Assembly (NCBI GenBank): GCA_021234155.1
Contig: JAJEKV010000033.1
Location: 11,850,163-11,914,162 of the forward strand
DNA length: 64,000 nt
From: Isoetes taiwanensis
Lineage: Eukaryota; Streptophyta; Lycopodiopsida; Isoetales; Isoetaceae
Reading direction: 5' to 3'
Positions 1 through 64,000 of the stretch are shown here, piece by piece. Within the stretch, counting starts at the first letter, position 1. The number at the start of each line of letters is the position of its first letter. The notes under the pieces were generated by a model. The model worked only from the letters and a program-made list of their open reading frames with translations. It did no database searches and had not been told where the DNA came from. Both the position numbers and the translations under genes were made by a program.

Positions 1-1225
1 TCCACCAACTCCTACCATACGGGAAGTCCCTGATAGTTATAGCATTTTGATAACTGTCATCTCCCATCCCAACTTTGAACAAACTAAGGGCTCATAATAT
101 ATGGAAGATTCCTTTGATAGGTCATGTGGTTCCTCAGATATGAGAACTCTTAATACTAATTGAAAGACCATCCTAAGTATATTAATGATACATATTCCAT
201 ACACCCAGAAAAGTGTAAACATTGTCAATAATGGCTTTGATTTGTTATTTTCCTTACGTATTTAATCCCTTTGCAGAGGCTCATCAAGTAGAATTCAAAT
301 ATCTGAAAACCACCTAAAGCACCTTCATTTCTACACCACCAAGCGTATCAGAGCCCCAGATTAATATTGAATACCTTTCTTGAAGCGGCCATATGTCATG
401 AAATATACCTCAAAAGAATCTGTTGATTTCGTGGGCAAGTTCAAGGAATTCTTGGCTTAATCGTGGACATGCTTTCTCAAGAAATGTCATGTAATCATGG
501 AAATAGCCATTTGAAGGATAATATTTTTCTTCACGACAAATGATGACTAAATAATTTTACTAGAGCATGGGTCCGAGGTCAAGCCTAGGAGTATGAGCCC
601 CAGCCTAGTAATAGATTGATCTTTTTGCGCGAAAGGTCTACCATTAGGTCCTTTTAGCGCTTATTTTCTGGTTGTTTGAGTAGAGCATAGTGTGTCAGCC
701 AAGCCGCTTCTGGCTATGGCTAGTTTCTATTTGGATTCATATGACTCTCGCACTCACACCACACCGTGATAATTTTTTTCTTTTCACTCCATCAAACAAT
801 CTTTTATATTATAATATTTTAGTGTAAGTAATGGACTACTTCTAATTTGGAAGGGCCAACGTCCTAGCCTAATCTAAAGGTCTAGATCTTTCTCCTATAA
901 GCTTTCTTTTCTAGGAGGGCGCACCGTGTTGAGCGTCCTACATTTCTTGCATAATGTAATAATAGGTTACACCCAGGTTGTGCAGTTTAGTGAAAAATCT
1001 CTTGATTTTCATACGACATTTGCACGCTAGCAACCAACGCAGTGGAAAGATTCCATATTTAATGGTGAACTATCAAAATTCATGCAATGAATTTGAAATT
1101 GAATCACCTTTTAGATTTCGGACTCCCCTCAATTCTCCTCCCAATCGACTTCGAGTCAGTTCCTAAATCAATCGGGAACCTAAAAAATCAGCAATACGTA
1201 ACTGAACGTGAAGCATACCGAGTAG
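1..1225. other. Intergenic sequence, no gene recognised
   Basis: Both strands hold only short open frames with no recognisable domain. Sequence is AT-rich. I see no RNA gene and no clear terminal repeat. It ends at an assembly gap. Confidence 0.6.
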
Positions 1226-1536
1226 NNNNNNNNNNNNNNNNNNNNNNNNNNNNNNNNNNNNNNNNNNNNNNNNNNNNNNNNNNNNNNNNNNNNNNNNNNN
1301 NNNNNNNNNNNNNNNNNNNNNNNNNNNNNNNNNNNNNNNNNNNNNNNNNNNNNNNNNNNNNNNNNNNNNNNNNNNNNNNNNNNNNNNNNNNNNNNNNNNN
1401 NNNNNNNNNNNNNNNNNNNNNNNNNNNNNNNNNNNNNNNNNNNNNNNNNNNNNNNNNNNNNNNNNNNNNNNNNNNNNNNNNNNNNNNNNNNNNNNNNNNN
1501 NNNNNNNNNNNNNNNNNNNNNNNNNNNNNNNNNNNN
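1226..1536. other. Assembly gap (311 N)
   Basis: Uninterrupted N run. Apparent open frames crossing it are artefacts of unknown bases and should not be annotated. Confidence 0.99.
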
Positions 1537-2639
1537 TTGTTGTACTTCGTTTCAATTTGCATGTTGCTATCTGGCCAAGAACCTTGAGGTTCCCAAGGAG
1601 AGTCAAAACTATCAGAGCGAAGGCTGATCTTATAATTGCAGTCTAATTTGGACCCCAAGGCACCAAATTTGCTTTTACCAAAAGACTCTTACGGGATAAA
1701 AGTTATGTTTTTCTATTGGGAACCCGTCAGCCAGGCTGAGAGAGGCTATTGTGAAGGAAAAATGGTAAAAAATCTAGGGGATGGCCTTGATTAAGCAATA
1801 AATAACTTAATGATTCTTTGCTAAACACTATTCACTATAGTGAGTTTGGGAAAGAGGAGGAGAATCATTAGGCGTGCAATGAAATGGAAGTTGTTGAAAA
1901 TTACATCCACGGAATATGAGCCTTGCAGCAAAAAGAAGGAAGGAAATGTCATTGGTGGAGCAAATTTGTGGGCATTAGCAGGTCGAAAACCCAGAATAAA
2001 TGTTGTAGATCAAGCTATGAAGAATTTGATTGTCTAATTTTGGTTGGATAACACAAAAGTCTCACCAAAAGTTAGAGATGCTCATGAAGAAAAGGACACA
2101 AGTAATTCAATACATTGACATTAGTACAGTACAAATTACATTGCCTTGATTTGATTATACAAATATATGTACTTGGGTTTTATTATTTACATTAAACAAT
2201 ATCTACAATTCTTTCTAATTTACCTTATGAGTGTAATAATAGGAAAAATTTACTTTGCTTTATGGATATACAAAGTTCTGAAATTTGCTTTTACATTTCT
2301 TCCCAATTGTTCAAATTCACTCGAGATGTATTATGAGGTAGACACTTGAAAGTAAGGGATGTGAAAGATGTAGGATGTGTAATAGATGTGAAAGTCAGTA
2401 AATGTAGGGATGTACGCAAGATTGTAATCATGAAGCTATACTAGATGTAATAGAAATCTTGAAAAATGTATTGATGTAAACTCTATTACTATGCATTTTA
2501 CAAATAATTATTTAAACTTTGTGGATCAAAGATCCCGATGTTGGAATTGGCATTAGACAATTTATATACTTAAAACCGAACATGCATACGAAGCTAAAAA
2601 AGAAACACCGGCTGTTGTGTCAAACACCTAACAAGCAGA
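1537..2639. other. Intergenic sequence with GATGTAA-type simple motifs
   Basis: No gene recognised. From about 2340 to 2480 short words such as GATGTAA and GATGTGAAAG recur irregularly. Similar words recur in the large intron at 8107-8538 of the neighbouring minus-strand gene, so the composition may be a shared regional feature. Confidence 0.45.
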
Positions 2640-4306
2640 TTTGTTTAGGGAGGCATTTTATATGATGAGGTCAAAAGTCCATGAGAATTGCTCTTGCAAT
2701 TGTAGAATTTGCAAACTCAGAAGATAATAATGGTGGAATTTGTCGTAAAGTGTAAAAGAAAAGGACATTTGAGAATATCAGCATGCTTTGGAGAGCCATG
2801 GTATGTGACAGAGCGTGTAAGATGAGGGAGTGGCACTATCTAAAATGTATAAGTTCAAATTTTGTGGGTGGAAAAAGAAGATTGAATTATGTTCAAGGGA
2901 GGAGAGGAAAGCATTGAAGAACCTGTTGCATGGCAAGCCTATAGCTATAATGAACCTTCAAGAAAGGAACTTCTAAGGTCAAGTTGATTGACAAGAACGT
3001 GATACAAAATGCATGTTAGATAATATATTTGATCATATGGCTAAATTTGTACATCATAACTTTGTGGCACATTGGCAAAAGCAATTCAAGGAATCCATTA
3101 GAACACTTCGATGATATCGTACTATCGGTTGTTGATTTCTCGAGAATTATACTTTGAAATCATTCAATGAGATCCAAGCACAACATTGGTACAACGAAAG
3201 GATCAAAGATTTTAGTTCATATCATAATGTTCAAGGTAAATGGAAAATGAGGAAATGTGCACTTCTTCATTTCGAATGATAAGATACATGATACTCACTT
3301 TGTACAGATGCATTCAGGTTACATCTTAAGTGGTTGCAAGAAAATGATGGCAGTCAGAAGAAGTTTCACTTAGTTTGGTCTGACGGGTGTGCAACCCAAT
3401 TCAAATCGAGATGAGCATTCTATCATGTAAACTGTGTATCATCATGAACATAAAGTAAGAATGCAATGGAATTTTTTGGTTCGTGACACGGTAAAGGCAC
3501 ACATGATGGAGAAGGGGCTTATTAATGGCTATGGCTTGAGGCGGAAACAAAGAAAGAAGGAGGGCAAGGTGGTCATAAATGCTAAAACCGCATGTGATGT
3601 TTTGAAAAAAAAATCGACGCGGGAACGGGTATTTTGGGAGGTTACTAACATTGATCGATCACAAAGACTTGACGTGTTGCCAGTCAAAGGTGTGCAGACA
3701 ATTCATTGCGTGTCATCGATAGACCCTAGTGATCCAACAAAGCTACTATGCAGGTCTCTTTCATGTTTTTGCAAGGCTTAAGTTTTGATTGGCCTGCTTG
3801 CGAGAATGTTGGCCATTGTGGTAAGTGGGAGTTAAGAAAACTAGAGCCTACAAATCAGAACATTCTAGGAGATGATGAGAACGAGCTACAAGACTTGTGG
3901 GCAAATGACATGAACAATGTGGATGAGACAGAACCCAAGTTGGAGATTACCGGATCATTCGCAAGCCTCGAACAATTATGAAGGGGTGGCCTATTATATC
4001 ATACAATGCACAGAAGTGAAACATGCTCTTGAAATAGACGTCATAGATGACTATGGGAATCAATTTTATCGTGGTGATGAAGTTATATCAGGTAACTATT
4101 TTCAGCTAATACCTGGCTGCCATCAGAAGTATAAATTACTTAAAGGAAAGAAGGTCCTTGTCCATCCCGAGTCCGTGATAGGGGCGAGATTTCCATTGGA
4201 GCCAGTCCAACATAAAATAAAAGGTGTTGCTTATGCATATGAATTATCCAATTACTGGCATGAGATGCTTTTGGGAAATCTGCCCGAGATTGTAAACTGT
4301 ATGTAA
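2640..4306 (+). pseudogene. Decayed member of an unnamed, transposase-like family (DFxENY / SDGCxxQFK / HGKGxxDG motifs)
   Basis: Frame jumping recovers one ordered set of motifs: a Cys-rich start near 2680-2720 (C-S-C-N-C-R-I-C), DFSENY followed by an NEIQAQHW block (3134-3190; one base missing after 3141), WSDGCATQFKSR (3376-3411) ending in an in-frame TGA at 3412-3414, GS-stop-HGKGTHDGEGA (about 3478-3519), SCFCK then SFDWPACEN (about 3760-3810), and a C-terminal block NYEGVAYYIIQC...GDEVISGNYFQLIPG (about 3970-4210). The motif spacing resembles a recurring uncharacterised protein family that I associate with mobile or multi-copy genes; I cannot name it. The conserved Asp of DF, of SDG and of HDG are plausible RNase-H-fold catalytic positions, but this is inference. 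At least two frameshifts and two in-frame stops make this copy non-functional as assembled. It converges on the minus-strand RING-Ulp1-phosphatase relic 614 bp downstream. Confidence 0.6.
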
Positions 4307-4919
4307 ACTGAAGACAGTTTTTTTATGCAGTCCCTAAGTCAGAAAATGACTGTCACAGAAAATTATTTACCATATTTACTGTATTCATCATTTTCATGCC
4401 AAATCAATTGTATTGTGTGGTCTACTGTATGAGAAAGGTTGTATGAAAAGTGTGGGCAGATATCTCCAACTGATTGGGAGCAATTCAATACATTGACTAG
4501 GTCAAAACTGGGTCAATGACCGAGTCAGAATACAAAATACATCTGATTTACATTCAGTGGACATCAAATCAAACTTTTTTATGCATGATCTGTGCCTTAT
4601 CTTTGAACTGAAAATTGCAGATTATGATGCTACTATACAAGTCAAGAATGTAGAAATATTGTCATTTAAAAGTGGACAAAATTTTGTATTTAAAGATGAA
4701 GATCTGGTTACAATATGTTTCTAGTTACAATATGTTTTTACAAAATTTCACTTCATCTCATGTCAATATGTTACATGTCAACTCCTTCACATATCTTCAT
4801 TTAGTTCCACATGTATGACTCCTGGACCTGCATCGATAAACAACATGAGATGGTTAGTATCAACTTAATCTTTAGAAGACTATTAATTAATTACCTCTTA
4901 AAGTATGCAAGGTAGGAGC
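4307..4919. other. Intergenic spacer between convergent gene relics
   Basis: AT-rich spacer between the 3' ends of the two convergent relics. No domain, RNA gene or strong repeat seen. It probably holds both 3' untranslated regions. Confidence 0.5.
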
Positions 4920-5718
4920 TCATGATGATCCGAGCGTATCTAAATATGCAGCCATAGCGGCGCCTCTCTCATCGCCATGGGTGCCGCGGATATGTTGGCT
5001 CGAGAGCCGCTGCTTCTCAAAGAACTTGTCTCCCTCGCCATCGTGGGTCATCGACCATACATGTGAGTGCATGCAGCCCGCAATCGCGTCCGAACTGCCA
5101 TACTCATATGTGATCCGCTCCATAACCAACTTGTCAAATGCATCAATTGGGGAATGGAATGGGTGATCCCTCACGTATGTTGAAATCTCATCCGCATTGC
5201 GGAGCCCTTCAATCCAGGGGTAGAGTGTTCTTATAATGTTATCATTTTTTTTTGTTAAGTGACCATGGTGGTATACAAATGTATGAGTGTAGGGGATTTA
5301 ATGAGCACTTGTATTGTGCATCATCAAACAGCAGAGCCCTCCTATGATACTTGGAAAATTCAGTTGAAATAACTTCCAAGTTCTCCACATAAAGATTTTT
5401 GCACGGGTTTATTCTAAATGGAAGCACCAACATTTACTTCTTCCGAATATGAATTTCAGATCCGGAAAGCCTTCTACTTTTAGCTGCTCAATTATGTTGC
5501 ATACTAAACTAAGTGGCAGCTTGGACCATATTCCCAAATCAAAGTTAATGGCATGTGCATAATAGAGGAAGACCCTCATGCCAGGCCTGCATATATACCA
5601 GACCCTATCTCTATCGGCCTAGCATGCTGTGTTTTTGCAGCTGAGAACTCATCCTTGGATGTGAGACAACCCAATCCTCCATCAATATCAAACACTAAGA
5701 CCTTTCTTTTCCCTAAAC
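4920..5718 (-). pseudogene. FCP1/NIF-type HAD phosphatase domain of the composite gene
   Basis: The last exon begins in phase with LGKRKVLVFDIDGGLG, the DxDG nucleophile motif of HAD phosphatases (DID at 5689-5681). In a shifted frame follow YICRPGMRVFLYYAHAINFD and LGIWSK (GIWS at 5534-5523), typical of FCP1/SCP/TIM50-like proteins. Another shift gives VENLEVISTEFSKYHRRALL then FDDAQYKCSLNP (DD at 5325-5320), the conserved DD motif. After a T9-run slip come NDNIIRTLYPWIEGL and NADEISTYVRDHPF, the usual end of this domain. FCP1-like enzymes dephosphorylate Ser residues, classically on the RNA polymerase II tail, but substrate cannot be inferred here. The GC-richer tail to the stop at 4920 (with HSHVWSMTHDGEGDKF) has no recognised domain. 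Three frameshifts break it as assembled. Confidence 0.72.
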
Positions 5719-5923
5719 CTGCCAACAATAAAACATGATGAAATTGATAAGAGAAATGTTTAAATTGATTCAGATTACATTCCATCTGCTCATGAGAATC
5801 AGTTTACATGCACAATATACCAAATTTATTTAGACCAGAAAAAATATAACTCAATACATTCAGGACTGCAAGTTCAAGGACATGTTTGGAGACCAAAGTG
5901 GCATCTAAGGAAGATTTAACTAC

Positions 5924-7000
5924 CAAATGACTCTTCGAGTGCATCTGCCCGTGCTTGTTCTACAGAAGCTATTGCTGAGCAGCCACCACCCTCACTAATG
6001 AGAGCGTCTATCAAGACTTGTCGTTGTGAAAGGGTATACTCGCACGTAAACCAGTCTTGTGTAATCTACAACATATAATAATGTGCCAATGTTAGAATTG
6101 ATCATGAAAAAGGGTCTTGAATAATGTGCCAATGTTAAAATTGATCATGAATAATGTACCTTTTGAGTCTTTTCCAGAAATAAGTAGTCAATAAACGTGC
6201 ATAAATGCCATCACAAACAACCCGCAAGATGTCAAGTCAGATTGTTGCGGTACTTCAACGTAATTTATACCTTTTATGTTATTTTTCCTCAAGTAATCCA
6301 TTCCTTTGGATGTCTGACTCATCAAGATCTGCGTGTGTAGTCTGCGCATATAAAATAGTCATGTAAGATTCAGCAAAACATTGAGATTAATTGAAATAAA
6401 AAACATATCAAAGGGATGTCATACCCTCTAATTGCCTTTTCATTTGTGGCAAAGCCATTTAAAGGGTTCAGGATATGTACAGCTGGTGCATCTAGAACTT
6501 TAGACTTGCTCTCAGCAAGAGCAAATATGGCCAGCACGAAGTGTTCGTTCTCAAGCACAGGTACTAGGATATATTGGCATTTAGCCATTACTAGCCCAGC
6601 AACTCCTTGCTTCACTGCGTCTACGGCAGCTTTTGATGCGTCATTTCTTTTCTTGTTGCTTGAAGCCTCCTTGAATAAGACGAAGTTGTAAGCAGAGAAG
6701 ATATGGATTCTGCTTTTCCACTCCTGCGGCAGCTTATCATGCAAATACCTAATTGAGCACAAGGTCACAACTAAGAATGTACTCATAAAAAGCTTTCCAA
6801 ATCAATAAATGCTTCAAAACAGGGAAAGAATGGAAAATCACCTGCCATAGAGTTCCACAAGGCGGTTCGTCATCGTCGAGTTGGCTGCGCACAAAGCTTC
6901 AATGTCTAGATCAACAATTTTCATTGGAGGTTTAGGCTGGCTATTCTTGAATGGGAAAAGTGGAGTGCGAGCCTTCAACATCTTCATGTTCTCCACCATT
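5924..7000 (-). pseudogene. Ulp1-like (peptidase C48) domain of the composite gene
   Basis: Exons 7000-6842, 6748-6425, 6341-6160 and 6065-5924 read in phase as a Ulp1-type fold: DIEALCAANSTMTNRLVELY, then YLHDKLP...RIHIFSAYN, then YILVPVLENEHFVLAIF, then HILNPLNG, then VPQQSDLTSCGLFVMAFM. The family cleaves SUMO or related ubiquitin-like tags with a His-Asp-Cys triad plus an oxyanion Gln. Here His is at 6543-6541, the Asp position is Asn (6467-6465), the Gln is in the QQ pair (6247-6242) and the Cys is at 6226-6224 in SCG rather than the usual DCG. Asn at the third triad position is seen in some cysteine proteases, so loss of activity is not certain. A one-base slip just after the active-site helix (near 6195) restores FIDYLFLEKTQK, which joins in phase to ITQDWFTCEYTLSQRQ in the next exon. 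Confidence 0.75.
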
Positions 7001-8538
7001 CTACAAAGAAGAATATAATGTTAACTTCAAACGATGACAATTGTTTTAAAAAACATACACAAGTACCTTGCAGCAGATTCTGATTGAGCAATTTTATGCC
7101 TACAAAAATAAGTGTATGTAGTCAGAGATGTATTCATATGCTTAATATTTGAATTAGGGATTAGCATACAAGAGTTAATGATGCCTATAATTACAATTCC
7201 AAGTAATTAAACCCTAAACTAAACACCCAAAACAGGCAAGTCTCACCTTTTTACATTTGTTGCTTCCTTTCTTCAATCTACCTTTCTTTTTACCTTTGCT
7301 GCCTCGTCCTCCTTTTTCACGAACACCTCTACAGCCTTTGCTGCAACTTTGCAGGCCCTTTCAAGATCTACGCTCTCCAATTCAGCTACCCCTTTCACAT
7401 GTAGGCTCTCCTCTCCCGTGTCATCTACCACCAACAAATTAAAACCCCAATGCAAATTTGGTATAAAGCTGGAAAACATTAAAAATATGCACCTGACATT
7501 GAATCCTTGCATTGTGGCAGCTTGATGTCATCAAATTCCTCACCATTTAAATCAGCCCGTTCACCTGGAAAATGGCAAGTTCAGGCTTTTGAGTTCAGCA
7601 CTAAATTTAAACAGTAAGAATGTAGATATAGAGACACTTACTATTGAATGGCTCGTGTTGCTGCTGCAACAAAGCCAACTCTGTTTCCACATTTGGGATC
7701 TCACCTACAAGAATAAACCCTAAAACTAATTCATTAACAAATTGAGCTAAAAACACTTCTACTAGACCGGTTACCTTGCACATCTTCTATCAACGCCTCA
7801 TGAGGTTTCTGCCCCTGTAGTGTAGCCAACTTCTGCTCTAAATGTGCTTTGTCATCCACATTGTCAAAGATTGTTTCTTTCACAGGCGACCTAGATGTGA
7901 ATGGAGTTTCACTACCAAGGACATCATCCTTTGCTGATGTTTTAGCTCCAGAGGACTCCTCATATGTCAATTTCAACCCTTTTCCATGAAATTTCTTCGT
8001 GCAACCTAAACCAAGTAACAATGAAGTCACAAACATGCAATGCAAATATACATCAATACTGTACTACCTCTCAATGTGGCTGCTGGTTTCTTGATGCTAT
8101 CCATATCTACATTGAAGAAATTTGTGAGTAAATTAATTGTATTATCTTGTTAACATGTACATCCCAACATGTCAAAAGGTAAATGTAAAGGAAAAATTCA
8201 TGTCAATGAAAAAAAAGCTAAAAAAATTGCAAACTAGATGTAAATCAGAAGTGGTAAAACAGATGTACAATTATAGTATGATAATACCTACCAACATGGC
8301 TGCTATAAATGTAATAGAAAACTAGAAAGATAGATGTAATCATAATCTCATTTGCATTCTAACATGTTATATGTATATGTAAAGAGAAAATACATAAACC
8401 ATTATGAAATTATAGATGTGAAAGAGAACTGCTCAAAACAAAGATGTAATTACAATAAAAATACATTCAATTAAACACTTAAGTTGTATGTAAAAACTTC
8501 AATAGATCTATGCATTGGCGAAACAAAGTCTTACTGAC

Positions 8539-9752
8539 CTAGTTGAGGCATTCCAATGATTCGGCGTAACCCTTCTGGCCAGCAACATTCATGTACGCAC
8601 TGATTCGTTGTAGACACTTTAAAGGCTAGATATAATAGGCAGTAGGGATGTCCACAGCATACCATTATCACAATGGTAGAGTCGAGGCAGTCACTACAGA
8701 TGGTACATGATGTAACCACATGAGATGTGGATGCTATCAGATCTGATCCATGAACAAGAGCAGGATGCAATGACATTACACCAGATTTCTCCGTTTGAGC
8801 TATTATCTCATTGGTCCTGCTCATAAGGTTGTTATTTACCTCCAGATTTGTCATTATGTCTTTGACAGAAGCATCTAATTCAGCCAGTTCATTGCAAGGC
8901 AATTGGTTTCAGCAAGGCATCCATCTCCATAACCAAACTTTTCTTTTCTTCTTCAAAGTGGGCTGCCAAGGCAAGTTGCAAATCAATTGGTTGCCTGTTT
9001 GCTCTTAAGGAGTCCAGCTTGTCCGTTTGGACTTTCACTTGAGAATCCTTGCTTTGTATAACTCTGCTCAAAGTACTTCTTTCATCCTCTAATTTACATA
9101 TATCTGATTCTATTATCTTTCTCCTGATTTTAAAAGATTTCAACCGATTCCTCAAAGTTAATGAGTCATGGGATCTCCTTTCTAACGATTCTGCCATCAA
9201 TTTCATGTGCTGCCATTCTTCAACTGCTGATTTACCATGCATGACTTTCACATTGGAGGATTTCAAGGTAATAACTTCAGTTAGGTCAGACTCCTTATGA
9301 GCAGTTTTAGCAAATGCACATGCACTCTCCTTTAGCCCTTCCCAATCAACAGTTATGCCCTTGGAATGAAGAGCATATGCTCGGGCAAAGTACAGGGGTA
9401 TATGATGGTTTGCTACCTCTGTCCTATTAAAAACAAACTCATACATTTAAAAAAAATCCTGCATCCATGCTGGCTCGATCCTACTCTCCTGATAACCCCT
9501 CACTGTTGGAGCTTCACTACCCCAAACTTCTTGAACTATTTGTAAAAGCCCTGGATAAAGAGTATCAAAATGGTTGCTTCTAAGGTGTTTTACTGTTACC
9601 TTCTCAAACTCGGGCTGATGTACTTGTAGCTTTCTCTTTGCTGATGGAGACGTCCCACCCTTCATTTTCTTTGCTGCATGCTTTGGAAACCTTTGCATTG
9701 GCTTCAAACGTAGTGATTTCCTAGGGGAAACACGAGATGGAGGCTTTGTCAT
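8539..9752 (-). pseudogene. Exon 1 of the composite gene: basic N-terminus, coiled coil, RING-like cluster
   Basis: The N-terminus is rich in K/R (MTKPPSRVSPRKSLRLKP and KHAAKKMKGG) and could be a nuclear localisation signal. After an in-frame TAA at 9449-9447 the same frame continues (NRTEVANHHIPLYFARAYAL) into about 150 residues rich in E, K, L and S with heptad-like spacing, a likely coiled coil (about 9290-8900). A one-base slip near 8900 moves to the frame holding CTICSDCLDSTIVIMVCCGH and PYC, which fits the first Cys pair, the Cys-x-His and the next Cys of a RING. The expected partner Cys after HPYC is Tyr, and the last pair is irregular (CVHECC), so zinc binding is doubtful. The exon ends at 8539 with a GT donor in phase 1, matching the next small exon. 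Confidence 0.6.
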
Positions 9753-11129
9753 GATCCCAAACCTAAGAACTGGCCTCCTGATACAGGCTCGGCCTTCTAA
9801 GAGGACCAAGAAGCTTCTGATGCACAAGTAAGGATTCAACACCCAGGAAACTAAGAATCGGCAAGTAAGGATTTCGAATCGGCCACTGAGACAGAGATTT
9901 GCTAACAGAGAGTTTGGGAGTGGTTTGTTGAGCGGGACGGAGAAAACTAACACGTTCAAAATCCTTCCAAATGTGGTTCCCCCCAACCTCCAACCATTAA
10001 TTGTGGTATTAATGATCCCCCTTCAAAATATTGCCTACATTTTGCCTTTGTAAATGTAAAATTTGGGCTCTTTTTATATCCACCCTTTTGTGCAATTACC
10101 CAAGGTTTTGTTTCCGTTGCAATTTTCTCTCTTCCTGTGTACTCGGCTTTTCAATCCAGGGGACGGTCCCCGATCTGGCTTGCAGGTGAAGTTCACGTTC
10201 CACCTCCAATCCATGAAGGGATTAGATTCTATAAAGTAAGAAGAGAGCATCCTAGAGCCCATTATCTCTCAGATTCGCAGATGGAGCTCCATCTAGGCAA
10301 AAAGATAGTTGCCCTATTCAAAGCTTAGCAGAGCAATGAATGGGTAATAGTGCTGCCGATTCCAGATGACCCGCCATAGCAAAGGAACTGCACCTGAAGG
10401 TGTTAACACTAGAGTTGTCCACTGGACCATCTGTAGTCCATGGGCCAGAATTGGTCCATCGTACCTCTGCCACTTAAACCCATATATCTAGAGGGAAACT
10501 TCTCCATTTTGCAATCTACCACCACCTTTTGAATCTTCACTTGATTCTTTATGATCTAGAAGAATTTCATGACCAATGAATTCACCCATATCTTGTGGTA
10601 ATTGTCCAAACCTCATACAATTTAGCAGTTTTCGTACTAGTCCAGAACTGCATTCTTCATATTTTCTAGCACAAAGGGGTCCAAACCTTGCTAAAATCAA
10701 AAGCAAATGATTTTTTATGATAAAACATATTGATTTGTATGTTCCCAAGTTTTTTCACTATTATATGACATTAGATGAAGTCGCCATACCCAATTTTGCT
10801 CAAAAGAGCTGTTTGAGGGTATGAATTATTTCTCTCTTACTATTATAAGTTTTGGCCTAATTTTTGTGGTCATAAGTTGTTGATTCTAAGAGCTATAGTT
10901 TGATGTTTTTTTGAAGCATTCATAAGTTATGATGATTTCAATATTGACTAAAGAATCTCTTGTATGGAATTCAGGACAAAAATAAATCTAAAATGATTTA
11001 ATAAAACTCGTATATCGTCTTTAAGAGGGTAATAAAAGATGCAGGCTATGCACTACACTTATATTTACGTAGATTATAATTTTATCAACCTATATGTAGT
11101 AGTTAATCATGCATTCTCTATATTTGGTT
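9753..11129. other. Intergenic sequence upstream of the composite gene
   Basis: No gene recognised. The first few hundred bases presumably held the promoter of the minus-strand composite gene; an open frame extends from 9752 back to 9986 without domain similarity. No clear TATA box or terminal inverted repeat was found. Confidence 0.45.
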
Positions 11130-11262
11130 GTGTTTGTTACCACACGATATTGGAGTTTAAGTATGATAATTGTTCATATAGTTCATCTTTTAGGAAATGC
11201 TATATTTTTTATGAATGCAAGGCTTCATTGGCAACATGGATCTCAAATTTGATGTGAAAGTG
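11130..11262. repeat. Diverged direct repeat, left copy (partner 15690-15825)
   Basis: About 130 bp containing AAGTATGATAAT, TCATCTTT, GCTATATTTTTTAT and GATCTC words in the same order as at 15690-15825. The two copies flank the 4.2-kb TIR element at unequal distances, about 55 bp on the left and 150 bp on the right. Confidence 0.65.
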
Positions 11263-11317
11263 ACATAGTAGTTGCAAGATCTAAATATAAATATCTATGG
11301 ACCATTAATGGTCAATA

Positions 11318-14300
11318 GGGTCTAAGTTAGATATTGGGGTACAAAAGCACCCGTCCGGATGCGCTGCTTTTCGTGCTTGGTCCGCTGTGCTTGGAGGTGC
11401 TTGGAGAGCGGGAACGCGATGATCCGTTTTAGCAAATTGCTTCGGATCGATGACATGGCTACCCGCAAAATCAAATTGATGCAGAAATCAATTTGGCGGG
11501 GTTGTTGTGAGATGGCGTGGAGAGTTAATAGGTTTTGGCTATGGCGGGAAGCATGATCCGTGTTCTACCCACGAACATAATTTGCTTTGTCTGCAGCATT
11601 TTCTCGTACAACACAATTCTCGTACAAACACGATTCTAAATGGATCAATCAACATCAGATTTAGATGAAGAAAAGCGACTTCAAATTTTTCGGAAGGGCC
11701 GTCATAAAGGGCCCGGGGTAGGCGCTATCCATCACTTCTAAAGGGGTGGTTTTTACAGCGTTCCGAGTTCCTCTGTTTGCTTTTTGATTTCTTTCATTCG
11801 AACTTCTCTTTGATTTCAGGCTTCAAGTTTGTTGTATCGGACATGGCACATTCGGTAACGGTGATCCTTGAGGAAGTTTTTTTTTTCCAAAATGGCCAAT
11901 TGGGTTGCTTGTTTTGCTTGCATTCTATTGAATTTGTAATTTTTTTTCTTTGCGACTTCTTTTGCGGAGACCCGAGTTTGAGTTTTGCAAAAATCACGGG
12001 GGGTCTCAACAACTCGTGCGTTGTCGAAAATCTTTGAAGAAGTCTAATGTTTGGACTCGGGCTTCTTACAAGTCGGAAGACTCCATTGGTGAAAGGAAAG
12101 GTTTATGTGAAGGAGGTGAGGCCCGAGTTTGAGTTTTTTCTTGCGAATCTGCTTGCCGGGATATATCGGTATGGCTTGACAAACAATGAAGTAAGGACAT
12201 GCTTTGCGAGCATTTGCATGGTCTAACACCATGAAACCACGCTGAACCCTAAGAACTATGAGGTAAACTGGTTTGCATTTCTTTGCCGATCGTTTAAATC
12301 TTCATAGGTAAAGAAAGGAAAAGGAGAGTGCAGCAAGTTTAAAAGTGAGCATATAAAACATCATGACACACATAAAAGCAAAATTGAAGGAAGAGAACAA
12401 AGCGGAAGGAGGCCTTTATTTTGTTAAGGGGACAACGAGACTTGATAGCATCTCAAATACAGGGAAAAATCAAGTCAAAGAGAAGTCTTTGGAAGGGTTG
12501 AATGAACCATATCTTTGAGAAGGACATCATCGAGAACTTTTGAGGGAGGAAGAGACACTAAAAAGTGCTCGAACAAACCTTTGAAGAAATGCAACCCAAA
12601 GAGATTTGGGGAACTTAAAATGTAAGATTGAAGATCCGAAGGAAGACATTGGAAATTATCAAGCGAAATGTCTTCCATCAACATCAAAGTCTTTCCATGC
12701 GGTGAAAACTCAAGCATGGGGGAGAAAGCGGCCAGGGGGTCTAGAACTTCTTGCGTAAGGGGGCAAGGCTGGTGATGACAATGACAAAAAAAAGAAGAGA
12801 AGGAAAAAGAAAAGCAAGCTTCAGCGGCAAGTGAGCTATTACATTTTTAGTGGTTAAATTTCGGTGTCTCATATGTTGGATTCCACATGGCTTATATTTA
12901 CGTGACTTGCTTATTAGGTATAAGAACTAATGGTCGCAATTTGTTCATAAGTTCATTCTAACACAAGGCACCTTTCCTTCCAAAGTACTAATGAATGTTG
13001 TAAGCATTAGTGCTCATTGAATTATCATTATCTCCATTACGCTATTTTTATGGTCTATATTCCATTCAATTAAGGATCTTTTGGTGGTCTATGAAATTAA
13101 ATTATGGTCTATGATGCCAACGTTTGGTTTAGGATCTTTTTTAGCAAGGGGAAGCTACAGAGAATCAATTTATTTCTTGCTTTATTGTACCTCTAGAATT
13201 GATTTCATTTTTTAGATGCCAAGATCTGAAACAAAAAGGTCTTCTTGTGCGGCAAAAGCAAAGCATGATGATTGGGAAGGACTTCATGTTTCAATTGGAT
13301 TCCCGGATAACTATAATACTTAATTTCTAGTTATCATGGTGGCCAAAGTATAAACCTCCATGAACTTCAGGTATAAAGATGGTGGAAATAGAAGAAAAAA
13401 AAAAAAAGGAGAGATTTTTTTGCTTTCTCGGGTTCAATACGATATCTCATTTGGCTGTATGTTTGTGTTCGGACCTTTGATTTTGTTAGGTTCAATCCAC
13501 GACATCTCATTTGGCTGCATGCTTGTGTTTAATATTTTGATTTTGCAAAGATGTTTAACACTTTGATCTTACAAAGAACAAAAAAACAGGGGATTACTTT
13601 TTGCTATGTTCATTGCTATGATTGATGTGTTATTTATCATATTTTCTTTGATGTTTTGAAGGTGTGTTTGAGCAATTACTTTGTAATAGAGGAAGAGGAC
13701 ATGGATCATATCGTATTTGTTAAAATGCCTTCTAATTTATGCTTTTTGTCTTTCACAAATGAACACAAAATTAGGTCTGTATCAGAGCTATTTTGAGTTG
13801 CAAAACGTTATTATCTGAAGCTCAGATTTGGCAGGCAAGCCATTCTTAAAGTTATTCAAGTCTTTGCCAAATTACAAAAGCTAATTCAAAGTATAAAAGC
13901 TTTTTTTTGAGTTATGCTTTTGTCTTTGTGAAGGACCCAATTTTTCTAGTTCTGTATCAGACCTATTTTGAGGAGGGAAACATTATTATTTGAAGCTGAG
14001 ATTTGGCAAGCAAGTCATCTTTAAGTTTATTCAAGTGCTCACCAAATTACAAAGGCTAATTCAAAGTACAAGATCTATTTTCTCATTTTGGCCCTTTGTC
14101 TTCATTTGTGAAGGAAAATGTTTTTAGACCAGTTTTTCTACGTCTGTATCAGACCTATTTTGAGGAGGCAAACATTATTATTTGAAGCTGAGTTTTGGCA
14201 AGAAAGTCATCCTCAAAGTTATTCTAGTGCTCGCCAAATTACAAAAGCTAATTCAAAGTACTGGTGAAATTCCATAGGGGGAACCTTAGATGTGCAAAAA

Positions 14301-15537
14301 ACTGTTTTCTACAGCAAAAGTCTGATACAACTTGTAATATCTTGAGTTTGAGAACTTAAAATGACTGGAAACTTGGCCAATATATGCTCATTGATACCTT
14401 TAAGCCATGCATAAACTTTTAAGTCCAAACTCTAAGCCAACATCCAAATGGGTGGTATCTATGGGATCTTGCAGTTTCGGGATGAATGAGTATGGCAGAA
14501 TTTAACAAAGGAGGTATTTCATACAACAAGACATGACATCTCCCATCTAAGATGACGTTTTTAGCTTACTTATCATCTCATCGGAACACCGGACATGCAA
14601 CATAAGATGCAAAATAAGGAAACATAAACTTGATCCTGCACACCCAAGAGGATTTGCTTTGTATGATGGAAACCAAGCTAGCAAAGCACTCCAAATGTGA
14701 TAGTGTTTAACCATTCATTTCAAAGCATTCAAATCAACCTTTTCTTGGATCTTTGTTGTTTTGCGGGAAGTATAATTACGAACGAACCATCTTGGCGGAG
14801 GATGAACAAATATTAGAAGGATATGAATTATTAAGCTCATGCATATACCTATTCCATCCAAATTGAAGTGCTCAAAAATATCACTTTGGGCAGCTTATGC
14901 TTGCTTTGAAATGCATTACGTCCATAATGGGAGAACTTAAATCATTGCTGCCATTCTCATTACAAAATAGAGAACATTAAACATGTAAAAGCGAATCCAA
15001 AACAATGCTTGAGAAACTATATCCCAAACGAATGATATGATGGACCTGTTCTAAAACAACATTTATGAGACTATAAATCCCAACAGTTATATGATAGAAA
15101 CTTTGTGGTCTTTGAGTAAAGTGAAAGTTTGAATGTGTTCAAATGCAAGCGTTGATGGAAGCTAGCAGTGTAGGCGGGTTCATTGATTCCCCCGATTCAA
15201 AGTACTCGGAAGGCGTTAACGTTATTCTTAGTATAAGCTTTTCGGGATGCCCAAAGAGTTAGACGGCGATAATGGAGATGCGGAGCGGGAGTGTTAAAGG
15301 CCCCCGAACACCGATGCGGAAAGGTTGATAAATCGAAAATGCGAGAAAGATTGATAACATGTATATTGGTCACTTAATTTCATGCACCCAGAAGGGAAAC
15401 TCTGTCGGAATGCTTAGTTCTTCTGATTCGGAGCTGGATTTGAGGTCGGCGAAAAGGTACGTTTTGCTCGAGCTTTACCTGCTTTATCCGCTTCTGCTTG
15501 TCGCGCTTTTTTGTACCCCAATATCTAACTTAGACCC
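11318..15537. mobile_element. 4.2-kb TIR DNA element, no transposase recognised
   Basis: Perfect 29-bp terminal inverted repeats: 11318-11346 begins GGGTCTAAGTTAGATATTGG and its exact reverse complement fills 15509-15537. The four bases AATA lie directly outside both ends and may be a target duplication, although four bases can match by chance. Only short unassigned open frames occur inside, so it is probably non-autonomous or gutted. The interior carries a three-copy tandem repeat (13776-14265). The superfamily cannot be assigned. Confidence 0.7.
13776..14265. repeat. Three tandem diverged repeats of about 175-190 bp
   Basis: Units start with TCTGTATCAGA at 13776, 13951 and 14143. Each continues through a TTTGAAGCTGAG-type word and TTTGGCAAGCAAG-type word to CAAATTACAAAAGCTAATTC. 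They lie within the 4.2-kb TIR element. Confidence 0.85.
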
Positions 15538-15689
15538 AATACTTAGACTTCTCAAAATTTGAATCATTTAATCAAGATAACACTCTTTTTCAACTCACAT
15601 ATAATAATACATGTGCATAGAGGTTCTTGATGTTATATACTGCAAAAAATACAAAGAAACCTATTCTCTTTCTATCATAAACTTATTAA

Positions 15690-15825
15690 TGTGTTTGCTA
15701 CCAGAAGTATTGTAGGTTAAGTATGATAATAATGCATGTAGATCATCTTTCATGATGAGCTATATTTTTTATTATGGATGCAAGCCTTCCTTGGTAATAT
15801 AGATCTCTAATTTCATGTTAAAGTG
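15690..15825. repeat. Diverged direct repeat, right copy (partner 11130-11262)
   Basis: Partner of 11130-11262; shares GTATGATAAT, ATCATCTTTCATGA and GCTATATTTTTTAT words in order. Confidence 0.65.
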
Positions 15826-17706
15826 ATTATTGATCCACAGAAGACAGAAAACAGTTTTGACCCTGTCATGTTCGATGAACCCTATCTTCCTTCTCATACC
15901 TTGGAATGAGGTGCAATTTTTTGTGTTGTACTCTCTAACTCGTATAGAAAAATAAGAAAATACTGAAAAAAATTAAAAAAATCATTTCACTAAGACAGTT
16001 TTACCTTATGTAAATATAAGGCAGTCTTGGCATGACCCCCTTGGATTCGACTACGCATAACTTTCAAGAATGGAGGTAGATAGATTTTTAGATATTTTTC
16101 ATATGGAATATGACTGCCATATATGAACTTCTAGGAAGGATTTTATTGAATTTTGAGCCATTGATTTTATATGAATTTTAAAGTGAACAGTGCAAATGCA
16201 CCAATTTTGGTCCGCCTGACAACTCTAGTGTTAATCTTCCTTTCAAGCTTTTAGAAATTATGAATCTTTTTGAAGCGGTTTCGGAGCCCTGTGCCAAGTA
16301 CTAGCAGTTTATTCATTATGCTGAGAAGCTGAGCCCGCTAGCAGAGGAGTGTGACTTTATTTTCTGAAGTGTCCTCCTATCATTCGGCTGCTTCTGGCAG
16401 GATATTTGAGGATTTCCATGGTAAACACCATCGCATACTTCATTCTATTTGTTGATGCAATGTTCAAAGCAATATATTTGTTTGATAAGCTTCACCATTG
16501 CGAGGAAAATCCCTAAAGTTGTCGGCTATGCCTTGAGAATAAACTGGTTGTACAATTGCCTTTACCTTTACCACGTTGCTAACTACATCATCTTACAGAT
16601 TTATGTTGGCTGTCCTGCTGCACTAGCTATAGCGGGACGTTGTTGCCCAGGCGCAATCTGGAACTGGAAACACGTCTACGCTTTCTTTAACTGTAAGTAT
16701 ATTGAATAAACTGGTCCAATCTCTCTGCGTGTTTCTGCTTGACCGGAAATGAAATACACGGATTGTTTGTGGAATGATAGATTGAGTTTAAGAAGATGAT
16801 GGTCTGTCCATTTGCATCCCCTGCTTTGATTGCAAACCAGATAGATTTATAACTACTGTGTTGGCCTGCTTCAATATCTTTAGATTTTGACTTAAACTGT
16901 TTTCATGTATATCAGTAACCAGCGCTAGAATTGAAATCTTGGTCTCTGCTGGTGAAATTGAAAGTTTGTTATCCCTACATTTTTCAAACCTTAGAAGGAA
17001 GCAGACGATGGGCGATATGATTGAGCAATGATTGTAAAATGGGGAGCTAAAACGGGATGACAATTTCCAATATGCCTGCAAATGGTATCCTTTAGCATGA
17101 TCTGCATCAGTCATCCAAATGCCGGATCATCTTCATGGCTATTTTTATATTTTCCAACAGTATGCCACGACTATTTCTATATGCTGCATTGCCAAAGTCG
17201 TGGCCTTCTTCCTTGATTCTAGAATTTCTTGCAGCTTCTAAACATAAACATCTCTTTGCTGAGCACAAATATTATCTATTTAAAAGTGAGATATTGCAGA
17301 ATATTTTGAATTTGGAGCTGGGAGGAGGAATTCTCAAGCCTTGCCTTTTTAGCGGTGGAGCGGATTCGTCATAGCTGCTCCACAAATCAGCCATGGAGCC
17401 CCAGCTGCTCAGCCGCTAGAGTAGCCTCAGAGCTAAAATAGGTATCCTTTCCATCATCTCCGTCATGTTTTGTATGCGCAGCATTTCGTCTTTTCTATGA
17501 GATATGTCACACATTCTTATATCTCAGATCAGTTTGTCATTGCCATTATTTTGCATGGCAAGTAATTGGGTGATGCAAACATGGATGGGAGTCACCTCGG
17601 CTCCAAATATTATGCACAGTATTAAAAGCTAGAGTGCGCCAAAAGGATTTTTCGTCTTGCTATGGGAATCAGCTTTGCTAAAAACCTCTTAATGCATAAT
17701 ATATTG
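15826..17706. other. Intergenic sequence
   Basis: Short open frames on both strands (for example 16449-16709 +) have no recognisable domain. No RNA gene or transposon end seen. Confidence 0.5.
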
Positions 17707-17882
17707 ATACTTGATTGGGATGATGATGGCTGTCTCTATCAATGTATAACTTCAGTTGTGTTGTTACAACATAGTGTTAAAACTTACTTCTAATCATAAG
17801 CAATACTTGATCGGGATGCTGATGGTTGTCTCTGTCAATGTATAACTTCAGTTGTTGTTACAACATAGTGTTAAAACTTACT
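17707..17882. repeat. 96-bp tandem duplication
   Basis: Two adjacent copies starting at 17707 and 17803, sharing TCAATGTATAACTTCAGTTG and ACAACATAGTGTTAAAACTT. They differ by scattered substitutions and a short deletion. Confidence 0.9.
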
Positions 17883-18238
17883 TTCTAATGAAAAGCCGCT
17901 ACTTATTCATTGTGTAATAGTTTATCAACTCCAATAGAAAACCTAATTTCCAATCCACATATTCAAAGGAATAGGATTTACACATGCACCACGTGCAAGA
18001 TTAAAAATACATTTAGATGCATGAAGTTAGTATAAGCAATGCCTCATATTGCTAGAAATAAGGAGGCCATAAGGTGCTCTTTTAGGTGTGATTTAGACAT
18101 GCGTATGATATGATTTGTTTGAACTCAACATGCGCTCATGGCGTTGGAAGAAAAAAGGTTGTGGTATTGCTAGAAGACATTGCAACTTCATGCGATTAGC
18201 CCTAACCAACTTGAAGCTTAAATTAAGAACCATGTATA

Positions 18239-18600
18239 CACTAGTAGAGATAACCCTTGTTTGTCACGGTTTTTGTCACGCAAAATACACTATATTATTA
18301 TATTATTAGTATCGTGACAAATAACTTTTCTCACTCGTGACAAACATGAAACCACTTGTCACGCGTGATAAATAAATATATTTGTCACGCCGCGTGATCG
18401 TTAGTTTGTCACGGCGTGATAAATAAATATATTTGTCACGGCGTAACAAATGTTAGTTTGTCACGCTGTGATAAATAATTATATTTGTCACGCGATGACA
18501 AATCTTAGTTTTGTCTGCGTGACAAAACCTTTACTTTTGTCACGCCATAATTTTACTTTTGTCACCCGTGACAAACCGATATTAATAATATTTATTTATT
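18239..18600. mobile_element. CACTA (En/Spm-type) transposon end with subterminal repeats
   Basis: The end begins CACTAGTAGAGATAACCC at 18239. It is followed to about 18570 by more than ten copies, in both orientations, of a TTTGTCACG/CGTGACAAA word. A CACTA terminus plus dense subterminal motifs is diagnostic of CACTA elements, in which the motifs bind the transposase. The three bases before it are ATA, a possible 3-bp target duplication. I did not find the opposite terminus, so the element is truncated, rearranged or continues under the LINE at 19.7-25.4 kb. Confidence 0.8.
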
Positions 18601-18660
18601 TGATTTTTTCTACATAATGTATTTGGAAAAAAAAGAAGAAGCTTAAAGGCCTAATTTTGA

Positions 18661-19110
18661 TTATCCCCTCGATTGGTTGCAAATTGGCACAAACATAAAA
18701 TGAAATTGATATACATAAAATTTATATAAAGTACATATGCAAGTATACAAAATATCAATATGCACAACCGCCATTGTCTCCATCCCCATCATCATGGCGC
18801 CGAGACATATCGCCCCCTCTACTCCATCTCCTGAAAAATGGTCGTCATCCGGGACATCGATGTCATAGTCTTCCTCTGCCAAATTCTGGGCCTCGCCTTC
18901 TTAGAAGCGTCAGGTACAATCCTCTACAAAAAAAGAAGTAGCATTAGAAACTATGTTGATCGGTGGTATCTTCATTGGCTTCTTCAAGTTAAAATCTTGA
19001 CCTCTCTATTGGCTTCATGAAGTGGCCATATGTTCGATCACATATGTACAACTCAAAAGTCGGGTGTGACATATATTTTCTTACATCCTGCCGGTCACGG
19101 TGAAACAAAT
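18661..19110 (-). pseudogene. Possible CACTA coding remnant next to the transposon end
   Basis: The minus strand carries an acidic stretch (EEDYDIDVPDDDHFSGDG at about 18880-18825) and, further upstream, NTDLFHRDRQDVRKYM and TFELYICDRTYGHFMKPI (about 19110-18980) in other frames. An acidic C-terminus beside the terminal repeats is common in CACTA proteins, but no diagnostic transposase domain is readable. Assignment rests mainly on position. Confidence 0.3.
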
Positions 19111-19899
19111 CCGTATTAGCATACTAAAAATAAAGTAGCATTAGTATGCAAAAGCCAAAAGCCTCATATAAGACTATGGGCCATTACAAAAGACTCAAAT
19201 ACTTACAAACTTAGCCTCGAATCCTCGATTGGCGAGAACTACCAAAAGCGATGACCTACTTGGTTCTTAACATGCAATTCTCACGCACATGTAGAAAGTC
19301 TTAAAAGAGAGAATAAATATTGCAAGCTAAAATAAAGTAAACTTATGATGTGGCTTCCTTAGCTGCGATGTCTGTCCTTTACGCATCATCATCTTGCATG
19401 ATCTCGAAGGGCCCTCCCATGCTTCGTCCCGATATTTACGTTTTAAACAGTTCCCTCTTCTAGATGATGCTTAACCTCCTTCTTCAACTTAGAAGCGATG
19501 GCTTAGGAAAAAAATAAAACATTAATACAATAAGAATTTTAATGAAGATGGTTGAAGTTTAATAAAATTGAAGACAATAATAACACACCTATGGATCTCG
19601 GATAACTTGTGTAGTATAAAGGACTCAGAGAACATCCCCATGTATTTTTGACCTCACGTATCACACTGCATTTAAGTATGAGATACAAACACTTTTTTTT
19701 GAAGAATTTTGTCCAACAATATATTAAAAGAATGGTAATGTTACAAAAGCAAGTGAGGAGGAAGGAGAAGCGCCCCAAAGAGCAAAGTGATACCTCGACA
19801 CTCCACAACAAGCTGCAACTCTCTTTGGCATACAACCGCCATCACTATCTACCACACCCAAGAAGTCCCGCCAAATGAAAACTCCGCTCTACTAATCCC

Positions 19900-22800
19900 C
19901 GAACACCAAAAGCTTTGAAATAGCTTGTACCGAGTCGAGGAATCGAGAGGCCGCAGTCAACCAATCCCCTGAAAGATCCACAACCGCCGCCAAGCCCAAA
20001 TCAACCCACACCAAATACTCGCCTTACGCACATGCAAGGCTTCTTGCCGTCTGGCTGACCAAACACCCGAGGATATACATGAAGCAGCAATTGTTGGCTA
20101 TTCAATCTCACTCAAAACGGTGAGCCACCCACCCAATCCCGGCAACCCGCAAGTGAGGGCATAAAACCGCATAATGCTCCACGGTCTCACGATGAAGGCC
20201 ACAACAAGGGCAAAGAGGGCTCACAATCCGCCTAAACCGACTCACAAGGACATTCACCCCCGATCAATGTGCACCACCACCTACCACAAGCACCCGAACC
20301 TTCGGGGGGAAGTGAGCTCCATGTCCACGCCCAAACCGGCGCCATCGAGAACCCTGCGGGGAGACCACTTGCACGAAGGGGCAGTGTCATGAATAGCCAA
20401 CACCCGGTAACAAGACCGCACAAAACAAGAAGATACAACATCTGGATGAACCTTCCAAACCTGCACCACCACATCACCACGAGGGACTATAGGTATGTGT
20501 GGCGGAATACTCCCATACTTGTTCCCCGGATAGCTTGGAGTCAACGTCCTTGGTGGCGAGCTTCGAAGAACTCCCACGGCTAGGCGACCATCCCAATACC
20601 AATCCTCCAAGGTGAGCCTGCCTGACTTCGCCTCAACGAACTTCGTCCAGAGCATGCAGTGGCGACCAAGGAGCAAGTGCAGCGGGGTAGGAACCCACAA
20701 GAAAGGAGAGAAGGGTGGTGATAAGCGAGGCATAATCTAGGCTGGAAAGAGCTGCACGCGTGATCCCAAACCATAACACCCGTGAGAAAAGGGGATGCAT
20801 GTGGGAAAGGCCGAACCATACAGCGGTGCCCGGGGCAACTCTACATGCACGGACGACTTTTCCAAATGCCACACAATGGCGAGAGATTGCCACAATAGTG
20901 CCGCACCAGGAGAAGATGCTCCATCTGCGGAATGCTCAAATAAACTTAGAGACCAACACCTTACTATCACGGTGCCAAATCCAGAATGGCCAAGCCCCAT
21001 CCTCCGGTGAGAACTTCCACCAAACCACTTTAACAACCAGCCCTTCATCATCCCGCCCCACACAAAATTTGAACAATCTTATCCAAAGCACGTATCTTAC
21101 CCTCGGGGAGCTAACATCCGGATCTTTGTATACACATGAGTGCTACAAAGTGCTTGACTTGGCAATAGTGATCCTACACGCCATGGACAACTTGCTACCC
21201 TTCCACCAATTGAGGTGTTTTACGCAGCCCCGCAAAATCTCATCCCACACCCTCCCCATGGAAACATCCCCTCCAAAGGGGAATACCCAGCGACTTAGTA
21301 CACACATTACACGGAAGCACCTTCCAAGGGAGTAGAACCAAACAAAGGGGGGGGAAGTCAAGCTGGGCCCATAATCGGAGCATTTGCCCCAATTCAAAAA
21401 GAATGCCCGAGGCCAAGGAGAAAGTATCCAAAAACCCTTCACATTCCAGCAAATTCCTCTCTTACGCCACCAAGAAGAGAAAAAGTGTCATCGGCGAACC
21501 GTTAATAATCTGCTGACTACCATCCTGCATCCGAAGCCCATCCACCACCCCCTCCTCCACTGCAGCCAAAAACAACTGAGACAGTGCCTCCGCCACAATC
21601 GTAAACAAAAATGGTGCCAAAGGGCACCCCTGACGCACCCCTCTGCCTAAGGAGAAAAAGGCGGAGGGTTCACCCTGGCACACCACCGTAGCCCGTGCTG
21701 ACCTATGCGGCTTCATCAAGCCTCTCAGTAAGCGTGGACCACATCCCAACGCTAACATCATGGCGGACAAGAACTCCCCAACGGACACTATCATAAGCTT
21801 TGGCAAAGTCAAGCTTAAGATGAGGCAATGCCTTGACTGTTCTCCGGCCCAATAAAGGCCCTCATAAGCTATGACAACATTAGTCAAAATGTTCCTCCCG
21901 TGAACAAACCCAGTTACACCTTTACTAATGGAAGAAGTCAACACCGCTTCAACTTCTCGGCGGGGCTTTTGCTTAATAATCTTGTACCCAGGAGGACAAC
22001 AAGGATATAGGCCTCAATCATTAATAGTAGAAGGCTGCTTAACCTTAGGAATCAAGGAAATGCATGCGGTATTCAAGATCCTATCCATGTGAGAAAGATG
22101 CAAAGAACTCAAGATACACACAGTACAAGACTCACCAGCCCCACTCCCCAATAAGTCTGAAGAACTCCACGGGGATGCCATCCAGCCCAGGACATTTATC
22201 CTTGGCCATGCACATACATGCCTCCGCTAAATCCTCTCGAGAGCTCTCGCTCCAAGCTCTCACGTTGGTGAGGCAAAATAGATGGCTTAACAACAGCCCC
22301 AAAACAAGCTCCCCATCTCCCCGCTCATAGGGAAGAGTGCGCGGCCAGTAAAAAACCACGAGAAATGAGCATGCACATACCTCTGCAACTCAGGGATCCT
22401 CCAAAGTCCGCCATCGCAAAAACAAGGGGCGCGCCATAGATCTTTTGATATCGCCCATTTTTAGCCGCTTTCCGAAGAACACCGACGAACTTGTATCCCC
22501 CCTTCAACCAGGTGGGGCTGCCTTCACACGCCAGCCATGCACTTTTAACTGCTCCAAAGCAACAATGCAGCCGCAACCTTGCATTCTCCCAATGCCATCG
22601 GAAGGTCTGGCCCAGAATCTTCTCCAACTCCCGATAATGACTATGCAACTCCTGCCCTCCTGCTTTGCACCACGGCGCCTACCAAAGACCTTAGCAAAAC
22701 GCTTCACCCGCCAGCGTCACCATACCGGACATACCCTTCAAGAGATGAAAAGGTATCAAGCTACAACTCACCGCACGTCGGCGAAACCGCGACGCCCGAG

Positions 22801-23611
22801 CCGGGTGTTCAAACGAACACCGCCCGAGAAGGCCGAGAGGCAACCGCGACCGACCGACAAAACCCGAGGGTAATGATCAGAAATGGAGGTAGATGGGAAT
22901 GTTACTCCGGGCAAAGAAAGAGGGCACACCATCCAATGCGCATGGGGAAGCATAGCACCGGTCATGCCTAGCATACGCCCGCCCAAGCACCAATCTGCCT
23001 ATTACAATAGGTGAAAGACAAGTCCCCAGGGACCTCAACCAAGGCCAAATCCTGCAACAACAAACGACCACACGGTCCCTCTCAAATCCCCCACAAGCCG
23101 GGTGCGAGAACCGTGAGCGATCTTCTACTCGCTCTACCATATTGAAATCCCCTAACAACAACCAAAACAACGCAACCCACCAAGGGCTCGCAACTTATTC
23201 CGGACCAGGCCCACAAAGCACCCTCACGAGAAGGCTGATTAGGGGCATAAACATTAACAATCCCCCACTCTTGCCCGCCCTCCAACCACTTAATTATTGC
23301 CCACCGACCAAAACACACAAGCTGCGGTATGTGACACACACATCCATCTTCAAGCAATAAGAGTACCCCACTAGTCCTCCGTAAGAAGAAGCAATAAAGC
23401 CAAGCGCCACCAACCATATTCATGAGCACGGACATATCACCTGGGTGACACTTATGCTCCGAATGCAAATAATATCGACGCAACGCCGGCAGGGCCAAAA
23501 TACGGGGCCCTCTACTACTAAGGGACCCACCCAAGACATTCCAACCGGATGGAGCCTATTCATCCCGGAGGAGAAGTGTCCAGCCCCCACATGCCTACCC
23601 ACCCGGGCCAT
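19900..23611 (-). pseudogene. LINE ORF2 remnant: endonuclease and reverse transcriptase
   Basis: In order on the minus strand: endonuclease pieces WGIVNVYAPNQPSRE (about 23280) and LLLGDFNMVERVEDRSRFSH (about 23158-23100); an inter-domain part; the reverse-transcriptase entry MAKDKCPGLDGIPVEFFRLI (about 22210-22150); GVTGFVHGRNILTNVVIAYE (about 21920-21860); RGVRQGCPLAPFLFTIVAEA (about 21640-21580); and the catalytic FADD at 21498-21487. The downstream part to about 20500 has Trp/Cys-rich frames typical of the C-terminal region. GDFN, RQGCPLAP and FADD identify an APE-type LINE that nicks DNA and reverse transcribes its RNA at the target. Frameshifts between nearly every motif show it is dead. 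Confidence 0.85.
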
Positions 23612-23683
23612 CAGGCCACCACTCCGCAGGCAAAGATTCTAGAGCGGAGGATTAATCACGGCAATGTGACCCACGGCCGCTCT

Positions 23684-23815
23684 CGTGATATTCCACTTCC
23701 AACACGTGTTGGAAGTCCCCGAGCACCTCCACAGTCATGGGCCACAACTTCGTGATATTCCACTTCCAACACGTGTTGGAAGTCCCCTGTGCACCTCCAT
23801 AGAGTCATGGGCCAC
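23684..23815. repeat. 67-bp tandem duplication carrying a 22-bp palindrome
   Basis: Both copies contain the palindrome core CTTCCAACACGTGTTGGAAG (22-bp forms at 23695-23716 and 23762-23783) with a central CACGTG. It lies at the border between the LINE ORF1 and ORF2 remnants. Confidence 0.9.
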
Positions 23816-23899
23816 ACTAGTCTCTACCTCCAACCGGGTTGCTCCAGCCACCTCATGCTCGGCACATCATACCGCTTGGGACATCCCCAGCGGGATCAC

Positions 23900-25361
23900 C
23901 GATCCCGCCACAACCCCCTCGGATCTAGCCACAACCAAATCATCTGAGCCCTCCCACGAGCCACCACGTCCCTAGCCCCCGCCATCAAAAGGCGGACAAG
24001 AAATAGCACGCCTGCCTCGTCCCACACCACCTCTCCCAACCACACCACCTCGCCCAACGCCACTCGCCGCACCACGGAGTCCTGCACTGCGACCTCGGGA
24101 ACCGAGGAATCCGGGCCCCTGATCAACACCGCAACCCCTACCACATCACAAGCACCAAAGAGGACGCGGGATCATCAACAGGGTCAAATGGTAGCACAAT
24201 AGATGGAAACATCCGCCGGATCTCAGAGCCATTCAAAAGCTTCAATCGAAAAAAAATGCCGGGGACCACTACGCCTTTGGAAGAGAAGTAGGCCTGCAGT
24301 ACAAAGCGAGAACAACAGATCTTGGGGACCTGCAATAGAATGAGCCAAATATACACCCGGGCCATTGGCCAGAAACCAAGAAATCAGCACCATCGGTCGG
24401 GAGGAAGATCCCGAATCTGAACCAACACGGGATTTTAACCGCTGTCAAAGAACTGGTGGACATTGCTGGAGTATAATACTGATACAACACATATGAATCA
24501 CCCAACGTATCCACCCCCCGACTAACCAATTGCCGCATTTAAGACCTCAAACATGATTAGGAAGAAATTATTTGGTAAGAATTTCAGAGACTGATACCTG
24601 GGCAAACCAATCCGCCTCAGATGTCCAGCAAGCCAAGAGCTAAACCTCCTCGTGTCCAATATGTAACCCGTGAAATAGCCCAACACTGCAAATGAAACTA
24701 GATTCTCAATGGTCCGAACATGCCCGGTATGATCAATATCTATCCATGGAGTCTCTGGAAGAGTCAGCTCGCACGCCAACAGAGTGATGATCCTCCACAA
24801 ACTTCAGCTTCTTGAACACGGGCGGTTCTACACTCGAGGAGCCTTGCGCAATCCAATCCGGCTCCCCTACCGAGGTGATCGAAAGCAACAAAGTGTTACG
24901 CCCATGCTCCGGCAGCCGCAGATTTGGGGCTGCCACCGCACCACTGAGAGGTATCCAGAGGCACCCCCGGAGACACATCAGCTACATGCACCCTAGAGAG
25001 GGCATCACCAGCAAGTGATCCCTTCCAAGCCGCGAGGCGAGAGGGCATCACATCCCCGGTTTCAAAGGGGCATGCTTGATGGAATCAAGGCCCAGTCTCA
25101 AAACACAATCTACTTGGGTCTCAGAATTATATTGAGAGGAAGAGCAATCCATATACCTCTCAACCGTAAGGGGATTCCAAGAGCTCCCCTCATCTACTCG
25201 CCACCAATTGCATGCCACTTCCCACAGCCCACGCCTCTTCATGCATCTTTGAGACCCGCGCCCTTCCCCTTCTTTGGAGGATTCTTTCTCCTCGCCATCT
25301 CCCTTGGCCCCCAAGCCATGAGGCTCAATCGAGGAGCCCCATCACCCCTGTCTGGAGCCAT
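23900..25361 (-). pseudogene. LINE ORF1 (gag-like, DUF4283-type) remnant
   Basis: Minus-strand pieces include GYFTGYILDTRRFSSWLAGH and LPRYQSLKFLPNNFFLIMFE (about 24700-24540) and LVSRGVDTLGDSYVLYQYYT (about 24530-24470). They resemble the plant LINE ORF1 domain, an RNA-binding gag-like region that forms the retrotransposition particle. Several shifts separate the pieces. The frame begins near 25361 and the end is uncertain because the segment to about 23900 is low in recognisable motifs. Confidence 0.55.
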
Positions 25362-25390
25362 GTCATCCGGACCGTCAGGCAAAAACACTT

Positions 25391-28080
25391 AATTTAGTAC
25401 AAAGAGAGTGATTGTTGTAAGAAATGATGAGTAAAGTATTTCACCACTCAATGTGCTCGGGGATCTTGCTCTTTTCATTTTCTTGTGAGGTGCTTTCCAA
25501 TAAAAATGATCGTGCGCTATATTTTTTATAGTCCCGCGTAAGGCACTATCTCCCTCGTCCAAACTTTGGCTTGCCCATCGGACTTATCACCAAAGCGGTA
25601 CATTGGTGAGCCCTCTAAGATCCTGACTGCGGGATACTTAAATATCCCCACACGCAAGTCAAACATCTTAGTTTAAATTTTAAATTATTATGGAAGTGTG
25701 AAAATAGTTACCGCATCTTCAAAGTCTACAGTGGTATACCCTACCTTGCCCCCACACCCGCCCACACCACATACGCAACATATAGCAAAATATGTATATA
25801 GCATGTTTCTAAAAGAAACAAGGTTGAAATTTATACCTATAACTCCACTCATGTGGAGCCGGGCTGTAGGTGTCACTTGTAGAGGTGGTGTAGGTGCGCA
25901 GTGTGTGGAGGTGGAGGTAGAAGGCAAGGGTGATCGACTGGCCAGAGAAAGAGTGGCCTCCCGCCCCCCGCATCCGCCGAACAAAGGTTGTATTAAGGAC
26001 CCCGCCTCATTAATAGTCTCTTGAGGATTTTGGGCCCATTCACGAAAAACCTTTGTGCGGATCGCCACCAGTACCATATAGGTCCCAATAATATCACGAT
26101 TGCTTGGTGCAACGGATCATCTAAGTTATCATCATCCTAATGTGAAACCAAATATTAGAAATAAAGCAAGCACGCTTGAGACAAAAAATTACAACCTAGT
26201 TGCCACATCTAGTGCAATCGCAACCCAAGTTCAGCCTACAACATTGAAAAAGTGCACATGCATCAAATTTCCCCTTGAGTTCAAATTGTAGGATGCTCAC
26301 TTGATATTTGATTAAAATATGAATGTTGGGTCGCTTTAGAGGACATGTGATATCAAGAATCAAATTCACGAAATATCAATAAAAAATTTAACCTCATAAT
26401 GACTATTAACTTCTTGTTGAAAATGTTCTAAAACTCTATATGCTGATTAAAAATAAGATCATTTCCATACGATCATTTTCATTGCTACGATTGATTTCTA
26501 CATGTGACGATTATCAAATTACTAACCTCTTGAATATGAGTTAGGCTCTCCAAATTGACACTCCACTTACCTTTCCCTCTTTACCAGCTTTCTCTAATTT
26601 ACTGTTTTACTAGAGTTGAATGCGTAATCTCCTTAACCTGCAATTATATTTTAAAAAGAATCATCACAATTGGTTTAGGGAGTCCCTTATACAAAGCAAA
26701 CTTTGAGAAAGAAATCCAAATTTTACTGTAGCAATGACATTCGTGCACAAGTGTGCCAATGGTTACTCAATTTCCACCTAAACATAGCTATCTACTGGCA
26801 ACAACCTTAATTTATCACAATAGGTATAAAGTATCTAGCCACATCCATGAAAACACTCTGCACATGCAGGGTAACTTAAAAAACCTAAAGTCGCCTAAAA
26901 ATACTAGCAATGGTGTTAATGCATATGAAATTAAAAGTACAAGCACAACTAAGAGCTATAAAATAGAATGAGTCAACAGTGATAAACAGTAAATCCACTT
27001 AGCAAAGTAATCATGTATGCACAACACTTAAGTAGGATAGGCATCGACAAGCAATGCACACAACCAAGGCCAACAAAAAGCATAAGAATCCAACCATACT
27101 CCCATGAAAACTACAAAGATCAACATATTCATGTAAATCCACAATATGCATGCAACATCACTCTAAATTGGAATTACACGTGAATGAGAATAAATATAGA
27201 TAAAAGCAACAAAATCGCCACTTGAATCCATGGCTATAACATAAAAAGAAAACGTCTTAGCCAACGCACCACAAATTTTAAAATTTTACAATTGGAAAAA
27301 AATGTAGCGAAGTGAAGGACAATAAACCCAAAATAAATATCAAGTTGCTAAAGGAGTTTTCAAAGGCAAATCGTGGCCCCCTACGCAATATACCACTACA
27401 CTTGCTATACCTAGCCAAGTATATAGAGTTAAAACATTTGGAAATGGATGATGAGTCAAACCCAAATAAAAAGGGAAGACAAATCTAGGACTCAAAGGAA
27501 AAGAAAGGGTTGCAAGTATGATGGAAAAGGGAGGGAAATATTTCCTAAAATGAACAGTAGAGGTAACCTATGAAATATCAGGTATCATGCACGATGTCAT
27601 GGGGAAAAGCATTGGTGAACGTCGAGAAGGGAGCAAGACAAATATCTGTGGAGCTCCTAGGATAAGGTTACATTTTTTGGTCTATAAATTTTTCGAATTG
27701 CTGTATATATCAATGCACCTTATTCTTTAATGCTCTTTTGCATGCAAAGGTATCAAATGCTATTTTGATTCTCTTGGTTTTGTTCCTTTGGCTGTTTTCT
27801 AACATATGTGATCATTGATGTTCATAACAATGTCAACCATATGTAGCTAATAAAATGTAAGCTGTTCAAGTGGGCCGTCAATGACAAGTCCCTTAATGTT
27901 CGAAATTGGTTATCTTCACAATAAACGAAAATTAATATATATCAATATGTAGCATAATAACAGGGGGTTTTCTTTGTGTTTTTATACGCTTTTCACTAAG
28001 GTTTTTCTATGATTTCGTGATGTATTCAAATGGACGTACTAATGCGTACATCTAGAGTGCACCATTTCTAAGCCATTGAT
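25391..28080. other. Intergenic AT-rich sequence
   Basis: No confident gene. The minus strand at 25700-25400 contains DLRVGIFKYPAVRILEG and SPMYRFGDKSDGQAKVWTRE, which look coding-like but are unassigned; they might be part of the element interrupted by the LINE. A Pro/Ser/Thr-rich minus frame spans 26077-25688. Nothing else was recognised to 28080. Confidence 0.4.
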
Positions 28081-28104
28081 TTTAGCCTTTTTTTTTTTCA
28101 ATGG

Positions 28105-28445
28105 TCAACAACCAATGGCTCACAACAAAAGCCCTTTTTTTTGTGCGTGTGGTGCATAGTGGGTATGCGAAAACCAATGGCTCACAACAAAAAGCCCTCA
28201 TTTTGTGTGTGTGGTGCATAATGGGCACATGAAAACCAATGGCTCACAACAAAAGCCCTCATTTTGTGTGTGTGTGGTGGCATGAAGGGCCATTGATTTT
28301 AGCCTTTTTTCCAGTGGTCAACAACCAATGGCTCACAACAAAAGCTCTTTTTTTGTGTGTGGTGCATAATAGGCACATGAAACCAATGGCTCACAACAAA
28401 AGCCCTCATTTTGTGTGTGTGGTGCATAATGGGCACATGAAGAGC
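28105..28445. repeat. Minisatellite, five copies, about 60-87 bp spacing
   Basis: The core ACCAATGGCTCACAACAAAA recurs at about 28111, 28172, 28235, 28324 and 28382, each followed by GCCCTCATTTTGTGTG-type and GTGCATAATGGGCACATGA-type sequence. One spacer carries an extra copy of a TTTTAGCCTTTTT word that also precedes the array. Confidence 0.9.
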
Positions 28446-28920
28446 TTGAAGGGCGCATGTAGTGCGGTTCCGGTGAATAACACATTTCTTATCATAACTT
28501 TTGATCCAGAGCTCTGTTTGAGATGATTTTTTTCGTTGGAAAGCTCTCCGAGATCTTTTGATAGTATATGATATGGATATGTTTGGTTAAGTTATCTATG
28601 CTAAAACAGCAATTTTTCGGCCGGGTTTGGTAGGCTTTCACATCCTACCAGCTGATTCATACAGGATTGCGCTATTGGATATTGTTTTCCGAATGAAGCT
28701 TGCAAAAAATTACCATGCATTTTTAGATTTTGAGGCAGTTATTAAGCAAATTCCAAGGCTAAATTCCAAGGCTTCTAGATCCTCGTGCTAACAAGCAGAA
28801 AAGTTTCCCACTTTAATTTCTCACCACAAGAATCTATGGAGGCCAAAGGCTGCTGTTAAATTCCAGTTGAAAAATGTTTGTTGCATGGGTGTTGCAAACT
28901 TTATGATTTTCAGAATAATG

Positions 28921-29082
28921 GGATCAATCTGCTCTATCTTTATGGTAACTTTTACTTATGTTCTTTTTGGTTTATTGTGATCAAATTCAAAAGCTACATG
29001 TGATCAATCTGCTCTATCTTTATGGTAACTTTTACTTATGTTATATTTGTTTTATTGTGATCAAATTCAAAAGCTACAGGTG
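28921..29082. repeat. About 80-bp tandem duplication
   Basis: GATCAATCTGCTCTATCTTT through ATCAAATTCAAAAGCTACA occurs twice head to tail (about 28921-28998 and 28999-29079) with very few differences. Confidence 0.9.
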
Positions 29083-29346
29083 ATGAAAGCCTCAAAAGAA
29101 TTCTAGTTTTTTTCTGGTTTGAATTCTAAATTTTTTGTCACACCGGGGTCAGGGTGATTGGCCTAAGGCCCCCAAGGCCAAAAAAAAATTTTTTGCAACA
29201 CAAACCATTAACATCCAACATATAAAAAATTAAATCCCCAACACATAACAACCAACACATAACTACCATTGACATTAATTAACACAACCATTGGGTCCAA
29301 CACATTTAAATTAAAATCCCCCTTAAACCCCCTTTGGTTTGGGTGC

Positions 29347-29599
29347 ATATTCACACGGGGGGTGACGTAGGGCAGCGAGAGCCCTCGTAATTGTATTTTG
29401 CACGTACGAAATCAACACCATATAGTATTCCGCTTGAAATCTTATAGTATTTTGCGAACCTTGTTATACAGTATAGCAAATTTTGTACTTGCATACCCCA
29501 CAAACGAGGAACTTTACGTACGGTGTAGATTAAGGAATAAGGGGTGAATATGCCTATCCAACAGCTCTCGTTGTCCGGAGTCACCCCCCGTGTGAATAT
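29347..29599. mobile_element. 253-bp MITE
   Basis: Perfect 20-bp terminal inverted repeats (ATATTCACACGGGGGGTGAC at 29347-29366; reverse complement at 29580-29599), continuing imperfectly through CGAGAGC to about 38 bp. Small size, no coding capacity and long TIRs fit a miniature inverted-repeat element. The outermost ATAT is self-complementary and may be part of the target duplication rather than of the TIR. Confidence 0.8.
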
Positions 29600-29744
29600 A
29601 ATATAGAGCTCAATGATTTTTAAAGCAATCCCAAAAATCTGGCACTTGAATTAGCCATACCAGTGACATTTGAACTTGCCACTTTTGCCAATGCAAGTTT
29701 TTTTTTGCCACATGAATTTGCTTGTAATGGCATTCTTGGATGTC

Positions 29745-29955
29745 AGATTTGCTACAATATCATGAGCGATATTTTTGCTACAAATGTTTTATGTGACTAA
29801 AATCAAGCATACCAAATTTGCTACAAAATTAGTATGAGGGATATTTTTGCTACAAATGTTTTGCTGTGACTAGCATCGCTTTTCTAATGCTGAGGGTCCA
29901 AAAGATGGCGATCGATTTTCTAATGCTGAGGGTCCAAAAGATGGCGATCGATTTG
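29745..29955. repeat. Two neighbouring tandem duplications
   Basis: About 29745-29872 holds two copies of an 80-bp unit with GATATTTTTGCTACAAATGT. About 29877-29953 holds two copies of a 38-bp unit with TTTTCTAATGCTGAGGGTCC and AAAAGATGGCGATCGA. Confidence 0.85.
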
Positions 29956-30233
29956 GGTATCCTAATGAAGACTGGTTAAGTTTGGTTCTAGAGTTATAGA
30001 CATAACTCATATTGTCTTAGCTTAAGACTTAGAAGATAAGATAAGAGTTTTTTAATATAATTCCCGGGCTTAAGCTTTGGCATCAAGGGCAAAGGGGCAA
30101 AACTCAATTTTGGATGCATCTAGAGAATGGATATGGAAAAATCCTAAGCAGTATACTCGGGTGAGTACTTGGATGCTAACCTCTGGAGAAGCTATCATAG
30201 GCAAGAGAACGACACTGCAAGAGAAAGAGAAAG

Positions 30234-30292
30234 GTCGGATCTGAACAATGCTCTTAAGGTCGGATCTGAACAATGCTCTTAAATGCTCTTAA
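30234..30292. repeat. 28-bp tandem duplication
   Basis: GGTCGGATCTGAACAATGCT followed by CTTAA appears twice in direct succession, with an extra partial ATGCTCTTAA at the end. Confidence 0.9.
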
Positions 30293-30299
30293 GTCAAAT

Positions 30300-31949
30300 A
30301 TAAATAGTGCAAAATTACAATGCCCTATTATTGACTCATTGATTCAAAGGAATATGATTTACCCATGCAACAGGTGCAAGAATAACAAGGTGCTGCGCAC
30401 GATGGGTTGCCCTCCGGTGGCGCGAAAGTGTGATTTTATAGTTTCCGTTTTTCCAAGTTTTTGAGATTAATATTGCTTACTCTGTAGATTGTGTGTGGGC
30501 AAGCAATCTGTATTTTAACTTCTTACTATCAAAAGATTTATATGTTCCCTACAATGATATTCTAAATGCCACTGTTTTTTGATAAAATACAAGCTTATAT
30601 GGCATCACAATGCAATGTGTCAATTTCATTAGAAAAGAAAAACTAACCGTATGTGCAAGACAATCCACCAACTTTCAGTTTACATCATGTGTTCATGGAA
30701 CAATAATGAAAAAGTCCCATTACATTTCGAGAGCAAATGCCCCTTGTGTAGAAATGCCATAAAACCAAAATTGTAAAGCGCCAGCTTTCCTACTATGTTC
30801 ATTTTTAGTTCAATAATGAATACATTTACATGCTTTGGAAATATTGAAGTTAATGTTGGTGTTGATCTTGAAACCAGATCTAATCTTTAATGTGAAATCA
30901 AAACGCAATAGCTTAGAGATCAAAGACTTAAGAATGTGCAAGTTGATCCTGTCTTTGTTCAACTATTTTAACTGCATGCTCTATCTTCTCAAGGTGTATC
31001 CGACGGAGTTTGTGAGATTGGGATTGCTTGAAATTGCATTTGAGCATAAGCTCGGAGGCTGAATCAATGCGTTCTTTGGGATACAAAGTTCTCCCAAAAT
31101 TCATGATAGTCCTAGAGATATTTCTGTTTGGTTTAGATATGTATCCCGCTCCGCGTTTTGGGCAGTGTGAGATATATAATAAAAGGTTTAAGGAGTTCCA
31201 TCTTCTGATTTATCCAAACCTAGAGTGGATAATGTTTTGGTATCCCTCTTCTCCTCCTTTGATTTCTTCCTTTTTGTTGTAGCATTTGGGATCCTTGGGT
31301 ATGTGCTTGTTTGCATATTACAGAATCTGGATATGAAGTTTGTGGTCGGATTGTGTCTTTATTGAATTAAACTATAACCGCAAGGTGCGGATATTGGAGA
31401 ACCCAAAGATTCCCAAAAGGCGCAGCATGAAGGAAAATAGGCTTGTCAACAAAAGATTTGTATCTTAGTTCGATTGGGCAGGTGGCATACTAGATGCTTG
31501 GCACATGATCTTTTGGCAAATTGCGGTAACAATGAATGAGCCTACGAAGCTTGAAATTTTATCTTTCATTTTTAACAAATCTATAGTAGTAGCGCATTGC
31601 ATGAAGGTTTATAATCGTGATTTTCACACATCATTTCACTATTTGATGACTTCCATTCACAAAATTGAGTGATTAGTGAAAACATGTAATGTGGTATGGT
31701 TTTTCCACTCTCTCTAAACGGGCTTGGGGACGAATATTTTTGCATTCTTAAGCATTAACTTTTGCATCCTTAAGAAAACTCGAGCATAAGACATTAAATT
31801 TTGCAAGGTTAAGAAGGGTTAAATGACACCTTGAAGGAGAAAAATTCAACATTTAAACTTGGTAGCAATTAATGGAAGATATGTCCCTACTATGCAAAAC
31901 TATAAATCGCCGTCCCAAATGAAAGTTCTTGAAGGCAAGCTTATAGGCT
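30300..31949. other. Intergenic sequence
   Basis: Short frames (for example 30835-31062 and 31028-31282, +) have no recognisable domain. Words near 30340 (GATTTACCCATGCAACAGGT-like) resemble sequence at 17965, so part is a dispersed repeat. Confidence 0.45.
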
Positions 31950-31984
31950 CACTCACTTGCTTGTACCACTTGTGCTCATAGCAT

Positions 31985-32017
<33 letters not shown>

Positions 32018-32345
32018 ATGACGTATTCTCGGTAGCCATGAGGCCACACGAATCCATGCAATACATCCTTCTACCCCAATTGTCTAATTTACGCCTAGAG
32101 CATTTTATTATCTTGTTAGCTCGATGATCTAGAGTTGCAACCGAACTTCGCCTTGAGCAGTGGTGCATGCACCAGCAAAGCAATGCGAACATCGCGCCGA
32201 AGAATCGCAGGCAGGAGACGGTAAAAAGTCCCCCTTCATTGTTTGTAATACTTGTGCTCATAGCATCCAAGAAAAATCTATGACTTATTCTGGTTTATCA
32301 TGCGGCCACGTGAACCCCTGCAATACATCCTTCTCCCTCTAGTAG
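31950..32345. repeat. Duplicated block, one copy with an A30 tract
   Basis: About 31965-32110 and 32245-32345 share CTTGTGCTCATAGCATC, then CTATGAC, GCGGCCACGTGAA-like and GCAATACATCCTTCT words. The left copy has a pure A30 run (31986-32015) where the right copy has only AAGAAAAAT. The right copy is at the 3' end of the PPR pseudogene, so the left is a partial copy of that end. Confidence 0.75.
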
Positions 32346-34587
32346 TCTATTTAACCTCTGCAACATGGCGTCAACCTCCCAATTTTCTATATGTGTTCTG
32401 CTTTTACTACCAAAAGAAAAGACCTTACTAGAGCATTTTGCTGTCTTGTTAGCACCATCCTGCATTTTAGCATTAGCATAGATGTTTGAGATAAGCACAT
32501 AACCAGAGGCACAATGGGAATCTAAACAAACTAATTTTTCAGAGCATTGCCTCCCCAGGTCCACATTGCCATGCATTCTGCAAGCACTAAGCAGAAGTTT
32601 CCAACCCAATATATTGGGTTCCTTAGCAGTGTTTAATAATTCTTCTACTTCTTTGAGGCATCCTGCACGACCTAAAATATCTACCATGCAAATATAATGG
32701 TCCTCATCTGGCACAACTCCAAACTCTTTCTCCCTATGCTCAAAATACCAGCGGCCTTTCTCTATAGGGCCTGCTTGACTACATGCAACTAGAATACAAA
32801 GTAAGATAACTGTATCTGGCTTGATACCATCATGTTGCATTTTATCGAAGCAGTCTACAGCGAGAAGACCTTCCCCATGCTGGGCATATCCTGCAATTAT
32901 TGCACCTCAGGACACCACATTCTGGATGGCGGCAAACATTGCAATCTGCGTGAACTTCGTCCAAGCATCCACATTTACAATACATATCAACAAGGGCAAT
33001 TCCCATGCCAACATCTAAATCAAATCCTTTCTGTACAATGTCATATTCCCTGCTGTGTAGTTCCCAGAAAGCCACAGGCTTTTAAAATGCCTAAATATGT
33101 AACCCTGTTGGGGTTACAGCCCTTCGCTTGCATATTCTCAAAATATCTGAGGGCAGAATAACATTCGTTAGTAAGCACACATCCTGTAATGAATGCATTC
33201 CAGGTCACTACACTTTTCTTTTGAGTTTCCTCGAATAATTTTTGTGACTCCTCTATGCTACCACATTTTGCATACATATCAACCGTAGTATTGCATATTG
33301 CGACATCTAACTTCGAAGCCATGCTCCATGATTTGGTCATTAATAAGTCTCCCCATACTACGCTTTCCAAGACCATCAGACGCCTTCAACAGCTTAAGAA
33401 ACTAGCAATATCGGGATCTATACTCTCACCATGCATCTTCTAAAGACAGTCTAATGCGAGAAAAGACCTTCACTATGGTGTGCATATCCAAGAATTAAGG
33501 CATTCCAAGTCACCACAATCCCTTTTTGTAATTTGTCAAAGAGCCTATGTGACTCCTGCAAACTACCACATTTCCCATACACATTGTAAGATTTGACCAT
33601 GTATACGCCTGCCCTGCTCTACATCCCTAGTGCTTGTACAAGCTTTTAGTGTGCTTAAAAACGTGACATACTCTGGTGCAATGGCTTCCTCTTGCATCTC
33701 TTCAAAACATTCCAGAGCAAGACAGCCTTGGTTATGCTGGGCATATCCTCCCACTACCACACACTTTCAAGATGTTCACAAATGTAACCTTGTTTGACTT
33801 TATGCTCTCTACCTGCATATTTTCTAGAAGGTCAAGGATAAGATAGATAGATAGATAGATAGATAGTAGTTTTAACGTCACGCCACTAGGCAGCATCCAA
33901 CTGGACATGTGACCACACACCACACTACATTGCTTGGTTGGGCCCTGCCCCCAACCACCTTACATTGCGTCTGTTGGGATTTGACCCCCAACAGTACCGA
34001 GTGCGATTCTGGGCGGTCTCGAACTCGAGACCACATTGCTAAGGAACTAGTGTGTTACCATGCTGACCATTCCAAGAGACAACATCCCGTTTTGGGATAT
34101 AATCAAACATATTTGTGACTCTGTCATGCTTACATTTTTGGCATACACATCCACAAGTGTATTTCCCAAAGCAATATCCCATTCAAGTGCACGTTGTAAG
34201 ATCATACCATGAATAAGCCTGCCCTGCTCTATAGCTTGTACGTTGCCGCATCCTTTCAAAAGTCCCAGGAACATAACCTTGTTTGGAGTTATGCCAGGCT
34301 GTTGTTGCATCTTTTCATAAGCATCTATCTAATGCAAGAGGACCATCACCATGTTCTGCACATCCATTGATTAATGCACACCAGGATACTACATCAGGGT
34401 TCAATATCATATCAAACACTTTCCACGAGTCTACCAAGCTGCCACATTTTGCATACATATGAAAAAGGGTATTCCCCAAGACACGGTCAGAATCAAAGCC
34501 ATCTTCAACTATATGATGATGAACTTCTCTTCCCTGCCTAAATGCGGAGGACATAGTCCATGCAAGAGGACCTCCATTGTTTTGCAT
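32298..34587 (-). pseudogene. PLS/E-class PPR protein pseudogene
   Basis: The minus strand encodes a run of pentatricopeptide repeats in several frames: GREVHHHIVEDGFDSDRVLG, GNTLFHMYAKCGSLVDSWKV and DVVSWCALINGCAEHGDGPL (34560-34320); EQGRLIHGMILQRALEWDIA (about 34230); SNKVTFVNILKVCGSG (about 33800); AICNTTVDMYAKCGSIEESQ (about 33290); and a C-terminal E-type region KPDTVILLCILVACSQAGPI, VPDEDHYICMVDILGRAG and GWKLLLSACRMHGNVDLG (32820-32540). PLS/E proteins act in plastids and mitochondria in C-to-U RNA editing. The reading needs frame changes at about 34310, 33930, 33560 and 32840, and a SINE interrupts it, so it is dead. No targeting peptide or DYW domain is visible. Confidence 0.88.
33841..34078 (-). 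mobile_element. tRNA-derived SINE inserted in the PPR pseudogene
   Basis: On the minus strand the element starts near 34078 with an A-box-like GGTCAGCATGGTAAC, has a B-box-like GAGTTCGAGACC at 34026-34015, and ends in a (CTAT)n tail seen on + as (GATA)n at 33841-33866. Pol III promoter boxes, about 235 bp length and a simple-repeat tail fit a tRNA-derived SINE. PPR sequence stops at its right edge (ISQNGMLSLGM) and resumes at its left (LENMQVESIKSNKVTF). No convincing target duplication was found. Confidence 0.75.
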
Positions 34588-35447
34588 TGCTTAAACTATA
34601 ATAATCACTGCATATAGAAGAAAATGACGTTTTACCTCAATAATCGTGAAATTTTGTAGTGTAAGAACTCACTCTTCCGAATCTTGTTGGAGAAGCACTA
34701 GCGGGTCGCCTATCGACACTTTTGGAAGCCTGTATGCCAAGCTTTAATGATCCATCGTATGCATAGAAAAGCCCAAGAACCCAGGAGTGAACCTAGTTGA
34801 GCGGTCTTTGTGCAGATAAGGGCCTAGGAAGAAGCTAGAGCTACAGCACCCACCATCGCCAGAACACCACCAGTTATCCGGTTTCCAAGAGTGGTGCCCA
34901 TCAATAGAAATGACCGTGCATTTACAGCCAGCAATGGGTTTTTAGCAGTCATTGGCATATTCCAGGCATATATTGGCATATACCTGGAATATGCCACAAA
35001 CCCACATCAACAAGGGTTTGCCCCCTTAGGGGCAACCCAAAAATGCATCTAAATGCATGAAGTTAGTACAAGCAATGCCTCATACTTTAGGAACAATAAG
35101 GTATTCTCATAGATAGGAGATTTTCGACAGTCGTCTTGGCAAGTTTTGTTTTGAGCACGACCTAAGGAACTCTAGGAGCTAGTAGGGATTATCCCTACCT
35201 CTATTTCCTGAGATCCGAACCATTTGGGCCGAGGAAGTCCACTAGCAAGCAAGGTCCAAATAGCTAACCCCATAAATCTAGCAAACCCAGCCCATCAACG
35301 ATGGGCACCGTAACTAGTGCATAATAGTTGTGAGTATTATTTTGGTTTTTGAAAATCTTCCCCTAATGGAAAATACTGACCTAAATCTTATTAACCTTTC
35401 ATTCGGAACACCACGTGGGTGTTCCTGGATGGTTGATACCCAACGGT
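34588..35447. other. Intergenic region, F-box promoter side, with a 14-bp hairpin
   Basis: Contains the inverted repeat TGGCATATTCCAGG (34953-34966) / CCTGGAATATGCCA (34983-34996) and a dispersed-repeat segment near 35040-35090 (GCATGAAGTTAGTACAAGCA-like), which also occurs near 18010-18060. Just upstream of the F-box ATG, 35406-35426 is a near-palindrome centred on CACGTG, a G-box core; a promoter role is inference. Confidence 0.55.
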
Positions 35448-36680
35448 ATGCGCGAAATGGCGCGAAACTACTTAGGTCTAAACAGAATTTCTGCCTGTAA
35501 AATCGCTAGTAGCGATTCCAGTTCCAGAAGCAAGGCAACGATGCACCTCAAGGCAGCAAAGAAGAGAAGAAGAGCTTATCAAAAGCGCATCACAGAAATT
35601 TTCCCTCCGGCCATAACATGGCACTGGGATTTGCTTCCCACAGAAATCAAAATGCGCATTTTGGCATTCTTGCAGACTAAAGATCTTGCTCGACTATCTG
35701 CAGTCTCTAGAGAATGGAAAGGTATGATTTTTCATTCAGAGTCTTTTCATAAGCTTCATTCTCAGCATTGTCAACCCGAGAGCTGTATTTTGTATCTTCC
35801 GGATTGTCGAACTAAAGAAGACGAGTTAGAACTTAAATTTTTTGATCATGATAAACATGAATTTGGGGCTTTCATTGGCGATAAAGAAGGAATTTGCCAT
35901 GATGGCGGATTACTCTGCAAGTCTAGCATGCTAGGTGGGACACTTACAGTGGAGGTTGGAAATCCAGTGTTGAGGATATGGAAGAAGATAAAGAATCCTT
36001 CAGATGGTCTTATGCCCAGAAGCATAATTGTAAATAGGTCATCAGGGGATTATTTAATCTTGGCAGCAAATGATGTGGGGGCAATAACAGTTACAGAGAT
36101 ATATGATTCAAGGCTGGATGGTTGGAGAAAGGGACAAAGTTTGGATTATTATAGTGACCTCCAAGATAAGTTACTTGGGTCTGTTCTGGGGCCGACCGAA
36201 CTAGGCGGTCATGCAGCTACTTACAGTATTGAACATGATAACTGGAGTCATATGTTTCTTAATCATCCATCTATATCGTATGATGAAGATGAATATCAGC
36301 TTGATATTGTCCTATGCAAAGATAGGCTGATATTAGCTGCTCTTGGTTGGATGCCATACATTGCACTTTGGATTGGCCATGCATGCAGCAATGGTATCAT
36401 GGAGTGGTCATTGATGACCGATTTCAAGGGTGAACAGTTGAGCAATCTGATGCCAGTTAATGACTTGAGCATCAATCTAGAGGATTGGATGGATTGGTAT
36501 CCATGGCAGATATGTAGCAAAGAAGATAGTATTACTGTTGCTGTAGTAGCAAGAAACAATCGGCGGTATTCTTTGATTCAATATGATCTATTAACATCTT
36601 CTTGGCGGCTCTTACAAAGTAATGGAGAACTTTTTGATACCAATTTCCTCCTCTTCTTTCCAACTTTTGTCCATCCCTAA
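35448..36680 (+). CDS. F-box protein
   Basis: A single open frame of 410 residues, apparently intronless. The frame continues upstream to 35415 but begins there with GTG; the first ATG is at 35448 (MREMARNYLGLNRI), with a second ATG three codons on. A basic patch (KAAKKRRRAYQKR, about residues 35-47) precedes the F-box at about residues 58-100: WDLLPTEIKMRILAFLQTKD then LARLSAVSREWKGMIFHSES. F-box proteins are the substrate receptors of SCF (SKP1-cullin-F-box) ubiquitin ligases. The rest has Trp/Gly-rich strands (DSRLDGWRKGQ, GHAATYSIEHDNWSHMF, LLTSSWRLLQSNGELF) suggesting a degenerate Kelch or F-box-associated propeller that would bind the target, which is unknown. The stop is TAA at 36678-36680. 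It is the only clearly intact protein gene here. Fragments of its 3' half and 3' flank are copied at 39357-39598 and 50571-51120. Confidence 0.85.
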   Translation: MREMARNYLGLNRISACKIASSDSSSRSKATMHLKAAKKRRRAYQKRITEIFPPAITWHWDLLPTEIKMRILAFLQTKDLARLSAVSREWKGMIFHSESFHKLHSQHCQPESCILYLPDCRTKEDELELKFFDHDKHEFGAFIGDKEGICHDGGLLCKSSMLGGTLTVEVGNPVLRIWKKIKNPSDGLMPRSIIVNRSSGDYLILAANDVGAITVTEIYDSRLDGWRKGQSLDYYSDLQDKLLGSVLGPTELGGHAATYSIEHDNWSHMFLNHPSISYDEDEYQLDIVLCKDRLILAALGWMPYIALWIGHACSNGIMEWSLMTDFKGEQLSNLMPVNDLSINLEDWMDWYPWQICSKEDSITVAVVARNNRRYSLIQYDLLTSSWRLLQSNGELFDTNFLLFFPTFVHP

Positions 36681-37734
36681 CGACATCACTTAAGCAGTTT
36701 TGCTTGAACCATGTTAAATGCAATACTTGTCTTTTTGTGAAATCAAGGACACAAGTTTTTTTTGTGATCAACAATTTTTTGGCTTTATTGTTGCCTGACC
36801 TAAGCTTCTAAATCTCATGGGTTCTTTGCGAGTTGTTTGCTTGTAGCAAAGAAAAGACTAACTTGAGTTTAAACTGGATGCCGTTTAAATGTTTACATTC
36901 AAAAACAAAAAAAGGTCTTTAAAGAGGGCAGTGTATATGCAGGTATGCTTCTTATGGCTGCTCAACACTATGATGATTTTGGATAGTCCAGCTAATATAG
37001 TTATATTAGATGATCAGCTATCTGCACTCTTCAGTATAAAGGGACTGTAGCATGTATATTAAATTGTGATTCTCTCAATAAGTGGTGGAGGATGAATCGC
37101 ATGGAGAAAGCTTCATTTTCGTGCCAACTCTTCCGTTCTGACCTTGATCTGGCCTTAAACATCCATCTTCTGATCATCATTTGCAACATGACAGAATTTA
37201 GTATTATCATTTTGTGTTCTGTTATCAAGACTTAGATTCAAATTGCATGCGTGCTTTCAGTTCTGCAGTTTTCCAGAGTAAGTAAATGTGGTTTATGACG
37301 ACTTTTCTTTATTCCGTAGCTTTATGATATACAATGTGGAATTTGATAGGAAAATAATGCTTTTGGATGATCACATTACATTACGGGTTTGGCAAATCAA
37401 TAGGTTCGGCTTGGTCCAAGAGATTAAAACTAGACTTTACTTTTAAATCATGAGTTAAACGTTGATATGTTGTCTTAAACTAACATTGTGTTCCATGATC
37501 ATTCCAATAGTGGATTATGTTGGTGTTTAGATAGCACATAAAACGATAAAATGTTCCTTAGATATGGTAATATTCATGAATCTACACTTAGAACATTGAA
37601 GTTGAGGCATGTTGCAATTCGTGCTTGACTCTAGTGGGTCAAAGTAGAGATATTTTTCTCCGGATGAGCAACTCTTCTTGATTATTCCCATCGTTGAAGA
37701 CAAAGAACAAACCTCGAATCTTTAACATTTCTTA
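36681..37734. other. 3' flank of the F-box gene, copied near 50.6-51.0 kb
   Basis: Segments around 36686-36780, 36900-37010 and 37500-37730 align in order with 50571-51000 (shared CACTTAAGCA.TTTTGCTTGA, GTCTTTAAAGAGGGCA, GGTCAAA.TAGAGATATTTTT). No coding sequence recognised. The first part probably is the 3' untranslated region. Confidence 0.7.
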
Positions 37735-38950
37735 TTGTGGTGTACGCTTTGCTAGTTCATGAAACCGTATTTTTAGTACATAAGGTTTGGAAGGTTAATG
37801 GGGTGTATTGTATGAATTTTGGTATGGGAATAGGGCAAAAAGGCATCTTTGGTTTTCCTGTATTCATGGGCGGCATTTTTTGGGCTCGAGCGTGGCCGAC
37901 CATGGCTTGATACAGCTCGGTTTTAGAAGGTAATTAGGTTTTCTTCATTAGGTTGCATTTCGTGGGCCTGATGCAGGAGCCGAAAGTAGAAGGTTTTGCT
38001 GGCCGGATTTGGAAGATGTGATGCGCTAGAGCACCGGAAGCAGGCATGTAGTTTGCGCTTGTTTATTCCAGGCCTACATCGCCATAGCTTGAAGGTAAAG
38101 GTTTTTTGTTCATTTGTGAGTGCTTTTCTTCAAATCCGGCCAAGCAGAAGCAGCAAGAGACTGGTAAACTTAAAACCCAGGCCCTTTAAGGGCAAAAAAG
38201 GATGGGAAAATGCATTGGCGGGGTTCAATTGCAGGTGCTGAAGAAGCCTTCAAGATTACGCCCGGCGTAGAAGTTGTAGCCGAGGGCATGAGGATGCTCG
38301 TTTGCTTGTTGGGTCGCTTACCGTTTTCGCTTTCTTTTTATTCAATTCCTATTCACTGCTATACAGTGGCGAATTTACATGCGCTGGCTTCTTGTTGCTC
38401 TTCATTGATAGGTAAAGGGTATGTAATCTGAACTCATCCACTTTGTGCATTAGGAATTTCGTGTGCAAAGTCAATGAAACTTAGGTACTTTCTGTTATGG
38501 CTGCTCATTGTCTGCATGATCAGACATGAGAGTTAAAAAGAGGATGGGAAAATGCGGGGGTTCAAATCCCCCGGTTTGTTTGTCCATTGTCTTTGCATGC
38601 TCAAGAAGCCTTTGTATTTGACGGCTCCCAAATCTGCTGGCTGCCTTCTGCCATATGAGGGAAGCTTCATGGAGAAACCTCATTGCATACTAAGTTAGTT
38701 GCAGGAGCCGCCCCTGCTTTGGTGCCTGGAATAGTGGCAGTTGCTACTTTGAAGTCAATTGACATCGAAATTCCTTGCAATGGATGTCAATGGCCCCTTA
38801 AGAATAGAGCCACATCAGCATTTGACCCCATCTCCCGATGAGGTGTAGGGATGGGATCGCACTAGAGGGCATATCCCTCGGAATATACCCCTATCTAATG
38901 GCTGGGAATTGTCTAGAGAGCCCAGCAACGATAAATATGTATGGATTTAT
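37735..38950. mobile_element. About 1.2-kb insertion inferred from the F-box flank duplicate
   Basis: The duplicate at about 50990-51010 runs from the sequence matching 37730 directly into the sequence matching 38951 (ATGTTAGGAATGC). The block between is therefore an insertion here or a deletion there. Inside are an inverted pair GGCCGGATTTG / CAAATCCGGCC (about 38000 and 38131) and a perfect tRNA-type T-arm (38555-38573, loop TTCAAAT). No coding domain or clear target duplication was seen. Confidence 0.5.
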
Positions 38951-39070
38951 GATGTTAGGAATGCCATTTCACAAATTTCATGAAAAACAGCTTGCATTAT
39001 TTGCACACTTGTTGTTACATATCCAAATAAACATTCCAGGTGAAGCGTGTATGAACATATTGCTAAAGCA
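38951..39070. repeat. Downstream F-box flank segment copied at 51005-51120 and 51140-51180
   Basis: ATGTTAGGAATGC, CACAAATTTCATGAAAAACA-like, then GTGAAGCGTGTATGAACATA-like sequence matches 51005-51120. Part of the 51-kb copy is repeated again just downstream. Confidence 0.75.
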
Positions 39071-39356
39071 ATGGAAGGAAATTATACTTAACAACAGTTG
39101 ATGTTCTACTTTGCATACAAATGGAAGGCAAATTTTGACATACTCTTTATGCTTTCTTTTTCGAACTTTCTTTATGCTTTCTTATCTTTTGTAGCTCTCT
39201 CTTTAGCTATAGCTAGTTTCATAAACAATCCCATTTGTATTGGCGAAACCATAATCCTCCAACACCACTAGATTTAAAGGAATGAATGGAGGGGAGCAAA
39301 GATAAAACTACTCAGGCAATTGTTTGCATATCTATCTTGGAATTAAAGCCTCTGCA

Positions 39357-39598
39357 AGGATAGGCTGATATTAGCTACTCTTAAATGGATGCCACATTGC
39401 ATTTTGGATTGGCCATGCATGCATCAATCATAACATGGAGTGTTCACTGATGATCGATTTTAAAAGTGAACAGTTGATCAGTCTAATGCCAGGTAATGAT
39501 TGAGCATTAATTTTGAGGATTGGGTGGATTGGTATTCATAGAGGATATGTAGCAAAGAAGATAGTATCACCGTTGTTGTAGTAGCAAGAAACAATGAT
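39357..39598 (+). pseudogene. Broken copy of the F-box gene 3' region
   Basis: About 240 bp matching 36317-36556 of the F-box gene at roughly 85-90% by eye (AGGCTGATATTAGCT, TTGGATTGGCCATGCATGCA, GTAGCAAAGAAGATAGTAT, GTAGTAGCAAGAAACAAT). Deletions and stops break the frame. It starts and stops abruptly inside the coding sequence, so it is a partial DNA duplication, not a processed copy. Confidence 0.9.
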
Positions 39599-39599
39599 A

Positions 39600-40155
39600 T
39601 TGGTCCGAGCCATCAGATTGGAATTCCAGAATGGTGAGCATGCATGTCTCCATGCACTGTTGGGCCTCTGGTTCGTTTGGGAGATCGCTATTTAAGACAA
39701 GGTTCTTCATCAACGTCTCATTGGCACTTTCTCGTCTCTCTCAGCAGTACCTGATTCTCATTTTTTGCAACTATGCAGGGGAGGGGCTTCTCCTTGCTTG
39801 GCTTGTCCAGTTTGGCATTTCTTTCCATATTGTGGCATGTTCTTTCTCAGCCTTGTCTCTTCTTTGGACAAATTACTTCGACCTTTGCCCTCAATTTTGT
39901 TTTGGTAAACTGAAGTTCTCTTCTTATGAGGACTTTTGTCGTATTCATGCGAGCCCAATTCTAGAACGCCATCACTCCGAGCCATTGGATCGGGATTCTA
40001 GAATGAGCGAGCACGCATGTCTCGCATGCATGCATCGCATGCATTTTTGGGCCTTTGATTCGCTTGGGAGATAACTACTTAGGCAAGGTTTTCATCAACG
40101 TCTCATCGGCGCTTCCTCATCTCTCTCAATAGTACCTTATTCTCATTCTTTGAAA
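39600..40155. repeat. Direct repeat of about 165 bp with 372-bp period
   Basis: 39603-39765 and 39975-40155 share CCGAGCCAT..GAT, GATTC.AGAATG, GGGCCT.TG.TTCG.TTGGGAGAT, TTCATCAACGTCTCAT and GTACCT.ATTCTCATT in order. The first copy directly follows the F-box fragment. Confidence 0.8.
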
Positions 40156-42080
40156 TCCACCCCTCTCCCTTTTTATTTCATGCTTAATGTAATAGTCGCG
40201 TGGCACGCGTGACATGCTCCTCTATTTGAAGAGGTTGTTTTGTTGTGTGGCATACGTGATCAACATCTCCGCATTGGGAGATTTGTTTTTTCACGTTATG
40301 TTCTAGTGTTGATGATGTGCAGATACAAGATGGCAAGCGGCTTCGACTTCTCCATTCGTGAATTCTTTTTTTTTTCACGAGAGCAATTACTCAGCGTTAC
40401 TTTGTCTAAGCCCCTTGTTGAGGGCTTATCACTAGGGTTTTTTCTCGAAAACCCGAAAGGGCTAGGTTTTTTTTATCCTGGTGATAAGCTCTTAGCAAGT
40501 ACCCAAACCAACAACTATCAGCATTGTATATTTTGGGTCCAAGTTGTATCATTTTTCGTCCCGTCCGCAATGAACTAAATTTAATTTGGTTTTGAAATCC
40601 GCTGCCAGACAAGATTGGCATAGTGAAGGAGATGCTCTGCGAGTAATGGAAGGCAGCAATGCAGACAGAGAGATTTCAATAGAAATTGCATGCAGACAGC
40701 AATGCAGACAGATGGATGGGAGAGGATTTTATTGAGAAGGGCTATTCTGTGTGAATTTCATTGCCGTGACAGACGCAAGCTCCTCTTCGATATCGTTTTC
40801 TCGGCCATGCTATTTCCTTCTTCAATGTTACATTTTTCTTTAAGGATCAAGTCATGTGTCTCCACCAGCAAGAATCCATATCTAAGCTGGTTTTTGCACC
40901 ACCGAAACTCTGAAACTAAACCCAGTTTTGCTGGACGAAAGAAAAATTCCGGTGGATTTGAGCTCATAGACGAAGAAATGTTTCTATGAAGACTGAGCGG
41001 AGAAAAATGAAAAAACCCACAAAGGGAATCCCCTGTTTTGTTACATGAAAGGACTTTTTTGATAGACCAGGTCGCCAATCTTATGCTTCAACGAAAATGC
41101 TGATGAAAATGCTGATGGATTTGAAGAGGATCTGTAGCTGTTTGGCGATTTGGGGTCGTTAGAGTAAAAAGACAAAGAAGAAGTGGAAATAAAAAAGAAG
41201 TGGAGCGAAAAAGAAAGAAGAAAGATAAAGCTAGAATAAAAGGAAGGCCATGCAGCGGCAGAGTAGCAAGCTGTGCTGCCTTGCACCAAGTATGTTGTTG
41301 CAGATCATTTATTCGCCCCTTTTACTCACATTTTTCTTCTCATTGGCTTTTTGCTTGAAGCTTACTTCCCGATGTGAGCTTGCATGAAGTATTTATGAAG
41401 CATAGCTATTGCAAGGTTTTAAAAAAATCGTTCCACACAACCAGTGACAATCACCCAAGCCATAGCTTCTGGCCATGAATTTGCCTAGTAGATTCTTCTT
41501 GGTTGCAACGGCAAAGAATATGGCAGAAAGACAACAGCCTGGGCAGGGGTTAAGGCTGGATCTTTGACCGATTTTCTGGCTATAACAGCTGTGTTTTACC
41601 GTGTTCCATTTTTATGCAGATTCTTGTTGGATTCAGCATCCTCCATATGCCAAATGTGGCCACAAATCAAGAATTTATATGCCAATTGTTTGCATTTATC
41701 ATCAGATTTTAAAACAAGATTCAATCCCGTCATAAATCAAAAGGATATGTGAACAATCATTGCGCCAGTTGAATGTATCAGCAAACAAGCTATATCGCAA
41801 TGAGACTTTATTCAAAATAGATAAGATTAAAGAAACGTGTCTTGTTGCAAGAACAAACAACGTGTTTGAATGCAATAAGATATTCATATGAATAAATAAA
41901 GGACCTGGCTTACCTATGTTCATCTGGATACTCTCGAGCGACCTTTGCGCATAAGAACACATGTATTTTCTTTCTCTATTCTGAAACCAGATGGTGCTTT
42001 TGGTCCGTCATATTTTTACTTTCTATTCTACTCTGTTATGTTTCCTTTCTCTATTTATAGATATATTTTCCTTGCCATAT
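40156..42080. other. Intergenic sequence with a short foldback
   Basis: An imperfect inverted repeat, GGGCTTATCACTAGG / CCTGGTGATAAGCTC, sits at about 40423-40437 and 40478-40492. A GCAGACAGCAATGCAGACAG-type word is duplicated at 40660-40715. Short frames on both strands (for example 40758-41078 -) have no recognised domain. Confidence 0.45.
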
Positions 42081-42162
42081 AATAGAATTGCACTTTAGTG
42101 CAAATTCCCGGGGAGTCATTCCAACCTCCGCGTGCGAATTTGCACTAAAGTGCAATTCTATT
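42081..42162. repeat. Perfect 27-bp inverted repeat with 28-bp spacer
   Basis: Arms 42081-42107 and 42136-42162 are exact reverse complements (core GAATTGCACTTTAGTGCAAA, itself partly palindromic). It could be a tiny foldback element. The right arm ends one base before a TIR element begins. Confidence 0.95.
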
Positions 42163-42163
42163 A

Positions 42164-43100
42164 ACGTGGATGCAACTTATGTTGCATTCAGCGAATCAGG
42201 TTGTGCCACGTGTCCACACCAATTTCAAGGTCGTGATCGACCATTTCTTCCTCTCTTTGCTTGGCCATGGCGTCAGGCTGCCGATCTTCAATCTTGCTTG
42301 ATTTTTTGTTCCTTGTAGCATTTATGGGCTACTCTGTTGTGCAGGTGCCAGCTATCGCGCGGATGGCGTCAGTGATCTTGTGACTATGACAAAGGCGGTA
42401 GCTTCTCCGATGATCTTTTTTGCAGATTTTGATGTTTCTTGCATATTTTATCAGATCTAGAGCCTATTATCTACTTGCATTTGTGTTTTCAGGAAGATTT
42501 GCTCTGTTATTTGTCTGGTAGGTTTTACTCCTTCGGAGCTCTCATGTTTTCTGTTTCTTTCTTTACAGCTTTGTATTTGCCGTCTTTCTCTAAAGTTCGC
42601 TTGCTTCTTATTTGTTTGTGCAGGTCTACATGTTACCTTCTGCGTTTTTCGAAAATGAACCGCATTCCAAGTGCATGTCTTCCCTGGCTCTTCTATGCAT
42701 GGAACAAGAATGAAAATATATGTGCATTTTGTTGTTATCAGAAGCTGAGCGATCCGGGACAGTAAATAGGTTTCGGATTTGAGTTACGGGATGATTTAGG
42801 AGTACTATTTTGAAATCCACTGTAAAAATGCTAACAAATGCCAAAGATTATTGATTTTCTTCTTTCTTGATTTTGCTGATAGAATATCGATCAATCGACC
42901 ATTATTTCTTGGGATTGCAGAATGAAAACTGGAATGTCACATAGAATGCAAAAACAGAATGAAATATCGAAATGTTATTTAGAATGTGAAGTAAATATTT
43001 AGAATGTAATTCGAGTTAACTTTCCTGGAAAAGAATGTAGGACACGTGGCAACATACGATAGGCCTAGGGGGCTGAATGCAACATAAGTTGCATTTACGT
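42164..43100. mobile_element. 0.94-kb TIR element
   Basis: Perfect 23-bp inverted repeats, ATGCAACTTATGTTGCATTC at the start of 42170-42192 and the reverse complement at 43072-43094. ACGT lies just outside each arm, and a second inverted pair GCCACGTGTCC (42205-42215) / GGACACGTGGC (43040-43050) lies within. The TIR is itself a near-palindrome. No transposase domain is present; frames at 42088-42765 have no recognised domain, so it is probably non-autonomous. Target duplication not resolved. Confidence 0.7.
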
Positions 43101-43860
43101 ATTTTTAATTGCCTCCCTCACGTACATTGAATATCTATAGTATACATTGAAATACCTAGTGTTAAAAAAGTTCGATCGTCTCCCTCACGTACGTTGAAAT
43201 AACTATACATTGAGAAAAGTCCAATCATTCATTGCAGTTAGACTAATAAAGGTTCCGTCGTTAACTGGCCTAATGATCTTAAATAAAATAAAAAAAGGTA
43301 GTGTGTAAAAACATCTCCTCCTCTTTATAGGCTATATAATTACCTTCGCACTTTTAATAGAAATGATGAGATACATTAATTTTATCCCTTTCTTGGCCAT
43401 TGTGTACGTCATACTTAATATATCCTAGATGAACAAAATATAGACGTTGCATTTTAATGGGAAATGATGACAGACATGAATGTTACTCCTTTCTCGGCCA
43501 TTGTGTACTTAATGTGATGAACAAGATATAGACAAATAAAAGTGTATATATCCTAGATAGACTCGAAAATAACATTTTAAAAGACAAAAATGATAAAAAC
43601 ATGTGTATCATAACAATAAATCCTTAGAAACATATTTCTGTCACAATAAACTTTCGAAATATATATTTGGACCCATAAGCTAATGGAGCATATTGGCGAA
43701 GCACTTTGATGCCTACGCCCAGATGCCACGTTTATCACCGGGTCTCCTTGGTGATAAACGTGTATCACCAAATGATTGATCGTTCTAGCGTCTATATTCA
43801 TAGTCTCTCCTAAGTCCTTTAACTATAAATTGTTTTTAAAACGGGAACTAAATTAAAAAA
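43101..43860. other. Intergenic sequence with short internal repeats
   Basis: CGTCTCCCTCACGTACGTTG-type words near 43130-43200 and TCCTTTCTCGGCCATTGTGT-type words near 43385-43510 each occur twice. No gene seen. Confidence 0.5.
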
Positions 43861-44052
43861 GGCATTTTCCATTGGACTTAGATCAAGATTACATCAATAA
43901 ATACGTCAATATATACATTTTGAAAGAAATAATGCAAAGGACCTTAAAACTGGAAGTAAATTAAAAAGGGCATTTTTCATTGGACTTAGATCAAGATTAC
44001 ATCAATAAATACATCAATAGATACATTTTGAAAGAAATCATGCAAACGACCA
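43861..44052. repeat. 109-bp tandem duplication
   Basis: GGACTTAGATCAAGATTACA and TACATTTTGAAAGAAAT recur in copies starting at 43861 and 43970, about 90% alike by eye. Confidence 0.9.
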
Positions 44053-44458
44053 AAACATGGATCGTTAATACGAATGACTGGATGAGCAACTTAAACTATT
44101 GCTTCATTTTGCCATTAATACGTTTGCCATCTTTGAACTAATACTAATATTTGTAAACCCAAGTAAACTAGACTAGTTGTATTTTGTGACTGATATGCTT
44201 ATTGTTCTTGAATGATATCTCTATGATAGTTGGCATTTTTACATTGCAGAGTACCATGTTTCTTTAGTGAAGTGTGCCCATTAAATGCACCAGAGGAAGG
44301 TGATGTCTATCAATTGAGACAAAGATAGAGGAGAACGTGGGACTACAAGAGTATAAAACGTGAGCAAGAAGATAAAACCAAGTAAGTTCTTATTCTGCGT
44401 CGACGTTTAATTTTAGACACGGTTTACATTTGTTATAGTGCTATTTAAGTAAAACATT

Positions 44459-45180
44459 TTGCTTAGATTAAAATTCATGGGGGATAATGAAAGTTCTGGG
44501 CAAAGAAGATCATACCAGCAATGGCATGCAAATTTATCTGAAGAAAAAAGAGAGAGGATTCGAGAGAGAGAAAAAGAGCGTTACATAAACTTGGTTGAGG
44601 AGACAAGACAGAGAAGGCGGCAGAGGGATAGAGAGCGCCATGCAAATTTAACGGAGAATGAAAGAGAGAGAGCATGACAAAGAAAAAGAGAGCGCTATGC
44701 GAATCTACGTGACAGAAAAAGAGAGATGAGACAAGGAAACAAGGACTCTTCAGGACAGGAGCGATCACCAACATTTGTAATGGGTGTGGTTGATGAGGTG
44801 CCATATCAAGTGGCAGAATCATTGGAATCTCAAGAAAGAGATAATTGTGCTAGAGTAATAGTTGGAGATGTCACGCCTGGTTCAAGGAGAGAGAGAGAGG
44901 AGGCGTCAAAAAGATAAAGAGCGTTATGCAAATCTATGTGACGAGGAAAGAGAAAAAAGACGAGATAGAGATAGAGAGCGCTATGCAAATTTAGCTGAGC
45001 ATGATAGACAAAGAATGAGAGAAAGAGCTAGAGAGCAAGCAAGGCAACGACGATGTAGAATAGTAGAAGAAAGAAATGTAGACACTGCACCTACATATCT
45101 AGATGAAATTGGCGATTTTGTTCCATTTCAACTTACGGAATGCCTACAGTCACAAGAAAGAAATCCTCGAGAGTATTTAG
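44459..45180 (+). pseudogene. Helitron N-terminal Arg/Glu-rich repeat region
   Basis: A unit of about 20 residues of the form RDRERYANLTEEERER recurs at about 44570, 44630, 44690, 44920 and 44980 across several frames. Segments VDEVPYQVAESLESQERDN (about 44790-44850) and IGDFVPFQLTECLQSQERN (about 45107-45165) are parallel, so the region has also undergone a longer internal duplication. Such charged repeats are common at the start of plant Helitron proteins; function unknown. An in-frame stop follows at about 44675. Confidence 0.75.
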
Positions 45181-45239
45181 AACTGGGCCCAAAAGTAGCC
45201 TCTTTAAGGGATTCACAAGTTGTGTGCATCAACAAGAGG

Positions 45240-46042
45240 ATATTATTATAGATTCAGGGATGAGAGCTTCAACTCATTGGCAAGGTCGAGCGCATCACAT
45301 GAATTTGGCGATGCGTCGCACTTATGTGATGTGTGCAGGAGCACATATTGTCAGATCCTGTTGCTCAACATTGAGCACCTATACAACATGCAAGGTTTTG
45401 CTGAAATAACAAGAAAAGTAAACAAGCATGTTTGTTTTAGTGTGCTTGGGGTGAGCGGCGGATTCGTAAATTTGGATTTCCCTTCATCGGTGACTATTAC
45501 TGGACGAACTTATCATTGGTTGTGACCTACTGCAGAATCGGGGCATCCAATCCATTGGTACATATATGATGAATCTGAACGATACGTACAAGCTCGAGAA
45601 CAAAGAGTGTCATTTCAATGGGTTGCTATTGTTAGTTCAATTCTTAATCAAGTAAATCCATTTATCCAAAACCTCCGAACGATGGGAAGCATGCGCCTAT
45701 CATCACCGTACATTACAATTCAAGGAGCAGTTGCAAGTGATGAAATTGCAGTCATCATGAATGCCAACAATACATCAGACATTTCTCCTCGAATAGCTGG
45801 TTTTTGGGTTCATAATGAAGGGGAACCAACTTTCATGAACATCCTTGATCCTATGTATGAACCACTGCAATATCCTCTCTTTTTCCTGCACGGCACTATT
45901 GGTTGGGGGCTTGGAAATGAACATGGTCTTACTCAATTGCAGTGGTATAGATCTAGACTGTTGCATGAAGAACGTTTTCTCCAATTAGGTCGTCTATGCA
46001 GAGAATATTTGGTGGACATGTATTTTAGAGTTGAAGACGAAA
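45240..46042 (+). pseudogene. Helitron-like N domain
   Basis: Frame pieces read HEFGDASHLCDVCRSTY (about 45298-45348), FAEITRKVNKHVCFSVLGVS, ITGRTYHWL followed by a stop near 45525, then an open stretch with HWYIYDESERYVQAREQRVS, EIAVIMNANNTSDISPRIAG, EPLQYPLFFLHGTIGWGL and FLQLGRLCREYLVDMYFRVE. The order matches the Helitron-like N-terminal domain (tyrosine after ITG, LQYPLLFPxGxxGW, the xGRLxQxYxVDA block). Sense homology stops at about 46042, the edge of the inverted segment. Confidence 0.88.
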
Positions 46043-47404
46043 CAGCTTCTTCCATCACTAATACAACCTCGTTATGTGCTGCAAGCAACCCTTCTGCCTC
46101 TGCAACCTGTTGGTATGTTTCATATTGTTGTCCATTGACAATTTTTATCTCGCCCCATGTCCTTGCAGAGCGGTGCAGCAAAATTTGTCTCAAGTAGAAT
46201 GACTCTCCCACACGAGGCAATAGCAATCGTATCCTGCACATAACTGGCTGCCTTTTCCGCCTTTTCACTATGTTCCTCGTGAACCCCTCCCGTTCTTGTT
46301 CCATATAAGTTCCAGTTTTGACTCCCAATGCTGGGTTGTGTATAGTTAATGTGTGTTGTTCGTGATATTGAACATATGTGAAGGTCTCAAACTCGGGATC
46401 CAGAGGACACAAGAAGTATCGATCCACCAACGACCTCGTGTTAAGATGTGGCAGATGCAGAGGCAGGCATTTGACGGCAGGAGACTTATTTGTTATGTCA
46501 TATGACGTTGTTCTCCATGCCGCTTCTGTCGCTGATAGATAATGTGCCCTCAGGTTGTATTTCATTCCTAGGAGCGGATAGTGTATGTTCTAATGGTTGG
46601 CATGTAGTATTTTCTCTTTGATCATTGTTCCTTGACGAAGATTCCACTGCCGCTTTATGTTGATTATATAACGCCGACGGTATGCAAGCTGAATGTCTTT
46701 CTTGGTTTACCCGAAAACTGGCATTGTCGAATCCCTTGTAAATGTAACCATAAAGGTATGAGAATACATGGATTGTGGATGCAATGTCTACCATAATGTG
46801 ACAATCCAACTCATGCAGGAGGAAGGCATTGTATGGAACCACCCATAAATCATCTATGCTCCTCCTCCTATATTGCACGTAGGCCTGTGTATCATGAATT
46901 TTTGGACTTGTCCTCGGAGGACTGGATCTATAGGCAATTCAGCAGAGATGATCTCATCGATGCATACGATTGGTATATCGGGTTCAGTATGAAGACGAGA
47001 TAGGCATGTGGCAATCTACGTTTTTGAAATTCTATAACTGTTATCACATATGATATGCGTTGGAAGAATTTATGAAGAAGCTCTTTTAACCGTTGCAATC
47101 TTCCATAAAAGCATCGAATCACGATCATAGAAACATCAGATGCATTTTGCCCATGTCTGAGTCTAACTCGTATTTCTGGTCAATCTACATTTGTAGTCAT
47201 GGTGATGAATAACGTTGGACGACCTTTTGATCTAGATAGTGCTAATGCATCTGCGACTTGCACTGCACACCATTTCTAACAACCTAAGAAGGATGGTGGT
47301 AAGACTACGTCATTTTGTTCATCATTCTCTCGTTCAAAATAATCCTCATCATATTGCTCCCTCCTATTTCGAAAAGCCAATGTCCTAAAATAATTTAATC
47401 GCTG
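46043..47404 (-). pseudogene. Inverted Rep segment of the Helitron
   Basis: On the minus strand from 47404 to 46043: QRLNYFRTLAFRNRREQYDE; VVLPPSFLGC; RSKGRPTLFITMTTNVD; VIEFQKRRLPHAYLVFIL; VVPYNAFLLHELDCHIMVDI then SYLYGYIYKGFDNASF; CLPLHLPHLNTRSLVDRYFL; LLLPRVGESFYLRQILLH; and QQYETYQQVAEAEGLLAAHN. These are the middle motifs of RepHel in correct internal order but on the opposite strand to both flanks. The HUH site reads HAY instead of HAH, while both Tyr of YLYGYIYKG are kept. In-frame stops occur after FLGC and after TTNVD. The breakpoints carry CAGC (46043-46046) and GCTG (47401-47404), a 4-bp inverted match. Confidence 0.9.
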
Positions 47405-49071
47405 CGCTTTCTTTTTGCCATGCTATTGCTTGATCAAGGTCCAGCAACTGAGCTATGGAGCAGCTTCAAGGTGCCAATGAGTGTATACATGTTAGACGAG
47501 TACCCAAATGATGAGACAATCGCCTTTAATGAATCCCTTCATTTAATTAATAATATTCTATCTCAACATAGTACCAACATCATGACATTTGGTCTCCAAC
47601 TGCAGCCTCGTCTTGGAATAGATATCATGCATAAGTTGCAAAAATTTTCCGACCATAGACGGTACTTAGATGAGGTAATACAAATGACAAGTATAATGAA
47701 AAATGACTAACGAAAGATATACAACCTCATTCAAGAATGGCTTGAATCATCGGAAAACAACCAACCTTTATTCATTGATGGAAAGGCTGGTAGAGGTAAA
47801 ACCTTCCTACTAAATTGCATATGCCTGTCTATACGAGGCAACCGAATTATAGTTCTTCCATGCGGTACGACAGCATTAGCGGGCCTTCAATACCCATGAG
47901 GACGAACGACCCACTCACTGTTCCAAATCCCCGTGGAAGAAAATAATGTAGGACTTCATTCGATGATAGAACATGATTCTGGAGCAGCAGATCTGCTTAT
48001 GGCCAATAAAGCTCTCATAGAAAGAGCACATCATTTATTGCAACGACTGTGCAGGAAAAATCTTCCCTTTGGAGGCAAACATTTCATTGGATCTGGAGAT
48101 TTTAGACAAGTCGCGCCTGTCGTCAGGGGAGGCGGGAGAAATGCAGCATGTAATGCATCCATAAAATCGTCGCCGCTATGGCAAGCTTTTTGTGTACTGG
48201 GATTGGAAAAACCAATATGTAATGCAGATGATGCTGAACTAATGCGTTTTGTCGATCGTAAGGGGAAAATTGGGAGGAATCTACAGTCTCACTAGATATC
48301 TTCAATACAACTACTAGCGTAGAAGATAGCATTGAATTTTTTTATCCTTCCGATGTACTTCGAGATTCAGCTTCATGCAGGAAGCGAAATATTTTGTCAA
48401 CAATCAATAAGAGTGTTGATAGCTTCAATGATCACATTCTTTCTAGAGTTCCTAATCATGACAAATCGTATTATAGTCATGACCACATCACTGAGCAAGA
48501 TGAAATCATACATGACCACCCTTATGCAACCTCAGATTTCCTTAATAGTTTCACGCATTTTGGAATACCCAACCACAAGCTAAAGCTTAAAGTAGGTGCC
48601 ATATGCCACATCATGAAACGATTGGACATGGAAAAGGATTTGGTGAAAAATGCAAGAGTCATGGTTGTGTCAATGCATGCAAAATTTGTCATGGTGGAAG
48701 TATTAGATGAAGCATCCCAGGACGATGCACGTACATACCCGATCTCCAGAACTGACTTCTTCTATCAACCAGATAACCGGCCCTGGACCATTCACAGACG
48801 ACAATTGCCCCTCCGATTATCTTATTCGACCACCTTTAATAGTTGCCAGAGGCTGACATTGGATCGCGTCATCGTTGACCTTCGTACTGATGTATTTGCG
48901 CATGGCCAGTTATACACAGCTCTTACTCGCATGCGGAAGAGAGAGGACACGCTCATTCTCCTCTCACCAGAGAATACATCAAGGCGTACTAGAAATATCG
49001 TCTATTTAAGGAGCTGCTCTGCTGATAAGGTACTATTTTTTAGTTTGTACAGGTCACACAAGAAAGTATAG
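47405..49071 (+). pseudogene. Helitron PIF1-type helicase part
   Basis: Resumes on + with LRFLFAMLLLLDQGPATELW (from about 47402), then Walker A DGKAGRGKTFL (47777-47806), TTALAGLQYP-stop-GRTTHS (about 47868-47920), FGGKHFIGSGDFRQVAPVV (GDFRQV at 48096-48113), then after frame shifts DSFNDHILSRVPNHDKSYY, KLKLKVGAICHIMKRLDM, WTIHRRQLPLRLSYSTTFNS and VFAHGQLYTALTRMRKREDT. These are the SF1B helicase motifs, which unwind DNA during Helitron transposition. The final frame (48394-49071, 225 residues) is open, while upstream parts have stops near 47708, 47898 and 48292. Confidence 0.9.
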
Positions 49072-49320
49072 CAGAGTATCATCTACAAGGAGTTTAACTT
49101 CAAGTAAGGTATGCCCTTTGCCTTTCACAGGTGCCATGGAAGTGCACCCATCTCCTCTAACAAAAGGTACTTTTTTTAGCTCTTCTTTGTACAAGTCACA
49201 CGAGAAAATGTTGCAGGATATCGTCTATTAAGAATTGAACTTCAAGTAAGGTATATCCTTTGCCTTTGACAGGTACCATGGGAGTTCTACCAAAAGCACT
49301 TGAACCACTATTTACTGATA
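49020..49320 (+). repeat. Duplicated terminal exon of the helicase
   Basis: The end of the helicase (NIVY in the main frame near 48995) is followed by two more C-terminus-like pieces: SIIYKEFNF (about 49076-49102) and DIVY-stop-ELNF (about 49218-49245). Each is preceded by AAGGTACT-, TTTGTACA-GTCACAC- and followed by CTTCAAGTAAGGTAT. The unit is about 140 bp and contains splice-like CAAGTAAG and ACAG sites. Confidence 0.65.
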
Positions 49321-49453
49321 AGGTATTTGCCCTTCCCCTAACCCCAACCCGACCTCTTGCCCATATGATAGATGGCCTGTTGTTTGATTATCACGAGATT
49401 CTCCTTATACATTTTTTGTGAACGAAAAGGAAGAGAAAAAAGAAAAAATGTCC

Positions 49454-49786
49454 CATCGCAGTGGTTGTCTAGTGGTCAAGCCATTGGTTATGAGTAACCC
49501 CCACCCAAGCTCAAAACCCACTGACTACCATCGGTGGTGCCAAAAAAAAAAAAAAGAGGGGAGGGGGGGGGGGAGGAAGAAAGAAGAAAGGGAAAAGGAA
49601 AGAGAGAAGAAATTGGAAAATGTTCATCGCAGTGGCAGTCTAGTGGTCAAACCATTGGTTATGGGCGTCCCCCCAGGCTCAAAACCCACTGACTACCATC
49701 GGGTGGTCAAAAATTACATAGTAATCGCAGTCCATCGCGGTGGCAGTCTAGTGGTTAAGCCATTAGTTATGGGATTGGGTGGTGCA
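49454..49786 (+). repeat. Three tRNA-like SINE head units in tandem
   Basis: Units at about 49454-49541, 49625-49708 and 49733-49786 start CATCGCAGTGG, have an A-box-like GTCTAGTGGTCAAGCCATTG and, in the first two, a B-box-like GCTCAAAACCCACTGACTAC. An A-rich tail and a G-rich run follow the first. They look like pol III-type SINE or tRNA-like copies; the third lacks the B box. Confidence 0.65.
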
Positions 49787-49869
49787 AGAAATACACATCA
49801 ATCAAATTAAAACTAACGAGTTAAATAGTGGGAATCGCATGATCGTCAATTACAGCACCCATCTATCTT

Positions 49870-49915
49870 ATGGGCATGATAACAAATGGCAGTAGTGTGG
49901 GTTCAAATCCTGCAT
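49870..49915 (+). other. tRNA-like relic with perfect B box
   Basis: GGGCATGATAACAAATGGCA then GGGTTCAAATCCTGC has a consensus-like B box (GGTTCAAATCC), but no pairing acceptor stem can be built, so it is not called a tRNA gene. Confidence 0.4.
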
Positions 49916-50570
49916 GTTCTCAATTTGATCCAAGCAACTACCCCAATCACTCTCTTTCAAAAACCACATTCCTTATAGTCAAAGAAACCTAGAACATGAG
50001 GGAAATCTATTTTGTTTTTTTCTTTTGGACTTCTTTCACACCATTCTCGAATTAACACAAAAATTTCTTATGATGGTTTTGAAAAAGAGAAATGTTCGCG
50101 GCGACTCAAATTGGTACTCCATCAATGATTTCCATCCTGGTTTTTAAACCATTGCTTACTAATATGGCACAACATTATTCATAGATCACTAAATTGTTCC
50201 GTCAATTTTGGGTGTACCAAATGCGCCACTTGCAAAGACAATTTTGTATGATAGATAAACAGTAGGCATGTGTGCTATCCATATTCAATTGGTCTATGGT
50301 TCTTGATTATTGAAATGTTTTGAAACTTTATGGTGAGTGCAAAATTTGAAAGGGCTAGAAATGCTAGGATAAATATGGACAATGACAAACTATGATAGTG
50401 TACTTACAAATATGCCTTATGTATTGTACCAAGGACCAAGAATCATTGAAAAGAGGAAAAAGAGGATGGAAAATGTCTTATTTGGGGAGGCTTTGCTCGA
50501 AAAAAATACAGCCATTGGATATAAAACATATCTAAAGTCGACAACTTCAAAAGAAGCCGCCGCGGGAAAT

Positions 50571-51200
50571 TTCTTGTATCACTTAAGCACTTTTGCTTGA
50601 ACCATAAATGCAATACTTGGCTTTTTGAGAAATCAAGGATACAATTTTGTTTGTGATCAGCAAATTTCTAGCTTGATTGTCATCTGACATTCAGAAAGAA
50701 AAAAAAAATGTCTTTAAAGAGGGCAATGCACGTGATGCTTTCTTATAACAGCTTCAACATTATGATGCGTTTGGATATTCAAATGAGCAGCTAAATGGAT
50801 TATGTTGGGGTTGATGTCTAGATAGCATCCTTAAAGATGGTAATATCAGGAGTCTACCCTTAGAACATCAATCAAGTGAAATTGAGACATGTTGCACTCA
50901 GTGGGTCAAAATAGAGATATTTTTAACGGGATGAATAACTCTTCTTAGTTATTTTTTCATCATTTAAGACAAAGAATAGACCTAGAATATTTAGCATTTG
51001 TCATAATGTTAGGAATGCTTTATCACAAATTCCATGAAAAATAGTTTGCATTTGCACGTCTGTCATTACATACCCAAATAAAAATTCAAGGTGAAGCTTG
51101 TATGAACATATTCATAGGGCAGAGAAAACAGTTACATACCCAAATAAAAATTCAAGGAGAAGCTTGTATGAACATATTCATAGGGCAAAGAAAGAACTTA
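50571..51200. repeat. Copy of F-box 3' flanking DNA
   Basis: Matches 36686-37730 and then 38951-39070 in order with several deletions. The last part (AAAATTCAAGGTGAAGCTTG, TATGAACATATTCATAGGGC) is duplicated in tandem at about 51078-51120 and 51139-51185. Confidence 0.8.
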
Positions 51201-51378
51201 TGCTTCTATATCAATTCAATGTTCTATCTTTACATAAATACAAGAAATTTATCGCAGTGGCCAAGGCCACCGCGAACATTTCTCTTTATCAAGGCAAGTT
51301 TCTTTTTCTTGCACCAAATTCTAATACACTTTCATATATCTAGAATAAATTAATAACAATGAGACAACCTAGTAGGCT

Positions 51379-52122
51379 TTGTTCCAGTGTAAGCAACATG
51401 AAACGTTCATAACATCAAAGAGATTTCGAACCTTTCATGTAAACGTATTGAAAGCACAGTGGTTCAAGGTTGTGTACCGAGGTCGCGGAAAAACAATCAG
51501 GACACATGCTTCTGGATTTGTGGAGATTGATTCCACAAAAGTGCTACCCGAGATGGACGAGCCATTTGTTTTTCCAAATCAGGTTGAGCAAGTCTTCTTT
51601 CATCCAAATCATGACAACACTAATTGGTGGATTGTTATACACTCCCACCCTAGATCTCGTCGTATCATTGGAATTTCCACACCTACAAACGATATCGAGC
51701 CAACATCTGATGACGATGGACAGTCAAGTCATATAGCAGAAGATTTCATGTTTGTAGTAGAACATGAACTTGATGTGCTAGACACTGATGCCATTGAAGA
51801 CAATGTCAGATTTACAAGAGATGGTGGAGAGACAGATAATGAGTTACCTCAAGCACTTTATGTCCATGAAAACATTGACGACGGAGATGCTAGCTTCATT
51901 TTGCGATCTCCAATGGTCTCCTCTCCACGAGATGAGGTTGGAACTAGTCTGCAACTAAGTCACGACGGCATTGATGATGAGGATTACATTGAAGATGAAG
52001 AATTTCCAGGTAATGATTCACATTTTAATTCACATAGGGGCTTACATCTACATCTGGATGATGATGAGTTAGATGACATTGAGCATGACATCAATGACCA
52101 ATCTAATCTTAATGCTTTGTAA
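51379..52122 (+). pseudogene. CACTA transposase C-terminal (DUF4216-type) fragment
   Basis: An open frame of 247 codons containing WFKVVYRGRGKTIRTHASGF, VEIDSTKVLPEMDEPFVFPN and QVEQVFFHPNHDNTNWWIVI. The block around DEPFVFxxQVxQVFF matches the C-terminal domain associated with TNP2-type CACTA transposases, followed by a long Asp/Glu-rich tail (DDEDYIEDEEFPGND, DDDELDDIEHD). The catalytic transposase region is absent upstream, where F-box-flank copies lie instead, so this is a truncated element. It runs towards the CACTA end at 52834. Confidence 0.8.
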
Positions 52123-52359
52123 CATTTAGTTGTATATATCTATGAATAGCCTACTATGTAGGTTTCTCTTTGTCGAAATGGATAACTAGGATTTTCATCA
52201 GAGAAATAAACCATATATATGTGATATATGGCATGACACAGGGTATAGTACTAATCATCAGCAATGAAATGTTTAAGCATAACCTTTAAGTTTTTAATAT
52301 TTTGATCGAACATTGTTAAAATCCACTATTCTAAATTAATGCCACATTTTCGCATGTTT

Positions 52360-52834
52360 TCCTCATGCAGGCTATATTATGAAGTAGAAAATAGATAGAT
52401 ATTTTGACACAAAAAGAGCTAATATTGACACGAAATTGAAACAAAGTTGACGCAAAGTCTATGACACGTTTGTCTTCAAAATGACGTAACTTTTTGCAGT
52501 TGTATGATACAACAATATCGTATAGTTGATACAAAACTTATATAAAACTTTCAAATAGATGATGTTATAATTGTCACAACACTACTTAAACACTTGTCAC
52601 AAACGTTTCAAAAATAGTGACACAAATGTTGTTATTATAGATGTTACAAGGTTTATTATAAAATCGACGCATGGCTTTCAAACTACTGACACTACATGCG
52701 ACACAATCATATTGACACAAACTTTGACACAATCCTTTAAGTTTGCGTCACATTCTAGGTTCTGACACAAACTTGACGCACCTTAAGAGGTAGTGACACA
52801 GCGTTTGACGCAAAAGGCTTATCCTCTTGTAGTG
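52360..52834 (+). mobile_element. 3' end of a second CACTA element
   Basis: From about 52400 words of the type TGACACAAA/TGACGCAAA and their complements recur more than ten times. The segment ends GGCTTATCCTCTTGTAGTG at 52834, the complement of CACTACAAGAGGATAAGCC. Together with the upstream transposase fragment this marks the end of a CACTA element distinct from the one at 18239, because the subterminal motif and TIR sequence differ. Confidence 0.85.
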
Positions 52835-53026
52835 TTTATCAACCTCTCTGTTGTATGCGTACCTATCACTACATAGTCTACAACAATATTCCCATTTCTC
52901 ATCTTATTTGTGAAAGTGTATGATAACGGGTATCTCATGCAACCATTTAGCAATAGCAAATCAAAGCAATTGCATAGTAACTTTATCATCCAATGAGCAT
53001 CTCTGCCAGTTCCTTCTTGCTATCTG

Positions 53027-53389
53027 CTATGCCTCCTTCTCACAGATCCATAAAGGATTCTTGATTTTAGCCACTTGCCATGATGCATGCATGTTCCCTA
53101 TACGTGCATTAAAATCTCTTGTTAAAATTACTGATCCAAGATGTGAGAATAAAGCAATGCATGCACTTAAGTACACAAATAGATCATGTTGTAAAAGTCC
53201 CTTGTGTTTATAGATCTTTGAAGTTTGCAATGGAGCAAAATAACACAAATACAAAAAACAATTTGTTCTCAGCTTACTCTTTATTTCCAGCCACATATAT
53301 TGCAGATACTCACATATCTTTTTTACATTGATTAAAGAGGCAAGTTCAGATTTAGCGTAGCATACTAAGCCTCCTTCTCCTCTACTCAA
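53027..53389 (-). pseudogene. LINE endonuclease fragment
   Basis: A 120-codon minus frame with RGEGGLVCYAKSELASL, CEYLQYMWLEIKSKL and VILTRDFNARIGNMHASW. DFNARIG is the GDFNARxG motif of APE-type endonucleases of non-LTR elements (here R for G before D). Related sequence (RWSLDDKVTMQLL) continues to about 52960 in the same direction after a stop. It belongs to a different LINE lineage than the one at 20-25 kb. No reverse transcriptase is present. Confidence 0.65.
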
Positions 53390-53399
53390 TCCTAACGGT

Positions 53400-54191
53400 C
53401 GTTATTTGGATGTCATGCTAATTAACTGGCAACCACTTGATGTAGGTAGATTCCTTGCTTCGTATACCCATGTTTTCACTAAAGGCAATAAATCAATTTT
53501 GGTTGTGTTTTTGGTTCACCTACCCACTTTTTGTACGTGCCAGCACCAGCCAAGCACCCTTTTTATGCATTCCACGTGACGGGTGCACAGAACTGACGTG
53601 TTGTATTTGTCATCACTGAAGGGCTAGTACGGGATATGACAGGCATTAAAGTCTATACCGCCAAATCCCACTTTTTCAGCACCCTATCCGGATCGCTGAG
53701 GTGGCAATATCTCATCGTTTAGATCAACAAACACATTCTCCCGCCTAAATAATGACTTTTATGGACTGTAGATGAATGCTCTGACATGCTAAAACAAATC
53801 AATACCTCGAATCTTGGATCATAGACGTGGCTAATTCTGGTTCAACATATTAAAAATCAAATTTTCTCGCTCAAACAACGTGTTCTTTGGATGATTAGTG
53901 AAGGGCTTGACGTGCTGCAAAAAAAAGGTGAAGTGTGCCAGCACCTTTTTAGCACTTGTGTCGTGACATGCTTTTTTGTGTAGATCAAGTAAAATATACC
54001 CTTTTCTCCCAAAATATTTCTGCTATGATTGATCTAAAGTCACTAAAACCTCTAACGTTCCAAGCAAAGTTAGAACTTAGTAGGTTGAGACTATTCTTTT
54101 ATGAAGAAGGTTTCAAGGAATACAGTCTCTTCAACCAGAATGCCCAGGTATTATCTAGCAAGCCCTCTAATTACTTGCAGCAAATTTGTGA
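53400..54191. other. Intergenic sequence
   Basis: No gene or repeat recognised before the LTR element. Confidence 0.5.
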
Positions 54192-54196
54192 GTTGT

Positions 54197-54725
54197 TGAT
54201 ACGATTGAAGGAATTGCAATAATGGGAAACCCCAGATTACAATCAACATTAGAATGAAGAGAACAAAAGAAAAAAAATAGAATTCAATTATTCAGAGATA
54301 AACAACTGGCGTGAAGCATGTACAATTGATAGGAGCTCTCTTTTAACCGCTACAACTGGAGTTCAAGTTCCAAGCATATATATATCTATCTGCTATGCTA
54401 AAATCTCATAGCCTTTTCATTCACTTTCGATTCTCCCCACAGGAAGAAAGAAGAAAGGGTGGCCCCTGGGTTGAGATGTCGGAGGCACAGGGGCCACAGA
54501 CCGACCATAGAACCGATTCAAGAAGTGGAACACATCAGCTGTCCGGATCAATTCCGGAAGACTTGGGCGACGGTTCTTGGCTGTGAGCTCGACCCCCGTT
54601 ATCAGCCATGTTTATAACATATATTCTTTAAACATATATTAATTTGTTCCCCCTTATAGGTTCCATATGTCCTTGCCACTAGATCCTTGTTGGCTTGAAT
54701 CGCTCCCCCGAGCTGCTCCGTATCA
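54197..54725 (-). repeat. 3' LTR (529 bp)
   Basis: Begins TGATACGATTG and ends CCGTATCA on +. Its outer parts match the other LTR, but about 54360-54540 is unrelated to the corresponding 373 bp there. On the minus strand it is directly preceded by a purine tract (GAAAGAAGGGAAGGACC, 54742-54726). Confidence 0.9.
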
Positions 54726-54742
54726 GGTCCTTCCCTTCTTTC
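54726..54742 (-). promoter_or_regulatory. Polypurine tract
   Basis: GAAAGAAGGGAAGGACC on the minus strand abuts the 3' LTR, the expected position of the primer for plus-strand DNA synthesis. Confidence 0.7.
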
Positions 54743-55188
54743 AGTCGCTCGACCTCAATCGCCCTACAAACCTGAAAGAAATTTCATCAAACCATTTTGA
54801 TTATCATGAGAGAGGTGTGCTTGTCCTTCCCTTCTTGAGACCAATCTCATTTCCCTGGGAATGTTCTTTTTCTGATCCTTCAAGGCATGTCCGCACTTGA
54901 ACATAAAAATCTCCATATTAATCCATCAAGCAGGCATTCCTCACTTGAATAGTCATGGCATTCCCAGCCCTTTTTGTCATTCCAAGTAGGTTTTCCTATT
55001 CGGACAGAAAGTAAGTCCCTTTCTAGTCATCCAAGTTAACTATTCCCAAATAACTTGAGTAAGAAAGATAATTTCCTTCTGTTATTGATTCTATCCAAAT
55101 AAACGAGCTCACATACTAGGCAGTCATACGCAACCTACTAAAACATAAACCAAATCAAGATAAATGACCGATAGTTAATCGGCTTCTC

Positions 55189-56308
55189 TCAGACTTTGTC
55201 AAACTTCACGTGAAAATTGTCAGATGTTTCTGCAATAGTATGCATCAACACTTTTCTGTTGTCTTCCTTGTTTTTGGAAGCTTCAGTTTGAGGCTTGTCT
55301 GTAGGATTCTGCTTCTTTGGGCAAAAAGGTTTGAAATGAGGCCCACCGCATATATAGCAACCTCTTTCAGGGGATTTGATCGCTCCTGGGTTGTACGTTG
55401 ATCTGTATGCTTGTTCTTAGTATTTGATTCTCTAGGATCATCGTTGAGTCTAACTCTTTTTGCTCCGTTATTATTGGCCTTATCGGTGTCATTCTTGCCA
55501 ATAATTTTCTCTGAGGTGACCTTCCCATATATCGTACTTTGCTCCCTTGGGATTAAACTTTCTTTCTGCAGCTTCGGCTTTCCGTACCGCTTCATCCAAT
55601 GTTTGGGGATCAATGAGCCTAAGTTCTGCATATAGCTCGTCCCTTAACCCAGACATAAATTTCCTTATTACTCCTTATCGCTGAGACCTTCCATTTGAGG
55701 TTGAATTTGCTTGTGTACTGATAAACAGATTCTCGTTCCCCTTGTGTAAATATATCCCATTCCCTTCGCAGATCTACATAGTAACTTGCAGGTAAATTAT
55801 GGCTTTCGACGGCTCTTTTGAATTCCTGCCATGTTTTAATCACATGGGCCATTCTCTTCCTTCCCCGCCACTAAATTCGAGCTACATCTGTAAGATATTT
55901 ATCCATTGCCTGAAGTTTCTACAACTCAGTTGCTCCAATTCTTTCAAAAAAAACTTTTCCATGTAGCTAAGAATCCCATAACTGTAGGGGCACTCCTCTT
56001 TTCTCCTGAAAAAGTCGGCATGCCCTCCACTTTTGCAATCACTTAATCCTGGTCGAAGCATCAGCTGTATTGAGAAAATTTGGCTGGGAATTCATAGGCA
56101 GAGGCGGATTAACAAGTGGAGGCTGATTTTGAAGTGGAGGCTAGGAGATGCTAGGTAAAAATCCATAAAGTAAAGCTATTTGCTCCAATTTTGTTTGATA
56201 AGCTTGCTCAGATGTAGACAGTGGTAGAGCAATTTGCTTGGCTATAAAATCCGCAGTGCTTAGCGCCTGCTGGTACTGATGATCCAGAATATTAAAATGG
56301 TTGGCCAT
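55189..56308 (-). pseudogene. gag with CCHC zinc knuckle (LTR element)
   Basis: The frame opens at ATG 56308 (MANHFNILDHQYQQALSTAD), only 26 bases inside the primer site. It continues through shifts to VIKTWQEFKRAVESHNLPAS, YYVDLRREWDIFTQGERESV and YQYTSKFNLKW (about 55840-55700), the retrotransposon gag core, and to PERGCYICGGPHFKPFCPKK (about 55375-55320), a CX2CX4HX4C zinc knuckle that binds RNA. It ends at TGA 55191-55189. Gag forms the virus-like particle. At least two frameshifts interrupt it. Nothing resembling pol follows before the polypurine tract. Confidence 0.85.
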
Positions 56309-56333
56309 TGCACAGGATATAGGACGGAATCTA

Positions 56334-56348
56334 GGCTCTGATACCACT
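56334..56348 (-). promoter_or_regulatory. Primer-binding site (initiator Met tRNA type)
   Basis: AGTGGTATCAGAGCC on the minus strand directly follows the 5' LTR. TGGTATCAGAGC is the usual plant retrotransposon primer site complementary to initiator tRNA-Met. Confidence 0.92.
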
Positions 56349-57073
56349 TGATACGATTGAAGGAATTGCAATGATGGAAAACCTCAGTTACAATCAACAG
56401 TAGAATGAAGAGTGAACAAAAAAAAAAAATAGAATTCAATTATTCAGAGATAAAGAATCGATGTGAAGTCTGTACAACTGATAGGAGCTCTTTTAACCGC
56501 CCAACCTGGCTAAAGCACAAGAAATCTTTATCTTGTCTTCAACAAGGATTCACTAATCTCCGCTACAATAAATCTGCACTGGCAATTTGCACTGGTAACA
56601 ACTATGGCTAGGGGTTCTGGAAGCTTAAACAGGAACGAGGGCTCTTAACAGTGCTGGGTCAAATGCTTTAGACAGAAACAGAGGTTTTAGCAAGGCTGGA
56701 TCGAATGCATGAATTCAAGTTTCTTCACATATTTATACAGATAAAAAGGCCTGTTCCCTGTTCTCGGATCGACCTTTTTTTGCTTCTGGAAATAGCTTAC
56801 TAAGAAAAGACAAGGTAAATCAGACAGATAGGAATCATCAATGAATAACTAAGCGGCATTTTTGTGAGATTCGAGGTGTTCTATGCAATTTCGGATCAAT
56901 TCTGGAAGACTTGGGCGACGGTTCTTGGCTGTGAGCTCGACCCCCATTATCAGCCATGTCTATAACATATATTCTTTAAGCAGATATTATTTCGTTCCCC
57001 CTTATAGGTTCCATATGTCCTTTCCACTAGATCCTTGTTGGCTTAAACTGCTCCCCCAAGCCGCTCCGTATCA
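56349..57073 (-). repeat. 5' LTR (725 bp)
   Basis: Same termini as the other LTR. It keeps a middle segment (about 56515-56888) that the other LTR lacks or has replaced. Confidence 0.92.
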
Positions 57074-57078
57074 GTTGT

Positions 57079-57603
57079 TATAGAAAACAACAAAACACTT
57101 AGGGTGATCTTCTATTGAGGACTGATTTGGAGGTGCATTATTAGAAGTAGAACATGAGCAACCAATTCCAAGGGGAAGTGGTTTCTTCATTAAACTGGAA
57201 CATGGATTGAAGAAAGCAGGAGATTTAAGGCAACACAAAGAAACGGAAGAAAGCTACGATACAACTTAGGCAAATAGAAGCAGAGTTTTGGATTGAGGTC
57301 CCATAAAGATATACTGAGAGGAATATAGTCAAAGCAAGAGAGAGTGGGAATTAAGAAGCAGCCCAACCCGCCAAATCTCTCAGGGACCAGGCTCTACAGG
57401 AGCAAAAATCCAGCCATACGAGGCTCAATGATTGAAAGTCTCGATCAGAAAACCAAAAGCGATTATTTCCACATTGCCTTTTTGCCACAGTCCTTGGATT
57501 GGCAAAGTGTCTCCCTTCTATGAGGTGAAAGAAAAAGGGAAAGAAAGACCGCTGCATAATAAGCGCCAAAAAAATTAACCACCTTCCTATAGAAAATCCC
57601 CAC
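57079..57603. other. Intergenic sequence
   Basis: No gene recognised; short minus frames have no known domain. Confidence 0.5.
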
Positions 57604-58293
57604 CATCTAATATTTTGTAAGAAGAAGAAGAAGCGAAGGGCTCTATAATTGCAATTAATTATAGAATCACTATGTGTGATAAACAAAATCCATGACACAT
57701 AACGTTAATTTGAATCTCAAGTCATTTGTAGAGGAAGATCTTCCCTTTATATTTGACGGAGTTGCTAATACCAATATATAATAAAGTCTTTAAATAACAA
57801 TGTGTTTAAATAAAAAACCTTAAAAAACCAATCTTCAAATAAATAACCTTCAGATATTCAATCTATAATATAAGTAGAAAAAGTGACATATGCAATCTTG
57901 CATTTGTGGTTATTCGTGGACCTTGAATATGGGAGTGTCATTCCTAGGCATCTAATATTTTGTAAGAAGAAGAAGAAGCGAAGGGCTCTATAATTGCAAT
58001 TAATTATAGAATCACTATGTGTGATAAACAAAATCCATGACACATAACGTTAATTTGAATCTCAAGTCATTTGTAGAGGAAGATCTTCCCTTTATATTTG
58101 ACGGAGTTGCTAATACCAATATATAATAAAGTCTTTAAATAACAGTGTGTCTAAATAAAAAACCTTAAAAAAACAATCTTCAAATAAATAACCTTCAGAT
58201 ATTCAATCTATAATATAAGTAGAAAAAGTGCCATATGCAATCTTGCATTTGTGGTTATTCGTGGACCTTGAATATGGGAGTGTCATTCCTAGG
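57604..58293. repeat. 345-bp near-identical tandem duplication
   Basis: Copies 57604-57948 and 57949-58293 start CATCTAATATTTTG and end CATTCCTAGG. I see four or five single-base differences, about 99% identity, so the duplication is recent or under homogenisation. It has no coding content. Confidence 0.97.
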
Positions 58294-58810
58294 ATGAGTC
58301 CTATGAAACAACTAGAAGCGAAGTGATGTTCTCATTGAGCTCTTTGAAATACTGAATATAAATTAGTTCCCCCTACTAAGGGTAGAAGTTTTTAGAAAAG
58401 CTTGAAAAATGCTTCAAAACTAGACAAACATCGAGAACATGAGAAATAAAGAATATAAGATAAAAGATGAATTATCTGCCGCATAGGCTAAGCAATGGTG
58501 AGAAGACTGGCGACAACTTCTCATCGAGATGAAAAACCCCGCCCTTTTGGGTTTTCGAGGAAAACCCTCATAAGAAACGATCGCCAACGCTCTCGAGAAA
58601 TCCTGCAGCGCCCCAAGTCAATCGAGAAATGCTCTGATACAAACAGGATGCTGAGGCACCCCCAAGGATGAAGCGCGACCCCTTCTATTCTGGCACCAGA
58701 AGACTTCCAAATATAACCTGCAGAGTCAACACTAAAAAAAGAGAATGACCCATCAGGGAGTTAGGTGCCTCACACATCAGATTAATGTAGAATGAAATGT
58801 ATAATAATAA
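58294..58810. other. Intergenic sequence
   Basis: No gene recognised. CCCTTTTGGGTTTTCGAGG near 58541 resembles the complement of a word in the foldback near 40445-40465. Confidence 0.45.
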
Positions 58811-59105
58811 GGCTCAGAGGCTCTAGGGCCATGCCGAGAAAGAAACAACAGCCGACCAATCGGGGATCATCCACGGAATGATCATCGCAAGGAAAAACAT
58901 CTGACTAATGCTGCCTCGAAGGCTACATTGCCATGCCGAGAAAAAATAAAAAAGAATTATGCCTCGGAAGCTACAATGCCATGCAGAGTAAAAATGAAAT
59001 GATAAGCATGCCTGGGAAGCTGCAGCGCCACGCCGAGAGAAATAAATAAAAAGTACTGTCTCAGAGGCAACACCGATAAGTCGAGAAAATGAGAAAATGC
59101 GAAAG
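58811..59105. repeat. Degenerate minisatellite, five units of about 58-60 bp
   Basis: GCCTCGGAAGCTACAATGCC followed by ATGCCGAGAAAAAA-type sequence recurs near 58812, 58912, 58961, 59011 and 59060 with increasing divergence. Confidence 0.8.
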
Positions 59106-60101
59106 AAATGGAGGCCGAGCCGCAGCATGGAACCATAAGCAAACACGCGACTAACCGAAATCAAAGAAGTAACCAACCAGCGCTGATATGACATAGGGAA
59201 AGGTAGGCGGGAAACTTGTGGAGCTCAAAAGAAAAGAATGCAAAGGAGCTCAAGAGAACGCCGATGATTGGAAATGAGAAAGGAGGCGGCATAAATAGGA
59301 TATGTGAAGAAGGACGTCCTTATCCAAGGAATGTCGGTTCTATCGCAATAGGACTGTGGCATTGTTTTAACTAGACAGGTTACGTCCAAATGCTTTATTG
59401 GAGAAATCTCTCCATATATATGGTGTTAGATCTTCTAAGCATATTCTAAAACTGAAAACATTTAAAGATAGGATTTATGATTTTGAGGTTCAAGTCAAAT
59501 TGTTTTTAGTATTTGTCAGATCGTTTGGTACTGCTTCAGCCTTGTCAAGAAAATCCGTCATACTACAGAAACAATGTCTTGTCCATTCTCTTATTTAATT
59601 TGGTATATTGATAGAATTGCATGTCATAACCAATCTCTATCTTAATACAGAAGCAAAGCTTCTCTCGTGGCAACAATTGAAACTATTTAGAACCATTTTA
59701 GAAGGATAAACATCTATATATCATGTTGGCTTATAACTCTACATGTTTACCAAAATTGGAAATGTCTGTTGTTACCTTGCAGAAATATAGTACAACACAA
59801 TTGCCAAAAATAATAACATTCCTCTCTGCCACTAATTGCATAATATTATAGAAATTTGTCAAAAAATCACGATATGCATGACGTCGGAATTACCTGCCAA
59901 GGAAATCTAGACAATAGCAAGCACTCTGAGGCTCTATATCATGAATGGAAATGCTAGTTCAATGATCGACCCATTTGAAGTGTTGTAAATTAGCAAATTA
60001 TCAAAATAAGTCTTTTCCAAGTTTACAGAAGAGAGCACCACAAAAAATAGCAGTGCAGCATTATCAAGCCAACCCCGACAAAGCTACTTCAACAAAAGTT
60101 G
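59106..60101. other. Intergenic sequence
   Basis: No gene recognised. A TATA-like ATAAATAGG lies near 59291, without an evident downstream gene. Confidence 0.45.
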
Positions 60102-60167
60102 TCACATTTTTTCAAACAATGTCACTATTTTGAATTCAGAACTCACTTTGGCTATTAATGAACTCAC

Positions 60168-60527
60168 TTTAATGAGCAGAATAAGATTGCCATAAGCATC
60201 AGCTAGCATCCTGTGTGTATAGTATAGTTCTCTGTATCTCAAGAATTGCCTTTCTGTAAATTCATGGTGATGCTTTTCCATGAACCAAAATAAGTAGACT
60301 GTTTGCATCACTTCTCTTGAGAAGATTGAAGCCCATAACCTTTCCGATTTTCTCCTAATCTCCTCATCATCTACTACCTGCTTATGTGTCCAATGATTAT
60401 GTGGAGGATAGCAGACCTGATGCTCATGTATTCTGTGTTCACCATATCTGGCCACTTCATTTCTCAAAGAGGCCCCATCCTTAGTGACAAAGTATCTGTT
60501 TGTATGTGGACCTCTGCATAGCTCCAT
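60168..60527 (-). CDS. Unassigned candidate exon
   Basis: A minus frame reads MELCRGPHTNRYFVTKDGAS, HRIHEHQVCYPPHNHWTHKQ, ERLWASIFSREVMQTVYLFW and QFLRYRELYYTHRMLADAYG. Amino-acid composition is protein-like, and the frame runs into a strong donor (AAAG then GTGAGT) at 60168-60162, so I place the exon end at 60168. A possible acceptor (TATGCAG) lies near 60508 just inside the frame, so the true exon may begin there rather than at the ATG. I do not recognise the family and could not place neighbouring exons. Confidence 0.45.
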
Positions 60528-62049
60528 GCACTCACTTTGGCTTTTGGTAATTGGCTCAGTCTGTAATGACGGGCTTAAGATTTATTCAGAGTAGAGAGCT
60601 CCATCCTCGCACGGCTGGAGCAAGCTCTTGAAATGATTAGATTGACAGGCTGTGTTTTAAATTTCTGAGCTTGTTGCTGAATCTTTGTGATGTAACTGGT
60701 GCTTCCTCAATGGGGATGTAAGAGAGGCTTATGTGTCTAGTGTGAGAAACTTATACTGGCAACTTCTGGACCTCGATTACTCATGCTATCATGCTATCAG
60801 GTGGTACTACTTTGGGGGCATCCAATTTGATCCATATGAGGTTTTACATAGTATCAGGTCCATCCTTGCACTTCTATGTAGCCAGTTTAATTCTTGCTCT
60901 GTAGAGATATGTTAGCTAAAGGTTTAATGGGCTTTGGGTGCACATGAAGCTCTGCTTATCTTGTGACTGATAGGTCTTTGTGTGATGGTAATTGCTATCT
61001 ATATGGAAGAGGTATTGAGGAAGTTGACGTCTATGCTAGGTCTTGAGTGGGTCATCTAAGTATGTCCACCTTTCATGTTCTTATTCTGATGTAATTCCTT
61101 AGATGGGTTCCAGTTAGGCCCGTAATCTTCTATCCCAGCTAGAAGAAGCTTTTGTACATATGGCATTGTAAACAGTGGTATGTGGAGGGCTATGTGTCTT
61201 TAGAAGACGAGAGGCTTCTATCATGGTAGCTAGATAGTATTCTTCTATTAGTCATCTTCTGAACAGTTGCAACTTTCGGAGGGGAGGGAGGATCTTTATG
61301 GGAATTTTATCTCTGGGTGTAGTAGCGGAGTGGATTCCTTGGCATAGCATTGTTTGCTTTGAATTAATCTAAGCCACAGTGACAACCTACTGACGCCATG
61401 GATTTGATCTGATTTTTTTCCTTGATTGGATGGTCTTGCATTTTTATGCGTGAAACTAAGGCAATACTAACCTACTTTGTGTTGAGTGAGACATTATGTA
61501 CTTGATTCTTAAACTGATTTGTTGCCAGCAATGCCATGATATCGACCTACAAAATGGGATGTGATCTTAGAGAAGATGAATGGACCCAATTGGAGACATT
61601 CAGTTGGCACAAGCGGCGCAATTAATAGCAAAGGACAAAGGTCTGTTACTTTCAGCAGTTAGCTTTTGGCATAGTATTTGGCTGCCCAGCACATTTTTAT
61701 CATGTCGCTTAGATCATCTGAGTGCAAGTTGGTGGTGTATTCTGGGTTCTTCGATATTCATGCAGGCCGTTGAATGTAGAAGCGATTAGAAAGACTCGCG
61801 CATGGGTTCATCGAAGCTGTTAAATGGCGTTTATTTGCTCTGCTTCCATAGGAATTGATTTTGCTTTGTGGAATTGATTCTGCGGTTAGCGGTATAGGCA
61901 ATGGGTGATATTTTTTCCTTTTCATTTTATCTTGTGAAATTGTATTGAACAGCCTTCTTCCAGCAACCGCATACCAGAGTCAGCATTTATGGCTAGGACA
62001 TATTTACCATGAAAGGTTTCAGATATTGTAGCATTATGGAGAAATGTAT
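60528..62049. other. Intergenic or intronic sequence
   Basis: Short frames (for example 61580-61789 +) have no known domain. It may be upstream sequence or introns of the candidate exon at 60168-60527. Confidence 0.4.
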
Positions 62050-62138
62050 GGAGGTTGGGACTCCATTCGCTTTTGTGTGGGGTCCCGCGACCGCTAGCCG
62101 AGCCGGTCACTCAGAAAACCGAATGGAGGACCAACCTC
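62050..62138. repeat. Imperfect 18-bp inverted repeat
   Basis: AGGTTGGGACTCCATTCG (about 62052-62069) pairs with CGAATGGAGGACCAACCT (about 62120-62137) with two mismatches, making an 87-bp foldback with a GC-rich loop. Confidence 0.8.
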
Positions 62139-62759
62139 CATTCCCCTACAAAATAGAAATAGGGGAGGGATTTTTCGGATCTTCAATAGATTTAACAGGC
62201 ATTTCCCAGCAGATTCACATCGTTTTTGCAAGATCCACAAGCTTTTACCATTTGATGTGAAGTTTTTCGTCCTCTGAAAATATCCGGCGGTGTGGAGACT
62301 ACCCTAACCCAAAACAAAGCAAAAAACCCTAACCTAAAAACCTAACCTCACAAGCAATGGCCACCGGAATATAGCAACCCGACTTCCATTCCGCATTATT
62401 GGGCTATGCCACGTGGCGCCAGGAAAATGCACGCCAGCTAAAAATGCCGACCCTATTTCTATTTTGATCTGAAGAAAGTAAGTGGACAGTTCTAGATATT
62501 TCTAGCGACGAACTACATCACAACTTGATGAGTCTTTTGGCTGTTGCAGATCAATTTTAAAGCTGTAGAACCATTGGCAGATCCTCAAGAATATTCGAAC
62601 TTGTAAGCTGATTGGGAATGGGCTCTTGATACAGAAGCACGAACAAAGGCCAATATGCAAGGCTTTACTATGGACTATTTATCCTTTTCTTTTTTTTTTT
62701 CCTTTTCCATAACTATCTTCTTTCTTGAGTTCCAGGAAAGAATTTGTTTCCTCAAAGGA

Positions 62760-62796
62760 TCAAGTCCACATGCAAGTTCCTTGCATGTGGACTTGA
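62760..62796. repeat. Perfect 17-bp hairpin with 3-nt loop
   Basis: TCAAGTCCACATGCAAG (62760-62776), loop TTC, then its exact reverse complement CTTGCATGTGGACTTGA (62780-62796). It lies in a small + frame with no known domain. No T-run follows, and in a plant nuclear context it is not a bacterial-type terminator. Confidence 0.95.
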
Positions 62797-62879
62797 TTGA
62801 AGAGCTGAAGGCATTGTCCACGCTTCCCTTGTCAATCACAACAATGAAAAAGTAAGCTCATCCATTTATAGTTTTTAGT

Positions 62880-64000
62880 TTGTGTCTATGCATCTTTAGT
62901 CAAGTCGAAAGTTGACACCATTTATAAGGCCATTTTCTCCATGTTTTGCATTGCTTGCACCCAAATACCTTTGATATTTGACCTCACAATTAATTTTTTA
63001 GAAAATATCGTTTTTGTATGACAATTTGTTTCGATAGAGAAGATGCAAGGAAGCTCCTATTCGTTTATTTTTTTTAACTCTCAAAAGTACTATCCAATAT
63101 GTATTTTTAATTCCACAAAGGAATAGAGTTTCTTTATGAGAGGTATTGAAAATGGGTTGTTTTCATAGATAATTGTTTTCATAGTTTTTCATTGATATGA
63201 TGAGCAAGCAATACATTAGTAACTCGCTTTGCAGAGAGGCATTATAAGACCATCTTGCAATGACCTTGCATATACTGTCCAGTTCCAGCTAGAAATAGTT
63301 CCAGAACAAAATATATAAGTTTCTTTTTATGTACACTTCATGATAAGGTTAAGGTACCTCTGTGACTTTCTATTATTGGATATGAAAGAGCTTACTATTA
63401 ACTCATAGACACATATTGTGTTCATCATCACATGCCACATGTTTCTGAAGGACGACCATGGGCAAGCCTATGCAAGCAGGTCCAAGGGAATCATCATTGA
63501 CATAAAGAAGTACATATAAGACTGTTGCACCTATTATCTACAGGACATATCAATAAGCGTGTTTGCTTCTAGTGCGGCCATGTATGCAGGCCCATTTAAC
63601 CAATTGAGATTAGAGTTAGCAACAATTTTCATGGCAAGTGGCAAATTGAAGCAAAGAGAGACAATTACGGATTTATAATGGCAGCTAAGTTGTTGTCATA
63701 GCATTTTGACGTTGAGGATGTCTTTTGACAAAATAAATATCATTCTCATTAGGTTAGCAATAATTCTGAGAGATCAAACAAATGTGATCATTTGAAAATG
63801 AAATAGATAAAGACAAACGTGCATTTTATAATTCTACTATCTTGGTACATGGCGATTAAGAATTTTTGTACATATATTTTAATAAGGATTGGGGGCATGA
63901 TAATAATTTATCCTCAGCCCGGCCTATATGATCAAGATTTTATATTATGATTTGATATCTCATACGCACAAAAACCTTTATTATTTTGTTAAATATGGAG
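62880..64000. other. Intergenic sequence
   Basis: AT-rich; no gene, RNA gene or repeat recognised up to the window edge. Confidence 0.5.

Follow-up and report, generated by a model that had tools for sequence, protein, structure and literature searches.

Transposases with an attached Ulp1 or OTU domain have been found repeatedly (PMC2836005). Several unrelated transposons carry one or other of these domains, which have been proposed to act in transposition or repair or to help evade silencing, a question described as unsettled in the sections available (PMC2836005, PMC13317346). Among them, Ginger1 elements combine 4-bp target duplications with Ulp1 or OTU domains, and are further characterised by CCGG/CCGT targets, TGTNR ends and an integrase-type transposase (PMC2836005). 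Sola1 elements have been reported from a seed-free plant, Physcomitrella (PMC9033089).

The window analysed here is a stretch of 64,000 nt from Isoetes taiwanensis. Its region 9752–4920 (gene 2) had been read in an initial annotation as a working plant gene, a claim that is not supported: the locus is a pseudogene copy of what is almost certainly a transposon gene. Together with a convergent transposase gene (gene 1) it very probably represents an old, decayed, two-gene DNA transposon with terminal inverted repeats (TIRs), best fitted by Sola, in which gene 2 specifies an accessory protein. The assignment to the Sola superfamily, taken by itself, is probable. The features are collected in Table 1.

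Table 1. Features of the transposon copy, in window positions.
Feature	Position	Strand	Details
Gene 1, decayed DDD transposase gene	about 1740-4306 (start set by eye)	plus	tail to tail with gene 2; readable remnants SVVDF and VWSDGCATQFKSR
Gene 2, accessory gene, pseudogene	4920..9752	minus	2 in-frame stops (TAA 9449-9447; TGA 7275-7273, within linker exon 7424-7247) and about 5 frameshifts (near 8890, 6190, 5580, 5420, 5250)
Basic N-terminus and coiled-coil-like region	8890..9752	minus	contains TAA 9449-9447; frameshift near 8890
RING-like Cys/His cluster	8582..8707	minus	CTIC..CCGHPYCLLY..CVHECC
Six linker exons	7067..8106	minus	8106-8068, 8005-7775, 7704-7642, 7564-7493, 7424-7247, 7099-7067; GT-AG, in phase
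Ulp1 (C48-type) domain	5924..7000	minus	exons 7000-6842, 6748-6425, 6341-6160 (frameshift near 6190), 6065-5924
FCP1/NIF-like HAD domain	5097..5718	minus	FDIDGG ... RPGMRVFL ... LLFDDAQYKCSLNP; NIF profile end near 5184; three frameshifts
Probable right TIR	10081..10101	minus	GGGTAATTGCACAAAAGGGTG; 5 mismatches to family TIR

The exon chain of gene 2 is a model built from the genomic sequence. Ten pieces from 8898 to 6190, joined at GT-AG borders, give one frame of 536 codons interrupted by a single stop, while the other two frames contain 45 and 50. The earlier description of one multi-exon gene on the minus strand is borne out by these in-phase exons, but not in its claim of an intact, consistent phase. 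The first stop and the frameshift near 8890 are lesions rather than introns, because relatives code through at least these two places: in copy M17, EEFCKWYEFALGRKDV spans the site of the window's TAA, and copy M10 aligns without introns over window positions 8552–9617, ruling out introns around either site. An alternative in-phase splice at 6190 is possible on paper, but removes sequence that is retained by subfamily A. The window copy of gene 2 is dead.

From N- to C-terminus, gene 2 reads as a basic, coiled-coil-like region, a RING-like cluster, Ulp1 and an FCP1/NIF-like HAD domain, confirming the content and order first proposed. Against the read-through of gene 2, Pfam matches were significant for Peptidase_C48 (1.7e-9, profile positions 3–182 of 217, above the curated cut-off) and for NIF (4.1e-10, positions 1–159 of 160). 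When the ORFs were searched separately, C48 alone exceeded its cut-off (9.1e-5), with NIF at 0.094. The RING-like cluster and coiled coil of the window gave no significant Pfam match in either search. The RING-like pattern of the window (CxxC...CCGHPYC) lacks one Cys of the eight zinc ligands, and one RING-like Cys of M10 is a Tyr in the window copy. Profile A3 matched the RAD18 RING at only 0.026. In the L040 element the cluster reads CxxC..CxHxxHxxC..CxxC, with zf-RING_2 below its cut-off (21.6 of 27.3 bits).

The catalytic set of Ulp1/C48 SUMO proteases is His-Asp-Gln-Cys. Here His, Gln and Cys are invariant and Asn replaces the expected Asp in all four aligned rows (subfamilies A and B, and the window's group); the Ulp1 of L020 has Asp, as read by eye. 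The best relatives of profile A3 among solved structures were SENP7 (4e-11) and Ulp2 (1.2e-4), and a thioredoxin match at 0.01 was taken as chance.

Motif I of FCP1/SCP HAD phosphatases is DxDx(T/V). The corresponding residues are DIDGG in the window, DLQGI in subfamily A, DFNGV in L020 and DINGV in L040, all departing from this pattern, and the DD of motif IV is changed to TD, LD or ID in subfamily A and to ES in B. The domain itself is recognisable in other copies, with NIF matches in L020 (1.4e-10), L040 (4.3e-20) and L017 (1.5e-4, barely above the cut-off), and one below the cut-off in L039 (0.0098); profile A3 also matched UBLCP1 (3.7e-4). When PDB was searched by phmmer with the FCP1-like part from the window, only chance-level matches emerged, and the predicted structure of the L039 part was unusable (pLDDT 42). 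Judged from sequence, the HAD motif is mostly degenerate across copies, and FCP1-type phosphatase activity is probably impaired, because motif I is D-x-D-G-G in the window and D-x-N-G or D-x-Q-G elsewhere.

In gene 1, the three transposase acids are conserved among the 120 relatives aligned (of 172), with D131 in 109/109, D212 in 117/117 and D253 in 105/108 non-gap rows. For copy M19, two pieces of gene 1 gave no significant Pfam family and no integrase match. Viral contigs scanned with six transposase peptide patterns, which reach close relatives only, yielded no relative. The pair of genes is mobile, occurs in many copies and has exact ends: complete copies measure 9.5–9.9 kb and have a 21-bp TIR and 4-bp target duplications. 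The genome holds 2550 TIR matches at ≤1 mismatch (1265 + 1285), compared with 0 + 0 for a reversed-pattern control. Duplications were checked where both ends of a copy had been fetched, other copies having been fetched at one end only. They were clean in seven copies (GGTT, TCAA, TATG, CAAT, TTTG, AATT and ATTA), and copy M11 has GGGA on both sides with an altered right end. The window copy shows no TIR match at ≤3 mismatches, and its left end was not found.

The family's Ulp1 is present in 19 of 24 fetched stretches, accompanied by an opposite-strand transposase in 15 of the 19 and by an FCP1-like part in 13. The remaining six (M10, L009, L012, L013, L016 and L025) include the copies closest to the window (M10, L025 and L009), in which an FCP1-like part was not detected; some stretches are cut or rearranged. 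Four stretches chosen by TIR spacing (L036–L039) all carry transposase, Ulp1 and FCP1-like parts; L039 also overlaps an Ulp1 match. Subfamilies A and B, in the same genome, have the domain order of the window on one strand. In L020/L014, FCP1 precedes Ulp1, and in the L040 element RING-like and FCP1-like parts occur with no Ulp1 detected. This suggests that the accessory gene is a domain cassette reshuffled across subfamilies. The Ulp1-FCP1 fusion of the initial annotation is not fixed, order and presence varying between subfamilies; in this genome the two parts are not always separate genes, and in copies such as those of A and B they would probably be read from a single transcript. Outside this genome, two protein searches (queries: window read-through region 340–1130, and a 4-row profile; 7989 and 7992 candidates scored) found no gene 2 homologue at E ≤ 1e-3, a result that, given length limits and intron-split predictions, does not show absence elsewhere.

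If gene 2 were a passenger, with host RING, Ulp1 and FCP1 pieces caught by chance in Pack-MULE style and useless to the element, then the reshuffling and occasional absence of domains seen from one subfamily to another might be expected, and plant transposable elements are described as commonly capturing genes (PMC13317346). This is nevertheless improbable. Between subfamilies dN/dS is well below 1 for both Ulp1 and FCP1-like parts, at saturated dS (1.6–2.3 for FCP1-like), and the convergent arrangement with the transposase is common to several subfamilies. The FCP1-like ratios, which cover subfamilies A and B, were 0.21–0.28 in 14 of 15 A-by-B pairs and 0.40 in the other. For Ulp1, the window gave 0.17 against L025 and 0.20 against M10, and the transposase, for which 10 of 14 pairs could be computed, gave 0.10–0.26 between subfamilies. 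Comparisons within subfamilies show constraint to be slight or absent (pooled pN/pS 1.22 in A and 0.63 in B for FCP1-like; 0.85 and 0.73 in A for Ulp1).

Placement in a different superfamily that combines 4-bp duplications with Ulp1 is very unlikely; Ginger1 shares these two features (PMC2836005), but the present family has varied duplications and ends beginning with GGGTA, and neither of the two pieces of gene 1 searched shows an integrase match. It is more doubtful still that the window locus was domesticated and serves the host as a regulatory RNA or truncated RING-like protein: open stretches of 185 and 125 codons remain, but lesions occur throughout. A host gene of the plant that unites SUMO protease, RING and CTD-phosphatase would account for the real splice structure and domain order, but retains almost no probability, being contradicted at this locus by seven reading-frame lesions and the element boundaries, with dispersed copies that lie beside a transposase and are bounded by TIRs and target duplications.

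For the two-gene transposon, gene 1 would encode the DDD transposase and gene 2, tail to tail with it, an accessory protein that in its intact form would help the element. Its coiled coil and RING-like region may serve dimerisation and perhaps E2 recruitment, and Ulp1 may act on the transposase, repair factors or host silencing factors by taking off SUMO or a related modifier. The FCP1-like domain might mostly dock on a phosphoprotein in the manner of UBLCP1/FCP1, perhaps RNA polymerase II; docking rather than dephosphorylation is proposed because the second Asp of motif I is often Asn or Gln. A functional accessory role of intact gene 2 is fairly probable from these sequences, and it is likely to be that of a factor for transposition or against silencing; a role directed specifically against silencing is possible but rather doubtful. 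More tentatively, and unlikely in its full form, a large Sola-like lineage of a seed-free vascular plant may encode a modular anti-host protein (RING-like, deSUMOylating Ulp1 and pseudo-FCP1 docking modules, recombined between subfamilies) and use it, at the lineage's own copies, to free silencing or transcription factors of their modifiers.

Transposon-borne Ulp1 is already known; the combination of RING-like, Ulp1 and FCP1-like parts was not found described, and none among the literature matches listed held the terms Ulp1 and FCP1 together. The family adds a further type of transposon, with Ulp1 in a separate gene that also contains RING-like and FCP1-like modules; two module orders occur, and in some cases one module is missing. 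This variation among subfamilies offers natural comparisons on why transposons benefit from modifier removal. It also calls for caution, as gene models of this kind in plant annotations may belong to transposons.

At the protein level, the transposon's Ulp1 has its best solved-structure relatives in SENP6/7-Ulp2-type SUMO proteases, from which it differs in the Asn for Asp of the four aligned rows and in being part of a transposon protein. The FCP1-like domain covers the NIF profile at full length and resembles FCP1/SCP/UBLCP1-type HAD phosphatases, but has D-x-D-G-G (window), D-x-N-G (L020, L040) or D-x-Q-G (A) as motif I, and an altered motif IV. Kaonashi (KIU)/VANDAL MULEs with transduplicated Ulp1 are likewise plant DNA transposons with an Ulp1 accessory gene, but are non-TIR MULEs with a VANC context, for which RING-like and FCP1-like parts are not named in the sections available (PMC13317346); here TIRs are present and the two gene 1 pieces have no significant Pfam family. 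Sola elements share the DDD transposase, 4-bp target duplications, TIRs and multi-kb size (PMC10741241), whereas a second gene with RING-like, Ulp1 and FCP1-like parts is unmentioned for Sola in the available text of PMC10741241 and PMC9033089. Ginger1 resembles this family in its 4-bp duplications, but its Ulp1, once with a PHD finger, is attached to the transposase (PMC2836005), whereas here Ulp1 lies with the FCP1-like domain in a separate, convergent gene.

When window 4920–9752 was translated in all frames on the minus strand (gene 2), ten pieces with GT-AG borders, running from 8898 to 6190, joined into 536 codons. One frame holds a single stop and the other two hold 45 and 50, so chance is a poor explanation of the exon structure. 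Adding the N-terminal piece and the final exons extends the read-through to 1146 residues, and it matches the Pfam families Peptidase_C48 (Ulp1; 1.7e-9) and NIF (FCP1-type; 4.1e-10). The RING-like cluster and the coiled coil had no significant Pfam match; a gene 2 profile including relatives touched the RAD18 RING at 0.026. The observation made in the initial annotation is partly upheld: the GT-AG joined frame and the C48 and NIF matches stand, but the frame is broken by two stops (TAA 9449–9447 and TGA 7275–7273) and by frameshifts near 8890, 6190, 5580, 5420 and 5250. In related copies elsewhere in the genome, the equivalent of the TAA site is read through as coding (M17), and window 8552–9617 is aligned without an intron (M10).

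Gene 2 of the window is mobile DNA, a transposon gene. Searching the 1.66-Gb assembly that contains the window for Peptidase_C48, with 150 of 800 candidates scored, gave at least 52 matches. Twenty of the 52 were chosen, with 10 kb around each and flanks for seven, and four further copies were added by spacing of the terminal inverted repeats (TIRs), making 24 stretches. The family's Ulp1 is present in 19 of the 24; of these, the opposite strand holds the transposase in 15, and the FCP1-like domain is present in 13 and was not found in the other six (M10, L009, L012, L013, L016 and L025). Five stretches (L015, L022, L023, L027 and L028) hold other Ulp1 sequences, and all of these except L022 represent a second repeated Ulp1 family (about 88–94% identity among copies) with no match to the one studied.

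Common alignment ends of the copies located the TIR, GGGTAAAAGCACGTTAGGGTG (with variants), and the 4-bp target duplications GGTT, TCAA, TATG, CAAT, TTTG, AATT and ATTA; M11, whose right end is altered, has GGGA at both sides. Where both ends are present, copies span 9522 to 9918 bp, the longest holding a 322-bp insert, and identity within a subfamily is about 80–98%. Genome-wide, the TIR pattern gave 1265 and 1285 matches at ≤1 mismatch, against 0 and 0 for the backward-read control. The probable right TIR of the window copy has 5 mismatches (10081–10101); its left TIR was not found, and the stretch 1226–1536 is masked. With the frame lesions, mobile copies bounded by TIRs and target duplications, and a convergent transposase (gene 1), the earlier reading of gene 2 as a host gene is wrong for the window copy. 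The 322-bp insert is a MITE of the same family, with a TIR of the same kind; it lies inside the Ulp1 region at M26 8115–8436 (reverse complement of L026+L030), and elsewhere in M21, at 3446–3767 (reverse complement of L021+L033).

The domain cassette varies between copies. In those closest to the window (M10, L025 and L009; 76–80% DNA identity in gene 1) no FCP1-like part was seen. L009 is rearranged, with left-end sequence inverted beside a gene 2 piece and, downstream of this in the same orientation, the 3′ part of the transposase. Subfamilies A (M19, M21, M26, L018, L036–L039 and others) and B (M17, M11 and M24) share the window's order, Ulp1 then FCP1-like, and the upstream RING-like part was detected at E ≤ 1e-4 in M19, M21, M26, L018, L038 and M17. 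In subfamily C (L014 and L020) the coiled coil and RING-like part are followed by FCP1-like, then Ulp1; the L014 TIR is related to the family's (3 mismatches).

FCP1/NIF-like domains are very numerous across the assembly: a genome-wide NIF search, in which 150 of 3261 first-look candidates were scored, produced at least 151 matches, among which E values of 1e-15 to 1e-20 and long open frames are common. One such locus, L040 (NIF 4.3e-20), has a RING-H2-like finger below the Pfam cut-off and is convergent with a transposase of the gene 1 kind; neither Ulp1 nor element ends were detected there. Three short stretches beside other such NIF matches had a transposase match by tblastn (L042), transposase motifs by eye (L041) or no transposase (L043, which by eye resembles a host gene for a CTD phosphatase with BRCT). 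L040–L042 suggest that many genomic FCP1/NIF-like domains are transposon-borne, as RING-like plus FCP1 with no detected Ulp1. Given the differing orders and the L040 locus with no detected Ulp1, the gene 2 domains resemble a shuffled cassette from which Ulp1 may be absent.

Across an alignment of four Ulp1 rows (window, M21, M11 and M10), His, Gln and Cys do not vary, and Asn takes the place of the expected Asp in every row; subfamily C, read by eye, retains His, Gln and Cys together with the Asp, which is present in L020. FCP1-like motif I keeps its first Asp; the second is also kept in the window, is replaced by Asn in L020 and L040, and by Gln in A. For motif IV, the window, L020 and L040 carry the pair DD, A has a single D, and B has ES. 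These altered residues make phosphatase activity appear unlikely in A and B and leave it uncertain elsewhere.

Divergence between subfamilies is constrained. By Nei-Gojobori counts, omega in the FCP1-like part was 0.21–0.28 in 14 of 15 A-by-B pairs and 0.40 in one, with dS saturated (1.6–2.3); for the Ulp1 exon it was 0.17 and 0.20 (window against L025 and M10; dS about 1.3), and for the transposase 0.10–0.26 in those 10 of 14 between-subfamily pairs for which it could be computed. Subject to the saturation of dS, such low values favour a functional gene 2 protein in active lineages. Pooled pN/pS within subfamilies was 1.22 in A (21 pairs) and 0.63 in B (3 pairs) for the FCP1-like part, and 0.85 and 0.73 for two Ulp1 pieces within A (28 pairs each), the pattern to be expected if copies decay once inserted.

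Other features of the window
Feature	Position	Match	Reading
GC-rich, strand-skewed block	20281–26116		probably a retroelement
Weak reverse transcriptase match in that block	21462–22013	RVT_1 6e-6, below cut-off	
PPR/E-motif ORF	32298–32906	1.3e-10	likely host gene
F-box ORF, 431 codons	35385–36680	4.2e-10	likely host gene
PIF1 helicase pieces	47900–49071	PIF1 1.7e-18; Pif1_2B 6.3e-7	probably a decayed Helitron
DUF4216	51376–52122	8.2e-7, just below cut-off	typical of CACTA elements

The gene 2 product would act as an accessory protein whose Ulp1 domain strips off SUMO-like modifiers; its RING-like and coiled-coil parts would serve assembly, and its FCP1-like part would act in docking, mostly without catalysis. 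A part in transposition or repair has already been proposed for Ulp1 and OTU domains borne by transposable elements (PMC2836005). Anti-silencing is a tentative and rather doubtful role, suggested by analogy with those VANC genes of VANDAL elements that bear Ulp1 (PMC13317346).

Gene 1 of M19 had 172 relatives at E ≤ 1e-3, the 120 listed including names from Taxus, Ptychodera, Mytilus, Brassicogethes, Babylonia and Euphydryas, and three Asp are near invariant in the 120 aligned (109/109, 117/117 and 105/108 non-gap). Precomputed annotation gives one of the listed relatives, the protein P0095, an OTU protease domain (PF02338); Ginger1 transposases that carry OTU or Ulp1 are comparable. Ginger1 also has 4-bp duplications and Ulp1; the studied family is unlike it in target, ends and transposase type (PMC2836005). 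The DDD transposase, 4-bp duplications and TIRs of the family are matched by the description of Sola elements in PMC10741241, and the element is a transposon, probably Sola-like, whose accessory gene has an unusual, modular make-up.
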